Positions 1 to 64,000 of a stretch of 64,000 bases of DNA are shown here, piece after piece. The translations under genes and the position numbers were made by a program. The notes under the pieces are model-generated. The model was not told the DNA's origin and made no database searches. It saw nothing but the letters and a program-made list of their open reading frames with translations. The DNA comes from Pseudoxanthomonas indica (GTDB lineage Bacteria > Pseudomonadota > Gammaproteobacteria > Xanthomonadales > Xanthomonadaceae): the NCBI RefSeq assembly GCF_900167565.1, contig NZ_FUZV01000002.1, positions 682,001 to 746,000 on the forward strand. Direction: 5' to 3'. How positions within the stretch are numbered: the stretch's first letter is position 1; each line of letters opens with the position of its first letter.

Positions 1-1
1 G

Positions 2-559
2 AGCGTGCATTTGAGTGACCACGTCGTGGACCTGGTCAGCGAAGGCTTCGATCTGGCCATCCGCATCGGCGCGCTGGAAGATTCCGGCATGGTCGCCCGC
101 CGCATCGCGCCGAATCGGCGCGTGTTGTGTGCGTCGCCCGAGTACCTGCGTCGACGCGGGCGCCCGCTGCACCCGGAACAGCTGGCCGGGCACGAATGCC
201 TGCTGCTGTTCGGCAGCCAGGGACGCCAGGACCTCTGGCGCCTGCAGGATCCGCAAGGGCGCGAAGTGGCGGTGCGGGTCAACGGGCGCTACGAAAGCAA
301 CTTCGGCGAACTCTTGCGCGATGCCGCTGTTGCGGGCGAAGGCATCGCTCTGCATTCGCTCTGGCATGTCGCCGAGGACCTGCGCCAGGGCCGATTGCAG
401 GTGGTGATGCCGACTTATGCGCCGGCGACCACTGCCATCAGCGCGGTCATGCCGCGCCGCCAGCTGGTGCCGCCGCGGGTTCGCGCCTTCGTTGACTTGC
501 TGGTGGACGCCTACGGCCAGACGCCGCCGTGGGAACTCGACCTGCCACCAAGGGAGTGA
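2..559 (+). CDS. LysR-family transcriptional regulator, 3' part
   Basis: The reading frame is open from the first bases of the window to a stop at 559, so only the last ~185 codons are present and the N-terminal helix-turn-helix lies upstream. The visible part matches the LysR effector-binding domain: the hallmark segment DLVSEGFDLAIRIG near its start, then SPEYLRRRGRPLHPEQLAGH, and a late GEGIALHSLW segment typical of this fold. It should act as a cytoplasmic DNA-binding regulator sensing a small molecule that cannot be named from sequence. It converges with the dioxygenase gene that follows, only 21 bp away. Family call firm; target unknown. Confidence 0.9.
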   Translation, partial: SVHLSDHVVDLVSEGFDLAIRIGALEDSGMVARRIAPNRRVLCASPEYLRRRGRPLHPEQLAGHECLLLFGSQGRQDLWRLQDPQGREVAVRVNGRYESNFGELLRDAAVAGEGIALHSLWHVAEDLRQGRLQVVMPTYAPATTAISAVMPRRQLVPPRVRAFVDLLVDAYGQTPPWELDLPPRE

Positions 560-580
560 GGCAGGCCGGCAGGATGGGCC

Positions 581-1369
581 TCAGTCGAACGCGAACGCAT
601 CCAGCGCCAGGCCACCCAGTTCCACATCCCGATGCAGCAAGCGCGCGTGGGTATGTTCGCTGCCGGCGCCAAGCGCGACGTAGAGCGGGTACAGATGTTC
701 CTGGGTGGGGTGGTTGCGCAGCGCATGCGGCAGGGACTTCCAGTCCAGTGCCGAAGCGATGTCGCCGGCTTCCAGATGCGTGCGCAGCGCATCCGTGAAG
801 GCCGCGACCCACGGATAGGCGGGCGCGTGGGCGTGTTGCCAGTCCAGTTCGCGCAGGTTGTGCGAAAAGCCGCCCGAGCCCACCACTAGCACGCCGTGCT
901 GACGCAGGGGCGCCAGCGCGCGACCGACCTGGAAGTGGTCCTCAGCGCTGCCATGCGGGTTCACTGACAAGGCCAACACCGGTATGTCGGCAGCCGGGTA
1001 CATCCGCCGCAGCGGCACCCAGACGCCGTGGTCCAGGCCGTGGCGGTCGTCCTGCTGTGCAGGCAGGCCGGCGTTTGCCAGGCATTCCAGCACCTGCGAC
1101 GCCAGATCGGGAGCGCCCATCGCCGGGTAGCGCAGTTCGTACAGAGCCGCAGGGAAACCACCAAAGTCATGGATCGTCTCGGGCGCGGGCGTCGCGGTGA
1201 CCGTGGTGGTCGGGCGCATGAAATGGGCCGAAGCCACCAGCACGGCCCGGGGCGTGGGCAATGCCTGGCCCAACCGGTCGAGGAAGCGGCCCGTGGCCGA
1301 GTCTTCGATGGCCAGCATCGGCGAGCCATGCGAGAGGAAAAGTGAGGGGAGAAGAGCGGGCGTGTCCAT
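581..1369 (-). CDS. DODA-type extradiol dioxygenase (YgiD family)
   Basis: 262 aa, close to the YgiD/4,5-DOPA extradiol dioxygenase family (E. coli YgiD is about 270 aa). Family features are visible: LFLSHGSPM at the N-terminus with a metal-ligand His, the HFMRPTT segment, GLDHGVWVPLRRMYP with another His, and VGSGGFSHNLREL followed by a C-terminal NHPTQEHLYPLYVALGAG block. These cytoplasmic non-haem iron or zinc enzymes open catechol-type rings; the natural substrate of the family is generally unclear. I chose the ATG at 1369 because the family begins at the SLFLSHGSPM block. An ATG at 1381 with GGTGGA just upstream is an alternative, and the frame stays open to 1525 without family-like residues. 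Convergent with the LysR gene. Confidence 0.85.
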   Translation of the reverse strand: MDTPALLPSLFLSHGSPMLAIEDSATGRFLDRLGQALPTPRAVLVASAHFMRPTTTVTATPAPETIHDFGGFPAALYELRYPAMGAPDLASQVLECLANAGLPAQQDDRHGLDHGVWVPLRRMYPAADIPVLALSVNPHGSAEDHFQVGRALAPLRQHGVLVVGSGGFSHNLRELDWQHAHAPAYPWVAAFTDALRTHLEAGDIASALDWKSLPHALRNHPTQEHLYPLYVALGAGSEHTHARLLHRDVELGGLALDAFAFD

Positions 1370-1762
1370 GGGGGACAGCATGGTCCACCGACGGCCCCGG
1401 ACCAAGCCCGCCGGCGGTACCGATGTGTTGCATGGAGAACATTGGTATACGTGTGCTACCCATCCCCGCCTGCAGGTGTTAGGGTCGCGCCCCATGCGTT
1501 CGTGAACATCCGCCCAAGGGCGCAAACCCTTGTGGCATGGGGATCGCGAATGGGACAGGCGCCGTTCGGCGGAAGGACCCGCAGGGAGCCATGTAACGCT
1601 TACTTGTTATAGTACCGTTAACACAGTCTTCACGCTGTTCCGCATAATCTGTTCAGGATGGCGCGCGTCCTACAGCCGTCTGTTTACGATAAGAAAGCTC
1701 GAGAGAACGCGTAGAGCATTTCGGTTTTTCTTACCACCGATGATTTTGACAAGGAGCTGCAA
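1370..1762. other. Intergenic region upstream of the OmpA-family gene
   Basis: About 390 bp between the divergent dioxygenase and OmpA-family genes. I see no convincing protein gene in it. It is distinctly more AT-rich from about 1590 on, as expected for a strong promoter and leader. A candidate -35/-10 pair is TTAACA (1618-1623) and CATAAT (1643-1648), but the 19-bp spacer is long and the call is weak. The leader ends in the good Shine-Dalgarno AAGGAG at 1751-1756. The start of the dioxygenase transcript must also lie here but I could not place it. Confidence 0.4.
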
Positions 1763-2854
1763 ATGAACAAGAAACTGCTTTGTGCCGCGCTGCTGAGCGG
1801 TCTGAGCCTGGCGCAGGCCGCTTCGGCCCAGGAGTTCGACGACCGTTGGTACCTGACCGGTTCCGCCGGCATCAACGTCCAGGACAACGACCGCAACACC
1901 GACGATGCTCCGTTCGGTGCCATCGGTCTGGGCAAGTTCATCAGCCCGAACTGGTCCCTTGATGGTGAAATCAACTATCAGAACACCCAGTTCGAACGCG
2001 ACGTCAACTTGAACTGGAGCCAGTACGGCATCTCGCTGGACCTGCGTCGCCACTTCTGGCTGTCGGGTCGCACCTGGCATCCGTACGTGCTGGCCGGCCT
2101 GGGCCTGCAGCGCGCTGAAGAAGAGTTCGATGCGTTCCCGAACCCGAATTCGCCGGGTGAGCGCAAGGACAACAACTTCGCCGCCAAGCTGGGTGGTGGT
2201 ATTCAGGCCAAGCTGGGTCGCGTCGGTGTCCGCACCGAACTGGCCTACCGCATCGATTTCGACGACAACGCCATTGGCCCGTCCTACGACGGTTCGATCG
2301 ACGACGGCGACGACTTTGCCGATCTGCTGGCTTCGGTCGGCATCATCATCCCGCTGGGCCCGGAGCCGACCGCTGCGCCGCCGCCGCCGCCGCCGCCGGT
2401 CGACAACTGCGCCGACAAGGATGACGACGGTGACGGCGTCAACAATTGCGACGACAAGTGCCCCGGTTCGCAGGCTGGCCAGACCATCGGTCCGGACGGC
2501 TGCCCGGTCCCGGTTTCGATCGACCTGAAGGGCGTCAACTTCGACTTCGACAAGTCGGTGCTGCGTCCGGACGCCGTCGCCATCTTGGGCGAAGCGACCG
2601 AAATCCTGAAGCGTTACCCCGACCTGAAGGTTGAAGTCGCCGGTCACACCGACTCCGTCGGTACCGATGCCTACAACCAGAAGCTGTCGGAGCGTCGCGC
2701 CAAGGCCGTGTACGACTACCTGACCAGCAATGGTGTGGACGCTGGCCGTCTGGTTGGCCCGACCGGTTACGGCGAGAGCCGTCCGCTCGACACCAACGAC
2801 ACCAAGGAAGGCCGTGCACGTAACCGTCGTACGGAACTGAACGTCCAGAACTAA
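1763..2854 (+). CDS. OmpA-family outer membrane protein
   Basis: 363 aa. A signal peptide (about residues 1-22, ending AASAQ) precedes an eight-strand OmpA-like beta-barrel (about 25-200), a proline run, a calcium-binding thrombospondin-type-3 stretch rich in Asp (DKDDDGDGVNNCDDKCP, with four Cys in the region), and a C-terminal OmpA peptidoglycan-binding domain (about 250-360). The C-terminal domain shows FDFDKSVL, GHTDSVG and LSERRAKAV, including the Asp and Arg that hold diaminopimelate in this family. It should anchor the outer membrane to the cell wall. The ATG is fixed by AAGGAG seven bases upstream, and the gene ends in a strong intrinsic terminator, so it is probably monocistronic and highly expressed. 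The barrel-TSP3-OmpA order resembles OprF-type proteins. Confidence 0.95.
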   Translation: MNKKLLCAALLSGLSLAQAASAQEFDDRWYLTGSAGINVQDNDRNTDDAPFGAIGLGKFISPNWSLDGEINYQNTQFERDVNLNWSQYGISLDLRRHFWLSGRTWHPYVLAGLGLQRAEEEFDAFPNPNSPGERKDNNFAAKLGGGIQAKLGRVGVRTELAYRIDFDDNAIGPSYDGSIDDGDDFADLLASVGIIIPLGPEPTAAPPPPPPPVDNCADKDDDGDGVNNCDDKCPGSQAGQTIGPDGCPVPVSIDLKGVNFDFDKSVLRPDAVAILGEATEILKRYPDLKVEVAGHTDSVGTDAYNQKLSERRAKAVYDYLTSNGVDAGRLVGPTGYGESRPLDTNDTKEGRARNRRTELNVQN

Positions 2855-2875
2855 TCGGACGCTTCACGCTTTACA

Positions 2876-2907
2876 CAAAGCCCGGCCCAGTGCCGGGCTT
2901 TGTTTTT
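2876..2907 (+). terminator. Intrinsic terminator of the OmpA-family gene
   Basis: An 11-bp perfect stem (2876-2886 pairing with 2892-2902, CAAAGCCCGGC against its complement) with a 5-nt loop is followed by five T. It starts 21 bp after the stop codon. Confidence 0.95.
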
Positions 2908-2980
2908 GTGCGAAGACCTTGCGAAGCGTGCCGGCTTGCACACAAACACAACCACTTGGCGGGAAGTGGTGAGGTGTTGG

Positions 2981-3009
2981 TTGATATCACCGCCCCCGCT
3001 TCTTACACT
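2981..3009 (+). promoter_or_regulatory. Sigma-70 type promoter for the small exported protein
   Basis: TTGATA (2981-2986), a 17-bp spacer, then TACACT (3004-3009). The predicted start is about 20 bases before the ATG at 3039, giving a short leader that contains CAGGGA as ribosome binding site. Good spacing and position; not tested. Confidence 0.6.
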
Positions 3010-3038
3010 GCGGGCTCAACGAAATGCAGGGAACGATC

Positions 3039-3551
3039 ATGCGCCGCCATCTTGTCTTGCTGGGTCTGTTGGCCGTGACTGCCGTTCCCGCCGCCCAGGC
3101 GGCGCAGAACTGCAGTGGCAGTCTGGTACCGCCGCCCTTGCCCGTGCGTCCGACCGTGCTCGAACCGCTGGCGCCGGAGTTCACCCCCAATGTGTCGCAA
3201 CTCGGTGCGCCCAGCGGCGTGCTGAGCCAATCGATGGACGAATCGCTGTCGGTGGATCGCGTATTGATGCGCCTGCGCATCGAGGGCTGCCAGAATGTGG
3301 CCAAGGCCATGCCGGTCGCCGCGCCTGCAGCCAATCCGAATGACCCCAGCGCCTACAAGCCGAAGACGCAGTTCGACAACACGCCCTGGCGTTTTGACAT
3401 GAACCAGAACGGCAAGCGCATGACGGCCGAAGAGTTCGATGCCTGGATGAAGTCCCGCGGTGTGCGCGTGGCCAAGGGCAACGCAACCCCGGCTGCCGCT
3501 GCACCCGCCGCCGCGCCGGCCGCGCCCGTGCCGGAAGAAAAGAAGAAGTAA
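3039..3551 (+). CDS. Small exported protein of unknown function
   Basis: 170 aa. The N-terminus MRRHLVLLGLLAVTAVPAA is a signal peptide ending near AQAAQN. The mature part has a proline-rich start, one Cys pair (C in AQNCSG and C in IEGCQN), a conserved-looking WRFDMNQNGKRMTAEEFDAW segment, and an Ala/Pro-rich tail ending in EEKKK. The MNQNGKRMTAEEFDAWM stretch resembles an EF-hand-like loop (DxNxxGxxxxxEF), which suggests calcium binding, but one copy is weak evidence. The ATG at 3039 is preferred over the one at 3024 because it has CAGGGA at proper spacing and starts the signal peptide directly. Periplasmic location is inferred. No function assigned. Confidence 0.75.
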   Translation: MRRHLVLLGLLAVTAVPAAQAAQNCSGSLVPPPLPVRPTVLEPLAPEFTPNVSQLGAPSGVLSQSMDESLSVDRVLMRLRIEGCQNVAKAMPVAAPAANPNDPSAYKPKTQFDNTPWRFDMNQNGKRMTAEEFDAWMKSRGVRVAKGNATPAAAAPAAAPAAPVPEEKKK

Positions 3552-3577
3552 GCGAGCCAGACGCGGGCGCCAGTCGC

Positions 3578-4385
3578 TTGCGTCGTCCGCCTGTGCGAAC
3601 GCGTCGTCCCGACCCCGCCCACCGGACCGTCGGCCGGCGCGTTGCTGTTTCCGGCAAAGCCGCAACGCCACGCCATGGCTTGGCGCGTACGCTGTCCAAG
3701 CAAGGGGTCTGTTCGCGCAGCGAGGCCGAGCGCTGGGTCCGCGCGGGTCGGGTCAGCGTGGATGGCGTGGTAGTGCGCGATCCGGAGTTTCCGATTCGCC
3801 ATGGGCACGCCGGCATCCGGGTGGATGGCCAGGCGATTGCCGTGGTCGAACGCGTGTACGTGGCGCTCAACAAACCACGCGGCTTGCTGACCACCACCAC
3901 CGACGAGCAGGGGCGCGACACCGTGTATCGCTGTTTCGACGGAGCTGGCTTGCCGTGGCTGGCGCCGGTAGGGCGATTGGACAAGGCCAGCGAAGGCCTG
4001 CTGTTGTTCTCCAACGATCCAGCCTGGGCCGCGGCGATCACCGATCCCGATTCCGGACCGGACAAGACGTATCACGTGCAAATCGATCGTTTGCCGAATG
4101 AAGCCTTGCTGCATTCGCTGCGTGCGGGCGTCAAGGATGGCGTGGAATTCCTGCGCGCCAAACAGGTGGAATGCCTGCGTGCTGGCGAAAAGAACGCGTG
4201 GTTGTCGATTACCCTGGATGAAGGCCGCAACCGGCAGATCCGCCGGTTGCTGGCCGCTTTCGATATCGCCGTGCTGCGCCTGGTGCGGGTGGCGATTGGT
4301 GCACTGCCCCTGGGCGAGTTGGGCAAGGGGCAGTGGCGGTTGCTGACGGCCGATGAGGTTTCGGGGCTGAAGCCCCTCGCACCGA

Positions 4386-4396
<11 letters not shown>
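3578..4396 (+). CDS. RsuA/RluB/E/F-family pseudouridine synthase
   Basis: Converts a specific uridine in ribosomal RNA to pseudouridine. An S4 RNA-binding domain (about residues 34-95; [19 protein letters not shown]) is followed by the synthase domain with [10 protein letters not shown], the catalytic loop [15 protein letters not shown] (catalytic Asp at about residue 135), and the C-terminal [11 protein letters not shown] motif typical of the small RsuA-type enzymes. Which base it modifies cannot be told here. The reading frame opens at a TTG (3578) without a clear ribosome binding site; a TTG at 3680 just before the S4 domain is also possible, so the start is uncertain. Its last 11 bases overlap the end of kbl on the other strand. 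Confidence 0.9.
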
Positions 4397-5585
<1,189 letters not shown>

Positions 5586-5751
5586 CGGGGTCGGCGCGGT
5601 GGAAAGCCTGCATTCTAACCGGGCCCCGTCGGTCACCGAGCCGGCTCATGCCAATGCGGCATAAGCCAGACCCCGCAAGTCATTTCCCGGCGTGCATGTG
5701 CATCCGCAGCATCGTCGCTTCCGGCCCGATGGGCCATTCCGGGGAACGGCA

Positions 5752-7209
5752 ATGCGTGGACAGCGAGCGGGCGTGACGGCAGGGCAACGGCGGGTGTCGC
5801 GGTTGGCGGTCGCGCTGCTGTGTTCGCTGGCGTTGCCGGCGTTCGCGCAGAAGGCGCCCACGGTCGAAGAGCTGCAGAAGCGCCTGGAAGCGCTGGAACG
5901 CCGCCTGGGCACCAGCGTCGCCAGCGAAGAAGGGGCGGAGCCGGGCCTGGCCGATCTTGACCAGCGATTGAAGGTCATCGAGCGGCGCCTGGAGCTGCAG
6001 CAGGAAGAAGCCGTGGCCAAGGCCAAGGAAGCTCCGGTGATCTCGGTCAATGACAAGGGCGCTTCCTTCAAGTCTGCTGACGGCAACTACGAGGTCCGCC
6101 TGCGCGGGCTGATTCAAGGGGATGGTCGCTTTTACGTGAACGACGACGCTCTGCCGCAGAACGACACCTTCCTGCTGCGTACCGCGCGCCCGATCATCGA
6201 AGGCTCGCTCGGCAAGCTGATCGGTTTCCGCTTCACCCCGGAATTCGCCGGTGACAGCGCGAGCATCGTCGATGCCTATGTGGATCTGCGCTTCGATCCC
6301 GCCTACACGCTGCGGGTGGGCAAGTTCACCTCGCCGGTGGGCCTGGAGCGCTTGCAGTCGTCGTCGGCACTGGCCGGGGTGGAACGCGCGCTGGCCAGCG
6401 AACTGGCGCCCAACCGCGATATCGGTGTGCAATTGCAGGGCGATGTGGCCGAGGGCAAGTTCAGTTACGCGCTCGGTGTGTTCAACGGCACCGTCGATGG
6501 TCGCGACGCGGTGACGACCAATCCGGACAACGAGTTCGAGTATGCCGGCCGCGCCTTCTTCGAGCCGTTCCGCAACAACGCCAATGCGCTGTCCGGCCTG
6601 GGCTTCGGCGTGGGCGCCAGCATTGGCGACAAGGTTGGCAGTGGCAACAACTTCCTGCCGCGTTATCGTACGCCGGGCCAGGTGCAGTTCTTCAACTACC
6701 GCTCCAGCGTGGCCGCCGACGGCGAGAACTTCCGCTTCTCGCCGCAGGCTTACTACTACCTGGGTCGCTTCGGCGTGCTCGGCGAGTACATCCGTTCCAG
6801 CCAGGAAGTACTGCAGACCACCGGCGCCAATGCCGGCGTGCGTGCCGACCTGGAGAACACCGCCTGGCAGGCCACCGTCCAGTTCGTGCTCAGCGGGGAA
6901 GACGCCAGCTATCGCGGCGTGGTCAAGCCGTCCAGCCCGTTCCGGCCCGGTGAAGGCTGGGGTGCGTTCGAGCTGGTGGGCCGCTACGGCCAACTGGAAG
7001 TGGATGACGGCGCCTTCCCGATCTTCGCCGACCCCACCGTCTCCGCGCGCGAGGCCAGCAGCTGGACCCTGGGCCTGAACTGGTATCTCACCAGCAACCT
7101 CAAACTCGTTTTTAACTACCTAGACACTACCTTCAAGGGCGGGGCTGCCGGTGGCAGTGACCGTGAAGACGAAAAAGCGATCTTCTCGCGCCTGCAAGTC
7201 GCCTTCTGA
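5752..7209 (+). CDS. OprO/OprP-type outer membrane porin in the sulfate operon
   Basis: 485 aa. A signal peptide ([19 protein letters not shown], about residues 14-32) leads into an N-terminal coiled-coil ([16 protein letters not shown] and [13 protein letters not shown]), then a 16-strand beta-barrel of the phosphate-selective porin family ([52 protein letters not shown]), ending in a terminal Phe as outer-membrane proteins do. It should give anions passage across the outer membrane. It sits 14 bp before sbp on the same strand, so sulfate is a more likely cargo here than phosphate; that is inference from context. The ATG at 5752 has GGGGA just upstream. Confidence 0.88.
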
Positions 7210-7223
7210 TCCGGAGACCTCAC

Positions 7224-8246
7224 ATGACTGTTTCCACCAAAATGCAACGCCACCTTCGCACCTTGCTGATTGCCTTCGGCCTGACGGTCGCAGCGGCGGC
7301 CGGCGCCAAGGACGTCAAGCTGCTCAACGTCTCCTACGATCCCACCCGCGAGTTCTATCGCGAATTCAACGCCGCCTTCGCCGCTGACTGGCAGAAGCAG
7401 AAGGGCCAGAAAGTCGAGATTGAAACCTCGCACGGCGGTTCCGGCAAACAGGCGCGCGCGGTGATCGATGGCCTCGAAGCCGACGTGGTCACGCTGGCGC
7501 TGGCGTACGACGTCGACTCGATCGCGCAACGAGCGCGCCTGTTCCCGGCCAACTGGCAGCAGCGGCTGCCGGAAAACAGTGCGCCGTACACCTCGACCAT
7601 CGTGTTCCTGGTGCGCAAGGGCAACCCCAAGAAGGTCAAGGACTGGGTGGATCTGGTGAAGCCGGGCATCTCGGTGATCACGCCCAACCCCAAGACCTCC
7701 GGCGGTGCGCGCTGGAACTATCTTGCCGCGTGGGCCTATGGCCTGAAGATCTTCAAGGGCGATGAGGCCAAGACCCGCAACTTCGTCAAGGCGCTGTTCC
7801 GCAACGTGCCGGTGCTGGATACCGGTGCGCGCGGCTCCACAACTACCTTCGTCCAGCGCGGCATCGGCGATGTGCTGCTGGCCTGGGAGAACGAAGCCTT
7901 CCTGTCGATTGAAGAACTGGGCCCGGACAAGTTCGACATCGTCGTGCCGTCGATTTCCATCCTGGCCGAACCGCCGGTGGCGCTGGTGGACAAGAACGTG
8001 GACAAGCACGGTACCCGCGCGGTGGCCACGGCCTACCTGAAGTTCCTGTACTCGCCGACGGGCCAGCGCCTGGCCGCCAAGCACTACTACCGGCCGCGAC
8101 ATCCGGAGTTTGCCGCCAAGGAAGACATCGAGCGCTTCCCCAAGGTCGAACTGGTGACCATCGACAAGGTGTTCGGCAGTTGGGCCAAGGCGCAGGCCAC
8201 GCACTTCGCCGATGGCGGCGTGTTCGACCAGATCCAGCAGCGCTGA
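7224..8246 (+). CDS. sbp: Sulfate-binding periplasmic protein of ABC transporter
   Basis: 340 aa. The signal peptide is about residues 1-28 (ends AAAAGAKD). The mature protein has the sulfate/thiosulfate-binding protein signatures: [35 protein letters not shown] (anion-contact Ser/Gly region), [19 protein letters not shown], and [15 protein letters not shown]. It delivers sulfate to the CysTWA permease. A GGAG precedes the ATG. First of four consecutive transport genes behind the porin. Thiosulfate cannot be excluded as a ligand. Confidence 0.96.
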
Positions 8247-8249
8247 TCG

Positions 8250-9113
8250 ATGGCGGTCACGGCACTCCCTGCAAAAGCGGCGACGCCCCGGCGTCGCCGT
8301 GTGCTGCCTGGCTTCGGCCTGAGCCTGGGCTATTCGCTGGCCGGGCTGGGCCTGATCGTGTTGATTCCGCTGGTGGGCGTGTTTGTCAAAGCCAGTGGTC
8401 TGGGGTTTGAAGGCCTGTGGCGAATCTGGACCGAGCCGCGCGTGCTGTCCGCCTTGTGGATCAGCTTCGGCACCGCGCTGGCGGCAGCGGCGTTCAATGC
8501 GGTGATGGGCACCTGGGTGGCCTGGGTGTTCGTGCGCTACAAATTTCCGGGCAAGCGCTTGTTCGACGCGATGATCGATCTGCCGTTCGCCCTGCCCACC
8601 GCCGTGGCCGGCATCGCGTTGACCGCCTTATACGGACCCAGCGGCTGGATTGGCCGCTGGCTGGAAGCGGCCGGCATCAAGGTCGCTTACACGCCGCTGG
8701 GCATCACCGTGGCGCTGGTGTTCATTGGCCTGCCCTTCGTCGTGCGCGTAGTGCAGCCGGTGCTGGCGGAAGTGGAGCGCGAACTGGAAGAAGCTGCCGC
8801 CACCTTGGGTGCGAATCGGCGGCAGATCGTCTGGCGGGTGATCCTGCCCACCTTGTGGCCGGCGGTGCTGGCGGGCTTCGCGCTGGCGTTCGCGCGCGGC
8901 GTGGGTGAGTACGGTTCGGTGATCTTCATTGCCGGCAATCTGCCGGGCGTGTCGGAAATCGCGCCGCTGCTGATCACCATCAAGCTGGAGGAATTCGACT
9001 ACGCCGGCGCCACCGCCATTGCCGCGGCCATGCTGCTGCTTTCCTTCGTCCTGCTGCTGGCGATCAACAGTCTGCAGGCCAGGCTCGCGCGCACGCAGCG
9101 GGGCAGGGCATGA
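8250..9113 (+). CDS. cysT: Sulfate ABC transporter permease CysT (CysU)
   Basis: 287 aa inner-membrane protein with about six transmembrane helices. The first is [19 protein letters not shown], and [20 protein letters not shown] is the CysT signature region. The cytoplasmic EAA loop that contacts the ATPase reads [20 protein letters not shown]. It forms the channel together with CysW. It starts 3 bp after the sbp stop and overlaps cysW by 4 bp (ATGA), so translation is probably coupled. Confidence 0.96.
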
Positions 9114-10084
9114 GTGAGGTACTCCTTGAATCAGGCATTCCACCGATGATTCCCTCGCCGCACGCGGTGTTGGCCGACAGCGCGCCCGCGCGCGCGACGC
9201 AAGCGCGCGATGCCACCACCGAGCCGCGCTGGGCGCAGGCGCTGCTGATCCTGGGCGCTTTGGTCTTCCTGCTGGCCTTCCTGCTGTTGCCGCTGCTGCT
9301 GGTTTTTGTCGAAGCGCTGCGCGGCGGCGTGGGTGCGTTCGTGCGCGCAGTCAGCGAGACCGACGCGTTGGCCGCGGTCAAGCTGACCTTGCTGGTGACC
9401 GGGATCGTCGTTCCGCTCAACTTGCTGTTCGGCGTGGCGGCGGCGTGGGCGGTGAGCAAGCATCAGTTCCCCGGCAAACGCTGGCTGGTGACCTTGATCG
9501 ACTTGCCGTTCGCGGTTTCGCCGGTGGTGGCCGGCCTGATCTTCGTGCTGATTTTCGGCGCGCAGGGCTGGGCCTGGCCGCTGATCGACGAAGGCTGGAC
9601 CGGCACCTTGCCGTTGCTGGGCGAAGTGCACGTGCAGCTCCCCAAGATCATCTTCGCGCTGCCAGGCATCGTGCTGGCCACGGTGTTCGTCACCTTTCCC
9701 TTCATCGCCCGCGAGCTCATGCCGTTGATGGAGCAGCAGGGCACCGACGAGGAACTGGTCGCACTGAGTCTGGGCGCCAATGGCTGGCAGACGTTCTGGC
9801 GCGTGACCCTGCCCAACATCCGCTGGGCACTGCTATACGGCGTGCTGCTGTGCAGTGCGCGCGCGATGGGCGAATTCGGCGCGGTGTCGGTGGTGTCCGG
9901 GCATATCCGCGGACGCACCAACACCCTGCCGCTGCACGTGGAGATTCTCTACAACGAATATGCCTACAGCGCGGCCTTCGCGGCTGCTTCGCTGCTGGCG
10001 TTGTCGGCACTGATCACCCTGGTGCTGAAGACCTACCTGGAATGGCGCCACGGCGAATCGCTGGCCGCCAATCATCGCCACTGA
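9110..10084 (+). CDS. cysW: Sulfate ABC transporter permease CysW
   Basis: 324 aa, with about six transmembrane helices after a longer-than-usual polar N-terminus (about 40 residues before [15 protein letters not shown]). The CysW hallmark [20 protein letters not shown] and the EAA loop [19 protein letters not shown] are visible. Second channel subunit beside CysT, from which it is a distant paralogue. The ATG overlaps the cysT stop. A start inside the first 13 codons (ATG for MIPSPH) is also possible. Confidence 0.95.
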
Positions 10085-10108
10085 CCTGGCGCGTATCGAG
10101 GAACCACG

Positions 10109-11152
10109 ATGAGCATCGTCATCGAACATCTGTCCAAGCGCTTCGGCGCCTTCGCCGCGCTGGATGACATCCAGCTGGAAGTGAAACAAGGCGAACTGCT
10201 CGCCCTGCTGGGGCCGTCCGGCTCAGGCAAGACCACGCTGCTGCGGATCATCGCGGGCCTGGAGCATGCCGATGCCGGCCGCGTGCTGTTTGACGGCGAA
10301 GACGCCGCAGGCTTGAGCGTGCAGGCGCGCCGCGCGGGCTTCGTGTTCCAGCACTACGCCTTGTTCCGGCATCTGAACGTGGCCGACAACATCGCCTTCG
10401 GCCTGCGCGTGCGTCGTGGCGCCGAGCGCTGGCCGGAAGCACGCATCCGCGCGCGGGTGGAAGAGCTGCTGTCGCTGGTGCAACTGGAAGGCCTGGGCGG
10501 CCGCTACCCGGCGCAACTGTCCGGTGGCCAGCGCCAACGCGTGGCGCTGGCGCGTGCGCTGGCGATCGAGCCGCGCGTGTTGCTGCTGGACGAACCCTTC
10601 GGCGCGCTCGATGCGCAGGTGCGTCGGGACCTGCGCCGTTGGTTGCGCGAGTTGCATGACCGCACCGGACTGACCACGCTGTTCGTCACCCATGATCAGG
10701 AAGAAGCGCTGGAACTGGCCGATCGCGTGGCCATTCTCAATGGCGGCAAGCTGGAGCAGTTGGGAACACCCGCGGCGGTCTATGACCAGCCCGCCTCACC
10801 CTTCATCTACGGCTTTGTCGGCGAAGTGAACCGGCTGCCGGCGCAGTGGCAGGCCGGGCGCCTGCATGCCGAAGGCAAACCGGTGCCGACCGAACTGGCA
10901 GGCGTAGGGCAGGGCGCGGCGCATCTGTATGTCCGGCCCGAGGACCTGCGGGTCAGCGATGAAGCCACCGGCTGGCCGGCCCGGGTCGTGGCCGAGCAGC
11001 GCAGCGGCCCGCGCCTGCGGGTGCGGGCAGTGCTGGAGCAGTCGCAATCACCGGTGGAAGTGGAGCTTCCCGCCAGCAATGACGGGGCTTTCCCGGTCGG
11101 CGCCCGGCTGCATGTGGCGCCCGCCCGTGCCGGATGGTTCCCGGCCGGCTGA
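10109..11152 (+). CDS. cysA: Sulfate ABC transporter ATP-binding protein CysA
   Basis: 347 aa cytoplasmic ATPase that drives sulfate import. Walker A GPSGSGKT (residues 35-42), Q-loop FQHYALF, signature LSGGQRQR (137-144), Walker [13 protein letters not shown] (157-168) and switch His in [13 protein letters not shown]. The C-terminal part (about 235-347) is the TOBE/MOP-like regulatory domain of CysA/MalK-type ATPases. It follows cysW after 24 bp with its own GAGGAA site. Last gene of the sulfate operon. Confidence 0.96.
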
Positions 11153-11211
11153 GGCGGAAAGTTGGACCCTGGGGGCTTGACGAGTGTGATTTGTGCGTCG
11201 CATCATCGGGC

Positions 11212-11229
11212 TACGGTTAAAAAACCGTA
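11212..11229. repeat. Short perfect inverted repeat upstream of the TorF-type porin
   Basis: TACGGTT (11212-11218) and AACCGTA (11223-11229) are separated by AAAA. There is no T-run after it, so it is a poor terminator for cysA and could instead be a regulator site. It lies about 67 bp before the porin ATG, with TTGACG at 11178 upstream. Function unknown. Confidence 0.4.
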
Positions 11230-11295
11230 AATGTGACAGGTCGGAGTGGGACCGGCCGGTACGCACACCTCATCAAAGCCATCAGGAGAGTTTGG

Positions 11296-12099
11296 ATGAA
11301 GCCAGTCAAGCTGAGCCGTGCGCTCACCGCCGCGTTGTTGTTGGCGGTACCGTTTGTGTCCTACGCCCAGGAAGCCGCGGAGCCGGAGGAAGCATCCTCG
11401 CCGGTCACCTGGTCCATTGCCGCCACCACCGATTACGTGTTCCGTGGCGTTTCCCAGACCGACGAGGGCCCGGCCCTGCAGGCTGGCCTGACCTACACCG
11501 CGCCGTTTGGCTTGTATGTGGGCGCCTGGGGCTCCAACGTCGACTTCGGTGATCCGGATCCGGAAGCCGGTGTCCGCGGTGTCGATACCGAACTGGATCT
11601 GTTCGTCGGCTACAGCCACGACTTCAACGACAGCTGGAACCTCGACGTCAGCGCGCTGCGCTACACCTACCACGGCGCCTCCGATGGCGTGGACAGCGGC
11701 GACTACATGGAATACATCGCCAAGGTCACCTGGGCAGGCCCGGTCGAAGTATCCGGCCTGGTGGCGTATGCACCGGACTACGGCGACCTGACGCCCAAGG
11801 CCAAGGAAAGCTACGCCAACCTGTCGGCCTCGTACGAGTTCGGCGACAGCGGCATCTCGCTGGGCGCCGGCGTGGGTTACACCTCGGTCGATTACGGCGC
11901 CGAGACCATCGATGGCGAACGCTTCGACTACGGCGTCACCGATTACTTCGACGGCGCGCTGACCGTGAGCAAGGCGTTCGGTCCGGCCACGGCCACCCTC
12001 GGTTACTACACCACGTTCGCTTCCGACGCTGACCTGCTGAAGGACGAAAGCGGTATCTACGATGACCGCATCGCCTTGACCATCAGCATCGGCAACTGA
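11296..12099 (+). CDS. TorF-family putative porin
   Basis: 267 aa. A signal peptide (MKPVKLSRALTAALLLAVP..., cleavage near SYAQ) precedes a beta-rich barrel of the conserved family named TorF: SIAATTDYVFRGVSQTDEGP is the diagnostic start, followed by GLYVGAWGSNVDFG and ELDLFVGYSHDF. Proteins of this family sit in the outer membrane; substrates are not established. The ATG at 11296 has AGGAG eight bases upstream; the frame remains open 21 codons further up without similarity. It is followed by a strong terminator and so is probably its own unit. Confidence 0.88.
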   Translation: MKPVKLSRALTAALLLAVPFVSYAQEAAEPEEASSPVTWSIAATTDYVFRGVSQTDEGPALQAGLTYTAPFGLYVGAWGSNVDFGDPDPEAGVRGVDTELDLFVGYSHDFNDSWNLDVSALRYTYHGASDGVDSGDYMEYIAKVTWAGPVEVSGLVAYAPDYGDLTPKAKESYANLSASYEFGDSGISLGAGVGYTSVDYGAETIDGERFDYGVTDYFDGALTVSKAFGPATATLGYYTTFASDADLLKDESGIYDDRIALTISIGN

Positions 12100-12123
12100 T
12101 TCACCGCCCTCGTCAGGCAAGGA

Positions 12124-12154
12124 GAAGGGCGCCGCAAGGCGCCCTTCTTTTTTT
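12124..12154 (+). terminator. Intrinsic terminator of the TorF-type porin gene
   Basis: A perfect 10-bp stem GAAGGGCGCC (12124-12133) / GGCGCCCTTC (12138-12147) with a GCAA tetraloop is followed by seven T. Confidence 0.97.
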
Positions 12155-12185
12155 GCCTGCAACGCCACGGACCGTCCATCGACGG

Positions 12186-12482
12186 TCACTGCGGTGAGCG
12201 CTCTGCGGACCTGTCGGCAGAAACGGTGGGCGTCGCATTACCCGAGCGTTGCTGGTGTGACTTGAAGAGCGAGTACAGGCGCTCGTAGGCGTACTCCTGA
12301 TCCTCCGGCGCCAGCAGCTTCAACACCGCGTTGGTGAGGTTGGCCCAGATGATCGGACGCGAGAGCGCGTTGGCATTCTGGTAGAGCACGTCGAGCTTGC
12401 GATCCATCTCGGTGATCATGGCTTCCAGCTCCTGCCGGGTCTTGAAGGCGGGTTGGATGAAGGCGCGCGCTGCCTGGTTCAT
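12186..12482 (-). CDS. Small conserved protein of unknown function
   Basis: 98 aa, no signal peptide or membrane helix. The N-terminal half is predicted helical (AFIQPAFKTRQELEAMITEMDRK may form a short coiled coil), and the tail after residue 75 is polar and low-complexity. A GGAG site lies eight bases before the ATG. It lies between the terminator of the TorF-type gene and the methionine transport operon, on the opposite strand to both. I do not recognise the family. Confidence 0.65.
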   Translation of the reverse strand: MNQAARAFIQPAFKTRQELEAMITEMDRKLDVLYQNANALSRPIIWANLTNAVLKLLAPEDQEYAYERLYSLFKSHQQRSGNATPTVSADRSAERSPQ

Positions 12483-12659
12483 GCGGTGCTCCGGTGCGTT
12501 CGGCGTCGCAGGAATCTGCGCCCGCAGCGGTTACCGCCCGGTTAAAACAGCGACCTCGAGCAAGGGCGAATCGTCATGACCATATGCCGGTCGGGAATCA
12601 TTCGCCCGCCGCCGCATCCGCATCGAAAGCAGGTCGGCAGGGGCTATCATTCACGGTCA

Positions 12660-13667
12660 ATGATCCAGTTCACCCACGTCAGCAAAACCTACGCCACGCC
12701 GTCGGGCCAGCTGCAGGCGCTCAAGCCTGTCAGCCTGGACATCCGGGCGGGTGAAATCTTCGGCATCATCGGCCAGTCCGGCGCAGGCAAGTCGACCTTG
12801 CTGCGGATGATCAACGGCCTGGAAAAACCCAGCCAGGGCCAGGTGCAGGTCGACGGCCAGCAGGTGGCCTCACTGCCGGAGCCGCAACTGCGCGCACTGC
12901 GTCGGCGCATCGGCATGATCTTCCAGCACTTCAACCTGTTGTCGTCGCAGACGGTGGCGGAAAACGTGGCGTTTCCGCTGCGCCTGGCCGGCATGGATCG
13001 CAAGGCGATTGTGGCGCGCGTGGCCGAGCTGCTGGAGCGTGTCGGTCTGCGCGAGTTCGCCGATCGCTATCCGGCCCAGCTCTCGGGCGGGCAGAAGCAG
13101 CGCGTCGGCATCGCCCGCGCCCTCGCCACCCAGCCCACCCTGTTGTTGTGCGATGAAGCCACCAGCGCGCTGGACCCGCATACCACCCAGTCGATCCTGC
13201 GCCTGCTGGCCGAACTCAATCGCGAGCTGGGCCTGACCATCGTGCTGATCACCCACGAGATGGAAGTGGTGCGTCGCATCTGCCATCGCGTGGCGGTGCT
13301 GGACGCCGGCGAACTGGTCGAAAGCGGTCCGGTCGAACAGGTCTTCCTGCATCCGGCGCATCCCACCACCCAGCAATTCGTCGCCGATGCCGAGCACCTC
13401 GACGACGAGGAGCAGATCACCGCGCTGGAGGCCGTCAGTGGCCGCATCCTGCGACTGACCTTCCTGGGCGCCGATACCTTCAAGCCGCTGCTCGGGCAGG
13501 TGGCGCGGCAGACCGGCGCGGACTACACGATCCTGGGCGGACACATCGGTCGCATCCGCGACACGCCGTATGGCCAGCTGACCATTGCGCTCACCGGCGG
13601 CGACATCGAAGGCGCGCAGGCGGCGCTGGTGCAAGCCGACGTACACGTGCAGGAGCTGCGCCGATGA
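12660..13667 (+). CDS. metN: Methionine ABC transporter ATP-binding protein MetN
   Basis: 335 aa (E. coli MetN 343). ATPase of the D/L-methionine importer: Walker A GQSGAGKS (residues 38-45), [13 protein letters not shown]-loop typical of MetN, signature LSGGQKQR (141-148), Walker [13 protein letters not shown] and ITHEMEVV with the switch His. The C-terminal ~70 residues ([16 protein letters not shown] onward) form the NIL domain that binds methionine and inhibits transport. The ATG at 12660 starts the family sequence [11 protein letters not shown]; the frame is open 28 codons further upstream but not family-like. No S-box riboswitch was evident in the 177 bp upstream. Confidence 0.96.
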
Positions 13668-14347
13668 TCTTCGCCACCGCGACCGTGCTGGGACTGGATC
13701 CGGGCAAGTGGAACGAGGTCCTGATCGCCACCTTCGACACCTTGCTGATGCTGGCGGGTTCGTTGCCGCTGACCCTGGCCTTGGGCCTGCCGCTGGGCGT
13801 GTTGCTGTTCCTCAGTGACAAGCACCAGCGCCTGGACAACACCTGGCTGCACAATGTGCTGGCATTGCTGGTGAACCTGGTGCGTTCGGCGCCTTTCATC
13901 ATCCTGATGATCGTGCTGATACCGGTGACCTTGCGGCTGATGGGCACTTCTCTGGGTGTGCGCGGTGCGATCCTGCCGCTGGTGATTGGCGCGGTGCCGT
14001 TCTACGCGCGGCTGGTGGAAACGGCATTGCGTGAAGTGCCGGCGGGCGTGATCGAAGCCAGCGAGGCGATGGGTGCGACCACGCGACAACTGGTCTGGCG
14101 CGTGCTGTTGCCGGAAGCCTTGCCGGGCCTGCTGGCCGGCGCGACGGTCACTGCCGTGGCGCTGGTTGGCTTCACCGCCATGGGGGGCGCGATTGGTTCC
14201 GGTGGCCTGGGCGATCTGGCCTATCGCGACGGTTACCTGCGCTCGCAGACCTCGGTGGCCATCGTCACCGTGGCGCTGCTGCTGGTGATCGTGCAGGTGC
14301 TGCAGTTTGTCGGCGACAGCCTGGTCCGCCGCGTCAATCATCGATGA
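13664..14347 (+). CDS. metI: Methionine ABC transporter permease MetI
   Basis: 227 aa inner-membrane protein with about five helices. The EAA loop reads [19 protein letters not shown], and [19 protein letters not shown] is the MetI signature. The ATG overlaps the metN stop by 4 bp. Forms the methionine channel with MetN and receives substrate from MetQ. Confidence 0.96.
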
Positions 14348-14376
14348 GTCATTCTGTTTTCCCCCAAGGATTCCCC

Positions 14377-15171
14377 ATGAAGAAGTGGCTACTCCCGGTT
14401 TTCCTGCTCGTGCTGACGCTGGCCGGCTGCAAGGGCGCTGGCGAAACCGACCAGAACACCCTGACCATCGCGGCCACCGCCGTGCCGCACGCCGAGATCC
14501 TGGACGTGGTCAAGCCGATCCTGGCCAGGCAGGGCGTGACCCTGCAGGTCAAGGTGTTCAACGACTACGTGCAGCCCAATGATCAAGTGGCGCAGGGCCT
14601 GATCGACGTCAACTATTTCCAGACCGAGCCTTATCTGGATGCCTACAACCGCGATCGCGGGACGAAGCTGGAGACCTTCATCGGCGTGCATATCGAGCCG
14701 TTCGGTGCGTACTCGCGTCGCTACCCCTCGCTGGAAGCGCTGCCGAACGGTGCGGACGTGGTCATCCCCAACGATCCCAGCAACAACAGCCGTGCGCTGA
14801 TCCTGCTGCACAAGGCCGGCGTGATCCAGCTGAAGGATCCCGGCAACGAACTGTCCACCCTTCGCGACATCGTCGCCAATCCCAAGCAGCTCAAGTTCCG
14901 CGAGCTGGATTCGGCGATGCTGCCACGCGTGCTGAATCAAGTGGATCTGGCATTGATCAACACCAACTACGCGCTCGACGCCGGCCTGCAGCCAACCCGT
15001 GATGCGCTGGCAATCGAAGACGCCCATTCGCCTTACGTCAATTTCCTGGTCGGCCTGCCGAAGCTGCGCGAGGATCCGCGGGTCAAGAAACTGGAAGCGG
15101 CCCTGACCAGTCCGGAGGTCAAGGCGTTCATCCAGAAGAAATACCAGGGCGCGGTATTGCCCGCGTTCTGA
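14377..15171 (+). CDS. metQ: Methionine-binding lipoprotein MetQ
   Basis: 264 aa. The lipobox LAGC puts the lipidated Cys at residue 18, so the protein is tethered in the periplasm. NlpA/MetQ family motifs: TIAATAVPHAEILDVVKPIL, VKVFNDYVQPNDQV, DVNYFQTEPYLDAYN, and VIPNDPSNNSRALILL. The ATG at 14377 is preferred over the one at 14344 because AAGGA lies six bases upstream and it opens the lipoprotein signal directly. Third gene of the operon. No terminator was found in the short gap to the next gene. Confidence 0.95.
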   Translation: MKKWLLPVFLLVLTLAGCKGAGETDQNTLTIAATAVPHAEILDVVKPILARQGVTLQVKVFNDYVQPNDQVAQGLIDVNYFQTEPYLDAYNRDRGTKLETFIGVHIEPFGAYSRRYPSLEALPNGADVVIPNDPSNNSRALILLHKAGVIQLKDPGNELSTLRDIVANPKQLKFRELDSAMLPRVLNQVDLALINTNYALDAGLQPTRDALAIEDAHSPYVNFLVGLPKLREDPRVKKLEAALTSPEVKAFIQKKYQGAVLPAF

Positions 15172-15210
15172 TCATCACCGCGTCTGCGGTTGCACGACAG
15201 GAGAGGGCAC

Positions 15211-16233
15211 ATGGGCGACATCATCACTACGCGCATCGTGCTGGCCTCGCGCCCCAGCGGTGAACCCCGGGCGGACAACTTCCGTCTGGAGCAGGCGCCG
15301 CTGGCGACGCCCGGTCCGGGACAATTGCTGATCCGCAATCGCTATCTGTCGCTGGATCCGTACATGCGCGGTCGCATGGATGCCGGTCGTTCTTATGCAG
15401 CGCCGGTGGCGATCGATGACGTGATGGAGGGCCGCACCGTGGCCGAGGTGCTGGAGTCGCAGCATCCCGACTATGCGGCGGGCGAACTCGTGCTGGCGAG
15501 TGGTGGCTGGCAGACCCATGCGGTCATCGATGCCAGGGCGGTGATCCGCAAGCTGCACGACGATGGCCTGCCGCTCAGCACCTCCCTGGGCGTGTATGGC
15601 ATGCCGGGCTTCACCGCGTATGCGGGCCTGCACGAGATCGGCAAGCCGCAGGCGGGTGAAACGCTGGTGGTCGCGGCCGCCAGCGGTCCGGTCGGCGCCA
15701 CGGTGGGCCAGATCGCCAGGATGCAGGGCGCGCGCACGGTGGGCATCGCCGGTGGTGAAGCCAAGCGCCAGTACCTGGAATCCATCGGCTTCGACGTGGC
15801 GCTGGATCATCGCGCCGAGGATTTCGCCGCGCAGTTACGCGCGGCGGTGCCGCAGGGCATCGATGTGTATTTCGAGAACGTCGGCGGCAAGGTGTTCGAC
15901 GCGGTGGTGCCGTTGCTCAATGACTTTGCCCGCATCCCGGTGTGCGGCACGATCGCCAACTACAATTCGCGCGGCGAGATTCTGCCGGGCCCGGATCGCC
16001 TGCCCGGCTTCGTCAGCCAGATCCTGCGCCAGCGGCTGACCCTGCGCGGATTCATCCAGCGCGACTTCATCCACCTGTTCCCGCAGTTCCTCACCGACAT
16101 GGGCGCCTGGCTCAAGGACGGCCGCATCCAGTACCGCGAGGACATCGTCGAAGGGCTGGAGCAGGCGCCGGAAGCGTTCTTCGGCCTGTTGAAGGGACGC
16201 AACTTCGGCAAGTTGGTGGTCAAGCTGGATTGA
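15211..16233 (+). CDS. NADP-dependent medium-chain oxidoreductase (CurA-like)
   Basis: 340 aa, of the zinc-free MDR family that includes E. coli CurA and prostaglandin/leukotriene reductases, which reduce alpha,beta-unsaturated carbonyls with NADPH. Visible features: LSLDPYMRGRMD near residue 47, VYGMPGFTAYAGL at the domain junction, AAASGPVGATVGQIAR (nucleotide fold) and VYFENVGGKVFDAVV. A GGAGAGGG site precedes the ATG at 15211. It follows metQ by 39 bp on the same strand and could be co-transcribed, but no functional link is apparent. The last 14 bases overlap the end of the UvrA-like gene. Confidence 0.9.
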   Translation: MGDIITTRIVLASRPSGEPRADNFRLEQAPLATPGPGQLLIRNRYLSLDPYMRGRMDAGRSYAAPVAIDDVMEGRTVAEVLESQHPDYAAGELVLASGGWQTHAVIDARAVIRKLHDDGLPLSTSLGVYGMPGFTAYAGLHEIGKPQAGETLVVAAASGPVGATVGQIARMQGARTVGIAGGEAKRQYLESIGFDVALDHRAEDFAAQLRAAVPQGIDVYFENVGGKVFDAVVPLLNDFARIPVCGTIANYNSRGEILPGPDRLPGFVSQILRQRLTLRGFIQRDFIHLFPQFLTDMGAWLKDGRIQYREDIVEGLEQAPEAFFGLLKGRNFGKLVVKLD

Positions 16234-18844
16234 GGGCCTGCTGCAGATAGGCTGCGGTGGCACTGCCACGCGCCTTCGCCACCATGGCCGGCGGTCCTTC
16301 CGCCACCACCATGCCGCCCTGCTCACCGGCGCCCGGACCGATGTCGATGACCCAGTCGGCATCGGCCACCACCCGCATGTCGTGTTCCACCACCACCACC
16401 GTATTGCCGGCGTCCACCAGCGCATGCAACTGCACCATCAGCTTGTCGACGTCGGCCGGATGCAGGCCGGTGGTGGGTTCATCCAGCACGTACAGCGAAT
16501 CACCGCGTTGGCTGCGCTGCAGTTCGCTGGCCAGCTTGATCCGTTGCGCCTCGCCGCCCGACAGTTCGGTGGCGGGTTGGCCCAGGCGCAGATAGTCCAG
16601 GCCCATCGCCTGCAGCAGTGACAGCGGCTTGTGGATCGCGGCTTCGCCGGCGAAGAACTGCATGGCCTCGTCGACGGTCATCGCCAGCACCTGCGCGATG
16701 TTTTTGCCGTTCCAGTCCACTTCCAGGGTCTTGTCGTTGTAGCGGCTGCCGTGACAGGTGGGGCAGGGCGCATACACGCTGGGCATGAACAACAGTTCCA
16801 CCTGCACGAAGCCCTCGCCTTCGCAGGTCTCGCAGCGGCCCTGCGCCACGTTGAAGGAGAAGCGGCCCACGCCGTAGCGTCGCTTCCTGGCGGCCGGGGT
16901 GGCGGCGAACAGTTTGCGCACGTGATCGAACAGACCGGTGTAGGTGGCCAGGTTGGATCGCGGCGTGCGGCCAATCGGTTTTTGATCGACATTGATCATC
17001 CGCCGCAGGGCGTTGGCGTCGACGCGCAGGCGACCGGTCGTGCGCGCGATGGCGGTCGGTTGCGGCAGCTCGCCTTCGTTCTCTTCCACCACAGGTTCAT
17101 GGCCCAGGTGATCGCCGACCAGTTCCACCAGCGCCTGGCTCACCAGGCTCGATTTGCCGGAACCGGAGACGCCGGTGACGGCAGTGAACGCGCCGAGCGG
17201 AAAGCGCACGTCCAGCCCGTGCAGGTTGTTGCGATGGATGCCAGTGAGTTGCAGCCAGCCGGCAGGCGTACGCTTGTCGCGCCGGGGCGCACGCTCGCTC
17301 GCGAACAGATAGCGTCCCGTCTTCGACTGGGCCACATCGCGCAGACCCTCGGGCGGACCGCTGTACATCACCCGGCCCCCGTGTTGTCCCGCCCCCGGGC
17401 CGACGTCCACCAGCCAGTCGGCACGGCGCAGCGTATCCAGATCATGCTCGACCACGAACAGCGTATTGCCCGTGGCCTTGAGCTGGCCCAGGGCATCGTG
17501 CAGCGCCTCGGCATCGGCCGGATGCAGGCCGGCCGTGGGTTCATCCAGCACATAGACCACGCCGAACAGCTGGGATCGGATCTGGGTGGCCAGCCGCAGC
17601 CGTTGCAGTTCACCCGATGACAGCGTGGGCGTGGCGCGATCCAGCGACAGATAACCCAGGCCCAGCGCCTGCAGCGCGCCGATGCGATCGCGCAGATCCT
17701 GGGTGATGCGTTGCGCGGCAATGCGCTTTTCTTCCGACAGATCCGGCGTGCGCCGCACGTCCGAGCTGCCTTCATGCGCCGGCCCGCCCTTGGCCACCCG
17801 TCGGGCGGTGTCCTGCCGCGTTGCCGACTTGCTGCGCGTGGCGGCGCGCGAAGGCGCGTTGAAGTGACCGTCGGCCGCGGGCGCCAGCACCTCGCTGATC
17901 CGATCCAGAGACAGTTGCGACAGGCTGCCGATGTCCAGGCCCGCGAAGGTCACCGACAGCGCCTCGCGCTTCAGCCGGCGTCCCTTGCAGACCGGGCACG
18001 ATGCGCCGGTCATGAAACGGGCCACGCGCTTCTTCATCAGCGCGCTCTGGGTGGTGGCGAAGGTATGCAGGATGTAGCGACGCGCGCCGGTGAAGGTGCC
18101 CATGTAGCTGGGCTCGGTCTTGCGGCGCAGCGCCGCACGCGTTTCGGCGGGAGTGAAACCGGCGTATACCGGCGCGGTCGGCTGCTCCTCGGTGAACAGG
18201 ATCCACTGCCGATCCTTCTTCGGCAGATCCCGCCAGGGCGTGTCGACGTCATGGCCCAGGGTGACCAGGATGTCGCGCAGGTTCTGGCCGTGCCAGGCCG
18301 GTGGCCAGGAGGCGATGGCGCGCTCGCGGATACTCAACGACGGGTCCGGCACCATCGATTTTTCGGTGACGTCGTAGATGTAGCCCAGGCCGTGGCAATT
18401 CGGGCAGGCGCCTTGCGGGGTGTTGGGTGAAAAGTCTTCGGCGTACAACATCGGCTGGCGCGCCGGGTACGTGCCGGCGCGCGAGTAGAGCATGCGCAGC
18501 AGGCTGGACAGCGTGGTCACGCTGCCCACGGTGGAGCGCACGTTGGGCGTGCCACGTTGTTGCTGCAGCGCCACCGCCGGTGGCAGGCCTTCGATGGCGT
18601 CGACGGCCGGCACGCCGACTTGATCGATCAAGCGCCGCGCATACGGCGACAGCGACTCCAGGTAGCGGCGTTGCGCCTCGGCGTACAGGGTGCCGAAGGC
18701 CAGCGACGACTTGCCGGAACCGGAAATGCCGGAGAACACCACCAGCGCATCACGCGGGATGTCCACGTCCACGTCCTTGAGGTTGTGCTCGCGGGCGCCG
18801 CGGACGCGGACGAACTCGCCAGTCTTGGGGTGGAAGGGTTTCAT
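16220..18844 (-). CDS. UvrA-like excinuclease ATPase lacking the UvrB-binding domain
   Basis: 874 aa, shorter than housekeeping UvrA (~940). Two ABC modules are present: Walker A GISGSGKS (residues 39-46) with signature LSSGE (408-412) and Walker B YVLDEP (431-436), then GVSGSGKS (558-565) with LSGGE (761-765). Zinc-type Cys pairs sit at CPNC (147-150), CPVC (283-286) and C671/C674/C694/C697. From LYSRAGTYP (119-127) the chain goes almost directly to the [10 protein letters not shown] zinc segment, so the region that binds UvrB in true UvrA is missing; this is the pattern of the UvrA2 class. A basic, disordered-looking insert lies at about 325-365. Role may be DNA-damage recognition or drug tolerance rather than classical repair. 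Start at [10 protein letters not shown] matches the family. Confidence 0.88.
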
Positions 18845-18966
18845 GGGGGGCCTGCTGACGGGGAATGCATCGTAGTCAACATAGGAGCATGGGGTGAATG
18901 GCATGTGCAGGCTGGGGTACCCTGACCCTCATTTCCGCTTTGGCCTTCCCGTTCGTCTTTGGCTAC

Positions 18967-19551
18967 ATGAGAGCACCCAGCGACCAGCACCCCCCGCCGG
19001 ACGAGGGCCCCGAAGCGGGAACGGGCGAAGCCCCGGCCTCGGCCGAATCCCTGATGCGCGACTTCAACCAGGCGCTGGTGCGGATGCTGCAGTTGCGCCT
19101 GGGCTCGTATGAGGATGCCCGCGAAGTGGCGCAGGAGGCCTACGCCAAGCTGCTGGTGGCGGGCGACAGCAAGGTGGTCAGCTACCACCGCGCCTACCTG
19201 TTCCGGATTGCGCAGAACTTGGCCACCGATCTGTTACGCAAGCGCGCCTACACCGAGCTGCCCGAACCCATCGACCTGGGCCTGTGGCGCGACCCGGTGG
19301 CCAATCCGGAACGCGCCGCGCGGCTGTCACAGGTGCTGCATAAACTGCCGGCCATCCTGGCCGAGCTCCCCGACAACTGCACCGAGGCCTTCCGCCTGGT
19401 GCGCATCAAGCAACTTAGCTTTGCCGAAGCCGCGGCGTGCATGGGCCTGACCGAACGCATGGTGCGCATCCATGTGGCCCGGGCGCTGGCGCATTGCCAA
19501 CAACATCTGGACGGCATCACGGACGAGTACGCAGGAGAAGGACATGAATAA
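18967..19551 (+). CDS. ECF RNA polymerase sigma factor (FecI-like)
   Basis: 194 aa. Region 2 is visible around YEDAREVAQEAYAKLL and YLFRIAQNLATDLLRKRA; region 4 around LPDNCTEAFRLVRIKQLSF and a helix-turn-helix AEAAACMGLTERMVRIHVAR. Such factors direct RNA polymerase to receptor and uptake genes when released by their partner anti-sigma factor. The start ATG at 18967 follows no clear ribosome binding site; the frame opens at 18898, so the start is uncertain. The stop overlaps the start of the FecR-type gene, as usual for the pair, and an STN-bearing receptor follows. Confidence 0.92.
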   Translation: MRAPSDQHPPPDEGPEAGTGEAPASAESLMRDFNQALVRMLQLRLGSYEDAREVAQEAYAKLLVAGDSKVVSYHRAYLFRIAQNLATDLLRKRAYTELPEPIDLGLWRDPVANPERAARLSQVLHKLPAILAELPDNCTEAFRLVRIKQLSFAEAAACMGLTERMVRIHVARALAHCQQHLDGITDEYAGEGHE

Positions 19552-20677
19552 GACCGACCAGAACGCGCGCACGCTGGCGGTGGAGCAGGCCAGCCAATGG
19601 CTGGTCCGCCTGCAGGATGACGCCGTGTCCGATGCGGATCTCGAAGCCTGGGGCGACTGGATGACGCAGCCGGAAAACGCGCGCGCCTTCGACGACATCA
19701 GCGCGCTGTGGGAAGCCACGGCGGCGTTGTCTTCCGAGTCGCTGGAGCAGGCCGCGGCCGCACGCGCAGAAGGCGCACCGGCGCCAATATCCGCGTCCAC
19801 ATCGACGACTGCGGCAACACCGGCATCCGCATCCACCTCCGCGGGTGCGACACGAACCCTGTTGCACCGTCGCCGCCGCAAGCCCTGGCTGGCCGCCGCC
19901 GCCATTGCCGCCAGCTGCGCGCTGGTGGCGGTGGGCGTGTTCAAGCTGTTGCCAGGCACGCCGCCACCCGCCGATCAGCAATGGGTCACCGGCAAGGGCG
20001 AACGCCGCGAGCTGCAGCTGGCCGATGGATCCCGCGTGGTGCTGGATGCCGACAGCCAGTTGCGCGTGGTGTTTGCCGACGGTCATCGTGATCTGCAGCT
20101 GCCACGCGGCCGCGCCCACTTCGCGGTGGCGCATGATCCGGCGCGGCCTTTCCGCGTGCAGGCCGGCGGCATCGTCAGTCAGGCCATCGGCACGCGTTTC
20201 AGCGTGGCGCATGCGTCGGCCGATCAGGTCGCGGTGGTGGTGGACGAAGGGCGGGTGCGGGTGAGCGAACGCGCAGCAGGCAAACGCGACGCGGCTGGCC
20301 CTGTCGCCGCACGCACGCTCGACCTGGTCAGGAACCAGCGCGCGCGCTACGGCGCGCTGGGCGGACTGCAGGGTCCGCAGCCGATCAATGCCGATCTGGC
20401 CGGCGCATGGAAGGAGGGCAGCGTGATCTATCAACGCGAACCGTTGGCCAGCGTGGTGGAAGATCTCAATCGCTATTCGCGCATTCCGTTGCGGCTGGAA
20501 GACAGCTCGATGGGCAGCCTGCTGGTGACCGGCCGCTGGGAAAGCGCCAGCGTCGACACCTGGGTGGAAGGCCTGGCCAAGGCCTTGCATCTGGAGGTGG
20601 TGCGCAAGCCGGATGTGATCCTGTTGGCGGCGCGCAAGCCCGTGCAACGCGACACTCCGCCGCTGTCGACGCCTTAG
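19544..20677 (+). CDS. FecR-type anti-sigma factor
   Basis: 377 aa. An N-terminal cytoplasmic segment binds the sigma factor in this family (EQASQWLVRLQDDAVSDADL; WGDWMTQPENARAFDD), then a low-complexity linker, one transmembrane helix (WLAAAAIAASCALVAVGVF, about residues 110-128), and the periplasmic FecR domain (GERRELQLADGSRVVLDADS; RGRAHFAVAHDPARPFRV). A C-terminal STN-like fold (SVVEDLNRYSRIPLRLED) should touch the receptor. It overlaps the sigma gene by 8 bp and has GGAGAAGG before the ATG. It relays the receptor state from periplasm to sigma factor. Confidence 0.93.
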   Translation: MNKTDQNARTLAVEQASQWLVRLQDDAVSDADLEAWGDWMTQPENARAFDDISALWEATAALSSESLEQAAAARAEGAPAPISASTSTTAATPASASTSAGATRTLLHRRRRKPWLAAAAIAASCALVAVGVFKLLPGTPPPADQQWVTGKGERRELQLADGSRVVLDADSQLRVVFADGHRDLQLPRGRAHFAVAHDPARPFRVQAGGIVSQAIGTRFSVAHASADQVAVVVDEGRVRVSERAAGKRDAAGPVAARTLDLVRNQRARYGALGGLQGPQPINADLAGAWKEGSVIYQREPLASVVEDLNRYSRIPLRLEDSSMGSLLVTGRWESASVDTWVEGLAKALHLEVVRKPDVILLAARKPVQRDTPPLSTP

Positions 20678-20699
20678 CGGGAACCAGGAGAGCCGGCGG

Positions 20700-23030
20700 G
20701 TGATACCACGCATGCGGCGCGCGGCGCTGGTCACGTTCCTCTCGCTTGCGGTGTCGGCGCCGACGCTGGCTGCCGAACGCGCTGCCGCGCGCAAGGACTT
20801 CCATATTCCGCCGCAGCCGCTGGATGAGGCCCTGCTCGCTTTCTCGCAGCAGGCCGGAGTGGAGCTGGCGGCGGTGGGCGATTTCAGCCAGGCCGGACGC
20901 AGCGCGGCGGTGGACGGCATCATGACCCCGCAGGCGGCGTTGGAACGGCTGTTGGGTGGCAGCGCTTTCGAGTACGCCATCCAGCCCAATGGCATGGTCA
21001 CCGTCTCGGCGCTGCGCGCGCACACCTCGCCGGCGCCAGCGGCGACCATGCGCCTGGAACGCGCCGCCACCACCACGCCAATCGTCACCCGCAACGTGGC
21101 CACCATCGTGGTGACCGCTCGCAAGCGCGACGAACGCCTGATTGACGTGCCGATGGCGATCTCCGCCGTCAGTGGCGAGCGGATCGAACTGCTGGGCCTG
21201 GACAGCGCGGCCGAGGTGGCCAAGCTGACGCCGGCGGTGAGCAGCGTGGATATTGGCGGCGGCTTTACCCAGCTGCAGATCCGCGGCGTTTCCAGTTCCA
21301 TCGGCGGCAACGACAACGGCTACTACCTGGACGATGTCGCCTTCAGCGGCGTCACCGTGCCCTGGCATCCGGACACGCGCTCGTTCGATCTGGAACGCGT
21401 CGAGATCCTCAAGGGTCCGCAGGGCACGCTGTTTGGCGAAGGATCGCTGGGCGGCACCATCCGTATCCTCACCCGCGCGCCGGAACTGGATCAGTTCCGC
21501 GCCCGCGTCGAACTGGGCGTCGCAAGTACCGAATCCGGTGGCAGCGGTGACAGCGCCAAGCTGATGGCCAACCTGCCGTTGATCGACGACCACCTGGCGC
21601 TGCGCGTGATCGCCACCGAGGAAACGCTGCCGGGTTGGCTGGATGATGCCGCCAGCGGCCGTCGCAACGACAACCGTCAGGCGATCGCCACCCGGCGTGC
21701 GCGCTTGCGCTGGTCGCCCGATGACCGCTGGTTGACGGATGTCAGTTATATGCGATCGACCACCGACGCCATGGGCGGCGGCTACTCGGCCGCGGATGAC
21801 GGGCAAGTGGATGCGACGCTGGGCAACGACTCGCAATGGCAAAGCAGCAGTTTCACGACCAGCTATCTCAGCGGCCATTCGCGCTTCAGCTACATCTACT
21901 CAGACAGCAGCCTGGGCTACCAGCTCAATGGCAGCCTCAACCCCGCCAGCCCCACCACCGGCTCGATCGCCATCGACGTGAGCACACAGGAACTGCGCTG
22001 GAGTTACGCGCTCGATGATCGCCTGGACTGGGTCGCCGGCTACGCCCATCGGCGGGCGGCGCGCACGGATCACCTGGTGGTGGCGGAGGCGACTTCGATG
22101 GCCAGCCAGTCCAATCGCGCCGACACGCTGTACGCCGAAGGCACGCTGCGCAGTCGCGATGGACAGTGGTCCGTCACCGCGGGCCTGCGCTACTTCCTGG
22201 ATCGGGTCGATGGCATATCGGCCGGCGACGACATCGTGTCCACCGCCAAGGACCGCTTCGAGAGCGTGAACCCGCGCGTGATCATCGCGCGGCAGCTGTC
22301 GCCTGAGATGCTGTGGTACGCCACCGCCAGTACCGGTTTCCGCTCCGGCCAGCTGCAGCCGATCACGTCGCTGGTGACGGCGCAGGCGCTGGGCACGGAG
22401 TTGCCGCTGTCGATCAAACCCGACTCCATCACGTCCTACGAACTGGGCTTCAAGCAGCAGCTGGCCGACCAGCGCGTGCTGCTGCAAGGTGCGCTGTTCC
22501 AGAGCCGTTGGCGGGATTTGCCGGTGCGGGTGCCGCTGGACGATGACTTCAACGGCATCGCCAACTCGCGTGGCGCGCGCATCCGTGGCGCGGAAGCGGG
22601 CATCCGCTACAACGCGCCGTCCAGCCTGAGCCTGGAGGTCAACGCAGGCCTGGTGGATGCGCGCTACCTGGCCGATGTACCGGGCACGCCGCTGCGCAAG
22701 GGCTCCACCGTCTACAACGTGCCCAAGCTCACCGCGTCGGCGGCGGCCAGCTATGCCTGGTGGGTGGCGGGCGATCTGACGGCCGTGGCCTCGGCGACGG
22801 CGTTCTACAACTCCGAGCGGACCACTTCGCTGGTGGTGGGTCGCAGCGGCGATGCCATTCTCTCGATCGGCGCGCGCGTGGGGCTTGAATCGCCGCGCGG
22901 CTGGGCCGGTTACCTGTACGTCGACAACCTTGGCAACGAAGACGGCGCAGTCGACGGGCGCACCGCCTTCGACGTGGCGACCCGGCTCAGACCACGCACC
23001 TACGGAATGGAGCTGCGCTACGCCTACTGA
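20700..23030 (+). CDS. TonB-dependent receptor with STN signalling domain
   Basis: 776 aa. The signal peptide covers about residues 1-25 (ends TLAAERA). Residues ~33-101 are the STN (secretin/TonB short N-terminal) domain: FHIPPQPLDEALLAFSQQAG and GIMTPQAALERLLGGS. A TonB-box-like TIVVTARKRDERL (about 137) is followed by the plug, including IRGVSSSIGGNDNGYYLDD, then a 22-strand barrel ending in Tyr. STN receptors pass a ligand signal to FecR-type proteins. The GTG at 20700 has AGGAG at good distance; an ATG at 20712 is an alternative. The next gene encodes a paralogue without the STN domain. Ligand unknown. Confidence 0.93.
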   Translation: MIPRMRRAALVTFLSLAVSAPTLAAERAAARKDFHIPPQPLDEALLAFSQQAGVELAAVGDFSQAGRSAAVDGIMTPQAALERLLGGSAFEYAIQPNGMVTVSALRAHTSPAPAATMRLERAATTTPIVTRNVATIVVTARKRDERLIDVPMAISAVSGERIELLGLDSAAEVAKLTPAVSSVDIGGGFTQLQIRGVSSSIGGNDNGYYLDDVAFSGVTVPWHPDTRSFDLERVEILKGPQGTLFGEGSLGGTIRILTRAPELDQFRARVELGVASTESGGSGDSAKLMANLPLIDDHLALRVIATEETLPGWLDDAASGRRNDNRQAIATRRARLRWSPDDRWLTDVSYMRSTTDAMGGGYSAADDGQVDATLGNDSQWQSSSFTTSYLSGHSRFSYIYSDSSLGYQLNGSLNPASPTTGSIAIDVSTQELRWSYALDDRLDWVAGYAHRRAARTDHLVVAEATSMASQSNRADTLYAEGTLRSRDGQWSVTAGLRYFLDRVDGISAGDDIVSTAKDRFESVNPRVIIARQLSPEMLWYATASTGFRSGQLQPITSLVTAQALGTELPLSIKPDSITSYELGFKQQLADQRVLLQGALFQSRWRDLPVRVPLDDDFNGIANSRGARIRGAEAGIRYNAPSSLSLEVNAGLVDARYLADVPGTPLRKGSTVYNVPKLTASAAASYAWWVAGDLTAVASATAFYNSERTTSLVVGRSGDAILSIGARVGLESPRGWAGYLYVDNLGNEDGAVDGRTAFDVATRLRPRTYGMELRYAY

Positions 23031-23153
23031 CCCTGCGGCCGCGCATGGCCGGGGCAGGTGAGGGGCGCATTTCACTTTTGTGGCACAGCTTCGTCTGTGG
23101 CTGTGGGGACTGCTTTTCGCAGCGCCCCGACCCTCAGCCATCGGAGCCCGTGC

Positions 23154-25319
23154 ATGTCCCGTCGCAATCACGTCCCTTTGTTCCGCCACGCCTCTGGCCC
23201 GCGCTGTACGCGATTGGCCGCCGGCATCGTCGCCGCGCTGCTGTTGGCGCCGGCCGCCTTTGCGCAGGATGCCGCCCCTTCCTCCACTGATGGCGCCGCC
23301 GCCACCGACACTACGCCGGCCAGCGAGAAATCGCAGGAAGCGGTGACCCTGGGCAACGTCATCGTGACCGCACGCAAGCGCGACGAACGCCAGCTCGACG
23401 TGCCGATTGCCATGAACGCGGTGACGGGCGAACAGATCGACGCCATGGGCCTGCTCAACGTCACCGATGTCATCAACATCACCCCGGGCGCTTCCTCCAT
23501 CGATACCGGCGGCGGCTTCACCCAGGTGCAGATCCGCGGCGTTTCCAGTTCGCTGGGCGGCAACGACAACGGCTACTACATCGACGAAACCCCGTTCACC
23601 GGCGTCACCGTGCCCTGGTATCCGGACGCGCGCTCGTTCGACATCGATCGGGTTGAAATCCTCAAGGGTCCGCAGGGCACGCTGTTCGGCGAAGGCTCGA
23701 TGGGCGGCACCGTGCGCATCATCACCCGCAAGCCCGACTTCGATCGCTTTGCCGCCGGCGTGGAGCTCAACGCCTCGCAAGTGAGCGGCGGCAGCGATGG
23801 CTGGGGCGCCAAGGCCTACGCCAACATTCCGCTGGTCGATGACATGCTGGCGCTGCGCGTGGCGGTGACCGACGAGACCACGCCCGGCTGGATCGATAAT
23901 GCCGTCACCGGCGAGAAGAACGTCAACGACAACGACATCCGCACCCAGCGCGCCAAGCTGCGCTTTGCGCCGGTCGACAACTGGACCATCGATCTGTCGT
24001 ACTGGAAGTACAAGTCCGACAGCGCGGCCGCTTCCAACGCCGCCTACGACGACATGACCAATGATTCGTTCCTGGCCAACCAGAACGAGTGGGACTCCAG
24101 CAGCCTCACCAGCACCTACGACTTCGAGAACTCGCAGCTGGTCTATGTGTTCTCCGACGCGGACCTGACCTACGGCCAGTTCGGCGACCTGGCACCGGGC
24201 ATTCCGCTGACCGCGGTGATCGACATCGGCGTGCGCACGCACGAGCTGCGCTGGGCCTCGACCGGTGAGCGCAAGCTGGACTGGACGGCGGGCTATTACC
24301 TGCGCAAGGCCACGCGCGAGGACGTACTGGATATTCCGGGCATCGTGGAAAGCACCTCCACCCAGGTCAACGATGCCTACGCGTTCTTCGGCGAAGCCAC
24401 GTTGAACTTCAATGCGCAGTGGGCGTTGACCGCGGGCCTGCGCTATTTCAAGGACGAAGTCGACGGCGCCGATGCCGCGGCCGATGGCAGCGTGTCCACG
24501 CTCGATGCCAGCTTCGACAGCTGGAACCCGCGCGTGGCGCTGTCCTACAAACCCAGCCAGGACACCACCTTCTACGCCAGCGCGGCGAAGGGTTTCCGCT
24601 CCGGCCAGTTGCAGCCGATTGGTTCGATCATCCTGGCCGAGGCGTTCGGCGTTGAACTGCCGTCCACCATCGATCCCGACACCATCTGGACCTACGAGCT
24701 GGGCGTGAAGTCCTTGTTTGCCGAAGGCACGGTGCTGCTGGAAGGCGCGGTGTTCTACAGCGACTGGGAAGGCGTGGCGGTGCGCGTGCCGATCACCCCG
24801 CAGATCAACGGCCTGGCCAATTCCGATGGCACCACCAACTACGGCGTGGAGGTCAACCTGGTTTATACGCCCGACAGCCACCTGACCGTGCAGGCTGGCG
24901 GCAGCTGGATCGACGCGACCTACTCGGCCGATGTGCCGGGCACGCCGCTGTTCAAGGGCACGCCGGTCTACAACGTGCCCAAGACCACCTTCAATCTCTC
25001 CGCCGCCTACGGCTGGGACATTGGCCAGAACCTGCGCGGCATTGCATCGAGCCTGCTGCAGTACGAGTCGGCGCGCGAAACCGCACTCACCGCCGGCACG
25101 CCCGGTGATCCGCGCACGCGCATTGGCGCGCGCGTTGGCCTGGAATCACCGGCCGGCTGGGCGGTGTACCTGTACGGCGAAAACCTGACCAATGAAGACG
25201 GCGCCATCAACGCCCGCAGCGCCAGCCAGTTCGACGGCAACGGCGATCTGCTGCGGCTGGGTGCGGCCGATCGCTACCAGCCGCGCACCTACGGTGTGCT
25301 GTTCCGCTACGACTACTGA
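23154..25319 (+). CDS. TonB-dependent receptor, paralogue without STN domain
   Basis: 721 aa. The signal peptide ends near AAFAQDA (about residue 38). The TonB box region NVIVTARKRDERQLDVPIA and the plug segment IRGVSSSLGGNDNGYYIDE are nearly the same as in the preceding receptor, and similarity continues to the C-terminal barrel (TFYASAAKGFRSGQLQPIGS against the other's TASTGFRSGQLQPITS; DVPGTPLFKGTPVYNVPK). The pair therefore arose by duplication, the upstream copy carrying the STN domain. GGAG lies before the ATG at 23154. The C-terminus YGVLFRYDY ends in an aromatic residue as expected for an outer-membrane barrel. A prolyl-peptidase gene follows after 26 bp. Confidence 0.93.
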   Translation: MSRRNHVPLFRHASGPRCTRLAAGIVAALLLAPAAFAQDAAPSSTDGAAATDTTPASEKSQEAVTLGNVIVTARKRDERQLDVPIAMNAVTGEQIDAMGLLNVTDVINITPGASSIDTGGGFTQVQIRGVSSSLGGNDNGYYIDETPFTGVTVPWYPDARSFDIDRVEILKGPQGTLFGEGSMGGTVRIITRKPDFDRFAAGVELNASQVSGGSDGWGAKAYANIPLVDDMLALRVAVTDETTPGWIDNAVTGEKNVNDNDIRTQRAKLRFAPVDNWTIDLSYWKYKSDSAAASNAAYDDMTNDSFLANQNEWDSSSLTSTYDFENSQLVYVFSDADLTYGQFGDLAPGIPLTAVIDIGVRTHELRWASTGERKLDWTAGYYLRKATREDVLDIPGIVESTSTQVNDAYAFFGEATLNFNAQWALTAGLRYFKDEVDGADAAADGSVSTLDASFDSWNPRVALSYKPSQDTTFYASAAKGFRSGQLQPIGSIILAEAFGVELPSTIDPDTIWTYELGVKSLFAEGTVLLEGAVFYSDWEGVAVRVPITPQINGLANSDGTTNYGVEVNLVYTPDSHLTVQAGGSWIDATYSADVPGTPLFKGTPVYNVPKTTFNLSAAYGWDIGQNLRGIASSLLQYESARETALTAGTPGDPRTRIGARVGLESPAGWAVYLYGENLTNEDGAINARSASQFDGNGDLLRLGAADRYQPRTYGVLFRYDY

Positions 25320-25345
25320 TTGCGCCCACGCACAGAGGACTCACG

Positions 25346-27484
25346 ATGAAGACAAGCTTCCGTTTTTCCAGTGGCCTGCTGGCCATGGCGATCACCGCGG
25401 CCAGTGGCCAGGCCCTGGCAGCCGATGATGATCTGCTGTGGCTGGAATCGCCGCACGATGCCAAGGCCCTGGATTGGGCGCGCGCGGCTACCGCGCAGAC
25501 CCGCCAGCAACTCGGCGCCTCGCCATCGCATGCGGCGGTGGCCGGTGAACTCAAGGCGATCCTGGCGCAACCGCCGGCCGAGCCGGATCAGTACCTGCTT
25601 GGTGAGCGGGTGGTGCGTTTCTTCCGCGACGCCGCCCATCCCTATGGCCTGCTGCAGACCGCGCCACGCAGCGGCGCGGGCGTAAAACGCGACTGGAAGA
25701 CGGTGCTGGACGTGGCCGCGTTGCGCCAGAGCGAAGGCATCCCGTTCGAGCTGCAGGTGTTCACCCTGGGCAGCGCCTGCCTGGCGCCGACCTACACGCG
25801 TTGCCTGCTGCGGCTCTCGCCCGGCGGCGGCGACGAAGTGGAGATCCGCGAGTTTGACATCGGCCAGGGCGCGTTTGTCGCCGATGGCTTCAAGGTCGGC
25901 AAGTCGCGCGCCTTCGCCGAATGGATGGGGCCGGACACCCTGCTGGTGGCCAGTGCACTGAATGATGCACCCAAGACGCTGGCCGGCTGGCCGGCAGTGG
26001 TCAACCTGTGGTCGCGCGGCACGCCACTGGCCAGCGCCAAGCCGGTGTACCAGGCGCAGGCCAGCGATGCGATCGTGCAGTTTTCCACGGTGGGCAATGG
26101 CGCCGATACGCTGGGCGTGATTGGCCGTGCGATCGATTACTCCACTTTCGAGGTGGTGGTGGTGGATGCGCAGGGCAAACAGACCAAGCTGCCTTTCCCG
26201 CAGGCCTTGAAGCCGTTCGGCGTGCTGGGCGCCTCCGCGCGCCACGTGATCGCGCAGCTGGCCCATGACGAGACCATCGAGGGCCGGCCGTACAAGGCCG
26301 AGACCGTGATCGCCTACGACACCAGCGCCAGCGCGAAGGAAGGCCAGCGGGTTTCGGCGGTGTATGTGCCGGCCGCCGGCGAGTTTGTCGACCCGGCCTT
26401 TGGCGGCCTGGCGGTGACCCGCGACGATGTCCTGCTGCTCTCCAACCGCAACCTGCGCCAGCGCGTGGTCGCCGCGCGTTTCGAGCAAGGCCGGTGGAAG
26501 CAGCGGCAGGTGTTCGAAGCGCAGCCCGGCGAGACCGTGACCGTGCGCAGCGATGGCCATGACAGCAACGAGTTCATCGCCTCCGTGGCCGGCTTCGTGA
26601 CCCCGCGCAGCCAGTACCTGATCAACGAGAAGGGTCAGCGCACGCTGTTGGCGCAGGATCCGGTGCTGATGGACGGCAGCGGCTACACCACCGAGATTGG
26701 TTCGGCCACCTCCCGGGATGGCACGTCGATCGACTACTTCCTGCTCAAGCCGCGCAAGCCGGCCGCCGGCCCGCAGCCGCTGCTGATGACCGGGTATGGC
26801 GCGTTTGGCCTGTCGATGCGCCCGGGCTATTTCGATGCGTTCGTCGGTGGTCCCGCGCTGAAGCTGTGGCTGGAACGCGGCGGTGCGATCGCCATCCCGG
26901 CGATTCGTGGCGGCGGCGAGCGTGGTGCGGCCTGGCATATGGCGGCCATCCGCGAGAAGCGACAGAACTCCTACGACGATTTCATCGCGGTGACCGAGCA
27001 CCTGATCAAGACCGGCTTCACCTCGGCTGATCACGTCGGCATTTTCGGCATGTCCAACGGTGGCTTGTTGACCGCCACCCTGGGTACCCAGCGTCCGGAT
27101 CTGTTTGGCGCGGTGGTCAGCGATGTGCCGCTCACCGACCTGATCCGCATGCGCCACATGGGCATGGGCGCGGCGTGGATGAACGAGTACGGCAATCCCG
27201 ATGATCCGGCGCAGACCGCCGCGATGCTGAAGTATTCGCCGTACCAGAACGTCCGCAAGGGAACCAAGTATCCGCCGTTCCTGGTAACCATCTCGACCGA
27301 AGACAACCGCGTCGGCCCCGGCCATGCGCGCAAGCTCGCCTGGCGCCTGCAACAGGCCGGCGCCACCACCTACTTCTATGAAGACGAAGAGGGTGGCCAT
27401 GGCGTAAGTGACGCTTTCCGCAATCCGGAGCTGATGGCGCTGCGGATGAGCTTCCTGATCGACAACCTGATGGGCCAGCACTGA
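25346..27484 (+). CDS. Secreted prolyl oligopeptidase family (S9) serine peptidase
   Basis: 712 aa. The signal peptide is about 1-25 (GQALAADDD), so the enzyme is probably periplasmic. The N-terminal DDLLWLESPHDAKALDWAR is the S9A type start, followed by a beta-propeller (about 75-440) and an alpha/beta-hydrolase domain. The catalytic triad is readable: Ser570 in GMSNGG, Asp653 in TEDNRV, His685 in EEGGHGVSD. Such enzymes cut short peptides after proline; the propeller limits substrate size. It is the last gene of the sigma/anti-sigma/receptor group on the same strand with 26 bp spacing, which points to processing of a peptide taken up by those receptors. That link is inference. Confidence 0.92.
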   Translation: MKTSFRFSSGLLAMAITAASGQALAADDDLLWLESPHDAKALDWARAATAQTRQQLGASPSHAAVAGELKAILAQPPAEPDQYLLGERVVRFFRDAAHPYGLLQTAPRSGAGVKRDWKTVLDVAALRQSEGIPFELQVFTLGSACLAPTYTRCLLRLSPGGGDEVEIREFDIGQGAFVADGFKVGKSRAFAEWMGPDTLLVASALNDAPKTLAGWPAVVNLWSRGTPLASAKPVYQAQASDAIVQFSTVGNGADTLGVIGRAIDYSTFEVVVVDAQGKQTKLPFPQALKPFGVLGASARHVIAQLAHDETIEGRPYKAETVIAYDTSASAKEGQRVSAVYVPAAGEFVDPAFGGLAVTRDDVLLLSNRNLRQRVVAARFEQGRWKQRQVFEAQPGETVTVRSDGHDSNEFIASVAGFVTPRSQYLINEKGQRTLLAQDPVLMDGSGYTTEIGSATSRDGTSIDYFLLKPRKPAAGPQPLLMTGYGAFGLSMRPGYFDAFVGGPALKLWLERGGAIAIPAIRGGGERGAAWHMAAIREKRQNSYDDFIAVTEHLIKTGFTSADHVGIFGMSNGGLLTATLGTQRPDLFGAVVSDVPLTDLIRMRHMGMGAAWMNEYGNPDDPAQTAAMLKYSPYQNVRKGTKYPPFLVTISTEDNRVGPGHARKLAWRLQQAGATTYFYEDEEGGHGVSDAFRNPELMALRMSFLIDNLMGQH

Positions 27485-27492
27485 GCCCCGAC

Positions 27493-27524
27493 GCCGGCTG
27501 GAAGCCACTGCGCTTCCAGCCGGC
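27493..27524. terminator. Hairpin between the convergent S9 peptidase and putA genes
   Basis: Perfect 12-bp stem GCCGGCTGGAAG (27493-27504) / CTTCCAGCCGGC (27513-27524) with an 8-nt loop, centred in the 53-bp gap between two converging genes. No T-run on either side, so it may slow rather than cleanly stop transcription from both directions. Confidence 0.65.
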
Positions 27525-27537
27525 AACGTAGCCCAGC

Positions 27538-30483
27538 TCACTCCACCCGGGTCATCAGCTCCACATCACCGCCGGCCGCGGCGGTGTTGATGCTGAGCGT
27601 GGATTCGCTGCAGAAGCGGGTCAGGTACAGCGGTCCGCCGGCCTTGGGGCCAGTGCCGGACAGGCCTTCGCCGCCGAACGGTTGCACGCCGACCACCGCG
27701 CCAATCATGTTGCGGTTGATGTAGACATTGCCGGCATGGGCGCTGTCGGCAATCTGGCTGGCACGCTGATCGATGCGGGTCTGCACGCCCAGCGTGAGGC
27801 CGTAGCCGAGTGCGTTGATGCGTTCGACCACGGGCTCGATCTCACCGCGCCAGCGCACCACCTGCAGCACAGGCCCGAAGATCTCTTCGCCCGCATGCTC
27901 GATGGCGTCTATCTCGAAGGCGACCGGGGCGATGCCGTTGGCCAGATCGGCAGGCAGTTCCGCGCGGGCAATCAGCCGCGCTTGCTGCTCCAGTTGCGCG
28001 ATCTGCTGCTGCAGTTTGGCCAGCGCCTCGGCATCGATGACCGGACCCAGATCGCTGGCCAGGTCCGACGGCGCACCGACGCGCAGCAGGCCGATGGCGC
28101 CGCGCAGCATCTCCAGCAGGCCATCGGCCATGTCCTCCTGCACGCACAGCAGGCGCAGCGCCGAACAGCGCTGGCCGGCGCTGCGGAACGTGCTCTGCAC
28201 CACCGCGTCGACCACCTGCTCGAGCAGTGCGGTGGCGTCGACGATCATCGCGTTGATGCCGCCGGTCTCGGCGATCAGCGGCACGATGGGACCGTCCTTG
28301 CCAGCCAGCGTGCGCGCGATCACCTTCGCCACGGCGGTGGAACCGGTGAAGGCCACGCCGGCGATTTGCGGATGCGCGACCAGCGCCGCGCCGGTGTCGC
28401 CCGCGCCATACACGCCGATCAGCACATCGCGCGGCACGCCGCAGTCGTGCAGCAAGGCGATGAAGCGCGCGGCCACGCCCGGCGTCTGTTCCGCCGGCTT
28501 GGCGGCGACCGTATTGCCGGTGACCAGCGCGGCGACCACCTGGCCGGCGAAGATCGCCAGCGGGAAATTCCACGGCGAGATGCATGCCCACACCCCGCGA
28601 CCACGCAGGCGCCAGGTATTGCGCTCGCCGGTGATGCTGCGCAGCGTGCGGGTGGCCATCCACTCGCGCGCCTGCTGGGCGTAGTAGCGGCAGAAGTCGG
28701 CGGCCTCGCGGACTTCCGGTATCGCGTCGGCCCAGGTGCGATGACCTTCGCGCACGATCAACGCGCACCAGAGCGGCAGGTCGCGTTCCAGGGCATCGGC
28801 GGCGCGATCCAGGATGTCGGCGCGTGCTTCCACCGCCAGCGCATTCCAGCCGCGCTGCGCGGCCGCCAGCGTATCGACGATCTGGCCAATGTCATCCACA
28901 GCGGTTTCCGGCGGCGTGGCCAGATCCGCCGTGATCCATGCCGCCTGCAGTGAGGTGGCCATGTCGGCGCTGGTCGGATCCAGGCCAGCGGTATTGCGCC
29001 GACCCTCGAACAGATCCAACGGCAAGGTGACGCCGCTGTGCGCGCTCAGCCTGAGCAGCGAGGGCACCAGCGCCGCAGGCGCAATGCGTTCGTCACCCAA
29101 CTGGTTGACGAAGGAGGAGTTGGCGCCGTTTTCCAGCAGCCGTCGTACCAGGTAGGCGAGCAGGCTTTCGTAGGCGCCGATGGGCGCATACACGCGCAGG
29201 CCCACGTCCGGGTATTGCGCGCGCACCTGCGCATGCACGGCTTCGCCCATGCCATGCAGGCGCTGCAGTTCGAACGGCACGCCCGCTGCGCGCGCCATCT
29301 GCAGCACGGCGGCAATGGTGCCGGCGTTGTGACCGGCAAACTGCGGATACAGCGCATCGGGCGCGGCCAGCATCGCCTGCGCGCAGGCCAGGTAGGCGAT
29401 GTCGGTGTGATGGCGATGGCTGAACACCGGGAACGCCGGCAGCCCCAGTTCCTGCGCGCGCTTGATTTCGTAATCCCAGTAGGCGCCCTTGACCAGCCGC
29501 ACCATGAAGCGCTGGCCATGCGCGCGTGCGATGCGCACGACCTCGGCAATCACGTCCAGTGCACGCGTCTGGTAAGCCTGCACGGCCAGGCCAAAGCCTT
29601 GCCATTGCGGGTACAGGGCAGCCACCTCGCGCGCGACCGCCTCGAACACCTCCAGCGAGATCTCCAGCCGCTCGCTCTCCTCGGCATCGATGGTCAGGTT
29701 GATGTCGGCGGCGGCGGCGGCCTGCGCCAGTTCGCGCACGCGCGGCACCAGCACCGCCATGACGTGATCGCGCTGCAGGGCTTCGAAGCGGGCGTCAATG
29801 GCCGAGAGTTTGATCGAGATGCCGTCGGCCCGTTCCACCGGCACGCTGCGGTCGCGCTGCGCGGCCAGCGTGGCAATGGCCACGCGGTACTTGTCCAGGT
29901 AGGCCAGTGCATCGGCATCGGTGCGCGCGCCTTCGCCGAGCATGTCGTAGGACCAGCGCAGGCCGGCGTGCGCCTTGCGCTGCTTGCGTGCCGTTGCCAG
30001 CGCCTCATCCAGGGTCTGGCCCATGACGAACTGGTTGCCCATCAGCTGCACGGCGCGCACGGTGGCAGCGACCACCGCCTTCCCGCCGACCTTGGCGAGG
30101 AAGCCTTCGCGCTGGCCATCGTCGCCGAGCATCTTCTTCGACAGGCCGATGGCATGGCGGGTCAACGTGGCCAGCCAGGAGTCGGACACCTCGCTGAAAT
30201 CGGCGCGGGAAAGCTGGTCGGCGGTCAGCCGCATCGCGGTCTGCGCATCGGGCACGCGCAGCAGCGCTTCGGCCAGCCGCATCAGCGCCAGCCCTTCGGC
30301 GCTGGAAAGCGGGTACTCACGCAGCAGCGATTCCATCGCGAAGCTGGACGGGCGGGAAGCGCGCACCTGCTCGATCCAGCCGACGGCGTCGCGGCTGGCC
30401 GCCTCCCAATCCAGCGCCTCCAGCGAGGCGAGCAGGGGAGTGACGACGTCGGATTCGGGGCGGTAGGGCGTGGGCAGGCGCAT
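27538..30483 (-). CDS. putA: Bifunctional proline dehydrogenase / glutamate semialdehyde dehydrogenase
   Basis: 981 aa. Oxidises proline to pyrroline-5-carboxylate with FAD, then to glutamate with NAD. The proline dehydrogenase half (about 1-480) shows IKLSAIDARFEALQRDHVM, VRLVKGAYWDYEIKRAQELG and the barrel motif RVYAPIGAYESLLAYLVRRL. The aldehyde dehydrogenase half (about 500-975) shows CISPWNFPLAIFAGQV, the general-base Glu in LIAETGGINAMIVD and the nucleophile Cys773 in SAGQRCSALRLL. The E. coli type has ~1320 residues with an N-terminal ribbon-helix-helix DNA-binding domain and a C-terminal extra domain; both are absent, so this copy is a catalytic-only type and cannot repress itself. 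A divergent Lrp-type gene lies 92 bp away. Confidence 0.96.
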   Translation of the reverse strand: MRLPTPYRPESDVVTPLLASLEALDWEAASRDAVGWIEQVRASRPSSFAMESLLREYPLSSAEGLALMRLAEALLRVPDAQTAMRLTADQLSRADFSEVSDSWLATLTRHAIGLSKKMLGDDGQREGFLAKVGGKAVVAATVRAVQLMGNQFVMGQTLDEALATARKQRKAHAGLRWSYDMLGEGARTDADALAYLDKYRVAIATLAAQRDRSVPVERADGISIKLSAIDARFEALQRDHVMAVLVPRVRELAQAAAAADINLTIDAEESERLEISLEVFEAVAREVAALYPQWQGFGLAVQAYQTRALDVIAEVVRIARAHGQRFMVRLVKGAYWDYEIKRAQELGLPAFPVFSHRHHTDIAYLACAQAMLAAPDALYPQFAGHNAGTIAAVLQMARAAGVPFELQRLHGMGEAVHAQVRAQYPDVGLRVYAPIGAYESLLAYLVRRLLENGANSSFVNQLGDERIAPAALVPSLLRLSAHSGVTLPLDLFEGRRNTAGLDPTSADMATSLQAAWITADLATPPETAVDDIGQIVDTLAAAQRGWNALAVEARADILDRAADALERDLPLWCALIVREGHRTWADAIPEVREAADFCRYYAQQAREWMATRTLRSITGERNTWRLRGRGVWACISPWNFPLAIFAGQVVAALVTGNTVAAKPAEQTPGVAARFIALLHDCGVPRDVLIGVYGAGDTGAALVAHPQIAGVAFTGSTAVAKVIARTLAGKDGPIVPLIAETGGINAMIVDATALLEQVVDAVVQSTFRSAGQRCSALRLLCVQEDMADGLLEMLRGAIGLLRVGAPSDLASDLGPVIDAEALAKLQQQIAQLEQQARLIARAELPADLANGIAPVAFEIDAIEHAGEEIFGPVLQVVRWRGEIEPVVERINALGYGLTLGVQTRIDQRASQIADSAHAGNVYINRNMIGAVVGVQPFGGEGLSGTGPKAGGPLYLTRFCSESTLSINTAAAGGDVELMTRVE

Positions 30484-30575
30484 GGTTCACCGGTTGAAGG
30501 GAGGTGGAGATCGGTGTGCAAGTGTCCGGTGATCAGCGCCGCGTTAATCTCCATAGATGTGGCAGAATCCGGCCC

Positions 30576-31055
30576 ATGAGCGAACAATCCACGGCGTTGG
30601 ACCGGACTGACCGCAGAATCCTCGGCCTGCTCCAGCAAGACGGCCGCATGACCAATCTGGCCCTGGCCGAGGCCGTGCACCTGTCGCCGACGGCGACGCT
30701 GGAACGCGTGCGCCGGCTGACCGCCGCCGGTTTCATCCTCGGCTATCGCGCGCGCTTGAACCCCGAATTGCTCGGCGCAGGCATGCTGGTGTTCGTCGAA
30801 GTGCTGCTGGACCGCACCACCCCGCACATCCTGGAGGAGTTCAAGCAGGCGGTGCAGGACCGGCCCGAGATCATGGAGTGCCACCTGGTGGCAGGCGGTT
30901 TCGATTACCTGATCAAGGTGCGCGCCGCCGACATGTCCGACTACCGTGACCTGGCCGGGCGCGTGCTGTGGGGCCTGCCCGGCGTGCGCGAGACCCGCAC
31001 CTACGCGGTGATGGAAGAGGTCAAGAACAGTCCCGACATCCATCTGGGCCTGTAG
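30576..31055 (+). CDS. Lrp/AsnC-family regulator, probable putA activator
   Basis: 159 aa. An N-terminal winged helix (LDRTDRRILGLLQQDGRMTN; EAVHLSPTATLERVRRLTAAG) is followed by the RAM effector-binding domain (about 85-159; ECHLVAGGFDYLIKVRAADM). It resembles E. coli Lrp and the PutR/BkdR type activators, which switch on amino-acid degradation genes. Its position divergent from putA, sharing a 92-bp promoter region, makes it the likely proline-responsive regulator, replacing the DNA-binding domain that this PutA lacks. The ATG at 30576 begins the family sequence; the frame is open 24 codons further upstream without similarity. Confidence 0.92.
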   Translation: MSEQSTALDRTDRRILGLLQQDGRMTNLALAEAVHLSPTATLERVRRLTAAGFILGYRARLNPELLGAGMLVFVEVLLDRTTPHILEEFKQAVQDRPEIMECHLVAGGFDYLIKVRAADMSDYRDLAGRVLWGLPGVRETRTYAVMEEVKNSPDIHLGL

Positions 31056-31071
31056 TCGCCGGGCGTTCGAC

Positions 31072-31113
31072 TTGATTTGTGTCAATGGCAGGAGCCGGTC
31101 GGCTTCCTAGCAT
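31072..31113 (+). promoter_or_regulatory. FNR/ANR-type promoter before chorismate mutase-nadA-nadB
   Basis: TTGATTTGTGTCAA (31072-31085) matches the FNR consensus TTGATnnnnATCAA in nine of ten positions. A -10-like TAGCAT lies at 31108-31113. If transcription starts at 31120, the box centre is exactly at -41.5, the class II FNR activator position. It is downstream of the Lrp gene stop (31055) and upstream of the operon start. Related FNR/CRP-family regulators could use it instead. Confidence 0.6.
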
Positions 31114-31205
31114 GTGCCGCTTCTGACCGCCTGGGGGCGGCCTCCGGTACGCCATGCAATCTTTCCTGCAACTCCCGGCAGATCACACAAGCAGGCGCGA
31201 AGACG

Positions 31206-31691
31206 ATGTGGCTTGATCGCCTCGCCCTGTCCGGCGCACGCCATGCCATCGATCACATCGATGATCGCATGGTGACGCTGTTCGCCCATCGGCAACGCCT
31301 GGCCGCACTGGCCGGCCGGGTGAAAGCGCATGCGGGACTGCGTCGCCAGGATGCACAGCGCGAGCAGCGGGTGACGGAGCGTGCACGGCGCCAGGCGCTT
31401 CGCTGCGGGCTCGACCCCGACGCCGCCCGCTGGCAACGGGTGCTGGTGCCGCGCCTGCTGACCCGGGCCATCGCATCGCCGGAGGCATTGCGCAGCCTGC
31501 AAGCGATCCGCGGCAGACGGAGGCGCCTGACCCTGACCGGCGACACCGAGCTGGGCCTGCTGCTGCGCAACCTGCTGGAGCGCATGCCCTGGGAAAGCGT
31601 TCCGCTGGGCCTGCGCATCGCGCTGCAACGTGGCGCCCGCGTCGTGCAGCGCGCACGCGCCGCGCACCAGTTGCGCCGGGGCGTGGCATGA
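31206..31691 (+). CDS. Chorismate mutase type II (AroQ-like) domain protein
   Basis: 161 aa. Residues ~8-95 follow the AroQ pattern: ARHAIDHIDDRMVTLFAHRQ with the N-terminal Arg, the RQRLAAL Arg, the Lys in GRVKAHAG, then RRQDAQREQRV and GLDPDAARWQRVL. This enzyme class rearranges chorismate to prephenate. The C-terminal ~65 residues are Arg/Leu-rich and not part of the catalytic fold as I know it. No signal peptide. Its TGA overlaps the nadA ATG, so it is the first gene of a three-gene operon with NAD synthesis genes, an unexpected partner. The start at 31206 (ATG) gives the family N-terminus; the ribosome binding site is weak. Confidence 0.75.
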   Translation: MWLDRLALSGARHAIDHIDDRMVTLFAHRQRLAALAGRVKAHAGLRRQDAQREQRVTERARRQALRCGLDPDAARWQRVLVPRLLTRAIASPEALRSLQAIRGRRRRLTLTGDTELGLLLRNLLERMPWESVPLGLRIALQRGARVVQRARAAHQLRRGVA

Positions 31692-32704
31692 GTGCGGCAG
31701 CGCGTCCGGCGTGGTCGCCGGATTTGATGGAACGTCATGCGGAGATGATGGCGCGCGCGGGCGAGGGCGTGCCCTGCCTGGAATGGCCGTTCCACCTGCC
31801 GTGGATCGACGCCATCCAGCAGCTCAAGCGCGAGCGTGGCGCGGTGATCATGGCGCACAGCTATCAGTCGCCGGAGATCTTCCACGGCGTGGCCGACATC
31901 ACCGGTGATTCGCTGGCGCTGGCGCAGGCGGCGGCGCAGGTGGACGCCGGGGTGATTGTGCTGTGCGGCGTCCACTTCATGGCCGAAACGGCGAAGATCC
32001 TGGCGCCGGATCGCACCGTGCTGATTCCGGATCCCGAGGCAGGTTGCTCGCTGGCCAGCGCGATCACCGCAGACGACGTACGCAGCCTGCGCGCCCTGCA
32101 CCCAGGCGCGCCGGTGGTCACCTACGTCAACACCACGGCCGCGGTGAAAGCCGAATCCGACGCCTGCTGCACCTCGGCCAATGCGCTGCAGGTGGTGGAG
32201 TCGATGGGTGCGGACAAGGTGATCTTCCTGCCGGATCAGTTCCTCGGCCGGCATGTGGCGTCGATGACGAACGTGGAACTGGTGTTGTGGAACGGCCGCT
32301 GCGAAGTGCACGAGCAGTTCACCGGCCAGCAGGTGCGGCATGTGCGCGAGCGCTTCGATGCGCGCGTAGTCGCGCATCCGGAGTGCCCGCCGGAGGTACT
32401 GGAGGAAGCCGATTTCGTCGGTTCCACCACCGCCATGGGCAGCTGGCTGGAACGCGAACGGCCGGCGCGGGTGGCGCTGATCACCGAGTGCTCGATGGGC
32501 GACAACATGCGCACGCGTTTCCCGGACATCGAGTTCGTCAAGCCCTGCAATCTGTGTCCGCACATGAAGCGCATCACCCTGCCGAAGATCTTCGACTGCC
32601 TGCGTGAGCTCCGCCATCCGGTCGAGATTGACGACGGCACGTCCGTGCGCGCACGCGCCGCGCTGGAACGGATGCTGGCAGTCGGTCGGCGGGATCGCGT
32701 GTGA
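31688..32704 (+). CDS. nadA: Quinolinate synthase
   Basis: 338 aa. Condenses iminoaspartate with dihydroxyacetone phosphate to quinolinate, the second step of NAD synthesis from aspartate. It carries a [4Fe-4S] cluster: Cys93 in VLCGVHFMAETAKIL, a Cys in the SDACCTSANA segment and a Cys in PCNLCPHMKRITLPKI. IMAHSYQSPEI and STTAMGSWLE are further family motifs. The ATG overlaps the chorismate mutase stop and its own stop overlaps the nadB start, so the three are translationally coupled. The cluster is oxygen-sensitive in known enzymes. Confidence 0.96.
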   Translation: MSAAARPAWSPDLMERHAEMMARAGEGVPCLEWPFHLPWIDAIQQLKRERGAVIMAHSYQSPEIFHGVADITGDSLALAQAAAQVDAGVIVLCGVHFMAETAKILAPDRTVLIPDPEAGCSLASAITADDVRSLRALHPGAPVVTYVNTTAAVKAESDACCTSANALQVVESMGADKVIFLPDQFLGRHVASMTNVELVLWNGRCEVHEQFTGQQVRHVRERFDARVVAHPECPPEVLEEADFVGSTTAMGSWLERERPARVALITECSMGDNMRTRFPDIEFVKPCNLCPHMKRITLPKIFDCLRELRHPVEIDDGTSVRARAALERMLAVGRRDRV

Positions 32705-34167
32705 GCCAGACGTCAGCCAGCGCGTCCGCCAGCGCCCTGGTGGTGGTGGGAACCGGCGTGGCCGGGCTGGCCACGGCGCTGGCAGCCGCGCCGCGGCCGG
32801 TGCTGCTGGTAGGCGGCTCGCCACCCGGCAGCGGCGGCTGTACCGCGCTGGCGCAGGGCGGCATCGCCGCGGCGATGGCGGATGACGACTCCGCTGCCGC
32901 GCACGCGCGCGACACGATGGTGGCCGGCGCGGACCACAATGACTACGACGCCGTGCAGTACCTGGTCGGCAATGCCGCGCTGGCGGTGCGCTGGCTGCAG
33001 GCGCAGGGCATCGCCTTCGATCACGATGGCGATCGGCTGGAGCTGGGAAGGGAAGGGGGCCATGGCTGCGCGCGTGTCGTGCATGCCGGCGGGGATGCCA
33101 GCGGTCACAGGCTGCTGCTGGCATTGATGCGCGCGGTGCAGCAGGCGCCTCACATCACCTGGTTGCCGCCGTCACTATTGGATGCCGTGCGCCTGCGCGA
33201 CGGCCGCGTCTCCGGCGTGGGCCTGGTGGAGCTGGCGACGGGCGCCACGCAGGAACTCGCATGCGCCGAACTGGTGCTGGCCACGGGCGGTTGTGGGGCC
33301 CTGTTCGCCGCCACCACCAATCCGGCCACCGCCGATGGCAACGGCATGGCCTTGGCGCTGGCCTGCGGCGCGCGCCTGCGGGATACCGAGTTCATGCAGT
33401 TCCATCCCACCGCGCTGGACGTGGCGCGCACGGGCGCGCTGCCCTTGATCACCGAAGCCCTGCGCGGCGCCGGCGCACGCCTGCTCGATGAGCGCGGCCG
33501 TGCCTTGATGAAGGGGCGTCATCCGCTCGGCGATCTGGCGCCGCGCGATACGGTGGCGCGGCGCGTCTGGGAATGCCGGCAAGCGGGCGGGCAGGTCTGG
33601 CTGGATGCGCGGCATCTGCCAGGCGACTGGGCGCTCCGTTTTCCGACGGTGTTCGCGCTGTGCCTCCGCCACGGCATCGATCCGCGTGAGCAATTGATTC
33701 CGGTCACGCCGGCCGCGCATTTCCACATGGGCGGCGTGGCCGTGGATCTGGAAGGTCGCACCGACGTGGCCGGCCTGTATGCGGTGGGCGAAGTGGCCTG
33801 CAATGGCGTGCATGGCGCCAACCGCCTGGCCAGCAATTCCCTGCTGGAAGGCGTGGTGTTTGGTCGTCGCCTGGGCCGGCACCTGGCGCATGTGCGCCTG
33901 CATGTGCCGGCGCAGGGCAAGGAGCGCTGGGTCGACCGCGGCGTCGCCGCCGATCCGCCCGCGCTCGATCAACTCAGGCAATTGGCGTGGTCGACGTTGG
34001 GGCCGGTACGCCATGGCAGGCGCATGGCCGAAGCCATCGAGCGGCTCGGCAGCGACGCCGCGATCGGCGCCAGCTGGCAGGGCAAGTTGATGGAGCGCTT
34101 CCTGCAGGCCGCTTCGCGGCGCCGTCTGAGCCTCGGCGCGCACTATCGCGAAGACGCCGCCGGCTGA
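32701..34167 (+). CDS. nadB: L-aspartate oxidase
   Basis: 488 aa, somewhat shorter than E. coli NadB (540). Flavoprotein that oxidises aspartate to iminoaspartate, passing electrons to oxygen or to fumarate when oxygen is absent. FAD-binding GTGVAGLATALAAA at the N-terminus, then GCTALAQGGIAAAM, FMQFHPTALD, HFHMGGVAVDLEGRT and NRLASNSLLEGVVFGRR, all of the succinate dehydrogenase/aspartate oxidase flavoprotein family. Starts with GTG overlapping the nadA stop. The C-terminal helical domain is present but shortened, ending LSLGAHYREDAAG. Confidence 0.95.
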   Translation: MSQTSASASASALVVVGTGVAGLATALAAAPRPVLLVGGSPPGSGGCTALAQGGIAAAMADDDSAAAHARDTMVAGADHNDYDAVQYLVGNAALAVRWLQAQGIAFDHDGDRLELGREGGHGCARVVHAGGDASGHRLLLALMRAVQQAPHITWLPPSLLDAVRLRDGRVSGVGLVELATGATQELACAELVLATGGCGALFAATTNPATADGNGMALALACGARLRDTEFMQFHPTALDVARTGALPLITEALRGAGARLLDERGRALMKGRHPLGDLAPRDTVARRVWECRQAGGQVWLDARHLPGDWALRFPTVFALCLRHGIDPREQLIPVTPAAHFHMGGVAVDLEGRTDVAGLYAVGEVACNGVHGANRLASNSLLEGVVFGRRLGRHLAHVRLHVPAQGKERWVDRGVAADPPALDQLRQLAWSTLGPVRHGRRMAEAIERLGSDAAIGASWQGKLMERFLQAASRRRLSLGAHYREDAAG

Positions 34168-34177
34168 GGCCGCGCGG

Positions 34178-34389
34178 CTAGTCCGGCAGCAACGCCGCCA
34201 GTGAGGCCTTGCCATCTCCTGCAGCAGCTCGCGTCCCTGTTCGACCCCGGGCACCCAGCGTCGCAGTCCATCTTCGATCAACAGCTGCAGCGCGTCGTGG
34301 TTGTAGACATTCAACGTCGGCCCGGCGACGAAGCCCAGCCCATGCTCGCGGCTCAGCTGCACGGCGGACAGGCATTGACCGGTGCGTCT
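34178..34389 (-). pseudogene. Decayed fragment of a UbiV-like U32-family protein
   Basis: Between nadB and the amidase gene the minus strand reads, from about 34389 downwards, LSREHGLGFVAGPTLNVYN and LLIEDGLRRWVPGVEQGREL. This matches the middle of UbiV/YhbV proteins (E. coli UbiV has FVAGHALNCYN and MRWCMPVELSRD in the same order). After LLQEM the frame shifts, continuing as KASLAALLPD then a stop at 34178. The start and the whole C-terminal half, including the cluster cysteines, are missing. UbiV belongs to the oxygen-independent ubiquinone pathway, so this looks like the remnant of an anaerobic gene. Only about 70 codons remain; it should not make a working protein. Confidence 0.7.
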
Positions 34390-34391
34390 GA

Positions 34392-36368
34392 CTACCGGCC
34401 GGCCCAGCTAAGGTCATCGGGCGATCCATCCGGATGCGAGGCCCAGAACAGGCGGTTGCGTCCATCGGGACAGTCCACGCCTTCGTCATACGTGCCCAGC
34501 ACGCCGCCATCGGAGCTGGCGTTGATGGTGTGGCAACTGCCGTACGAATCGCGGAACAGATGACTCTGGGTGGATTGCCAGTAAGGCACGCCGGGGCCGG
34601 AGGCGTGGTAGTTGAGGATGGCCTCGTGCCGCAGCCGCGCGTAGTAGCGCGCGATGCCGGGTCGCCAGCGTTCGCTGCGCAGCGAAACGGTCTGGTGCAT
34701 GTTCGCGGCGCCGAACTGGTAATCCAGGATCAGCGGCATGACCAGCGTGTCGGCATCTTCGACAATCAAGGTGCCGTCGCGCCATTGCCGGGTCACGGCG
34801 GCGGCACGGGTGTCCAGGTCGATCACCATCAGGTAGGCGTCGTCGGCGGTGCCGGCCGGATCCCGGGCGTACACGTTCTGCTTGTTGTTGAAGGAGAACG
34901 TGCGGCTGACACGGGTTTCAATGCGTCCGCGCGAGGTATCGACGAAGCCTTCCAGATCGTAGTGATGCACGGCCTGGGTGGTGACCAGGCCACGCACTTC
35001 GCCGGCGCTGTTGCGATGGATGTTGTCACTGACCCGCGGGGCGGATATCGCTGTCAGCGTATTGCGCGTGACCTGCCCGGTGATTTGCCGCGTGCCCGCG
35101 TCCTGGTAGAGCAGCAGCGTGCCGGACACATCGAAGTCCACCGTCGCGCCGGTGCTGTCCAGCGACAACGCGATCACATGCGGGCTGCCATCGCTGAGCA
35201 AGGCGGCAAACGGGGTCAGGTCGACCCGATAGGGCAGGTAGCCCAGCGCTCGCGGCGTGGGCAGGGGGCGATAGAGGGGCGTCGAGCCCCATGACGCACT
35301 GAACTGCGGATGCACCTTGGGAAATACCGGCGCCAGTCCGGCCGGCTGTCCATCGATGCTCACCCGAACTTCGCGGAAACTGCCACCGCTGCAGCCCTGT
35401 GGCACAGGCCCACCTTCCAGGCCGAGTCGCGCCGGACCGATGGCATAGGGATGGGTGAGCTCGGGGAATTCGGCCAGCAGTTCCGCGCTCAGGCAGGAGA
35501 ACCAGTGCAGGTCATTGCCGTATCGCGGCTGCGCAATCACATCCAGATAGGCACGTTCGATGTTGCGGGGCAGTTCGACACTCGCGGAGAACGGCGATGC
35601 CGGCGCAAGCACCTCGCCGAATCCCCGCGGCGTCAACGAATGCACCTGATCCGGCACGTGTTGGGCGCGGTTGTTGGGATTGGCGGGATAGAACAGCAGC
35701 GTGGCGCTGACCCGATAGGGTGAGCGGAAGCGATCGGAGTAGCGCGGGCTGGCGCGCAGTTCCAGGAAGCCTTCACCGGCCGAATGCAGGACCGCGCTGT
35801 AGTCGGTGACATCGCGCTCGACCCGCCAGTGCGTGGGTCGATCATCGAACTGGCCTCCACCGGCGTACAACGGCACACCACCGATCACCAGTTGCGCCAG
35901 TGTCAGGCCATCGCCATACGCCGACGGGCTGTCGTTCTGTAGCGCCACCTTGACGATGACCTTGGCCCAGGGCCCCGGGCAGGCGGCGGGTGGTGCATAA
36001 GGAAAGCTCTGTTCTTCGCCGAAAAAGGGTCGGCCAGGTTCGGCCAGTTCGGCATTGCGGAACAGCTCGACCACGCAGGGCGTACCGGACGCGCGCGGAA
36101 TGGCAGGCGTGATGTCCACCGTGTCGCTGGAGCCGATGACCGCGGAGGCTGCCGCCATGTCCTGCAGAGGTATCGCCGTCGATTCCGTTGCGGCAAAGGC
36201 GCCTTGCATGTCCCGGATTTTCCCGTCGGCAGACGTTGCTGGCCGGACATGCTGGCGTTGCGGCGATCCGGCTGCTTCGGAAATTTTGCCGGACTGGCTG
36301 GCCAGCGCCACGATAACCACGCCCCCGCACGCGACAACACTCCACTGCATACCTGCCAATCTGCTCAT
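34392..36368 (-). CDS. Exported PNGase A-like peptide N-glycan amidase
   Basis: 658 aa. The N-terminus (MSRLAGMQWSVVACGGVVIVALASQSG) is a signal peptide or membrane anchor. The mature part matches the peptide-N4-(N-acetyl-beta-glucosaminyl)asparagine amidase A family: GTPCVVELFRNAELAEPG, CPGPWAKVIVKVAL, VPLYAGGGQFDDRPTHWRVERDVTDYS, and RNIERAYLDVIAQPRYGNDLHWFSC. Plant members remove N-glycans from glycoproteins; bacterial relatives are known from plant-associated xanthomonads. Catalytic residues cannot be pinned from sequence alone. The ATG at 36368 has GGGAG before it. It starts divergently from the DUF2306 gene. The role would be attack on eukaryotic glycoproteins or glycopeptides, which is inference. 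Confidence 0.8.
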   Translation of the reverse strand: MSRLAGMQWSVVACGGVVIVALASQSGKISEAAGSPQRQHVRPATSADGKIRDMQGAFAATESTAIPLQDMAAASAVIGSSDTVDITPAIPRASGTPCVVELFRNAELAEPGRPFFGEEQSFPYAPPAACPGPWAKVIVKVALQNDSPSAYGDGLTLAQLVIGGVPLYAGGGQFDDRPTHWRVERDVTDYSAVLHSAGEGFLELRASPRYSDRFRSPYRVSATLLFYPANPNNRAQHVPDQVHSLTPRGFGEVLAPASPFSASVELPRNIERAYLDVIAQPRYGNDLHWFSCLSAELLAEFPELTHPYAIGPARLGLEGGPVPQGCSGGSFREVRVSIDGQPAGLAPVFPKVHPQFSASWGSTPLYRPLPTPRALGYLPYRVDLTPFAALLSDGSPHVIALSLDSTGATVDFDVSGTLLLYQDAGTRQITGQVTRNTLTAISAPRVSDNIHRNSAGEVRGLVTTQAVHHYDLEGFVDTSRGRIETRVSRTFSFNNKQNVYARDPAGTADDAYLMVIDLDTRAAAVTRQWRDGTLIVEDADTLVMPLILDYQFGAANMHQTVSLRSERWRPGIARYYARLRHEAILNYHASGPGVPYWQSTQSHLFRDSYGSCHTINASSDGGVLGTYDEGVDCPDGRNRLFWASHPDGSPDDLSWAGR

Positions 36369-36594
36369 GGTCGACTCCCGCTGACGCAAGACCGGGCCAC
36401 GGTAGGTTCGAGTATGTCGTCAGAACGCGAACGACGGATGCGACGCACGCGCGGGAACCGTCTGCTGAATGCGCGACGGTGAGGCTTGGCCGCGGCGATC
36501 GCACCTGACGGGTATTCAGAATCCGGCGCCGGCAGTCGAGCCAAAGGAAAGGAAACAGTACTCTTGGCCCTCCAGCGCCAGCCACGGAGCGTCC

Positions 36595-37302
36595 ATGTCG
36601 CCAAGCCGCGAGGAAGTAGCCAGCCCCCAGGGTCAATCCCTGCTGACGCGTGTACTGCTCGCCCTTGCGTTGATCGCGCTGGCGGCCTGGTGCGTCGATT
36701 TCCTGATCAGCGTCCACGCGAAGTACCGGCACGTCGCCCCGGCCACGTACACGATGTTCTGGACGCGCCGCGCCTGGCTGTGGACCCATCTCGCCGGCGG
36801 CACTCTGGCGATCGTGCTCGGCCTGGTGCAGTTCCTGACCCAGTGGCCGCGCGCGTTTTCGCGCGTGCACCGCTGGACCGGCCGCGGCTATCTGGCCGGC
36901 ATCCTGATCGCCTCCACCGGCGCGGTCGGTTTGATCGCCACCTCACCTGCGCCATTCGCGATCCGAATGGCGTTTGCCGCCACCGCCTGGGCCTGGTTGA
37001 GCACCTCGCTCATTGGCCTGGTGGCGATCCGGCGCGGACAGGTGCAGAAGCACCGTCGCTGGATGACCCGCGCCTGGCTGGTGACGTTGGCGCCCATCAC
37101 CTTCCGCTTGGTCATCCACACACCGGGCGTCATGACCCTGGCCGATCCGCCTGATGTCATTGCCATGATGCTGTGGGTCAGCTGGGCGCTGCCGCTGTTG
37201 CTGTTCGAAATCGGGCGCCGTTCGTGGGCGCTCTGGCATCGACGTCGGGCAGGGCAGGCGCAGGCGGGCTTGTCGCGCGCGGCAGACGCGGGGCCCGTGT
37301 AA
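36595..37302 (+). CDS. DUF2306-family membrane protein
   Basis: 235 aa with about six to seven transmembrane helices (VLLALALIALAAWCVDFLI; HLAGGTLAIVLGLVQFL; GYLAGILIASTGAVGLIA; and three more). The segment FSRVHRWTGRGYLAGI with two conserved-looking His/Arg and the later QVQKHRRWMTRAWLVTLAP are characteristic of DUF2306, which resembles cytochrome-b561-like ferric reductase folds. Haem binding is a guess. GGAG lies eight bases before the ATG at 36595. Inner membrane; function not known. Confidence 0.8.
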   Translation: MSPSREEVASPQGQSLLTRVLLALALIALAAWCVDFLISVHAKYRHVAPATYTMFWTRRAWLWTHLAGGTLAIVLGLVQFLTQWPRAFSRVHRWTGRGYLAGILIASTGAVGLIATSPAPFAIRMAFAATAWAWLSTSLIGLVAIRRGQVQKHRRWMTRAWLVTLAPITFRLVIHTPGVMTLADPPDVIAMMLWVSWALPLLLFEIGRRSWALWHRRRAGQAQAGLSRAADAGPV

Positions 37303-37397
37303 CTGGCCGAGTTCCCCGAGCGACTGCGTATGGCTCCTTGAGAGCGCCTTGCAGGTCGTCGCCGCGTACGCCCGGCATCGCCAGAGGGGGAAGGTGG

Positions 37398-38735
37398 ATG
37401 GACAAGCGTCGCATCGAAGCCCCGCTGGTGGGGCCTGCGCAACTGCCGCGGGTGATTGGCGTGGGCGGGGTAGCGTTCACCGCGTTCAACTGCGTGGTGG
37501 GCGTGGGCATCTTCGTGTTGCCTTCGCTGGTGGCCGGAGTACTGGGACCTGCGGCGATTCTGGCGTACGGGGTCTGCCTGGTGCTGATCGGGCTGGTGGC
37601 GCTGTGCATGGCCGAAGCGGGAAGTCGCGTGCCGGAAGCGGGTGGACTGTATGCCTACGCCACGGCCGCCTTTGGCCCGGTCACCGGTGGCGTGGCAGGC
37701 ATGCTTTTGCTGTTCGCCAACGCGATGGGCTCGGCGGCGGCGCTGGCGCGCTTCTTCATCGACACGCTTGGCACGTTCTGGCCTGCAGTCGCTGCGCCGT
37801 GGCTGGGGGCCATCGTATTGGTGCTGGTCTATGCGCTGCTGGCGCTGGTCAACGTGCTGGGTGCGCGCGATGGCAGCAAGCTGTCGGTGGCCATCGGCAT
37901 CATGAAACTCACCCCGCTGGTGGGGCTGGTCCTGGTGGGTTTGTTCGCCCTCCAACCGCAGAACCTGGCCTGGCCTGCGGTGCCGCCGTTGCCGAAGATT
38001 GGCGAGGCTTCATTGATCCTGGTGCTGGCCTTCATCGGCATCGAGAGCGGCTTGTCGGTGTCGGGCGAAACCCGCAATCCCGCGCGCACGATTCCCCGCG
38101 CCATCGCCTTGGCGCTGGGCATGATTGCCGCGCTCTACATCGGGCTGCAGACGGTGACGCAAGGCGTGCTTGGCGCGGCGCTCGCCACGTCCTCCGCACC
38201 GCTGGCCGACACTGCCGACGAGCTGCTGGGACCGTGGGGTTATCGCGCCATCGCGTTGCTGACGCTGGCCTCGGCCGGCGGCTATCTTGTGGCCGACATG
38301 CTGTCTTCGCCGCGCGTGGGCTATGCGCTGGGTTATGCGGGCCAGTTGCCGCGCTTCATGGCCTACGTCCATCCGCGCTTCCAGACGCCTGCAGCCGCCA
38401 TCGTGCTGTACGCGGCGTTGGTGGTGGCGGTGGCGATTTCGGCATCGTTCCGCCAGATCGCCACCTTGTCGGTCGCCGGCACGCTGGTGCTGTATCTGAT
38501 TGTCTGCCTGTCGGTGCTGCGCCTGCGCAGCCAACTTGCAGGCGCGCAGGCCAGCCCCTTCGTCATCCCGGGCGGACCCTTCGTGCCACTCGCGGCGGCG
38601 GTCATCATCCTCTGGCTGCTGTCCACGCTGGCGCGGCGCGAACTGCTGGCCACGCTGGCCTTCCTGCTCGTGGCTACGCTGGTGTGCTGGTTACGCGGTA
38701 GGTCAGTTCGGCGAAGCCCGGCCCCATCTGGCTGA
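37398..38735 (+). CDS. APC-family amino acid permease
   Basis: 445 aa with about twelve transmembrane helices. The N-terminal GGVAFTAFNCVVGVGIFVLPS is the APC substrate-binding helix 1 pattern (unwound GxGIF), and FIGIESGLSVSGETRNPARTIPRAI is the helix 6-7 region diagnostic for amino-acid/polyamine permeases. Substrate cannot be read from sequence. It has a good GGGGGAAGG site before the ATG at 37398. Its last 62 bases overlap the DHFR-like gene on the opposite strand, so the two ends constrain each other. Confidence 0.9.
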   Translation: MDKRRIEAPLVGPAQLPRVIGVGGVAFTAFNCVVGVGIFVLPSLVAGVLGPAAILAYGVCLVLIGLVALCMAEAGSRVPEAGGLYAYATAAFGPVTGGVAGMLLLFANAMGSAAALARFFIDTLGTFWPAVAAPWLGAIVLVLVYALLALVNVLGARDGSKLSVAIGIMKLTPLVGLVLVGLFALQPQNLAWPAVPPLPKIGEASLILVLAFIGIESGLSVSGETRNPARTIPRAIALALGMIAALYIGLQTVTQGVLGAALATSSAPLADTADELLGPWGYRAIALLTLASAGGYLVADMLSSPRVGYALGYAGQLPRFMAYVHPRFQTPAAAIVLYAALVVAVAISASFRQIATLSVAGTLVLYLIVCLSVLRLRSQLAGAQASPFVIPGGPFVPLAAAVIILWLLSTLARRELLATLAFLLVATLVCWLRGRSVRRSPAPSG

Positions 38736-39234
38736 CTGACATCAGCGTCAACGCCGGGCTCAACACACGTCGCGGGAACAACGGCTTGCCCTTGCCCAGC
38801 GTGACCGAGCCGATGGTCACGATGATCTCGTCCAGCAGGCCAGCGTCATGGAATTGCCCGGCCAGATCGCCGCCGCCCATGATCCACACATTCCTGCCTG
38901 CCGCCGCCGCGCGCATCTGCGCATGCGCCGACGCCACATCGCCGTTGACGAACGATACGTTCGCTCCGGCAATGACCGGAAGCTGGCGGCTGGTAAACAC
39001 CCAGGTGGGCTGCAGGTACGGCCATGCCGAACCGGTCTGTTCGGAAACCGCCTGTGCATTGCGCACGATCCATTCGTAGGTGGACGAGCCCATCGCGATG
39101 GCGCCGACATGCTCAAAGAAAGCGGGATAGCTGGTCTCGTTGATGTCGCCGAGCGGAAACAACCAATCGAGCGAGTCATCCTCGGTGGCGAGGAATCCAT
39201 CCAGGCTCGAGGACGTGTAGTACTGGGTCTTCAA
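38674..39234 (-). CDS. Dihydrofolate reductase / RibD C-terminal family protein
   Basis: 186 aa. Family features: the start LKTQYYTSSSLDGFLATEDD, AIAMGSSTYEWIV, VFTSRQLP, NVWIMGGGDLAGQFHDAGLLDEI and a C-terminal FAELTYRV. It uses NADPH as far as the family goes, but these stand-alone DHFR-like proteins are rarely the folate enzyme and the substrate is unknown. I chose TTG at 39234 because GAGG lies seven bases upstream and the similarity begins there; the frame extends to an ATG at 39279. Its 3' end overlaps the APC permease gene by 62 bp. Confidence 0.85.
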   Translation of the reverse strand: MKTQYYTSSSLDGFLATEDDSLDWLFPLGDINETSYPAFFEHVGAIAMGSSTYEWIVRNAQAVSEQTGSAWPYLQPTWVFTSRQLPVIAGANVSFVNGDVASAHAQMRAAAAGRNVWIMGGGDLAGQFHDAGLLDEIIVTIGSVTLGKGKPLFPRRVLSPALTLMSVSQMGPGFAELTYRVTSTPA

Positions 39235-39459
39235 GTGCGCACCTCGACAACGGAAGAGACACCGGACGGTACACGCCATGGCCGTTTGTCACAACGAGCG
39301 CCGACAAACATCGCGAAAGTCGACACCGACCTCTTCACCGATTGCGCCGTCCTTCCGCTCGTCGTGCTTGCTAAGATTCGCCCACTGCAACAACCACGGT
39401 CGGGGTAAGCCGTGGTCTGTTCGCTGATTGCGTATACCCGCCTTCGGTCAGGGGAATAC

Positions 39460-40578
39460 ATGGACGCAGACTCATTGCTGAAATCGATGATCAACCTGCT
39501 ACTCGTTTGCGCGTTGGGCGCGCAGACTGGCTGCAGCGCCGGTGCCGCCAGCGCCGGCAGCGCCGGCCCCACCGATGCGTTCACGCAGAACTTCATCGAC
39601 TTGAATCGCCGCATCGATGACGCCGCCACCGCCGTCGCTTACGACCCGCGGACGAAAATCCTGGCGATCGGGCGGGACAGCGGCCGGCTCGAACTGTGGG
39701 ACACGCGCAAGGCCGACGCGCGCATCGCGCGCCAGGCGCACACGGTTCGCATCGATCACATCGCTATCGGTCCTGAAGACGGCATCGTCCTGACCAGCTC
39801 GGCCGGCACCACGGTGATGAATCTCGATCCGGAAGGCATGCCCAAGGTGTGGGATGCGCACTCGGGCAAGTTGCTGCTGGCATTGCCGGGCGAATGGACG
39901 GGTGGTCCGGTGGCGGCCACGCCATTCAAGGGTTACTACCTCATTGCCAGCGCCAACGAACTGCACCTCTACGATCATGCACGCCGCGCGATCGTGGGCA
40001 AGCCATTGCTGTTCAAGGGGGCGTCGGTTTCCGCGCTGGGTTCGGACAAACAGTCCGGCTTGATGGCCGCAGGCAGCAGCAGTGGAGAACTCAAACTGCT
40101 GAGGCTCGACATCACCGGCCAGACCCCCACGTTGCAGGTCGTCAGCGGCACCTCGACTTACAACCTCGAATCGCGCACGGACGTACTCGCCGTGATGCTG
40201 CGTGATGAGGGCAAGCGCCTGGTCACGGTCAACTGGCTGTCCAAACAGAAACGCCAGGACAAGGCGGCGAACATCGCCGGCCAGCAGGCCGAAGTCGTGC
40301 TGTGGAACACGCAGACCTGGGCGCGCGAGCGCACCTATCCGATCACCTTGCAGGCGGTCCATTGGGCCTCGTACACGCCCGGCGAAAGCTGGCTGGTATT
40401 GGCGGGCAATGAGTCCACCCGCGGTCGGATCGAGTTGATCGATCTGAAGGGCGGGCAGGCGTGGCGATACATGGCCAACACCACCCACCCGGTGGCGGTG
40501 CTGCTGCCGGAGATTCGGGCGGGGCTGATTCTGCAGAGTGGCGGGGCGACGCGGATCCGGTATCTGGACCAGGAGTAG
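39460..40578 (+). CDS. Exported WD40/propeller-like repeat protein
   Basis: 372 aa. The N-terminal hydrophobic stretch (INLLLVCALGAQTGC) could be a lipoprotein signal with Cys25, but Gln at -3 is unusual for a lipobox. The rest looks like a beta-propeller: AVAYDPRTKILAIGRDSGRLELWDTR, IDHIAIGPEDGIVLTSSAG, SGLMAAGSSSGELKLLRLD and VVLWNTQTWARERTYPI are WD40-like blades. No catalytic motif is seen. GGGGAA precedes the ATG at 39460. Likely a periplasmic scaffold protein; function unknown. Confidence 0.7.
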   Translation: MDADSLLKSMINLLLVCALGAQTGCSAGAASAGSAGPTDAFTQNFIDLNRRIDDAATAVAYDPRTKILAIGRDSGRLELWDTRKADARIARQAHTVRIDHIAIGPEDGIVLTSSAGTTVMNLDPEGMPKVWDAHSGKLLLALPGEWTGGPVAATPFKGYYLIASANELHLYDHARRAIVGKPLLFKGASVSALGSDKQSGLMAAGSSSGELKLLRLDITGQTPTLQVVSGTSTYNLESRTDVLAVMLRDEGKRLVTVNWLSKQKRQDKAANIAGQQAEVVLWNTQTWARERTYPITLQAVHWASYTPGESWLVLAGNESTRGRIELIDLKGGQAWRYMANTTHPVAVLLPEIRAGLILQSGGATRIRYLDQE

Positions 40579-40583
40579 GTCGG

Positions 40584-40612
40584 TTGACTCCAAACCTACC
40601 AGTAGGTAGGCT
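40584..40612 (+). promoter_or_regulatory. Promoter with embedded TetR-type operator
   Basis: TTGACT (40584-40589) and TAGGCT (40607-40612) are 17 bp apart. Between and partly over the -10 lies the perfect inverted repeat CCTACC (40595-40600) / GGTAGG (40605-40610) with a 4-bp spacer. A TetR-family gene is the second gene of the transcript, so autorepression by blocking polymerase is the simplest reading. Confidence 0.7.
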
Positions 40613-40642
40613 GGACTTCTGCCCCCCCATCGAACCCGTTCC

Positions 40643-41137
40643 ATGACCATTTCCCCGCTTGGCTGGCTCCATACCGTCGGAAGCCTGCCCGCCATCCCCC
40701 TGGCGGCCTGCATGCTCGTCAAGTCCGGCCGCATCGTTCCGGAGTCCAGGGCCGGACGCGCCTATTTCTGGTTCATGCTGCTGGGCGTACTGACGGTCTA
40801 TCCGATCGCTCATCAGTCCATCAGTACCGTCATTGCCACCGTCACGCTGGTGCTGCTCCTGCTGGGTTACGGCATCGCGCTGCGGGGTCCCGCGAGGGGA
40901 TGGTGGAAGTACGTCCAGACGGTATCCCTGAGCATCAGCGTCTTCCTGCTGATGGTTCCCACGGTCAGCGAAACCCTGCGTCGGTTGCCCGTCGGCCAAC
41001 CACTGGTGACCGACATGAAAGACCCGCTGTTGCTGGGTGCGCAAGGTGCGCTCCTGCTTGCCTTGATCGTCGGCATCCCCTTGCAGTTGCGCGTGCTCGG
41101 CAGGCAGCGTGCCCATGCAACGAAGGTGCAGGGCTGA
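40643..41137 (+). CDS. Small membrane protein of unknown function
   Basis: 164 aa with four likely transmembrane helices: LHTVGSLPAIPLAACMLV, AYFWFMLLGVLTVYPIAH, a VIATVTLVLLLLGYGIAL block, and LLGAQGALLLALIVGIPLQL near the end. No recognised family motif. It is co-transcribed with the TetR-family regulator that follows (TGA and ATG overlap by one base), so it is the probable regulated target. Possibly a small-molecule resistance or sensing protein; nothing in the sequence proves it. Confidence 0.7.
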   Translation: MTISPLGWLHTVGSLPAIPLAACMLVKSGRIVPESRAGRAYFWFMLLGVLTVYPIAHQSISTVIATVTLVLLLLGYGIALRGPARGWWKYVQTVSLSISVFLLMVPTVSETLRRLPVGQPLVTDMKDPLLLGAQGALLLALIVGIPLQLRVLGRQRAHATKVQG

Positions 41138-41748
41138 TGGTTTCTCCGATGCCCGAATCGCCCCTCCAGTACTCGGCCAAGGCGCAGGAGATCATCCAGC
41201 GGACCAATGAGTTGTTGGCCACGGGTGGCTACAACAGCTTCAGCTACGCGGATATCGCCGAGTTGGTCGATGTCCGCAAAGCCAGCATCCATCATCACTT
41301 TCCGGCAAAGGTCGACCTGGTGAAGACCACGGTGGCCTTGCACAGGCAAGCCACGCAGCGTGGCCTGCAATCGCTCGAACAATCGATTGCCGACCCCCTG
41401 GAACGACTCGTCGCCTACTGCCGCTACTGGGTGGAATGCATCCAGGCCTCCAATCCCCCCATCTGCATCTGCGCGCTGCTGGCGGCTGAACTGCCCGCGA
41501 TTCCCGCGGAAGTCGCAGACGAGGTCAAGGCGCACTTCAAGGATCTGCACGCCTGGCTTGCCTCCACCATGGAACAAGGCCTGGCAGAGGGGAAGATGGC
41601 GTTGGCCGATACGCCATCGGCTGAAGCGTCCATGTTCATGGCGTCGGTGCATGGCGCCATGCTTTCCGCGCGAGCGACCGGCAATGCGTTGCTGTTCTGG
41701 GAGATTGCCAGGCAGGCCACCCAGCGGCTTCGCGTGGCCCGGCAATGA
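41137..41748 (+). CDS. TetR-family transcriptional regulator
   Basis: 203 aa. The N-terminal helix-turn-helix is clear: TNELLATGGYNSFSYADIAE followed by VDVRKASIHHHFPAKVDLV. The C-terminal ligand domain (about 60-203) holds three Cys in a row of short spacing (WVECIQASNPPICICALLA), a pattern seen in TetR proteins that sense electrophiles or thiol-reactive compounds such as the NemR/YcdC type. It is translated from an ATG overlapping the stop of the membrane protein gene and should bind the CCTACC/GGTAGG repeat in the shared promoter. An ATG four codons later is an alternative start. Confidence 0.9.
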   Translation: MVSPMPESPLQYSAKAQEIIQRTNELLATGGYNSFSYADIAELVDVRKASIHHHFPAKVDLVKTTVALHRQATQRGLQSLEQSIADPLERLVAYCRYWVECIQASNPPICICALLAAELPAIPAEVADEVKAHFKDLHAWLASTMEQGLAEGKMALADTPSAEASMFMASVHGAMLSARATGNALLFWEIARQATQRLRVARQ

Positions 41749-41814
41749 ATCGCCTGGACGGGTAATGCAGTCGCCTGCCCATCACCACGACGGATCGCCA
41801 TGACATTTGACGGA

Positions 41815-41844
41815 TTGTTTCAGCAGGGCAGACACACCTAGACT
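41815..41844 (+). promoter_or_regulatory. Candidate promoter of the hydrolase-TPR gene
   Basis: TTGTTT (41815-41820), 18-bp spacer, TAGACT (41839-41844). It would start transcription about 55 bp before the GTG at 41906. Moderate match only. Confidence 0.4.
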
Positions 41845-41905
41845 CGGATCGCAAGGCGAGCCCGACATCGGAACGGGCTTGGCATTCGAACTCCTGGAGA
41901 AACTG

Positions 41906-43447
41906 GTGAAGTCTGTCGTTCGTGGTTGTGGCGTATTGCTCTTGATTTGCCTTGCGTCGCCATCCACGGCGGGCGAAACCTCTCACATGATCACATCCAA
42001 CGCTGGCACTTATGGCGTCGGCCTGCAGGTGGTCAAGCAATACGATTACAGCCGCACCTTCAAGGCGCCGATTGATCCCCTGACCGGCGACGCCGTTCAT
42101 GGCGAGCGCTCGCGACCGATGCAGACATTGATCTGGTATCCGGCGCGGCCAACGGCGCAGAAGCTGGCTTATGGCGACTACGTGCATGCGCGCGTCACCG
42201 AACTGCAGTTCGACCTGTCCGAAGAGAGGAAAGCCCAAGCCGTGGCCAAGGGCGAGCAGGCGCTGTCCAATCGTCTCGGCGCGGAGCAGGCTCGCGCCGT
42301 CCTGACGTCGCCGATGCGCGCGTCGCTGGATGCGCAGCCTATGTCTGGCCGCTTCCCGTTGGTGATCTATGCGCCCGGCGCTGGCGGTGCGGCCGACGAG
42401 AATGCCGATCTGTTCGAACACCTGGCCAGCCACGGCTATGTGGTGGTCGCCAGCACCAGCCTGGGCACGCACGCCAAGGGCATCGACTACGCGATGGCCG
42501 ACGTCGAAACGCAGGTGCGCGACATCCAGTTCCTGCTCGGCCATGCGCTGTCCCTGCCGCAGGTGGATGCCCGGCATATCGCCGTGATTGGCTGGAGCTG
42601 GGGCGGCATGAGCAATGCCTTTGCCGCATCGCGCGATGACCGCATCTCGGCGTTGGTCAGTTTCGATGGCACGCGCGAGCCGGCCTTCACCAGGCTCATT
42701 CCCACGCAGAACCTGACGGTCCCGTGGCTGTACATCTCGCGCACCCCCGACACTATTCCGCAAATCAACAAGTCCGAAATCGACACGACCTTCAGCCTGT
42801 TGAACGAGGCGAGATACGCCGATGTCCACCAGCTGACCATGTATCCGATGACCCACGTGGATTTTGTTTCCCGCCATCTGCGCGAATCGGCTGAGGCGGA
42901 TTTCGGCGAGTATTCGCGCGCTGAAGTGGCGCAGGCGTACAACATCGTGGCTGATTACGTGCGCCACTTCCTCGATGCCACTCTCAAGAACGACGACAAG
43001 GGCGCCGCTTTCATACGCCGTATGCCGCGCGAGAACGGCGTGCCGCCGCATGTCATGCGGGTCGATGCCCGGCAGGCAGAAGACCTGCCGCCCTCACAGG
43101 CCTCGATGGCCGCCGAACTGCGCCAGCGTGGCTTTGCCCACATCGGTGAGGCGTATCAGCAGGCGCGCAAGCGCGACGAGGCCTTCGAGTTGTCCGAGCG
43201 CGACTTGAAGCGCTGGGGATACGGACTGCTGGATGAAGGACGCACACAGGATGCCGTCGAAGTGCTGAAGCTGTGGGCCACCTTGTGTCCCGGCAACTGG
43301 GATGCCGCCGACAGCCTGGCCGAGGGGTATCAGGCGGCGGGGAACAAGGCGCTTGCGATCAGGAATTTCCGGCGGTCGCTCGAGCTGAATCCCGACAACC
43401 GCAATGCGGTGAAGCAGCTCGAGGTGCTGGCGGCAGATTCCAGGTAG
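41906..43447 (+). CDS. Exported alpha/beta hydrolase with C-terminal TPR-like region
   Basis: 513 aa. A signal peptide (MKSVVRGCGVLLLICLASPSTAG) precedes a dienelactone-hydrolase/PAF-acetylhydrolase-like domain: FPLVIYAPGAGG (oxyanion side), nucleophile Ser232 in GWSWGG, probable Asp255 in SFDGTRE and His318 in PMTHVDF. The C-terminal ~110 residues (LRQRGFAHIGEAYQQARKRD; AADSLAEGYQAAGNKALAIR; RRSLELNPDNRNAVKQL) form tetratricopeptide-like helices. The GTG start has GGAG seven bases upstream and gives an immediate signal peptide. Ester or lipid substrate is likely, identity unknown. Confidence 0.78.
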   Translation: MKSVVRGCGVLLLICLASPSTAGETSHMITSNAGTYGVGLQVVKQYDYSRTFKAPIDPLTGDAVHGERSRPMQTLIWYPARPTAQKLAYGDYVHARVTELQFDLSEERKAQAVAKGEQALSNRLGAEQARAVLTSPMRASLDAQPMSGRFPLVIYAPGAGGAADENADLFEHLASHGYVVVASTSLGTHAKGIDYAMADVETQVRDIQFLLGHALSLPQVDARHIAVIGWSWGGMSNAFAASRDDRISALVSFDGTREPAFTRLIPTQNLTVPWLYISRTPDTIPQINKSEIDTTFSLLNEARYADVHQLTMYPMTHVDFVSRHLRESAEADFGEYSRAEVAQAYNIVADYVRHFLDATLKNDDKGAAFIRRMPRENGVPPHVMRVDARQAEDLPPSQASMAAELRQRGFAHIGEAYQQARKRDEAFELSERDLKRWGYGLLDEGRTQDAVEVLKLWATLCPGNWDAADSLAEGYQAAGNKALAIRNFRRSLELNPDNRNAVKQLEVLAADSR

Positions 43448-43481
43448 CCTGCAGGGCGACCAGGAACAGGGTCGGTCCGTG

Positions 43482-44429
43482 TCAGGTACTTTCGTCGTCC
43501 TCTGGCTCCCGCCACCAGACACCACCTTCCTGCAGCTCGGGTGCCTGGACCTCGCGCGTCTCTATACCAGCCCATTGTCGTCCTGGTGCAGCTGCCGACC
43601 AGTTCTTCAGCAACGTTTCCACTGAAAGGCGACTTTGTGCGGCAATACCCAAGTTGCGGTCAGGTTGCCAGGCGCCTTTTTCCGGCTCGCGATGACGATG
43701 CGCAACGCCATAGCTGCAGCGCAGGCAATAGTTGACCAGGCTTCGTGTCCAATCTTCGGCGTAGCCAATTCCAGGAAGCGTGGCATCAAGTAGCGACCGC
43801 AGGTCGGCCGGCTCGTCGCAACTGACAAATACGACAAACGTCTGGAACTCGGATTGCTGCATCCGCGCTAGTTCGTTGAAAACGGGCGTATCGCGTCCGT
43901 CAGCATTCAATCGCGTGCCTGTGGAGGCACCATCATGCAGGACGATGTCACCAAAACGGTGACCCGATTCTGGGGTGGGGACGTTGAGCACACGTGCCCG
44001 TACGGGGTCGATGCGGCGCACCCACACGGTCTCACCCGCGTGCCACGGGTTGAGTCGAACCACGGCAACGCCGAAGTCATCCTCGATGGGCCCCGAGCCT
44101 GCGTCGATGCCGATGCCCAACGCCGTCCAGAGTCTGCGAGCCACATCCCATTGACCCAGAGCAGTGGCGGCGATGGCCGCATTCCAGTGCTCGGCTTCAT
44201 CCACCTCATTGTTCAACTCGATGGCCCGCTGGTTGTGGTGCAGGGATGTGGGCCAATCAAGCAGGTACTTATGGACCAGGCCGCGCATGTAGTGGGTGCT
44301 GATGGAGTCCGGCCTGTGCAGCAGCAGAGATTCAAACAGAAGCGAAGCTTCGTTCAAGGCACCACGGTCGAAGGCGTCGTGAGCCTGGACTTTGACGGAG
44401 TCGAGGTCCAAATGTCTGGGAATGGTCAT
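43482..44429 (-). CDS. TPR-containing protein of unknown function
   Basis: 315 aa, no signal peptide. The N-terminal ~110 residues form tetratricopeptide-like helices (AHDAFDRGALNEASLLFES; RAIELNNEVDEAEHWNAA; ALGQWDVARRLWTALG). The remainder (about 120-315) is a mixed domain with WVRRIDPVRARVLNVP, FGDIVLHDGASTG and EFQTFVVFVSCDEPADLRSL; I do not recognise it. Usage of codons is less extreme in GC than the flanks. It starts divergently from the lipoprotein gene. A cytoplasmic adaptor or immunity-type protein is possible but unproven. Confidence 0.7.
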   Translation of the reverse strand: MTIPRHLDLDSVKVQAHDAFDRGALNEASLLFESLLLHRPDSISTHYMRGLVHKYLLDWPTSLHHNQRAIELNNEVDEAEHWNAAIAATALGQWDVARRLWTALGIGIDAGSGPIEDDFGVAVVRLNPWHAGETVWVRRIDPVRARVLNVPTPESGHRFGDIVLHDGASTGTRLNADGRDTPVFNELARMQQSEFQTFVVFVSCDEPADLRSLLDATLPGIGYAEDWTRSLVNYCLRCSYGVAHRHREPEKGAWQPDRNLGIAAQSRLSVETLLKNWSAAAPGRQWAGIETREVQAPELQEGGVWWREPEDDEST

Positions 44430-44615
44430 GGCAGCGAAGGTACACCAAAGTCCTCGCCGGCATTCCTTGACCGCATACGGACACCTGGGATGCGGCTTGC
44501 GACGCTGGCACCAGCCCCAAGACCCGCCTATAGTCGCCACGGGGAAACACCAAAGGGAACGCGGCGGCTGGCGCAGGCCATTCGTCGCGGCGGATGGGCG
44601 TCTTGGGGACACTTC

Positions 44616-45512
44616 ATGGAACGACACCTGGCCAGGATGCTGGCAATGCTGGGGCTGCCGCTCGCGCTGACGGGCTGCGCCAACCTCCAACGCAACGTGG
44701 CGATGCACGATCTGGCGAATGCGCCCGGCGGCTTTGTCGTCGATGGCACGGGGCCGGATGACTATCCCGCCTTCCTGGCGGGCGAGGGCCTGATCAGCAG
44801 TTGCCGCTACGCCGTGCATCACTTGGGACGCGAGGAGTACCAGCCCACCAAGGCACGCATGTTCGAGGCCTTGCTGGCGCGCAAGTTGCCGGAGGCCGTG
44901 GATCATCGCGTAACACTGGAGCGCTTCGACGTTTATCACAACGGCCATGCGCGGGTGAAACTGGTGGTCAACAATTTCATGGCCATGCAGTACGGCGGTT
45001 GGTACTTTCCGCCGCAGCAGGATCCCGCCAACGAACGCGTTCGCCTGCAGGCCAATCCCGAGATACCCAAGCGCGAACCCGACTACATTATTGGTTGCTG
45101 GGACAACCAGGAGGGCGGCTACGACCGCCGCGGCGTTGCGCAAGGGCACGACGTGATCGTCACCTGGGTCGGATTCCGCATCGACGACACGCCGTATCTG
45201 TTCAAGAGCGACTACCAGTTCGTGGCGAAAACCCGCGCGGACTTGAGCCTGGCCATCGAGCGCGCGATTCGTTCGACCATGCGGCGGATTGCGGCGGAGA
45301 TCCGGCCGGCGTGGAGCACGCAGCCGGCGAATCTGCAGGTGGTGGCCGTGGAGTCGGCGCCTGCTTCACCGACACCGACACCGATGAGCAGTACGCCGAC
45401 GGTGACGCCGACGGCACCCGTCACGCCGAATCCCTCGCAGCCGAAACGCGCCACGTCGGCGCCGACGACCGAGGCCAAGCCCTGGTCGGGTGGAAAGTGG
45501 AAGGGTTGGTAG
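44616..45512 (+). CDS. Lipoprotein of unknown function
   Basis: 298 aa. The lipobox LTGC puts the lipidated Cys at residue 21 after a short hydrophobic signal. The mature domain (about 25-220) has CRYAVHHLGREEYQPTKARM, NNFMAMQYGGWYFPPQ and IIGCWDNQEGGYDRRGVAQG with three further Cys; no known family recognised. The C-terminus (about 235-298) is Pro/Thr/Ser-rich (TPTPMSSTPTVTPTAPVTPN) and looks like a surface-exposed spacer. The ATG at 44616 is preferred because GGGGA lies upstream and it begins the lipoprotein signal. Probably in the outer membrane, inner leaflet. Confidence 0.72.
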   Translation: MERHLARMLAMLGLPLALTGCANLQRNVAMHDLANAPGGFVVDGTGPDDYPAFLAGEGLISSCRYAVHHLGREEYQPTKARMFEALLARKLPEAVDHRVTLERFDVYHNGHARVKLVVNNFMAMQYGGWYFPPQQDPANERVRLQANPEIPKREPDYIIGCWDNQEGGYDRRGVAQGHDVIVTWVGFRIDDTPYLFKSDYQFVAKTRADLSLAIERAIRSTMRRIAAEIRPAWSTQPANLQVVAVESAPASPTPTPMSSTPTVTPTAPVTPNPSQPKRATSAPTTEAKPWSGGKWKGW

Positions 45513-45559
45513 AGTCGCAGAGAGATTGCGGGGCAAAAAAGTCGGCGCACTGATCTTAG

Positions 45560-46858
45560 CTAGCGCCCGGCTTCCGCCAGCGTGGGTAGTGTCGAAAGGT
45601 CTCTGAAGATTTCAGCGACCCGCTGGAAAACGTCGCTCAAGCCAATGTCATGATCCAGGATAACCCAACGCCGGGTTGCTTCGCCGTGCTTCAGAAACTG
45701 CGGGTTGTACTCGGAGAGGAGGTCTCGCAGGTGTTCGGCTTCTGACTCAGAGCGTGCATAGTGCGAGTTCCAGACCAAGACAATTCTGAAGCGAGATCTC
45801 TCCTTGTCGGTGTACGTGATTCTGAGATAGACCGGCCACCAGTCACCATTGAAATAGCGGTCCCACCCAGTTGGACAGATTTCAATCCACCCTCGTCCAT
45901 GGTCCAGCAAATCGCTGCGCAGGCCCGGAAGCCTCGTCAGCAATGTCGAAACGACCGACGCCATGCCCTGCGTTTCGCGGAGTAAGCTTTCAAGCGAGCG
46001 ATTCTGAAGCATGAAGAGCAGCTCAACGGTCGGCTTAGTGCTGCCAAGCCATTCTGCTTCGATTCTCCTGATAGACATCGCCAGCAGGTAATCGATGGCC
46101 TTGCGGTGGTCGTGGTGTAGCCCGGAGGCAATCTCAATGGCCTTCTTCTCCTGCGGGCTTTCCCAGTCGGTTTGCCTGTTGCAGTAGCTCACCACCAGTC
46201 GAGCGGCCGTGTTTCCGCGCTCCATGTGCATGATTGCGCGATTTGCGGATACCTTGAGCCAGTCGTAACCGAGGTGCAGCCAGGACCGGGCGGCAGGCAA
46301 TTCCCGATCGTCGTCGTCAAGCAGGTATCTATCCAGCGCGATGAATGCGCAATCGTATCCACGAAGATTGGCATTGCCCTGGGTGATATCCTCAAAATTC
46401 TTCTTATATGTATCGAGCTGCTGGCTTGAGTGGTGCATACCCGCCTTGTTCTCGATCAACAGTACGAACTTGTTTTGCGGGTCGATAACAAAAAGGTCGA
46501 CGCGCTCCTTCGCCTTCATTCCTAGCTCCCGGGCGACAAAGGCCGAACCAAAACTCGTCGTTCGAATCCGGGATGCACTCCACTCGGCGAAGAATCGCGA
46601 TGTCATGCCTCTTCTATCCAATGAGTCGGATGTGCGGGAACTTATGGTTGCAGCAATCAGAAGATCGCGAAGGATTTGATCGCCCTGCCCATGCCCTTCG
46701 CGCGGGTCGAGTAGCCAAGCCAGAATATCGGAATGCTGATTCTCGGAGAGGCCAATGACGTCGAGTACCTCGTCACCCGTGCGCAGTAGTTCGCAGAGTT
46801 CTACTACTCGAGAGTCCGTGTAAAAGGCTTCCAGGGCGTCCCGCGTGAACTTATCCAT
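45560..46858 (-). CDS. Orphan PD-(D/E)XK nuclease-family protein
   Basis: 432 aa. The N-terminal LSENQHSDILAWLLDPREGHG is typical of the PDDEXK_4 family, and the catalytic core is Asp121 in ERVDLFVIDP with Glu136 and Lys138 in LLIENKAG (D-x14-E-x-K). The rest is helical with no second recognised domain. It has no neighbouring methylase, helicase or other restriction partner. The gene is clearly lower in GC than its neighbours and its codon choice includes many AT-ending codons, suggesting recent acquisition. Such proteins occur in phage defence and in uncharacterised restriction loci. ATG at 46858 has GAGAG before it; the frame stays open to 46957, overlapping gntK. Confidence 0.8.
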   Translation of the reverse strand: MDKFTRDALEAFYTDSRVVELCELLRTGDEVLDVIGLSENQHSDILAWLLDPREGHGQGDQILRDLLIAATISSRTSDSLDRRGMTSRFFAEWSASRIRTTSFGSAFVARELGMKAKERVDLFVIDPQNKFVLLIENKAGMHHSSQQLDTYKKNFEDITQGNANLRGYDCAFIALDRYLLDDDDRELPAARSWLHLGYDWLKVSANRAIMHMERGNTAARLVVSYCNRQTDWESPQEKKAIEIASGLHHDHRKAIDYLLAMSIRRIEAEWLGSTKPTVELLFMLQNRSLESLLRETQGMASVVSTLLTRLPGLRSDLLDHGRGWIEICPTGWDRYFNGDWWPVYLRITYTDKERSRFRIVLVWNSHYARSESEAEHLRDLLSEYNPQFLKHGEATRRWVILDHDIGLSDVFQRVAEIFRDLSTLPTLAEAGR

Positions 46859-46953
46859 GTCTGTGCTCTCGAGAAGGTTATAGTCAGCCGAAAATCCTGA
46901 TTGGTCGCGAAGTGGAAAGAAATTCGTCCGAACGTGCGCTGCAGTAGCGGGTC

Positions 46954-47460
46954 TCACGATGCTCTAGCAGCCAGTGCGCTGATGGCACGGGCAAGCACCT
47001 GCGCAGGGTGGCCATCGACTTCGACGCTGAGCACATCGGCTTCGCCATCGGGCAATTGCAGGGCCTCGTACTGACTGGCGAGCAGATTGGCCGGCATGAA
47101 ATGTCCGCTGCGTTGCTTCAACCGTGCGGCGACCTGCTCCGGTGCCGCATGCAGGAAAATGAAGCGCATCGGCACCCCGCTATCACGCACCGTTTGCCGA
47201 TGCGCGGCGCGCAGGCCGGAGAAGGCGAGGACTGAGGAGCGGCCTTGGCGTTCGCTGTCCTGCAGCGCTTTGGCCAATGTGGCGACCCATGGCTCGCGTT
47301 GCGCGTCCGTCAGCGGAATGCCTGAGGCCATCTGCGCTTTGGCTTCGATGCTGTGGAAGTCGTCGGCATCGAGGAAATCGTAGCCGTAGTGGTCGGCCAG
47401 CCCTCTGGCGACCGTGGTTTTGCCGCTGCCGGAGACGCCGAGGATGATTAGGGCTGGCAT
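46954..47460 (-). CDS. gntK: Gluconokinase
   Basis: 168 aa. Phosphorylates D-gluconate to 6-phosphogluconate, feeding the Entner-Doudoroff and pentose phosphate routes. P-loop GVSGSGKTT (residues 8-16), the GntK marker FLDADDFHSIEAKAQMASG (gluconate and Mg binding), PWVATLAKAL, the lid GHFMPANLLASQYEALQ and FIFLHAAPEQVAARLKQR. No gluconate permease or edd/eda lies nearby. It is followed by tandem hairpins on its upstream side and lies between the acquired nuclease and tdh. Confidence 0.93.
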   Translation of the reverse strand: MPALIILGVSGSGKTTVARGLADHYGYDFLDADDFHSIEAKAQMASGIPLTDAQREPWVATLAKALQDSERQGRSSVLAFSGLRAAHRQTVRDSGVPMRFIFLHAAPEQVAARLKQRSGHFMPANLLASQYEALQLPDGEADVLSVEVDGHPAQVLARAISALAARAS

Positions 47461-47548
47461 GGAATTTCCGGTTGGGTGCCGGGGTGGGATGTCTTCGTTT
47501 CCAACGTCGGTGCCGTCATCATTCCGGCTTCGATGGCCCCATCCCAGC

Positions 47549-47639
47549 GTGTACTCGCCACATCCATGTGGCTCGCCCTTCGGGCGGCTTCGCCGTACAC
47601 ATCGGCATTCCTGCCGATGTGTCCCCCGCAGGCGGGGGA
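47549..47639. repeat. Cluster of palindromes between tdh and gntK
   Basis: Several perfect hairpins follow each other: CACAT/ATGTG (47559-47570), an 11-bp stem 47597-47607/47612-47622 with TTCC loop (ACACATCGGCA against its complement), and TCCCCCGC (47622-47629) / GCGGGGGA (47632-47639). GTGTAC at 47549 also matches GTACAC at 47595. The arrangement resembles REP/BIME-like intergenic elements and lies just after the tdh stop on the transcribed minus strand, so it may also end that transcript. Confidence 0.6.
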
Positions 47640-47666
47640 AGGAGCGTTCGGCGGAGCGTTGCCGGC

Positions 47667-48701
47667 TCAGGTCCAGCTCAACACCACCTTGCCGGCCTTA
47701 CCCGCTTCCATCAGGTCGAAACCCTTCTGGAAGTCGTCGATTGGCAGCTGGTGGGTCAGCACCTTGCCGAGCGGGAAGCCGGACAGCACCAGCTGGGTCA
47801 TCTTGTACCAGGTCTCGTACATCTTGCGGCCGTAGATGCCCTGCACGGTCAGGCCCTTGAAGATGATGCGATCCCAGTCGACCCCGGCGCCCTTGGGCAG
47901 GATGCCGAGCAACGCGATCTTGCCGCCGTGGTACATGCAGTCGAGCATGTCGTTGAAGGCGCGCGGGTTGCCGCTCATTTCCAGGCCCACGTCGAAGCCT
48001 TCCATGTGCAGGTCGGCCATCACGTCCTTGAGCGAGGTGTTGGACACGTTGACGACGCGGGTGGCGCCCATGTCGGCGGCGAGCTTGAGGCGGAAGTCGT
48101 TGACGTCGGTCACCACCACGTTGCGTGCGCCGATGTGCTTGCAGATGCCGGCGGCAATGATGCCGATGGGGCCGGCGCCGGTGATCAGCACGTCTTCGCC
48201 GACCACGTCGAACTCCAGCGCGCAGTGCGCGGCGTTGCCGTAGGGATCGAAGAAGGCGGCCAGTTCGCTCGGAATCTGATCCGGAATCGGCCACAGATTG
48301 CTGGCCGGCATCACCATGTACTCGGCGAACGCGCCATTGCGGTTCACGCCGATGCCGACGGTGTTGGGGCACAGGTGCGGGCGGCCGCCGCGGCAGTTGC
48401 GGCAATGGCCGCAGACGATATGGCCTTCGGCCGAGACGCGCTGGCCGACGGTGTAGCCGGTGACCGCCGAACCGAGCGCGGCAATGCGGCCGACGAACTC
48501 GTGGCCGATGGTCAGGCCCGGCTTGATGGTGCGCTGGCTCCATTCGTCCCACAGGTAGATGTGCAGGTCGGTACCGCAGATGGCGGTCTTTTCCAGCTTG
48601 ATCAGCACCTCGTTCGGGCCCGGCTGCGGCACCGGCACCTCTTCCAGCCAGATGCCCTTGCCGGCTTCGCGCTTGACCAGCGCCTTCATCGTTTGCGTCA
48701 T
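47667..48701 (-). CDS. tdh: L-threonine 3-dehydrogenase
   Basis: 344 aa (E. coli Tdh 341). Oxidises threonine to 2-amino-3-ketobutyrate with NAD; the product is the substrate of Kbl. Zinc alcohol dehydrogenase fold: catalytic Cys42 in [12 protein letters not shown], His67-Glu68 in IGHEFVG, structural-zinc Cys97, 100, 103 and 111, and nucleotide motif [15 protein letters not shown]. The ATG at 48701 starts the family sequence [11 protein letters not shown] perfect -10, TATAAT on the minus strand (48738-48743), lies 36 bases upstream of the start, without an obvious -35. kbl is not adjacent as in E. coli. Confidence 0.96.
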
Positions 48702-48853
48702 GGGACTGTGTTCCGGAGCGCTGGATTGAGGGCGCGGATTATACGCTGCCGCCCCCGGACGTATGGTCCGGCATAGGCCAGAAGTCATGGGCGGGCCGGG
48801 CATCCCCGGCCGGTACAATCGCCGATTCTTTATTTTTGACGGGGATAGCTCCT

Positions 48854-51019
48854 ATGCGATTGAACCTGCTTGCCGCCTCGCTCGCCGTGGCCTGTCTTGC
48901 GCCGGCCAGCCTTGCCATTGCCGGAGAAGGCATGTGGGTCCCGCAACAGCTGCCTGAAATCGCCGGCCCGCTGCAGAAAGCCGGGCTGAAGCTGACCGCC
49001 GAACAGCTGGCCGATCTGACCGGCGACCCGATGGGCGCCGTGGTCGCGCTGGGCGGCTGCACCGCCAGCTTCGTTTCGCCGCAGGGCCTGGTGGTCACCA
49101 ACCACCATTGCGCCTACGGCGCCATCCAGCTCAACTCCACCGCCGAGAAGAACCTGATCAAGGACGGCTTCAACCCGGCCACGATCGCCGATGAAGTCAG
49201 CGCCGGCCCGACCGCGCGCATCTATGTGCTGGACGACATCAAGGACGTCACCAGCGAAGCGCGCGCCGCCATTGCCGGTGCCAAGGACGCGCTGGGTCGC
49301 GCCAAGGCGCTGGATGCGTTCGAGAAGAAGCTGGTGGCCGAGTGCGAAGCCGAACCCGGCTTCCGCTGCCGCTTCTACAGCTTCTCCGGTGGCAACACCT
49401 ATCGCCTGTTCAAGAACCTGGAAATCAAGGACGTGCGCCTGGCGTACGCGCCTCCGGGCAGCGTCGGCAAGTTCGGCGGCGACATCGACAACTGGATGTG
49501 GCCGCGCCACACCGGCGACTTCTCGTTCTACCGCGCCTACGTGGGCAAGGACGGCAAGCCGGCGGCGTTCTCGAAGGACAACGTTCCTTACCAGCCCAAG
49601 CATTGGCTTAAGTTCGCCGACCAGGAACTGGGCGCCGGTGATTTCGTGATGGTGGCCGGTTACCCGGGTTCGACCAACCGTTACGCACTGGCCAGCGAAT
49701 TCGACAACACCGCAGCCTGGACCTATCCCACCGTCGCGCGCCATTACGAAGCGCTGATCGATCTGGTGCAGAAGGCCGGCAAGAGCAACCCGGACATCGC
49801 GGTGAAGTACGCCAGCGTGATGGCCGGCTGGAACAACACCAGCAAGAACTACGAAGGCCAGCTGGAAGGCTTCAAGCGCATCGACGCTGCTGGCCAGAAG
49901 CACGCCGAAGAAGCCGCCGTGCTCAAGTGGCTGAAGGGCCAGGGCAGCAAGGGCAAGGCCGCGCTCGACGCGCACGCCAAGCTGATTGCACTGGGCGAGC
50001 AGGCCAAGGCCACGCGTGACCGCGATCTGATCTTCCGCCAGTTCAGCATGAGCGGTGCGATTGGCGCGGCGACTTCGATGTATCGCCTGTCGATTGAAAA
50101 CGAAAAGCCCAACGCCGAGCGCGAGAGCGGCTACCAGGAACGCGACCTGCCGACCCTGGAAGGCACCATGAAGCAGATGGAACGCCGCTACGTGCCGGCG
50201 ATGGATCGGCAGCTGCAGGCCTACTGGCTGGGCGAGTACGTCAAGCTGCCGGCAGCGCAGCGCGTCGCCGCGGTGGACACCTGGCTGGGTGGCAACGACA
50301 GCGCGGCGATCAACCGCGCCCTGGACAAGCTGGCCGGCACGCAACTGGGCAACACCGAAGAACGCCTGAAGTGGTTGAAGGCTGATCGCAAGGCGTTCGA
50401 GGCCAGCAACGATCCGGCCATCCAGTACGCCGTGACGGTGATGCCGACCCTGCTCAAGCTGGAGCAGGAGCGCAAGGTGCGCGAAGGCGAATCGCTGCTC
50501 GCGCGTCCGACCTACCTGCAGGCGGTGGCTGATTACAAGAAGAGCCAGGGCGAGTTCGTCTATCCGGACGCCAACCTCTCGCTGCGCATCACCTTCGGCA
50601 ACGTGATGGGCTACGAGCCCAAGGACGGCGTGAGCTACACCCCGTTCACCACGCTCGAAGGCGTGGTCGCCAAGGAAACCGGCGCCGATCCGTTCGACTC
50701 GCCGAAGGCGCTGATCGATGCGGTCAAGGCCAAGCGTTATGGCGGCCTGGAAGACAAGCGCATCGGCTCGGTGCCGGTGAACTACCTGTCGGATCTGGAC
50801 ATCACCGGCGGCAACTCCGGCTCGCCGGTGCTCGACGCACACGGCAAGCTGGTCGGCCTGGCGTTCGACGGCAACTGGGAATCGGTGAGCTCCAACTGGG
50901 TGTTCGATCCCAAGATGACCCGCATGATCGCCGTCGACGGCCGTTACCTGCGCTGGATCATGCAAGAGGTGTATCCGAGCCCGCGTTTGCTGGAAGAGTT
51001 GAACGTTTCCAAGAAGTAA
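48854..51019 (+). CDS. S46-family dipeptidyl peptidase (DPP7-type)
   Basis: 721 aa. The signal peptide is about 1-24. S46 serine peptidases release dipeptides from peptide N-termini in the periplasm and are typical of Bacteroidetes and xanthomonads. The catalytic triad is visible: His in VTNHHCAYGA (about residue 85), Asp212 in GGDIDNWMWPRHTGDF, Ser655 in ITGGNSGSPV. At position 673, 18 residues after the Ser, there is Gly (FDGNWES); DPP11-type enzymes have Arg there and prefer acidic residues, so this copy is DPP7-like with broader, hydrophobic preference. That assignment rests on family knowledge. TACAAT (48814-48819) is a candidate -10; a terminator follows. Confidence 0.94.
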   Translation: MRLNLLAASLAVACLAPASLAIAGEGMWVPQQLPEIAGPLQKAGLKLTAEQLADLTGDPMGAVVALGGCTASFVSPQGLVVTNHHCAYGAIQLNSTAEKNLIKDGFNPATIADEVSAGPTARIYVLDDIKDVTSEARAAIAGAKDALGRAKALDAFEKKLVAECEAEPGFRCRFYSFSGGNTYRLFKNLEIKDVRLAYAPPGSVGKFGGDIDNWMWPRHTGDFSFYRAYVGKDGKPAAFSKDNVPYQPKHWLKFADQELGAGDFVMVAGYPGSTNRYALASEFDNTAAWTYPTVARHYEALIDLVQKAGKSNPDIAVKYASVMAGWNNTSKNYEGQLEGFKRIDAAGQKHAEEAAVLKWLKGQGSKGKAALDAHAKLIALGEQAKATRDRDLIFRQFSMSGAIGAATSMYRLSIENEKPNAERESGYQERDLPTLEGTMKQMERRYVPAMDRQLQAYWLGEYVKLPAAQRVAAVDTWLGGNDSAAINRALDKLAGTQLGNTEERLKWLKADRKAFEASNDPAIQYAVTVMPTLLKLEQERKVREGESLLARPTYLQAVADYKKSQGEFVYPDANLSLRITFGNVMGYEPKDGVSYTPFTTLEGVVAKETGADPFDSPKALIDAVKAKRYGGLEDKRIGSVPVNYLSDLDITGGNSGSPVLDAHGKLVGLAFDGNWESVSSNWVFDPKMTRMIAVDGRYLRWIMQEVYPSPRLLEELNVSKK

Positions 51020-51044
51020 GCGCTGCACGCAATCCGCTGCTCAA

Positions 51045-51072
51045 CAACGGCCCCTCTGCGAAGGGGCCGTTG
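51045..51072 (+). terminator. Hairpin terminator after the S46 peptidase gene
   Basis: A perfect 11-bp stem CAACGGCCCCT (51045-51055) / AGGGGCCGTTG (51062-51072) with a 6-nt loop, 25 bp after the stop. The following T-run is weak (TCGTTTCG). Confidence 0.75.
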
Positions 51073-51175
51073 TCGTTTCGGCGGTAGCCAAATGGTCTGC
51101 CCCTTACCAACGGGCTGGGGCGATGCCAGAGCCAACCCGCTACAATCCGCTCCCACCCCCCGCACAGACCCCCGC

Positions 51176-51820
51176 ATGCGCATCCTGCTTGCCCGCCACG
51201 GCGAAACCCCGTGGAACGCCGAAGGCCGCTACCAGGGCCAGATCGACATTCCGCTGTCACCGGTAGGCGAGGCACAGGCCAAGGCGCTGGGCGAGCGGCT
51301 ACGCGACATCCCGATTACCCGCGCGGTCGCGTCGCCGCTGACCCGCGCCGCCACCACCGCGCGCTTTGCGCTGGGTGAGTCGCGCGCCGACATGCTGGAA
51401 CTCGACCCCGAACTGCAGGAAATCGCCCACGGCGAGTGGGAAGGCCTGCTGGCGAGCGAAATCCTCGACAAGGACCCGGCCCGCCTGCAAGCTTGGCGCG
51501 AAGAACCCGACACCGTGCTGATGCCCGGCGGCGAATCGCTGCGGCAGGTGCTGGATCGCTCCTGGCGCGGCCTGGCCCGCGCCGCCGAAGGCCTGGGCGA
51601 TGGCGACACCTTGCTGGTGGTGGCGCACGACGCCGTCAACCGCGTGATCCTGTGCCGCATCCTCGGCCTGCCCATCAGCAAGCTGTGGACCTTCCGCCAG
51701 GCGCCGACCACGCTCAACCTGCTCGAAGGCCCGGACGTGGAGCGTTTGGAAGTGGTGCGCCTGAACGACTGCGCCCACCACACCCCGTTCTTCGGCGAAG
51801 CCAAACACCGCGCGCTGTAA
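51176..51820 (+). CDS. Histidine phosphatase family protein (phosphoglycerate mutase-like)
   Basis: 214 aa. The phosphohistidine motif LLARHGETPWNAEGRYQGQ with the RHG core stands at residue 7-9, with Arg in SPLTRAATTA, the acid in ELQEIAHGEWEGL and the second His in LLVVAHDAVNRVIL. This clan includes GpmB-type mutases, CobC alpha-ribazole phosphatase and broad phosphatases; without cobalamin genes nearby the substrate stays open. TACAAT at 51141-51146 could be the -10. It is followed by a short imperfect hairpin. Confidence 0.9.
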   Translation: MRILLARHGETPWNAEGRYQGQIDIPLSPVGEAQAKALGERLRDIPITRAVASPLTRAATTARFALGESRADMLELDPELQEIAHGEWEGLLASEILDKDPARLQAWREEPDTVLMPGGESLRQVLDRSWRGLARAAEGLGDGDTLLVVAHDAVNRVILCRILGLPISKLWTFRQAPTTLNLLEGPDVERLEVVRLNDCAHHTPFFGEAKHRAL

Positions 51821-51832
51821 CCGGCTTTCGCT

Positions 51833-51858
51833 GCTTCCCCTGCAACGCGGGGGAAGGC
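51833..51858. repeat. Imperfect hairpin after the histidine phosphatase gene
   Basis: TTCCCC (51835-51840) pairs with GGGGAA (51850-51855), flanked by further partial pairing. The arm sequence resembles the TCCCCCGC/GCGGGGGA hairpin at 47622-47639, so both may be members of one short intergenic repeat family. May act as terminator. Confidence 0.4.
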
Positions 51859-51926
51859 CGGAATGGGGGCAAAACCCTCGCGCTGATCCAAGCGCTTGCA
51901 GGATTGATGAATCGAAGGGGAGTTCG

Positions 51927-52760
51927 ATGAAGCGGCATCCAAGACTGCGCCTGTTGGCGATGTGGTTGAGCCTGTGCGCCAGCGTATCCGCTCATGCCGG
52001 CAGCGCGGCCGACTTGCCCATCCAGCCTCCGCACTATCCCGCCGAGCTGGCCAAATCCGGCGCCGAAGGCACCACCATCCTGCTGCTGACCACCGACACC
52101 GAAGGCAAGGTCGTCGCGGTGGAAGTGGAAACATCCTCCGGCTACGAAGCCCTCGATCAAGCCGCCACCGATGCGGCGTTGCTGTGGCGATTCAATCCCG
52201 CCGGCAACGGCCAGACGATGCCGCGCATCCGCGTCCCCGTCGAATTCCGCATCCCGACGCCGTCCGAATCCGACGACATGGCAGCGGCCACCGACACGCC
52301 CAGCCTGGAAGAACATCGTCACTGGCAGCAACTCTGGCAGCAGATGCAGGTGGCGCCCGTGGCCACGGCGCGCGACGGCAGTCTGCCCGGCTATCTCACC
52401 GATCCCTTGCCGCTGCCGGCCGAGAGCGCCGAGGCCATCGTGCAACTGCTCAATGAGAAGGCGACCCGACAACCCGAAAGCGAAGACGGCGTCATCCGCT
52501 ACGAATGGTCCGAGGGTCCGCTCATCAGCTTCTACGAGGTATTCGACGCCGGCTGGTCCAACAACCTGACCGTGCTGCGCTCGCGCCTGGTCACCGACGG
52601 CCAGCACGCCTTCTGGATGCAGCGCTATCAGTGCGACGCACCCGACCCGGCCGAGTGCACGCGCTTTGAAGCGCGCCTGCGCAAGGCGCCGCGCCAACGC
52701 GGCCTGGATCCACCTCTGCCTCCGCCGCCACCGCCGCCACCCGCGCCGCCGCCTGCGTAA
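51927..52760 (+). CDS. Exported protein with TonB C-terminal-like domain
   Basis: 277 aa. A signal peptide (LRLLAMWLSLCASVSAHAGS) is followed at about 30-105 by a TonB-C fold: QPPHYPAELAKSGAEGTTIL, VEVETSSGYEALDQAATDAA, WRFNPA. Real TonB has a transmembrane anchor, a Pro-rich spacer and the domain at the C-terminus; here the domain is N-terminal, unanchored, and the Pro-rich stretch is at the very C-terminus (LPPPPPPPPAPPPA). The middle part (about 115-260) is not recognised. So it is unlikely to energise receptors by itself. Starts 106 bp after the preceding gene. Confidence 0.75.
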   Translation: MKRHPRLRLLAMWLSLCASVSAHAGSAADLPIQPPHYPAELAKSGAEGTTILLLTTDTEGKVVAVEVETSSGYEALDQAATDAALLWRFNPAGNGQTMPRIRVPVEFRIPTPSESDDMAAATDTPSLEEHRHWQQLWQQMQVAPVATARDGSLPGYLTDPLPLPAESAEAIVQLLNEKATRQPESEDGVIRYEWSEGPLISFYEVFDAGWSNNLTVLRSRLVTDGQHAFWMQRYQCDAPDPAECTRFEARLRKAPRQRGLDPPLPPPPPPPPAPPPA

Positions 52761-52803
52761 GCCGGGCTTTCGCGGCAGGCGTCCCGCGTTCTACGATCCT
52801 GCC

Positions 52804-54078
52804 ATGAGCGACACCCTCACCACTCTCGACGACTGGCTCGAATACATCGAACGCCAGCATCCGCGCAGCATCGCGCTGGGCCTGGATCGCGTGCGCGCGG
52901 TGGCCACCGCGATGGGCCTGGGCAAGCCGGCCGCGCAGGTCATCACCATTGGCGGCACCAACGGCAAGGGCTCGACCGTGGCCTTTGTCGAAGCTATCGC
53001 GCGCGCGGCGGGCTGGCGCGTGGGCGCCTACACCTCGCCACATCTGCTGCATTACAACGAGCGCGTGCGCATTGATGGCGATGAAGCCAGCGACGCGCAG
53101 CTGATCCAGGCGTTCGTCGAAGTGGAAGCCGCACGGGGCGAAACCGCGCTGACCTATTTCGAGTACGGCACCCTGGCCGCTTTGTGGCTGTTCGAGCAGG
53201 CGCAGCTGGATCTGGCGGTGCTGGAAGTGGGCCTGGGCGGTCGCCTCGACGCGGTGAACCTGGTGGACGCGGACGTGGCGGTGATCACCACCGTCGATAT
53301 CGATCACACCGACTGGCTGGGCCCGGATCGCGAGAGCATTGGCGCGGAAAAGGCGGGCATCGCCCGTGCCTGGAAGCCGCTGGTGCTGGGCGAAATCGAT
53401 TCGCCCTCCACCGTGCTACGCCACGCCTACGCCATCGGCGCCAATGCACTGCGGCTGGGCAGCGATTTTTTCCAGGAAGCCATCGACGAGCAGACTTGGC
53501 GCTGGCGCGAGGTGGGCGCCGAACTGGAACTGCCGCATCCGCCGCTGGCGGGCGCCATTCAACGCAACAATGCCGCCGCCGCCATCGCCGCGCTGCGGGC
53601 GCTCGGCACGCCGCCGCCGGATGCCGCGTTCGCGGCAGGCATTGCCGCCGCGCGCTTGCCGGGCCGGCTGCAGCCGCTGCAACGTGATGGCGTGGAGTTC
53701 GTGATCGATGTGGGCCACAACCCGCAGGCCGCGCGCGAACTGGCGGCCTGGCTGCGCGCGCAGCCCGCGCGCACCACGCAATTGGTGTATGCGGCGCTGG
53801 CTGACAAGGACGCCCAGAGCGTGGTGGCGGCGTTCGACGATCTGGACGTGCGCTGGCATCTGGCCGGGCTGGAGCCGGGCGCGGCGCGTGGTCAGACCGT
53901 GCAGGCGCTGGCCGGTCGATTGGCGAAGACCCGCGCCGCAGATGCCGGCACGCATGACGACGTGGCCACTGCACTGGATGCCGCGCAGATCGCGGCGGGC
54001 GAGGGTGGTCGCGTGCTGGTGTTCGGCTCCTTCCACACCGTTGCCGAGGCCTTGCGCCACCTGCGTTCATCGGATTGA
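52804..54078 (+). CDS. folC: Folylpolyglutamate synthase / dihydrofolate synthase
   Basis: 424 aa. Adds glutamate to dihydropteroate and to folates, using ATP. Mur-ligase-like fold: ITIGGTNGKGST P-loop (about residues 47-58), YTSPHLLHYNERVRIDG, TYFEYGTLAALWLF, LEVGLGGRLDAVN, TTVDIDHTDWLG, GAIQRNNAAAAIAAL and DVGHNPQAAREL. The ATG at 52804 begins the family sequence. Here folC leads the chain folC-dedD-cvpA-purF; accD, often upstream of folC, is not present. Confidence 0.95.
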   Translation: MSDTLTTLDDWLEYIERQHPRSIALGLDRVRAVATAMGLGKPAAQVITIGGTNGKGSTVAFVEAIARAAGWRVGAYTSPHLLHYNERVRIDGDEASDAQLIQAFVEVEAARGETALTYFEYGTLAALWLFEQAQLDLAVLEVGLGGRLDAVNLVDADVAVITTVDIDHTDWLGPDRESIGAEKAGIARAWKPLVLGEIDSPSTVLRHAYAIGANALRLGSDFFQEAIDEQTWRWREVGAELELPHPPLAGAIQRNNAAAAIAALRALGTPPPDAAFAAGIAAARLPGRLQPLQRDGVEFVIDVGHNPQAARELAAWLRAQPARTTQLVYAALADKDAQSVVAAFDDLDVRWHLAGLEPGAARGQTVQALAGRLAKTRAADAGTHDDVATALDAAQIAAGEGGRVLVFGSFHTVAEALRHLRSSD

Positions 54079-54145
54079 CGGGCCGCGCGCGAACAGCGCC
54101 GTATAATCGCCGGGCATCTTCCCCCGGCGAGGTACGTGGCATCCG

Positions 54146-55162
54146 ATGGATACGGCTCTGAAGCAGCGTCTGATCGGCGCAGTCGTTCTGGTGGCGCTGG
54201 CCGTCATCTTCCTGCCGATGCTGGTCAAGGGTCCGGCCCCTGACAGCGGCGTCTCCGATATCCCGCTCAAGGTGCCCGATGCACCCGATGGCCAGTTCGA
54301 AACCCGCGAACTGCCGCTGGTGACGCCGGGTGACGCGCCTGCGGGCGGTGCGGTCGGCCTGCCGGCCAACACCGCGCCCAATCCCGATGCCGCGGCGCTG
54401 GCCAATCCGGCCGACGCCGGCGCCATGCCCGCCACCGCCGCGGCCGGCAATTACGCGGTCAGCTTTGGCGCCTACGCCAGCCCGGCCGATGCCGCTGCCG
54501 TGGTCGCGCGCCTGAAGCAGGCCAAGCTGCCCGGTTACAGCGAAACCGCCACCGTCAATGGCCGCACCGCCTATCGCGTGCGGATTGGTCCGTATGCGGA
54601 TCAGGCCACGGCCGAGTCGATGCGCCTGGAAGCAGTGAAGGTGCGCAACGACGTCAATGCCAAGGTGGTGGTGCTGGATGCCACCGCTGCCGCCGCGGCG
54701 CCGACGCCTTCGGTCGCGCAGGCTGCGCCGGCCAGCGCGGGGGGCGTGATCACCGAAGCGCTGCCGCCGGAGCCCGCCAAACCCAATCCCACTCCCGCGC
54801 CTGCGGCCGCGAGCAAGCCGGCCACGGTCCCGGCGACGCCGGCGGCCAAGCCCGCCGAAGCGCCCAAGCCGGTCGCCGCCGCACCCAAGCCTGCCGCGAC
54901 GAGTCCGAGCGCACCGGCCGCGTCCAGCGTCGGCTTCGCCGTGCAATTGGGCGCCTTTGCCAAGGCCGAAGACGCCAACGCCCTGCGCGACAAGGTGCGC
55001 GCGGGTGGCTACAGCGCCTTTGTCGAACAGGTCCGCACCGACAAGGGCACGCTCAACCGCGTTCGGGTCGGCCCGGTGGCCAGCCGCGCCGAGGCCGATA
55101 CGCTCAAGGCGCAGGTGGCTTCCAAGTTCGGCATCAACGGCATGGTGCGACCGCATCCGTGA
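54146..55162 (+). CDS. dedD: DedD-like cell-division protein with two SPOR domains
   Basis: 338 aa, against ~220 for E. coli DedD. One N-terminal transmembrane helix (LIGAVVLVALAVIFLPMLV) anchors it in the inner membrane. It carries two SPOR peptidoglycan-binding domains, about 103-180 (VSFGAYASPADAAAVVARLK; AYRVRIGPYAD) and about 262-338 (VGFAVQLGAFAKAEDANALR; NRVRVGPVASRAEAD), separated by a long Ala/Pro/Lys linker. SPOR proteins gather at division septa by binding denuded glycan. A TATAAT at 54102-54107 suggests its own promoter after folC. Position between folC and cvpA matches dedD in other gammaproteobacteria. Confidence 0.88.
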   Translation: MDTALKQRLIGAVVLVALAVIFLPMLVKGPAPDSGVSDIPLKVPDAPDGQFETRELPLVTPGDAPAGGAVGLPANTAPNPDAAALANPADAGAMPATAAAGNYAVSFGAYASPADAAAVVARLKQAKLPGYSETATVNGRTAYRVRIGPYADQATAESMRLEAVKVRNDVNAKVVVLDATAAAAAPTPSVAQAAPASAGGVITEALPPEPAKPNPTPAPAAASKPATVPATPAAKPAEAPKPVAAAPKPAATSPSAPAASSVGFAVQLGAFAKAEDANALRDKVRAGGYSAFVEQVRTDKGTLNRVRVGPVASRAEADTLKAQVASKFGINGMVRPHP

Positions 55163-55196
55163 TGACCTCGCCTGATCCCGGGATGAGGGCTGCCCG

Positions 55197-55790
55197 ATGA
55201 CCTCCCTGGATCTGGTGCTGGCCGGCGTCATCCTGGCGTCGGCGCTGTTTGGCCTGTTCCGCGGTTTCATCAGCGCGCTGGCCTCGCTGCTGGCCTGGGT
55301 GCTGGCGGGCTGGGCCGCATTCCACTACGGCGCGGCCGTGGCGGTGTTGCTGGCCGAGGGCGGCACGCCGGAAGCCACCGAGCTGTTTGGCGGTTACGCG
55401 CTGTGCTTCATCGCGGTGATGATCGTGGTGGGCCTGATTGGCTGGGCGGTCAGATTGCTGGTGAAGGCGATCGGCCTGTCCAGCCTGGATCGCCTGCTGG
55501 GCCTGGCGCTGGGCGCGATTCGCGGCGTTTTCATCGCGGTGGTGATGGTGCTGCTGATGGCCTTCACCGCCTTGCCGCGCGGCCCCGGCTGGCAGCAGGC
55601 GCAACTGCTGCCCCACCTGATTCCCGCTGCGCAATGGCTGAGCCGTTGGTTACCGGAATGGACTGTGCAGGAATTGGATTTTGGCAATGGCCCGCTGGCG
55701 GGCGATAATGACGGCCTTCTCGCCTTACCCCCGCCGCTGGACGACCCCGGCGCGCCGCCCGCGCCCGAAACCCCGCCAGCGTCGAACTGA
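55197..55790 (+). CDS. cvpA: CvpA-family inner membrane protein
   Basis: 197 aa with four transmembrane helices (DLVLAGVILASALFGLFRGF; ALASLLAWVLAGWAAFHYG; CFIAVMIVVGLIGWAVRLL; IRGVFIAVVMVLLMAFTALP). GFISALASLLAWVL is the CvpA signature start. The family was named for colicin V production and is now linked to envelope stress and purine gene co-regulation; its molecular role is uncertain. The C-terminus is Pro-rich (APPAPETPPAS). It starts 34 bp after dedD and precedes purF by 21 bp, the classic cvpA-purF pair. Confidence 0.93.
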   Translation: MTSLDLVLAGVILASALFGLFRGFISALASLLAWVLAGWAAFHYGAAVAVLLAEGGTPEATELFGGYALCFIAVMIVVGLIGWAVRLLVKAIGLSSLDRLLGLALGAIRGVFIAVVMVLLMAFTALPRGPGWQQAQLLPHLIPAAQWLSRWLPEWTVQELDFGNGPLAGDNDGLLALPPPLDDPGAPPAPETPPASN

Positions 55791-55811
55791 ACTCGAACCG
55801 GAGTACGCCCC

Positions 55812-57281
55812 ATGTGCGGAATCGTCGGCATCGTCGGCAACCAGAATGTTGCCGGCCAGCTCTATGACGGGCTGACCGTCCTGCAACACCGTGGGCAGGA
55901 CGCCGCCGGCATCGCCACCGCCGATGGCACGCGCCTGCGCGTGCACAAGGACAACGGACTGGTGCGCGACGTGTTCAATCCCAAGGCGATGAGCGTGCTG
56001 GAAGGCCGCGTGGGCATCGCCCATTGCCGCTATCCCACCGCCGGCTCCGAAGGCATGGACGAGGCGCAGCCGTTCTACGTCAACTCGCCCTACGGCATCG
56101 CGCTGGCGCACAACGGCAACCTGATCAACACCGACGCCCTGCGCCAGGAAGTGTTCGCGCAGGATCGCCGCAACATCAACACCGAATCCGACAGCGAAGT
56201 GCTGCTGAACGTGTTCGCCCACGAGCTGGACCTGCAGCGCACGCTCACCCCGGAAGCCGCCATCCGCGCGGTGGCCGGCGTGCATCGCCGGGTCAAGGGC
56301 GGCTATGCGGTGGTGTCGGTGGTGCTGGGCCTGGGCCTGGTGGCGTTCCGCGACCCCAACGGCATCCGTCCGCTCGTGCTGGGCAAGCGCGATCACAACG
56401 AAGGCATCGAGTACATCGTCGCCTCCGAATCGGCCGCGCTGGACATTCTCGGCTTTTCCCGCGTGCGCGACGTGCAGCCCGGCGAAGCGCTGGTGATCAC
56501 CGCGCGCGGCGAGCTGTTCTCCGAAATCGTCGCCGAGCAGCAGCAACATGCGCCGTGCATTTTCGAGTACGTGTACTTCGCGCGTCCGGACTCGATGATC
56601 GACAACGTCTCCGTGCACAAGGCGCGCATGCGCATGGGCGTGAAGCTGGGCGAGAAAATCCTGCGCCTGCGTCCGGATCACGACATCGACACGATCATCC
56701 CGATTCCGGACACCTCGCGCGACGCCGCGCTGGAAATCTCCAACGTGCTGGGCGTGAAGTACCGCGAAGGTTTCATCAAGAACCGCTACGTCGGCCGCAC
56801 CTTCATCATGCCCGGCCAGACCGAGCGGGTGAAATCGGTGCGCCGCAAGCTCAACCCGATCCACCTGGAGTTCCGCAACCGCGTGGTGTTGCTGGTGGAC
56901 GATTCGATCGTGCGCGGCACCACCTCGCAGCAGATCGTGCAGATGGCGCGCGACGCCGGCGCCCGCAAGGTCTACCTGGCCTCGGCCGCGCCGCCGGTGC
57001 GCTTCCCCAACATCTACGGCATCGACATGCCGGCGGTGGACGAACTGGTCGCGCATGACCGCAGCATCGAAGACATCGAGAAGCTGCTGGGCTGCGACTG
57101 GCTGGTCTACCAGGATCTGGAAGATCTGGAAGTGGCGGTGCGCGAAGGCAATCCGCAACTCAGTCACTTCGATTCGTCTTGTTTCAATGGCGAGTACGTG
57201 ACCGGCATCGACCCGGATTACTTCGAGCGGATCAAGCAGAGCCGTTCGGACGAAGCCAAGCGCAAGCGCCGGGTCTCCTGA
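55812..57281 (+). CDS. purF: Amidophosphoribosyltransferase
   Basis: 489 aa. First committed step of purine synthesis: glutamine plus PRPP give phosphoribosylamine. The N-terminal glutaminase nucleophile is Cys2 ([13 protein letters not shown]), with [19 protein letters not shown] and LAHNGNLIN in the same domain. The PRPP-binding motif [20 protein letters not shown] stands at about residue 358. [20 protein letters not shown] and [16 protein letters not shown] are also conserved. No PurR operator was recognised. The C-terminal tail is Lys/Arg rich. Confidence 0.97.
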
Positions 57282-57305
57282 CGCGCCAGACGGCGTGGCG
57301 CACGC

Positions 57306-58127
57306 ATGTCTGACGTAGCGGCCACTCCGTCGTTGTTCGACGCCGCCCGCGCCTGCCTGGACGCGGCGCGCGTGGAAGACAAGGTGGCGTTGACGCAGCA
57401 CTTCGCCGCTGAATTCGCCGCAGGTCGCCTGGCAGCGCCGGAGACTTGCAGCGAGCCCGAAGCGATCCGCATGCCGGGTCGTCCACCGAAACCCATGCTC
57501 GTACATCCACGCGAGTTGCCGCGGCGCGGCCTGGGCAGCGTGGTGGGGCGCGCGGCGTTCATCCACGCCATTGCGCATATCGAACTCAACGCCATCGACC
57601 TGGCCTGGGATGCGGTGTATCGCTTTCGCGGCTTGCCCGGCGATTTCTATGCCGACTGGGTTGGCGTGGCGCTGGATGAATCGCGCCACTTTGTTCTGCT
57701 GCGCGAGCGCCTGCAGGCGCTGGGCCACGACTACGGCGACTTCGATGCGCACAACGGTCTGTGGGAAATGACCGAAAAGACCGCGCATGACGGCCTGGCG
57801 CGGATGGCGCTGGTGCCGCGCGTGCTGGAAGCACGCGGACTGGATGTCACCCCCGGCATGATCCTCAAACTGCGCGAGCTGGGCGACGACGCCACGGCCG
57901 ACATCCTGGTGATCATCCTGCGCGAAGAAGTGGCGCATGTCGCGGCGGGTTCGCGCTGGTTCCGCTGGTACTGCGAACGCGCCGGCGTGGAGCCGCGCCA
58001 ACGCTTCCGCGAGCTGCTGAAGGAGTACGCCGGCGGCTATCTGCACGGTCCGTTCAATGTCGAAGCGCGGCTGCTCGCCGGCTTCGACGAGGACGAACTG
58101 GCCTCTCTGCAGGCCGCTGCCGGCTGA
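57306..58127 (+). CDS. DUF455 ferritin-like protein
   Basis: 273 aa. Three segments have the spacing of a four-helix di-metal site: HAIAHIELNAIDLAWD (Glu and His), VALDESRHFVLLRERL (Glu and His) and IILREEVAHVAAGSRWF (Glu and His). This is the DUF455/COG2833 family, related to the ferritin-like oxidases; a PPKPMLVHPRELPRRGLG stretch precedes the helical part. Metal binding is a strong inference, the reaction unknown. It follows purF after 24 bp and ends 4 bp before a long palindrome. It converges with lpxH. Confidence 0.82.
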   Translation: MSDVAATPSLFDAARACLDAARVEDKVALTQHFAAEFAAGRLAAPETCSEPEAIRMPGRPPKPMLVHPRELPRRGLGSVVGRAAFIHAIAHIELNAIDLAWDAVYRFRGLPGDFYADWVGVALDESRHFVLLRERLQALGHDYGDFDAHNGLWEMTEKTAHDGLARMALVPRVLEARGLDVTPGMILKLRELGDDATADILVIILREEVAHVAAGSRWFRWYCERAGVEPRQRFRELLKEYAGGYLHGPFNVEARLLAGFDEDELASLQAAAG

Positions 58128-58130
58128 AGA

Positions 58131-58190
58131 AAAACAGGGGTCAGAGTACGATTTCTCGATTTCTCGAAATCGTACTCTGACCCCTGTTTT
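58131..58190. repeat. 60-bp perfect palindromic element
   Basis: Perfect 25-bp arms 58131-58155 and 58166-58190 enclose a 10-nt loop. The arm core GGGGTCAGAGTACGATTTC is like the GGGGTCAGAGTAC repeat scattered in many proteobacteria near REP-associated tyrosine transposases, so this looks like a transposon-derived mobile repeat (REPIN-like). It stands between the ends of the DUF455 gene and lpxH. Because of its long stem and TTTT on both flanks it can end transcription from both sides. Confidence 0.85.
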
Positions 58191-58199
58191 CGCGCGCCC

Positions 58200-58937
58200 C
58201 TACAACGCTTCCAGCTGCATGCCCTGCGGATCCACACGCAGCACCGAGCCTTGCTCGTACCAATCACCCAGCACCACGCGACGGCATCCGCGACCCTGCA
58301 CGCCCAGCTCATGGATGGCGGGTCGGTGGGTGTGGCCCTGGATGATCGTATCGATGCCGAACCGGTTGAAGGTGGCGTCCACGGTCGCCGGCGTCACGTC
58401 GGTCACCGTTTCGAACTGCGCACGATCGCTCTGCTTCAAACCCTGCTGTCGCGCGGCGCTGGCGGCGCGCGCCTGGGCGGCGAAGGCCAACCGCGCGGTC
58501 AGCGGCTGCGAAAGGAACTGCTGCTGCCAGGCCGGGTCGCGCGTCTGCGCGCGGAAGGCCTGATACGCCGTGTCATCGGTGCACAGCAGGTCGCCATGCA
58601 TCAGTAACGTTGGCTTGCCGTAGAGCGAGATCACCGCGGGGTCGGGCAGGATGCGCATCCCCGCGCGCCGTGCATAGTCCTGGCCGACCAGGAAATCGCG
58701 GTTGCCGCGAATGAAGTACACCGGCACCCCCACGTCGACCAGTTCGCGGATGCGTGCGGCCACATAGGCGCCGGTCTCGGACGGATCGTCATCCCCCACC
58801 CAGGCTTCGAACAGGTCACCCAGGATATAGACCGCCTCGGCCTGCGGGCCCTCGCGGTGCATGAACGCGCCGAACAATTCGGTAATGGCCGGGCGCGCAT
58901 CGTCCAGGTGCAGGTCGGAGATGAAAAGGGTGGTCAT
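58200..58937 (-). CDS. lpxH: UDP-2,3-diacylglucosamine diphosphatase LpxH
   Basis: 245 aa. Cleaves UDP-2,3-diacylglucosamine to lipid X in lipid A synthesis. Metallophosphatase ligands are visible in order: DLHLDD (residues ~8-13), [38 protein letters not shown] and [11 protein letters not shown]. The ATG at 58937 begins the family sequence [12 protein letters not shown]; the frame extends upstream without similarity. Peripheral inner-membrane enzyme. Shares a 112-bp divergent gap with gltX. Confidence 0.95.
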
Positions 58938-59049
58938 GCGCTCATGATAAGCGCCGGAAATGGCGTTGGCGCACGCAGTTACGGGGGGCGCATCGGCCAG
59001 CGACAAGGCTTCGGGTTAAAATTCGCGCCTTCAGATGACGAGTCCCCCC

Positions 59050-60453
59050 ATGAGCTGCCGTACCCGTTTCGCCCCCAGTCCCACCGGCTACCTGCATATC
59101 GGCGGCGCCCGCACGGCGCTGTACTGCTGGCTGGAAGCCCGTCACCGCGGCGGCGATTTCATCCTGCGCATCGAGGATACGGACCGCGAACGCAGCACCC
59201 AGGCGGCGATTGACGCCATCCTGGAAGCGATGGACTGGCTGGGCCTGGACTACGACGAGGGCCCGATTTACCAGACCCGGCGCCTGGACCGCTATCGCGA
59301 AGTGGCCGAGCAGCTGCTGGCCGCGGGAAAAGCCTATTACGCCTACGAGAGCAAGGAAGAACTGGACGCCATGCGCGAAGCCGCCATGGCCGCCAAGGAA
59401 AAGCCGCGCTACGACGGCCGCGCCCGTGAGCAGGGCCTGGCGTACCGCGACGACCCCAACCGGGTCATCCGCTTCAAGAATCCCGTCGATGGCAGCGTGG
59501 TGTTCGATGATCTGATCAAGGGCCGCATCGAGATCAGCAACAGCGAGCTGGATGACATGGTGATCTTCCGTCCCGATGGCTATCCCACCTACAACTTCGC
59601 GGTGGTGGTGGACGACATGGACATGGGCATCACCGAAGTGATTCGCGGCGATGACCACATCAACAATACACCGCGCCAGATCAACATCTACGAAGCCCTG
59701 GGCGTGGCCGTGCCCAAGTTTGCGCACATGCCGATGATCCTGGACGAGGAGGGCGCCAAGCTGTCCAAGCGCACCGGTGCGGCCGACGTCATGCAGTACA
59801 AGGCGGCCGGTTACCTGCCGCACGCGTTGATCAACTACCTGGCGCGACTGGGCTGGTCGCATGGTGACCAGGAAATCTTCAGCCGCCAGGAGCTGATCGA
59901 TCTGTTCTCGGTCGCCGACGTCAATTCCAAGGCCGCACGCCTGGACATGGCCAAGCTGGGCTGGGTCAACCAGCACTACCTGAAGACCGACGAGCCGGCC
60001 GCGATTGCGCCGCATCTGGAATACCAGCTGGGCCTGCTCGGCCTGGACCTGAGCCAGGGCCCGAGCCCCGCCGATGTGGTGGTGGCCATGCGCGATCGCG
60101 TGCAGACCCTGAAGGAAATGGCCGAGCGCGCCGTGGTCTGGTACCAACCGCTGGAATACTACGACGAAGCCGCCGTGGCCAAGCACCTGAATGCCGCTGC
60201 CGAAGCGCCGCTGGCCAAGGCCCGCGAGCTGCTTGCGCAAACCAATGAGTGGAGCGTGGAAGCCGTTTCGGCCGCCCTGCACGACGCCGCCACGGCGCTG
60301 GGCATCGGCATGGGCAAGGTGGCCCAGCCCATGCGCGTGGCCATCACCGGCACCCAGGTCAGCCCGGATATTTCGCAGACGGTGTACCTGGCCGGACGCG
60401 AGCAGGCCTTGAAACGCATCGACGCAGCGCTTATCAAGATCACAGGAACCTGA
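59050..60453 (+). CDS. gltX: Glutamyl-tRNA synthetase
   Basis: 467 aa (E. coli 471). Charges tRNA-Glu. Class I signatures: the HIGH-type motif [19 protein letters not shown] at the N-terminus and KLSKRTGA (KMSKS equivalent) near residue 236. IEDTDRERS and [19 protein letters not shown] are conserved GluRS segments, and a C-terminal anticodon-binding helical part is present. The ATG at 59050 matches the family N-terminus; the one at 59035 is less likely. TAAAAT (59017-59022) is a possible -10. Divergent from lpxH. Confidence 0.96.
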
Positions 60454-60466
60454 GCCCGGCCCCGCC

Positions 60467-60955
60467 ATGCCTACCCACGCCTGCACCGATCCCAAGCACC
60501 ATGTCAGCGACGCGCGCGGTTTCGTGCGCGCGGTGGAGCATGCCTGCCAGGAACGCGGCCTGCGGTTGACGCCCATCCGCTCACGCGTGCTGGAACTGAT
60601 TGCCGACGCCGGCAAACCGGTCAAGGCTTACGAATTGCTGGAATGGGTGCGCGCCACCAAGGGCGTGGGCGCCGATGCGCCGCCCACGGTCTATCGCGCG
60701 CTGGATTTCCTGATGGCCAACGGCTTCGTGCACAAGCTGGAGTCGGTCAACGCCTTTGTCGCCTGCCACCATCCGAACAGTGCACAACATTCGGTGCCGT
60801 TCCTGATCTGCGATCGCTGCCATAGCGCCGTGGAGCTGGAAGACCGCGAAGTGGTCGAACAACTCGAACAACGCGCCAAGGCGCTGGGCTTCCAACCGCA
60901 GGCCCAGACGCTGGAAGTACACGGCCTGTGCGCGCGCTGCGCCGAGACCGCCTGA
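60467..60955 (+). CDS. zur: Zinc uptake regulator (Fur family)
   Basis: 162 aa. Fur-fold winged helix: GLRLTPIRSRVLELIADAG, DAPPTVYRALDFLMANGFVH. The structural zinc Cys pairs are CDRCHS and CARCAE near the C-terminus, and the regulatory site includes His/Cys in FVACHHPNSAQHS. The pattern is that of Zur rather than Fur. It represses zinc uptake genes when zinc is plentiful. It follows gltX by 13 bp on the same strand. A receptor with a His-rich loop (62892-64000) lies ~2 kb away and is a plausible target. Confidence 0.9.
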   Translation: MPTHACTDPKHHVSDARGFVRAVEHACQERGLRLTPIRSRVLELIADAGKPVKAYELLEWVRATKGVGADAPPTVYRALDFLMANGFVHKLESVNAFVACHHPNSAQHSVPFLICDRCHSAVELEDREVVEQLEQRAKALGFQPQAQTLEVHGLCARCAETA

Positions 60956-60982
60956 TCGCGCGCCCTGCGCGGTGACCCACAC

Positions 60983-62242
60983 TCAGGCGGTCGCCACTTT
61001 CAAGGCAGGCGCCTGTTCGCGGATGGGCAAATTGGCTACGGCCGCCAGCAATGCCAGCGCGATATCCAGATACCACATCAGCGAATAGTTGCCGAAGCGC
61101 TCCATCGTCACGCCGCCCAGCCACGCGCCAAAGAAGCCGCCCAACTGGTGCGAGAGCAAGGTCAGGCCGAACAGCGTGCCCATGTAGCGTGGCCCGAACA
61201 ACTTGCCCACCAGGCCCGCGGTCGGCGGCACGGTTGCCAGCCAAGTAAAGCCCAACGCTGCTGCAAACAGATAGAACGTGATGGGCGAGGGCGGTGACAG
61301 CAGGTAGATCACGATCATCACCGCGCGACTGGCGTACATCACTGCCAGGATCCACTTCATCCGGTAACGCTGGCCGAGCGCGCCGGCCACCAGGCTGCCG
61401 GCGACGTTGAACAGGCCAATCAGCGCGAGTGATGCGGCCGACACGCTGGGCTCCAGGCCACATAGGGCGATTTCGCCCGGCAAGTGCGTGACCAGAAAGG
61501 CGATGTGCACGCCGCAGGTGAAAAAGCCCAGGTGCAGCATCCAGTAACTGCGATCACGCAGGGCGATGCGCAGTTGTTCGCGCAGGGTGATCTCGGCGGG
61601 TGCGGCGTGTCCGGCTGTCGCTGCCGTCGCGGCCGCTGCCTTGCGTCGCAGCGGCCACGCCAGGGGAATGGCCGCCAGCGAGCTGATCGCCAGCGTGTAC
61701 ATCGCCGCCGCCCAGCCCGCGGCGCTGATGATCGCCTGCACCAGCGGAGCGAACACGAACTGACCGAGCGACCCGCCTGCATTGATGAAGCCCGCCGCGA
61801 ACGAGCGCTGCTGCGCCGGCACCTGCTGCGCCGTCGCGCCAATCAGAATCGAGAAGCTGCCGGCACCCGCACCGGCGGCCGTCAGCACGCCCAGGGTGAA
61901 CATCAAACCCCAGGTGCTCTTCATCCACGGTGTCAGCGCCAGACCAATGCACAGCAACACCGCGCCCAACACCAGCACGCCGGTGGAGCCGCGCTTGTCG
62001 GCAATCGCGCCGAAGATCGGCTGCACCGCGCCCCAGGTGAACTGGCCAATGGCCAAGGCAAGACTTATCGCCGCAATGCCGACGCCGGTGCTTTCGTGGA
62101 TGGGGGCGACAAACAGGCCGGTGGTCTGGCGCGCACCCATGGTGATCATCAAAGTGGCTGCGGCTGCCAGCAGCAGGGGCCAATGTCTGGGAGCGTGTGC
62201 CGGTGTGGGGGCGACCGTGGATGCGGGCGAGGGCGAAGTCAT
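60983..62242 (-). CDS. MFS transporter
   Basis: 419 aa with about twelve transmembrane helices. MFS features: RQTTGLFVAPIHESTGVG near helix 1, FGAIADKRGS (loop 2-3 motif A-like), GAGAGSFSILIGATAQQVP and FINAGGSLGQFVFAPL, the last typical of the oxalate/formate antiporter-like or monocarboxylate-like MFS subgroup. Substrate unknown. Its ATG overlaps the MarR stop, where GGAGGAGG serves as ribosome binding site. The preceding MarR gene and the operator in their promoter make drug or metabolite export likely. Convergent with zur. Confidence 0.88.
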   Translation of the reverse strand: MTSPSPASTVAPTPAHAPRHWPLLLAAAATLMITMGARQTTGLFVAPIHESTGVGIAAISLALAIGQFTWGAVQPIFGAIADKRGSTGVLVLGAVLLCIGLALTPWMKSTWGLMFTLGVLTAAGAGAGSFSILIGATAQQVPAQQRSFAAGFINAGGSLGQFVFAPLVQAIISAAGWAAAMYTLAISSLAAIPLAWPLRRKAAAATAATAGHAAPAEITLREQLRIALRDRSYWMLHLGFFTCGVHIAFLVTHLPGEIALCGLEPSVSAASLALIGLFNVAGSLVAGALGQRYRMKWILAVMYASRAVMIVIYLLSPPSPITFYLFAAALGFTWLATVPPTAGLVGKLFGPRYMGTLFGLTLLSHQLGGFFGAWLGGVTMERFGNYSLMWYLDIALALLAAVANLPIREQAPALKVATA

Positions 62243-62676
62243 GCCGCCTCCTCCTGCGGACGCAGGCAATCGGTCAGCGCCTGCAGTTCGGCGTGCAGGC
62301 GGGCGACGGCTTCCGTGCCAAACGCTTGATCAATTTGTTTCTGTGCGCGCTTCCAATGCGGGCGCGCCAGCTGCAGACGCGCGCGACCCGATTCGCTGAG
62401 TTGCAGCAGGCGCTGGCGTGCATCTTCGCCACGTACTTCCAGCAGCCAGCCTTCGTCGAGCAGTGGCTTGAGGTTGCGGCTCAAGGTGCTGCGGTCCATG
62501 CCCAGGGCATCGGCCAGATCGCCCAGGGCGCGCGGCGCTTCGGAGGTTCGGCGCAGGATCGAATACTCGTTGAGGCTCAAGTCCACCGCTGCCAACTCGC
62601 GGTCGTAAATCTGCGAGACCTGACGAGTGGCGCGGCGCAGGTGGAAACAGGTGCAGGGGCTGGATGTCTCGGCCAT
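62239..62676 (-). CDS. MarR-family transcriptional regulator
   Basis: 145 aa. Winged helix in LSLNEYSILRRTSEAPRALG and DLADALGMDRSTLSRNLKPL, the MarR recognition helix, followed by the wing (WLLEVRGEDARQRLLQLSE) and a C-terminal dimer helix. It likely represses its own operon with the MFS gene. A 12-bp palindrome lies inside the promoter just upstream. The N-terminus contains two Cys (CTCFHLRRA). Confidence 0.92.
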   Translation of the reverse strand: MAETSSPCTCFHLRRATRQVSQIYDRELAAVDLSLNEYSILRRTSEAPRALGDLADALGMDRSTLSRNLKPLLDEGWLLEVRGEDARQRLLQLSESGRARLQLARPHWKRAQKQIDQAFGTEAVARLHAELQALTDCLRPQEEAA

Positions 62677-62702
62677 GTGCCGGCTCCGGGTGCGGGAACC
62701 GG

Positions 62703-62730
62703 ATTATAGGTGCATATGCACATAAAACAA
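62703..62730 (-). promoter_or_regulatory. Promoter with palindromic operator of the marR-MFS operon
   Basis: On the minus strand TTGTTT (62725-62730) and a perfect TATAAT (62703-62708) are 16 bp apart. The spacer holds the perfect palindrome GTGCATATGCAC (62710-62721 region), extended by partial matches to TATGTGCATATGCAC. It fits a MarR dimer site blocking polymerase; the start codon is about 27 bases downstream of the -10. Confidence 0.8.
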
Positions 62731-62830
62731 GTCCGGCGGTCGGCCGCGTCGTGCGCGTGGCTCGTTGGCGGCCGAACCGCGGTTTTGCTGGCGCCGTCAT
62801 GCAGCCGCAGAGGACTGACACCGGTTGCGG

Positions 62831-62866
62831 AAAAAGGATTCGGCGCCGACATTGCTGTCGGCGCCG
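62831..62866 (-). terminator. Intrinsic terminator of the ZnuD-like receptor gene
   Basis: Perfect 10-bp stem CGGCGCCGAC (62841-62850) / GTCGGCGCCG (62857-62866) with a 6-nt loop, followed on the minus strand by AATCC and five T. It lies 25 bases after the receptor stop. Confidence 0.9.
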
Positions 62867-62891
62867 ATGGGTGCCCTGATTGAGTGGATGC

Positions 62892-64000
62892 TCAGAAGTA
62901 CGCGCGCAATCCGAACGCCACGCCGCGGCCCGGCAACGGCGCGAAATCGCGCAGCAGCGAGGTGTGCGGGCGTGCCTCCTGGTCGGTCAGGTTGCTGCCG
63001 TCCAGGAACACTTCCCAGCTGGTGGCCGGATGATCCCAGCGATAGGCCAGATGCGCATCGACCAGGGTGTAGCCGGGGCTGGCCTCCTCGTTTTGCGCCA
63101 CCTCGTCCTGCTTGAGGTAGCGCACGCCGCCGAGCGACGCACGCCAGCCGCCCTGCGACCAGTTCACCTCCGCACCCAAACGCGCCGGTGCGATGCGCGG
63201 CAGGTTGCCGCCCTGCGCCAGTTCAACGGTGTAGTGATGCGAGTGATCGCCATGCGGCACGTCGAAGGCCACCTGGCGCGTGCCGCCGCCATCCAGCGTC
63301 GCGCGGACTACGTCGCCGTACAGGCGCAGATCCCAGGCGCCCACGGTCTCGGAGTCGGCCAGCTTGATGCGGGCTTCGGCTTCCATGCCCTTGAACTTGG
63401 CGTCCTGCTGCGTCCACACGCGCACCGGCAGGCCTTCCTCCACGCCGGTGTCGGCCAGGTAGATGAAGTCGTCGAAGTTGGTCTGATACGCGGCAATCTT
63501 GAAATCGACACGATCAGTGTGCGCATGCAGGCCAATCTCGGCGCGCTTGCTGCGCTCCTTGTCGAGGTTGGCGTCGCCGATTTCCACCGACTGCGTGGCC
63601 ACGTGCGTGCCGGCGGCAAACAGTTCTTCGTTGGTCGGCGCGCGCTCGGAGCTGTCCAGGCCAAAGCGCAGATCGAACACCGGGTTAAAGCGCCAGATCG
63701 CCGCGGCGGACAGGCTGGTGACATCGAAGGAACGGCGCTCGCGATCCTGTGGATCCAGCTTGACTTGTTCATGGCGACCGCCCAGTTCCAGCTTCCACGG
63801 TCCGAAGTCTTTTTCCTGCACCACGAACAAGCCCAGCGTGTCAGTGGAGGTGGAGGGCACGAAGGCCTCTTCGCCCACCGCGCTGAAATCGGTCGAGCCC
63901 AGTTGCAGGCCGAACGCGCCCTTCCAACCGTGCCAGGCGTTCTGCACTGCTTCCAGCCGCCATTCGTTGCCCTTGTTGTTGAAGCTCGTGGCCGGCAGGC
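62892..64000 (-). CDS. TonB-dependent receptor, C-terminal part (ZnuD-like)
   Basis: The frame is open to the window edge, so signal, plug and early barrel lie beyond 64000; about 369 codons are present. The rest is beta-barrel ending in aromatic Phe (FGLRAYF). Diagnostic for ZnuD-type zinc receptors are the C-terminal HTSLLRDFAPLPGRGVAFGL and a His-rich external segment, VPHGDHSHHYTVEL. FRSPYR-like receptors of siderophores lack these. Together with the nearby zur gene zinc uptake is likely, though unproven. Minus-strand gene ending in a clear terminator. Confidence 0.85.
   Translation of the reverse strand, partial: LPATSFNNKGNEWRLEAVQNAWHGWKGAFGLQLGSTDFSAVGEEAFVPSTSTDTLGLFVVQEKDFGPWKLELGGRHEQVKLDPQDRERRSFDVTSLSAAAIWRFNPVFDLRFGLDSSERAPTNEELFAAGTHVATQSVEIGDANLDKERSKRAEIGLHAHTDRVDFKIAAYQTNFDDFIYLADTGVEEGLPVRVWTQQDAKFKGMEAEARIKLADSETVGAWDLRLYGDVVRATLDGGGTRQVAFDVPHGDHSHHYTVELAQGGNLPRIAPARLGAEVNWSQGGWRASLGGVRYLKQDEVAQNEEASPGYTLVDAHLAYRWDHPATSWEVFLDGSNLTDQEARPHTSLLRDFAPLPGRGVAFGLRAYF

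Follow-up and report, generated by a model that had tools for sequence, protein, structure and literature searches.

Organisation of the locus

The window, a stretch of 64,000 nucleotides from Pseudoxanthomonas indica, carries five genes on one strand at 18967-27484, which were assigned by ORF, Pfam, and PDB matching as an ECF sigma factor, a FecR-type regulator, two TonB-dependent receptors (R1 and R2), and an S9 peptidase (Table 1). The ORFs of sigma and FecR share 8 bases. An earlier note on this DNA had described this one-strand order with its overlap, which the ORFs and Pfam confirmed, and had recognised a surface-signalling design of sigma factor, FecR, and STN receptor, which agrees with the gene content by Pfam and PDB matches. 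Two promoter-like motifs and a convergent PutA-like neighbour are additional to that note. The R2 start was placed at an ATG inside the longer ORF of the earlier note, with Pfam run from 23148, and the S9 signal peptide was called by eye.

Table 1. Positions in the window of the cassette genes, motifs, and neighbours
Feature	Position	Strand	Basis and remarks
Motif P1, TTTC..TTT-N11-TTCGTC type	18932..18957	+	9 bases 5' of sigma ATG; one mismatch
ECF sigma-70 factor	18967..19551	+	Pfam Sigma70_r2 and r4_2, both over cut-offs
FecR-type anti-sigma regulator, DUF4880 + FecR	19544..20677	+	Pfam
R1, TonB-dependent receptor with N-terminal STN-type signalling domain, proposed sensor	20700..23030	+	PDB, NCBIfam, receptor tree
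Motif P2, in R1-R2 gap	23070..23095	+	Exact match
R2, TonB-dependent receptor without STN, proposed importer	23154..25319	+	Pfam Plug and barrel, tree, paralogy
S9A prolyl-oligopeptidase-type serine peptidase	25346..27484	+	Pfam, fold matches, active-site residues
PutA-like bifunctional proline dehydrogenase/aldehyde dehydrogenase	27538..30483	-	Pfam; convergent with S9
Lrp/AsnC-type regulator	30504..31055	+	Pfam; divergent from putA

Eleven further records from Lysobacteraceae, L026-L036, share this order, two of them (L027 and L036) being truncated at the record end, and the layout is therefore beyond chance. A scan for terminator-like structures gave 4 matches against a shuffle mean of 4.5, which is no excess, and a scan for sigma-70-type promoters gave 0.

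Promoter-like motifs

A motif of 26 bases with fixed spacing lies 5' of both sigma and R2. P1 is present with at most two mismatches in all ten readable cassettes, 8-10 bases 5' of the sigma ATG, and this near-constant distance supports the sigma start codon. P2 is present in 12/12 readable R1-R2 gaps, again with at most two mismatches. In the ten genomes scanned, the exact motif matched ten times, nine at cassettes, once elsewhere, and not at all in four cassette-less congeners. With one mismatch, 23 further matches appeared in eight of the ten genomes, nine of them in cassette-less congeners, compared with 10 for the reversed control. P1 and P2 are candidate sites that may be read by the cassette sigma factor, and since the exact motif is nearly exclusive to the cassettes, the sigma factor probably controls little else, with a regulon nearly confined to its own locus. 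That the receptors and S9 are under this sigma factor, as had been proposed, is made probable by the common and nearly private motif. The lone exact match outside a cassette is in the genome of P. indica itself (C1:1469294), where a one-strand rescan gave no match.

The paired receptors

The STN region of R1 matches FpvA and the HasR signalling domain in the PDB (2m5j, residues 27-108, E 3.9e-10), and residues 8-110 match FecA in NCBIfam; Pfam Plug is over its cut-off, whereas Pfam STN is under it (E 0.0029, 17.8 bits vs 28.4). R2 shares 51% identity with R1 across residues 51-721; scored against the whole genome, it finds R1 as its nearest paralogue, and the full-length matches after that are at 31-32%. 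By sequence, R1 and R2 are paralogues that arose by duplication. The pairing of an STN receptor with a close STN-less paralogue, as read earlier, thus holds on the HasR, FpvA, and FecA matches and the receptor tree, with Pfam STN below its cut-off. It appears that R1 may sense the ligand and R2 import it. A similar split seems to be repeated in Sphingomonas colocasiae; by Pfam, STN is absent from the first receptor of L035 and from both receptors of a Novosphingobium plasmid copy.

Designs with FecI, FecR, and an STN receptor mostly serve iron carriers, and among solved structures R1 and R2 come closest to siderophore and heme receptors, chiefly over the plug and STN. Both facts suit a cassette for iron, siderophore, or heme uptake, in which S9 would free iron from a peptide carrier. 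This is improbable, since no clear Fur-box-like site was found at P1 or P2 in ten cassettes: the best matches had 7-11 mismatches of 19 to the E. coli Fur consensus, compared with control means of 9.6-10.5. Beyond the core genes, no iron-handling family occurs in three or more loci. The sigma site of L031, with 7 mismatches, had fewer than the 60 controls from that locus, and is located at the motif itself.

The S9 peptidase

The enzyme matches Pfam Peptidase_S9 (E 4e-47) and Peptidase_S9_N (E 1.5e-11), and combines a beta-propeller with an alpha/beta-hydrolase fold according to Pfam, a structure model, and fold matches. Metagenome contigs carry 173 relatives of S9. In the alignment, the Ser-Asp-His triad of prolyl oligopeptidase and the proline-pocket residues are conserved in all 21 clade members. 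In fold, catalytic residues, and pocket the cassette enzymes resemble S9A prolyl oligopeptidases (4hvt, 2bkl, and porcine POP), so that the ordinary S9A type claimed earlier is borne out. The pocket residues, which bind proline in prolyl oligopeptidases, are here conserved with those of the solved enzymes, and suggest that S9 may cleave after proline, though substrate specificity can drift.

The cassette enzymes form one clade in the S9 tree and differ from other S9 proteins in the residue after the catalytic Asp, which is Asn in 21/21 of them and Asp in 58 of 66 other rows. Unlike the S9A enzymes above, each of the 21 lies within about 5 kb of a TonB receptor gene on its own strand; the earlier note had asked whether most relatives of the peptidase lack receptors, and none of these do. 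The tree was built quickly (LG+G4, with SH-aLRT as the sole branch support) and carried warnings of long branches. Five other rows, each from Nitrospirillum, were left out along with L042 (short ORF), and ORFs were trimmed to the last 735 residues, by which the fused L065 protein is misplaced.

Comparison with lasso-peptide isopeptidase cassettes

In the lasso isopeptidase cassettes of AtxE2, SpI-IsoP, and BenE, the sigma factor, FecR, TonB receptor, and S9-superfamily hydrolase follow the same order as here, according to excerpts of PMC9266682, and cassettes with that order were found in Sphingopyxis, Hyphomonadaceae, and Sphingomonas genomes. The cassette might thus sense and cut foreign lasso peptides, as an isopeptidase cassette without its former biosynthetic half. 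A PF13471 (lasso leader peptidase) protein is also over the cut-off elsewhere in 7/20 carrier genomes. The enzymes themselves make this reading highly improbable. The S9 search reaches neither AtxE2 nor SpI-IsoP, and neither is among the 60 of 85 matches listed in a second search; their relatives lie elsewhere in the S9 tree and are without most of the pocket residues. Four isopeptidases stand beyond a supported branch from the cassette enzymes, where long branches meet, and a cassette profile recovers none of them at E 1. No isopeptidase chain is among the matches listed by VIA-align, although by the rule of that tool a missing chain does not show absence.

Biosynthesis genes give a similar picture. 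A PF13471 search of 247 family genomes, including that of P. indica, found none in the latter at E 0.001 (17 of 36 first-look candidates scored), so that nothing points to a lasso peptide made by the cell itself. Matches to the asparagine-synthase family (cyclase type) were eight in total, none in the window. The earlier statement that leader peptidase and cyclase are missing from the window stands. In 20 PF13471 neighbourhoods of Lysobacteraceae no S9 or TonB receptor was recognised, and sigma or FecR genes were present in two (L105 and L109); in 11 stretches around the PF13471 matches of cassette carriers, no S9 of the cassette kind was found.

The cassettes differ from those of the isopeptidases in using another S9 subfamily, with no lasso biosynthesis gene seen alongside, and, in Lysobacteraceae, in usually having two receptors. 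The receptor families are also distant: the window receptors score at most 29 bits against isopeptidase-cassette receptors, and those of L128 and L133 are unmatched at E 0.001. On the S9 tree, pocket residues, and PF13471 surveys, the kinship with lasso isopeptidases that the earlier note had entertained was rejected; what the two share is gene order, and this is retained as an analogy.

Neighbouring genes and distribution

The convergent putA may belong to the cassette system. A PutA relative lies beside the cassette of Stenotrophomonas mori (L029, 181-3558; 47% identity over 1021 columns), so that putA adjoins two of 21 cassettes. When genomes were scanned for putA at E 1e-200, it was found in 2/19 but seemingly not in S. 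mori, hence the scan gives no estimate of frequency. By a crude gene call, the families present in at least three of 22 loci comprised the core, a cyclophilin, a DUF2867 protein, and shadow ORFs on the reverse strand; none was an inner-membrane transporter of peptides. Cyclophilin genes lie about 1.7-3.5 kb from S9 in L027, L028, L030, and L038, but three of these four loci belong to closely related organisms, a cyclophilin gene also occurs in 1 of 28 control loci (L060), and the association is weak. The Shewanella copy (L037) consists of R2 and S9 with no recognisable sigma factor or FecR.

The distribution is patchy and apparently transferable: the cassette is present in 4 of the 17 genus genomes listed, and one copy is on a conjugative plasmid. 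This could fit a defence in which proline-rich antimicrobial peptides or bacteriocins are imported and destroyed, and R1, which evolves faster by branch lengths in the receptor tree, would suit an arms-race sensor. An energised importer of toxins would be costly, and no family of immunity or efflux proteins is shared by three or more loci, which makes defence a very doubtful function.

Proposed mechanism and significance

Computation shows the genes, the R1/R2 paralogy, and the two conserved motifs, whose exact form is nearly confined to the cassette, as well as the fold and pocket residues of a prolyl oligopeptidase. It is fairly probable that together these form an autonomous unit of cell-surface signalling by which a foreign peptide, probably containing proline, is scavenged. 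The ligand would bind R1, whose STN domain would signal through FecR and free the ECF sigma factor. The sigma factor would then read P1 (sigma-FecR-R1) and P2 (R2-S9), amplifying itself and leading to the production of importer and peptidase. R2, energised by TonB, would take the peptide through the outer membrane, and the exported S9, most likely in the periplasm, would cut it after proline; the fragments would pass to general inner-membrane uptake.

The FecI-FecR-FecA, HasI-HasS-HasR, and FpvA systems likewise use an ECF sigma factor, a FecR-like anti-sigma factor, and an STN receptor. In contrast to them, signalling and import here are seemingly split over two receptors, the sigma factor has its own motif copy, a peptidase belongs to the unit, and a clear Fur-like site is absent. 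The parts are familiar, and no description of the whole combination of private promoters and paired receptors was found in the papers searched. If the scavenging scheme is true, it would represent an outer-membrane route of peptide uptake with its own sensor, importer, and peptidase, and seemingly a one-locus regulon, in which the operon logic of lasso isopeptidases is served by a different S9 subfamily. Because of this different subfamily, and since the sensor/importer split seemingly arose at least twice, evolution may have repeatedly solved the same task. P2 is a candidate reporter for the peptide that the cell detects, which would make ligand discovery practical.

A relative in Roseateles toxinivorans

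The locus of Roseateles toxinivorans (L043) has, on one strand, an STN receptor, an MFS protein, a PF00144 serine hydrolase, an M81 protein, and an S9 of the clade, with sigma and FecR divergent from that strand. Its PF00144 hydrolase has D-aminopeptidase 1ei5 as best solved match, and its M81 protein matches Microcystinase C (7ylq, E 2.4e-98). In excerpts of PMC12474180, the mlr genes for microcystin degradation include MlrB, a periplasmic serine hydrolase, MlrC of M81, and MlrD, an MFS protein; L043 alone resembles them in having a PF00144 hydrolase, an M81 gene, and an MFS gene near S9, and the cassettes add signalling genes and a TonB receptor. PMC8068134 describes Paucibacter toxinivorans 2C20 as lacking mlr genes yet able to linearise microcystins and to break down further cyclic peptides.

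These likenesses suggest that the cassettes might import cyclic peptides of non-ribosomal or cyanobacterial type. S9 would linearise these in the periplasm, leaving the remaining degradation to other peptidases. MFS relatives near S9 in three Burkholderiales loci, and a fusion of S9 to PF00144 in the metagenomic protein P0031 (below), also fit. It remains unlikely, since M81 and PF00144 relatives, both from broad families, were found in L043 only, among 20 cassette loci scanned; at E 0.001 the window has no relative of the L043 M81 protein or of the P0031 PF00144 domain, nor was one of the Burkholderiales MFS proteins found there, and S9 of L043 retains the proline pocket though microcystins are not known to contain proline. 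A bolder scheme, to which we give still less weight, would make the S9 clade a second, independently assembled import system that opens peptides, alongside the lasso isopeptidases, with L043 as the mlr-independent route by which R. toxinivorans would take up and open cyclic cyanopeptides, and the Pseudoxanthomonas cassette as a reduced form suited to a different cyclic or modified peptide. The Roseateles locus is a candidate for the reported degradation of cyclic cyanobacterial peptides, which appears genetically unexplained. The S9 part of P0031 is 67% identical to that of the window; its accession suggested a prolidase fusion, which was dropped as Pfam assigns the fused domain to PF00144 (Beta-lactamase).

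Organisation of the cassette

The cassette of Pseudoxanthomonas indica is probably a variant form of cell-surface-signalled uptake. All five genes described in the earlier note, an ECF sigma factor, a FecR regulator, a TonB receptor with STN (R1), its STN-less paralogue (R2), and a prolyl-oligopeptidase-type S9 enzyme, were confirmed. The interpretation offered there stands in outline and gains strength from the paired promoter-like motifs and from what the receptors show of their evolution; its suggestion of kinship between the S9 enzyme and lasso-peptide isopeptidases does not stand. The genome comprises 3.96 Mb, its closest named relative at the cassette locus is Pseudoxanthomonas yeongjuensis, and the base composition of the cassette is unremarkable within the window. 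Genome-wide, the nearest paralogue of R2 is R1 (51%), followed by full-length matches of 31-32%.

Genes of the cassette and its neighbours
Feature	Position	Strand	Remark
UvrA-like gene	16220-18904		divergent, upstream of sigma
ECF sigma	18967-19551	+	
FecR regulator	19544-20677	+	
Receptor R1	20700-23030	+	STN-type N terminus
Receptor R2	23154-25319	+	without STN
S9 enzyme	25346-27484	+	signal peptide judged by eye
PutA-like bifunctional proline dehydrogenase			downstream of S9, convergent; then a divergent Lrp/AsnC regulator

In the open literature, with few subscription journals, no paper was found that joins three of prolyl oligopeptidase, TonB-dependent, peptide uptake, and FecR. One paper brings prolyl oligopeptidase together with TonB-dependent receptor and Xanthomonas (PMC6430473). 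Since this coverage mostly lacks subscription journals, the novelty of the cassette is not proven.

A promoter-like motif at two sites

Two stretches were first read by eye: the DNA ahead of sigma in 9 cassettes and the gap between R1 and R2 in 12. One 26-base motif with fixed spacing, TTTC-N2-TTT-N11-TTCGTC, is present at both sites; the window has it with one mismatch at 18932 and in exact form at 23070, against 0.10 matches expected from shuffles. Across 13 scanned loci, every match with at most one mismatch fell before sigma or before R2; with at most two mismatches, the motif preceded sigma in all ten readable cassettes and R2 in all 12, and these loci had no match at any other place. The reversed pattern gave no match in these loci at up to one mismatch and four at up to two. 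Neither site is present in L038, a metagenome-bin locus with a single receptor, whose record starts within FecR.

A whole-genome exact scan of ten genomes, with the pattern relaxed at one base, returned ten matches. Eight belonged to five carriers of the cassette and were all at the cassette, including one that an assembly break has left on its own contig and that was assigned by its letters. The window's own genome has one exact match at the cassette and one elsewhere, and the four cassette-less congeners have none, as has the reversed control. When one mismatch was allowed, 34 matches were obtained, of which 11 lay at cassettes; the other 23 were spread over eight of the ten genomes, with nine of these 23 matches in cassette-less congeners, and the reversed control gave ten; therefore, the strict pattern alone is informative.

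The distance from the motif end to the sigma ATG is 8-10 bases in 10/10 cassettes, which supports the start codon and, as read from sequence, suggests that the sigma message is leaderless or nearly so. In the simplest reading, sigma-FecR-R1 would be one transcription unit and R2-S9 another, and the cassette's own sigma factor would read both of them and little else.

History of the paired receptors

In a tree of R1 and R2 from eight Lysobacteraceae cassettes, based on plug and barrel columns only, the R1 receptors form one clade and the R2 receptors another (97/99 and 94/95). Therefore, a single duplication is the simplest account of the pair, although the tree does not prove it. The branching order of the single STN-less receptor of Shewanella relative to these clades was without support. 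Single receptors of the Rubrivivax, Burkholderiales, Hyphomonadaceae, Caulobacter, and Sphingopyxis cassettes fall outside R1/R2, and Pfam STN was matched in all five, over the cut-off in three. Of the two sister receptors of Sphingomonas colocasiae, one has an extended N terminus and matches STN weakly (E 0.045), and the other has neither feature; the pair appears to repeat the STN/STN-less split. The first receptor of L035, a Lysobacteraceae cassette absent from the tree, has no STN match in Pfam, which counts against the split. In each of the nine cassettes L026-L034, R1 and FecR are less conserved than R2 and S9. The single receptor at L038:626-3037 combines STN with a body of the R2 type (1098 bits) and so looks like a recombinant of R1 and R2, or possibly an assembly artefact. 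In P. yeongjuensis, a second sigma/FecR/STN receptor set lies directly behind the cassette (L026:12920-18687).

The S9 clade and its relation to lasso isopeptidases

The 20 cassette-type sequences form a single clade (SH-aLRT 100) in a quickly built tree of 85 S9 proteins; L042 was kept out of the tree (short ORF) and is counted in the 21 cassettes. The earlier note tied the peptidase to the receptors, and within this clade the tie holds: a same-strand TonB receptor lies within about 5 kb of S9 in 21 of 21 cassettes, window and L042 counted, with three genes in between at L043 (Roseateles toxinivorans DSM 16998). In 20 of them a sigma or FecR gene, whole or partial, is present as well; the exception is Shewanella (L037). 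Outside the clade, 29 loci were compared (L045, L047-L074; some records only 3 kb), and in 27 no TonB receptor was found by phmmer with the window's proteins as queries, a search that could miss divergent receptors. The match in L045 is very weak (18 bits). L065, an Erythrobacter bin, has sigma, FecR, and receptors, behind which stands a protein of 1345 residues with two S9 catalytic domains (9851-13888), 32% identical to the window's S9; this is probably an independent S9 recruitment. Contig C2 of the window's own genome holds a tandem S9A-type pair (L018:7837-12096, about 51.8-56.1 kb), and the 19 kb around it showed no recognisable sigma, FecR, or TonB receptor.

Four lasso isopeptidase clusters from carrier genomes have the gene order sigma-FecR-TonB receptor-S9, the same as in the window. 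A review places a TonB transporter and a sigma/anti-sigma pair behind the isopeptidase gene (PMC9266682). Among solved enzymes, the window's S9 is closest in sequence to 4hvt, which cleaves after proline (E 2.5e-79; profile E 9.9e-117), with prolyl endopeptidases next; the solved lasso isopeptidases AtxE2 and SpI-IsoP were absent from the single-sequence matches and from the best 60 of 85 profile matches. 4hvt also ranks first in both fold comparisons of the predicted S9 structure (mean pLDDT 85.2, 19-sequence alignment), its Z being tied with other prolyl oligopeptidases. Ser570, Asp653, and His685, together with Tyr484, Phe487, Asn571, Trp611, and Arg655, are kept in 21/21 clade members and align with residues of solved prolyl endopeptidases; the last five presumably bind proline. 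The four isopeptidases from the carriers' lasso clusters have Ser and His in all cases, Tyr484 in two, and the remaining residues in none. Two of the four were checked against solved relatives, one matching SpI-IsoP (E 2.9e-295) and the other AtxE2 (E 9.6e-122). Thus, the design is common to both but the S9 subfamily is different. These clusters (L128, L129, L131, and L133) belong to Sphingopyxis sp. LC81, a Hyphomonadaceae bin, and Sphingomonas colocasiae, whose genomes carry the S9 cassette at another place.

Distribution

The cassette belongs to the accessory genome and is mobile in some cases. S9 relatives were found in 5/247 genomes of the family (E 1e-150) and 28/398 of the order (1e-120); six of the latter are at least 65% identical, all within the family, followed by a gap down to 38% or less. 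The cassette S9 is present in 4 of the 17 genomes listed for the genus, and a phylum-wide draw at 1e-130 matched 2/398, both from the genus. With the R. toxinivorans S9 as query (1e-150), only R. toxinivorans itself matched among 250 genomes of its family. A species-genome scan with the S9 alignment, using two peptide patterns only, gave 66 candidate stretches and 49 loci. The conjugative plasmid pHR1a of Novosphingobium resinovorum (L193, 774173-794203) carries sigma, FecR, two receptors, and two different S9 genes; a Pfam search found STN in neither receptor, although sigma and FecR genes are present.

Possible cargo

No clear Fur-like site was found, so iron is not favoured as cargo. Pointers to proline peptides are the pocket residues, the adjacency of putA in 2 of 21 cassettes (the window and, upstream on the same strand, Stenotrophomonas mori), and, in the L041 cassette, same-strand genes behind S9 for a DPPIV-type peptidase and a cyclophilin.

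Unusual or cyclic peptides are pointed to by R. toxinivorans DSM 16998, which we take to be the former Paucibacter toxinivorans and strain 2C20. On one strand, its locus (L043:1036-12106) holds genes for an STN receptor, an MFS carrier, a PF00144 hydrolase whose nearest match is D-aminopeptidase, an MlrC-like M81 protein that comes closest to Microcystinase C, and the clade's S9; sigma and FecR are divergent. Without mlr genes, strain 2C20 reportedly linearises microcystins and breaks down other cyclic peptides (PMC8068134). The locus is a candidate route for this unexplained mlr-independent degradation of cyclic cyanobacterial peptides; it is unnamed among the matches listed from the open literature and in the available part of that report. 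Relatives of the Burkholderiales-type MFS, M81, PF00144, DPPIV, and cyclophilin proteins were absent from the window at E 0.001. In three Burkholderiales loci, MFS relatives lie close to S9, which suggests that these carriers bring fragments into the cytoplasm there. At L041:6904-12893, the genes following S9 on its strand also include a PF18566 protein (linalool dehydratase/isomerase family) and an MFS carrier.
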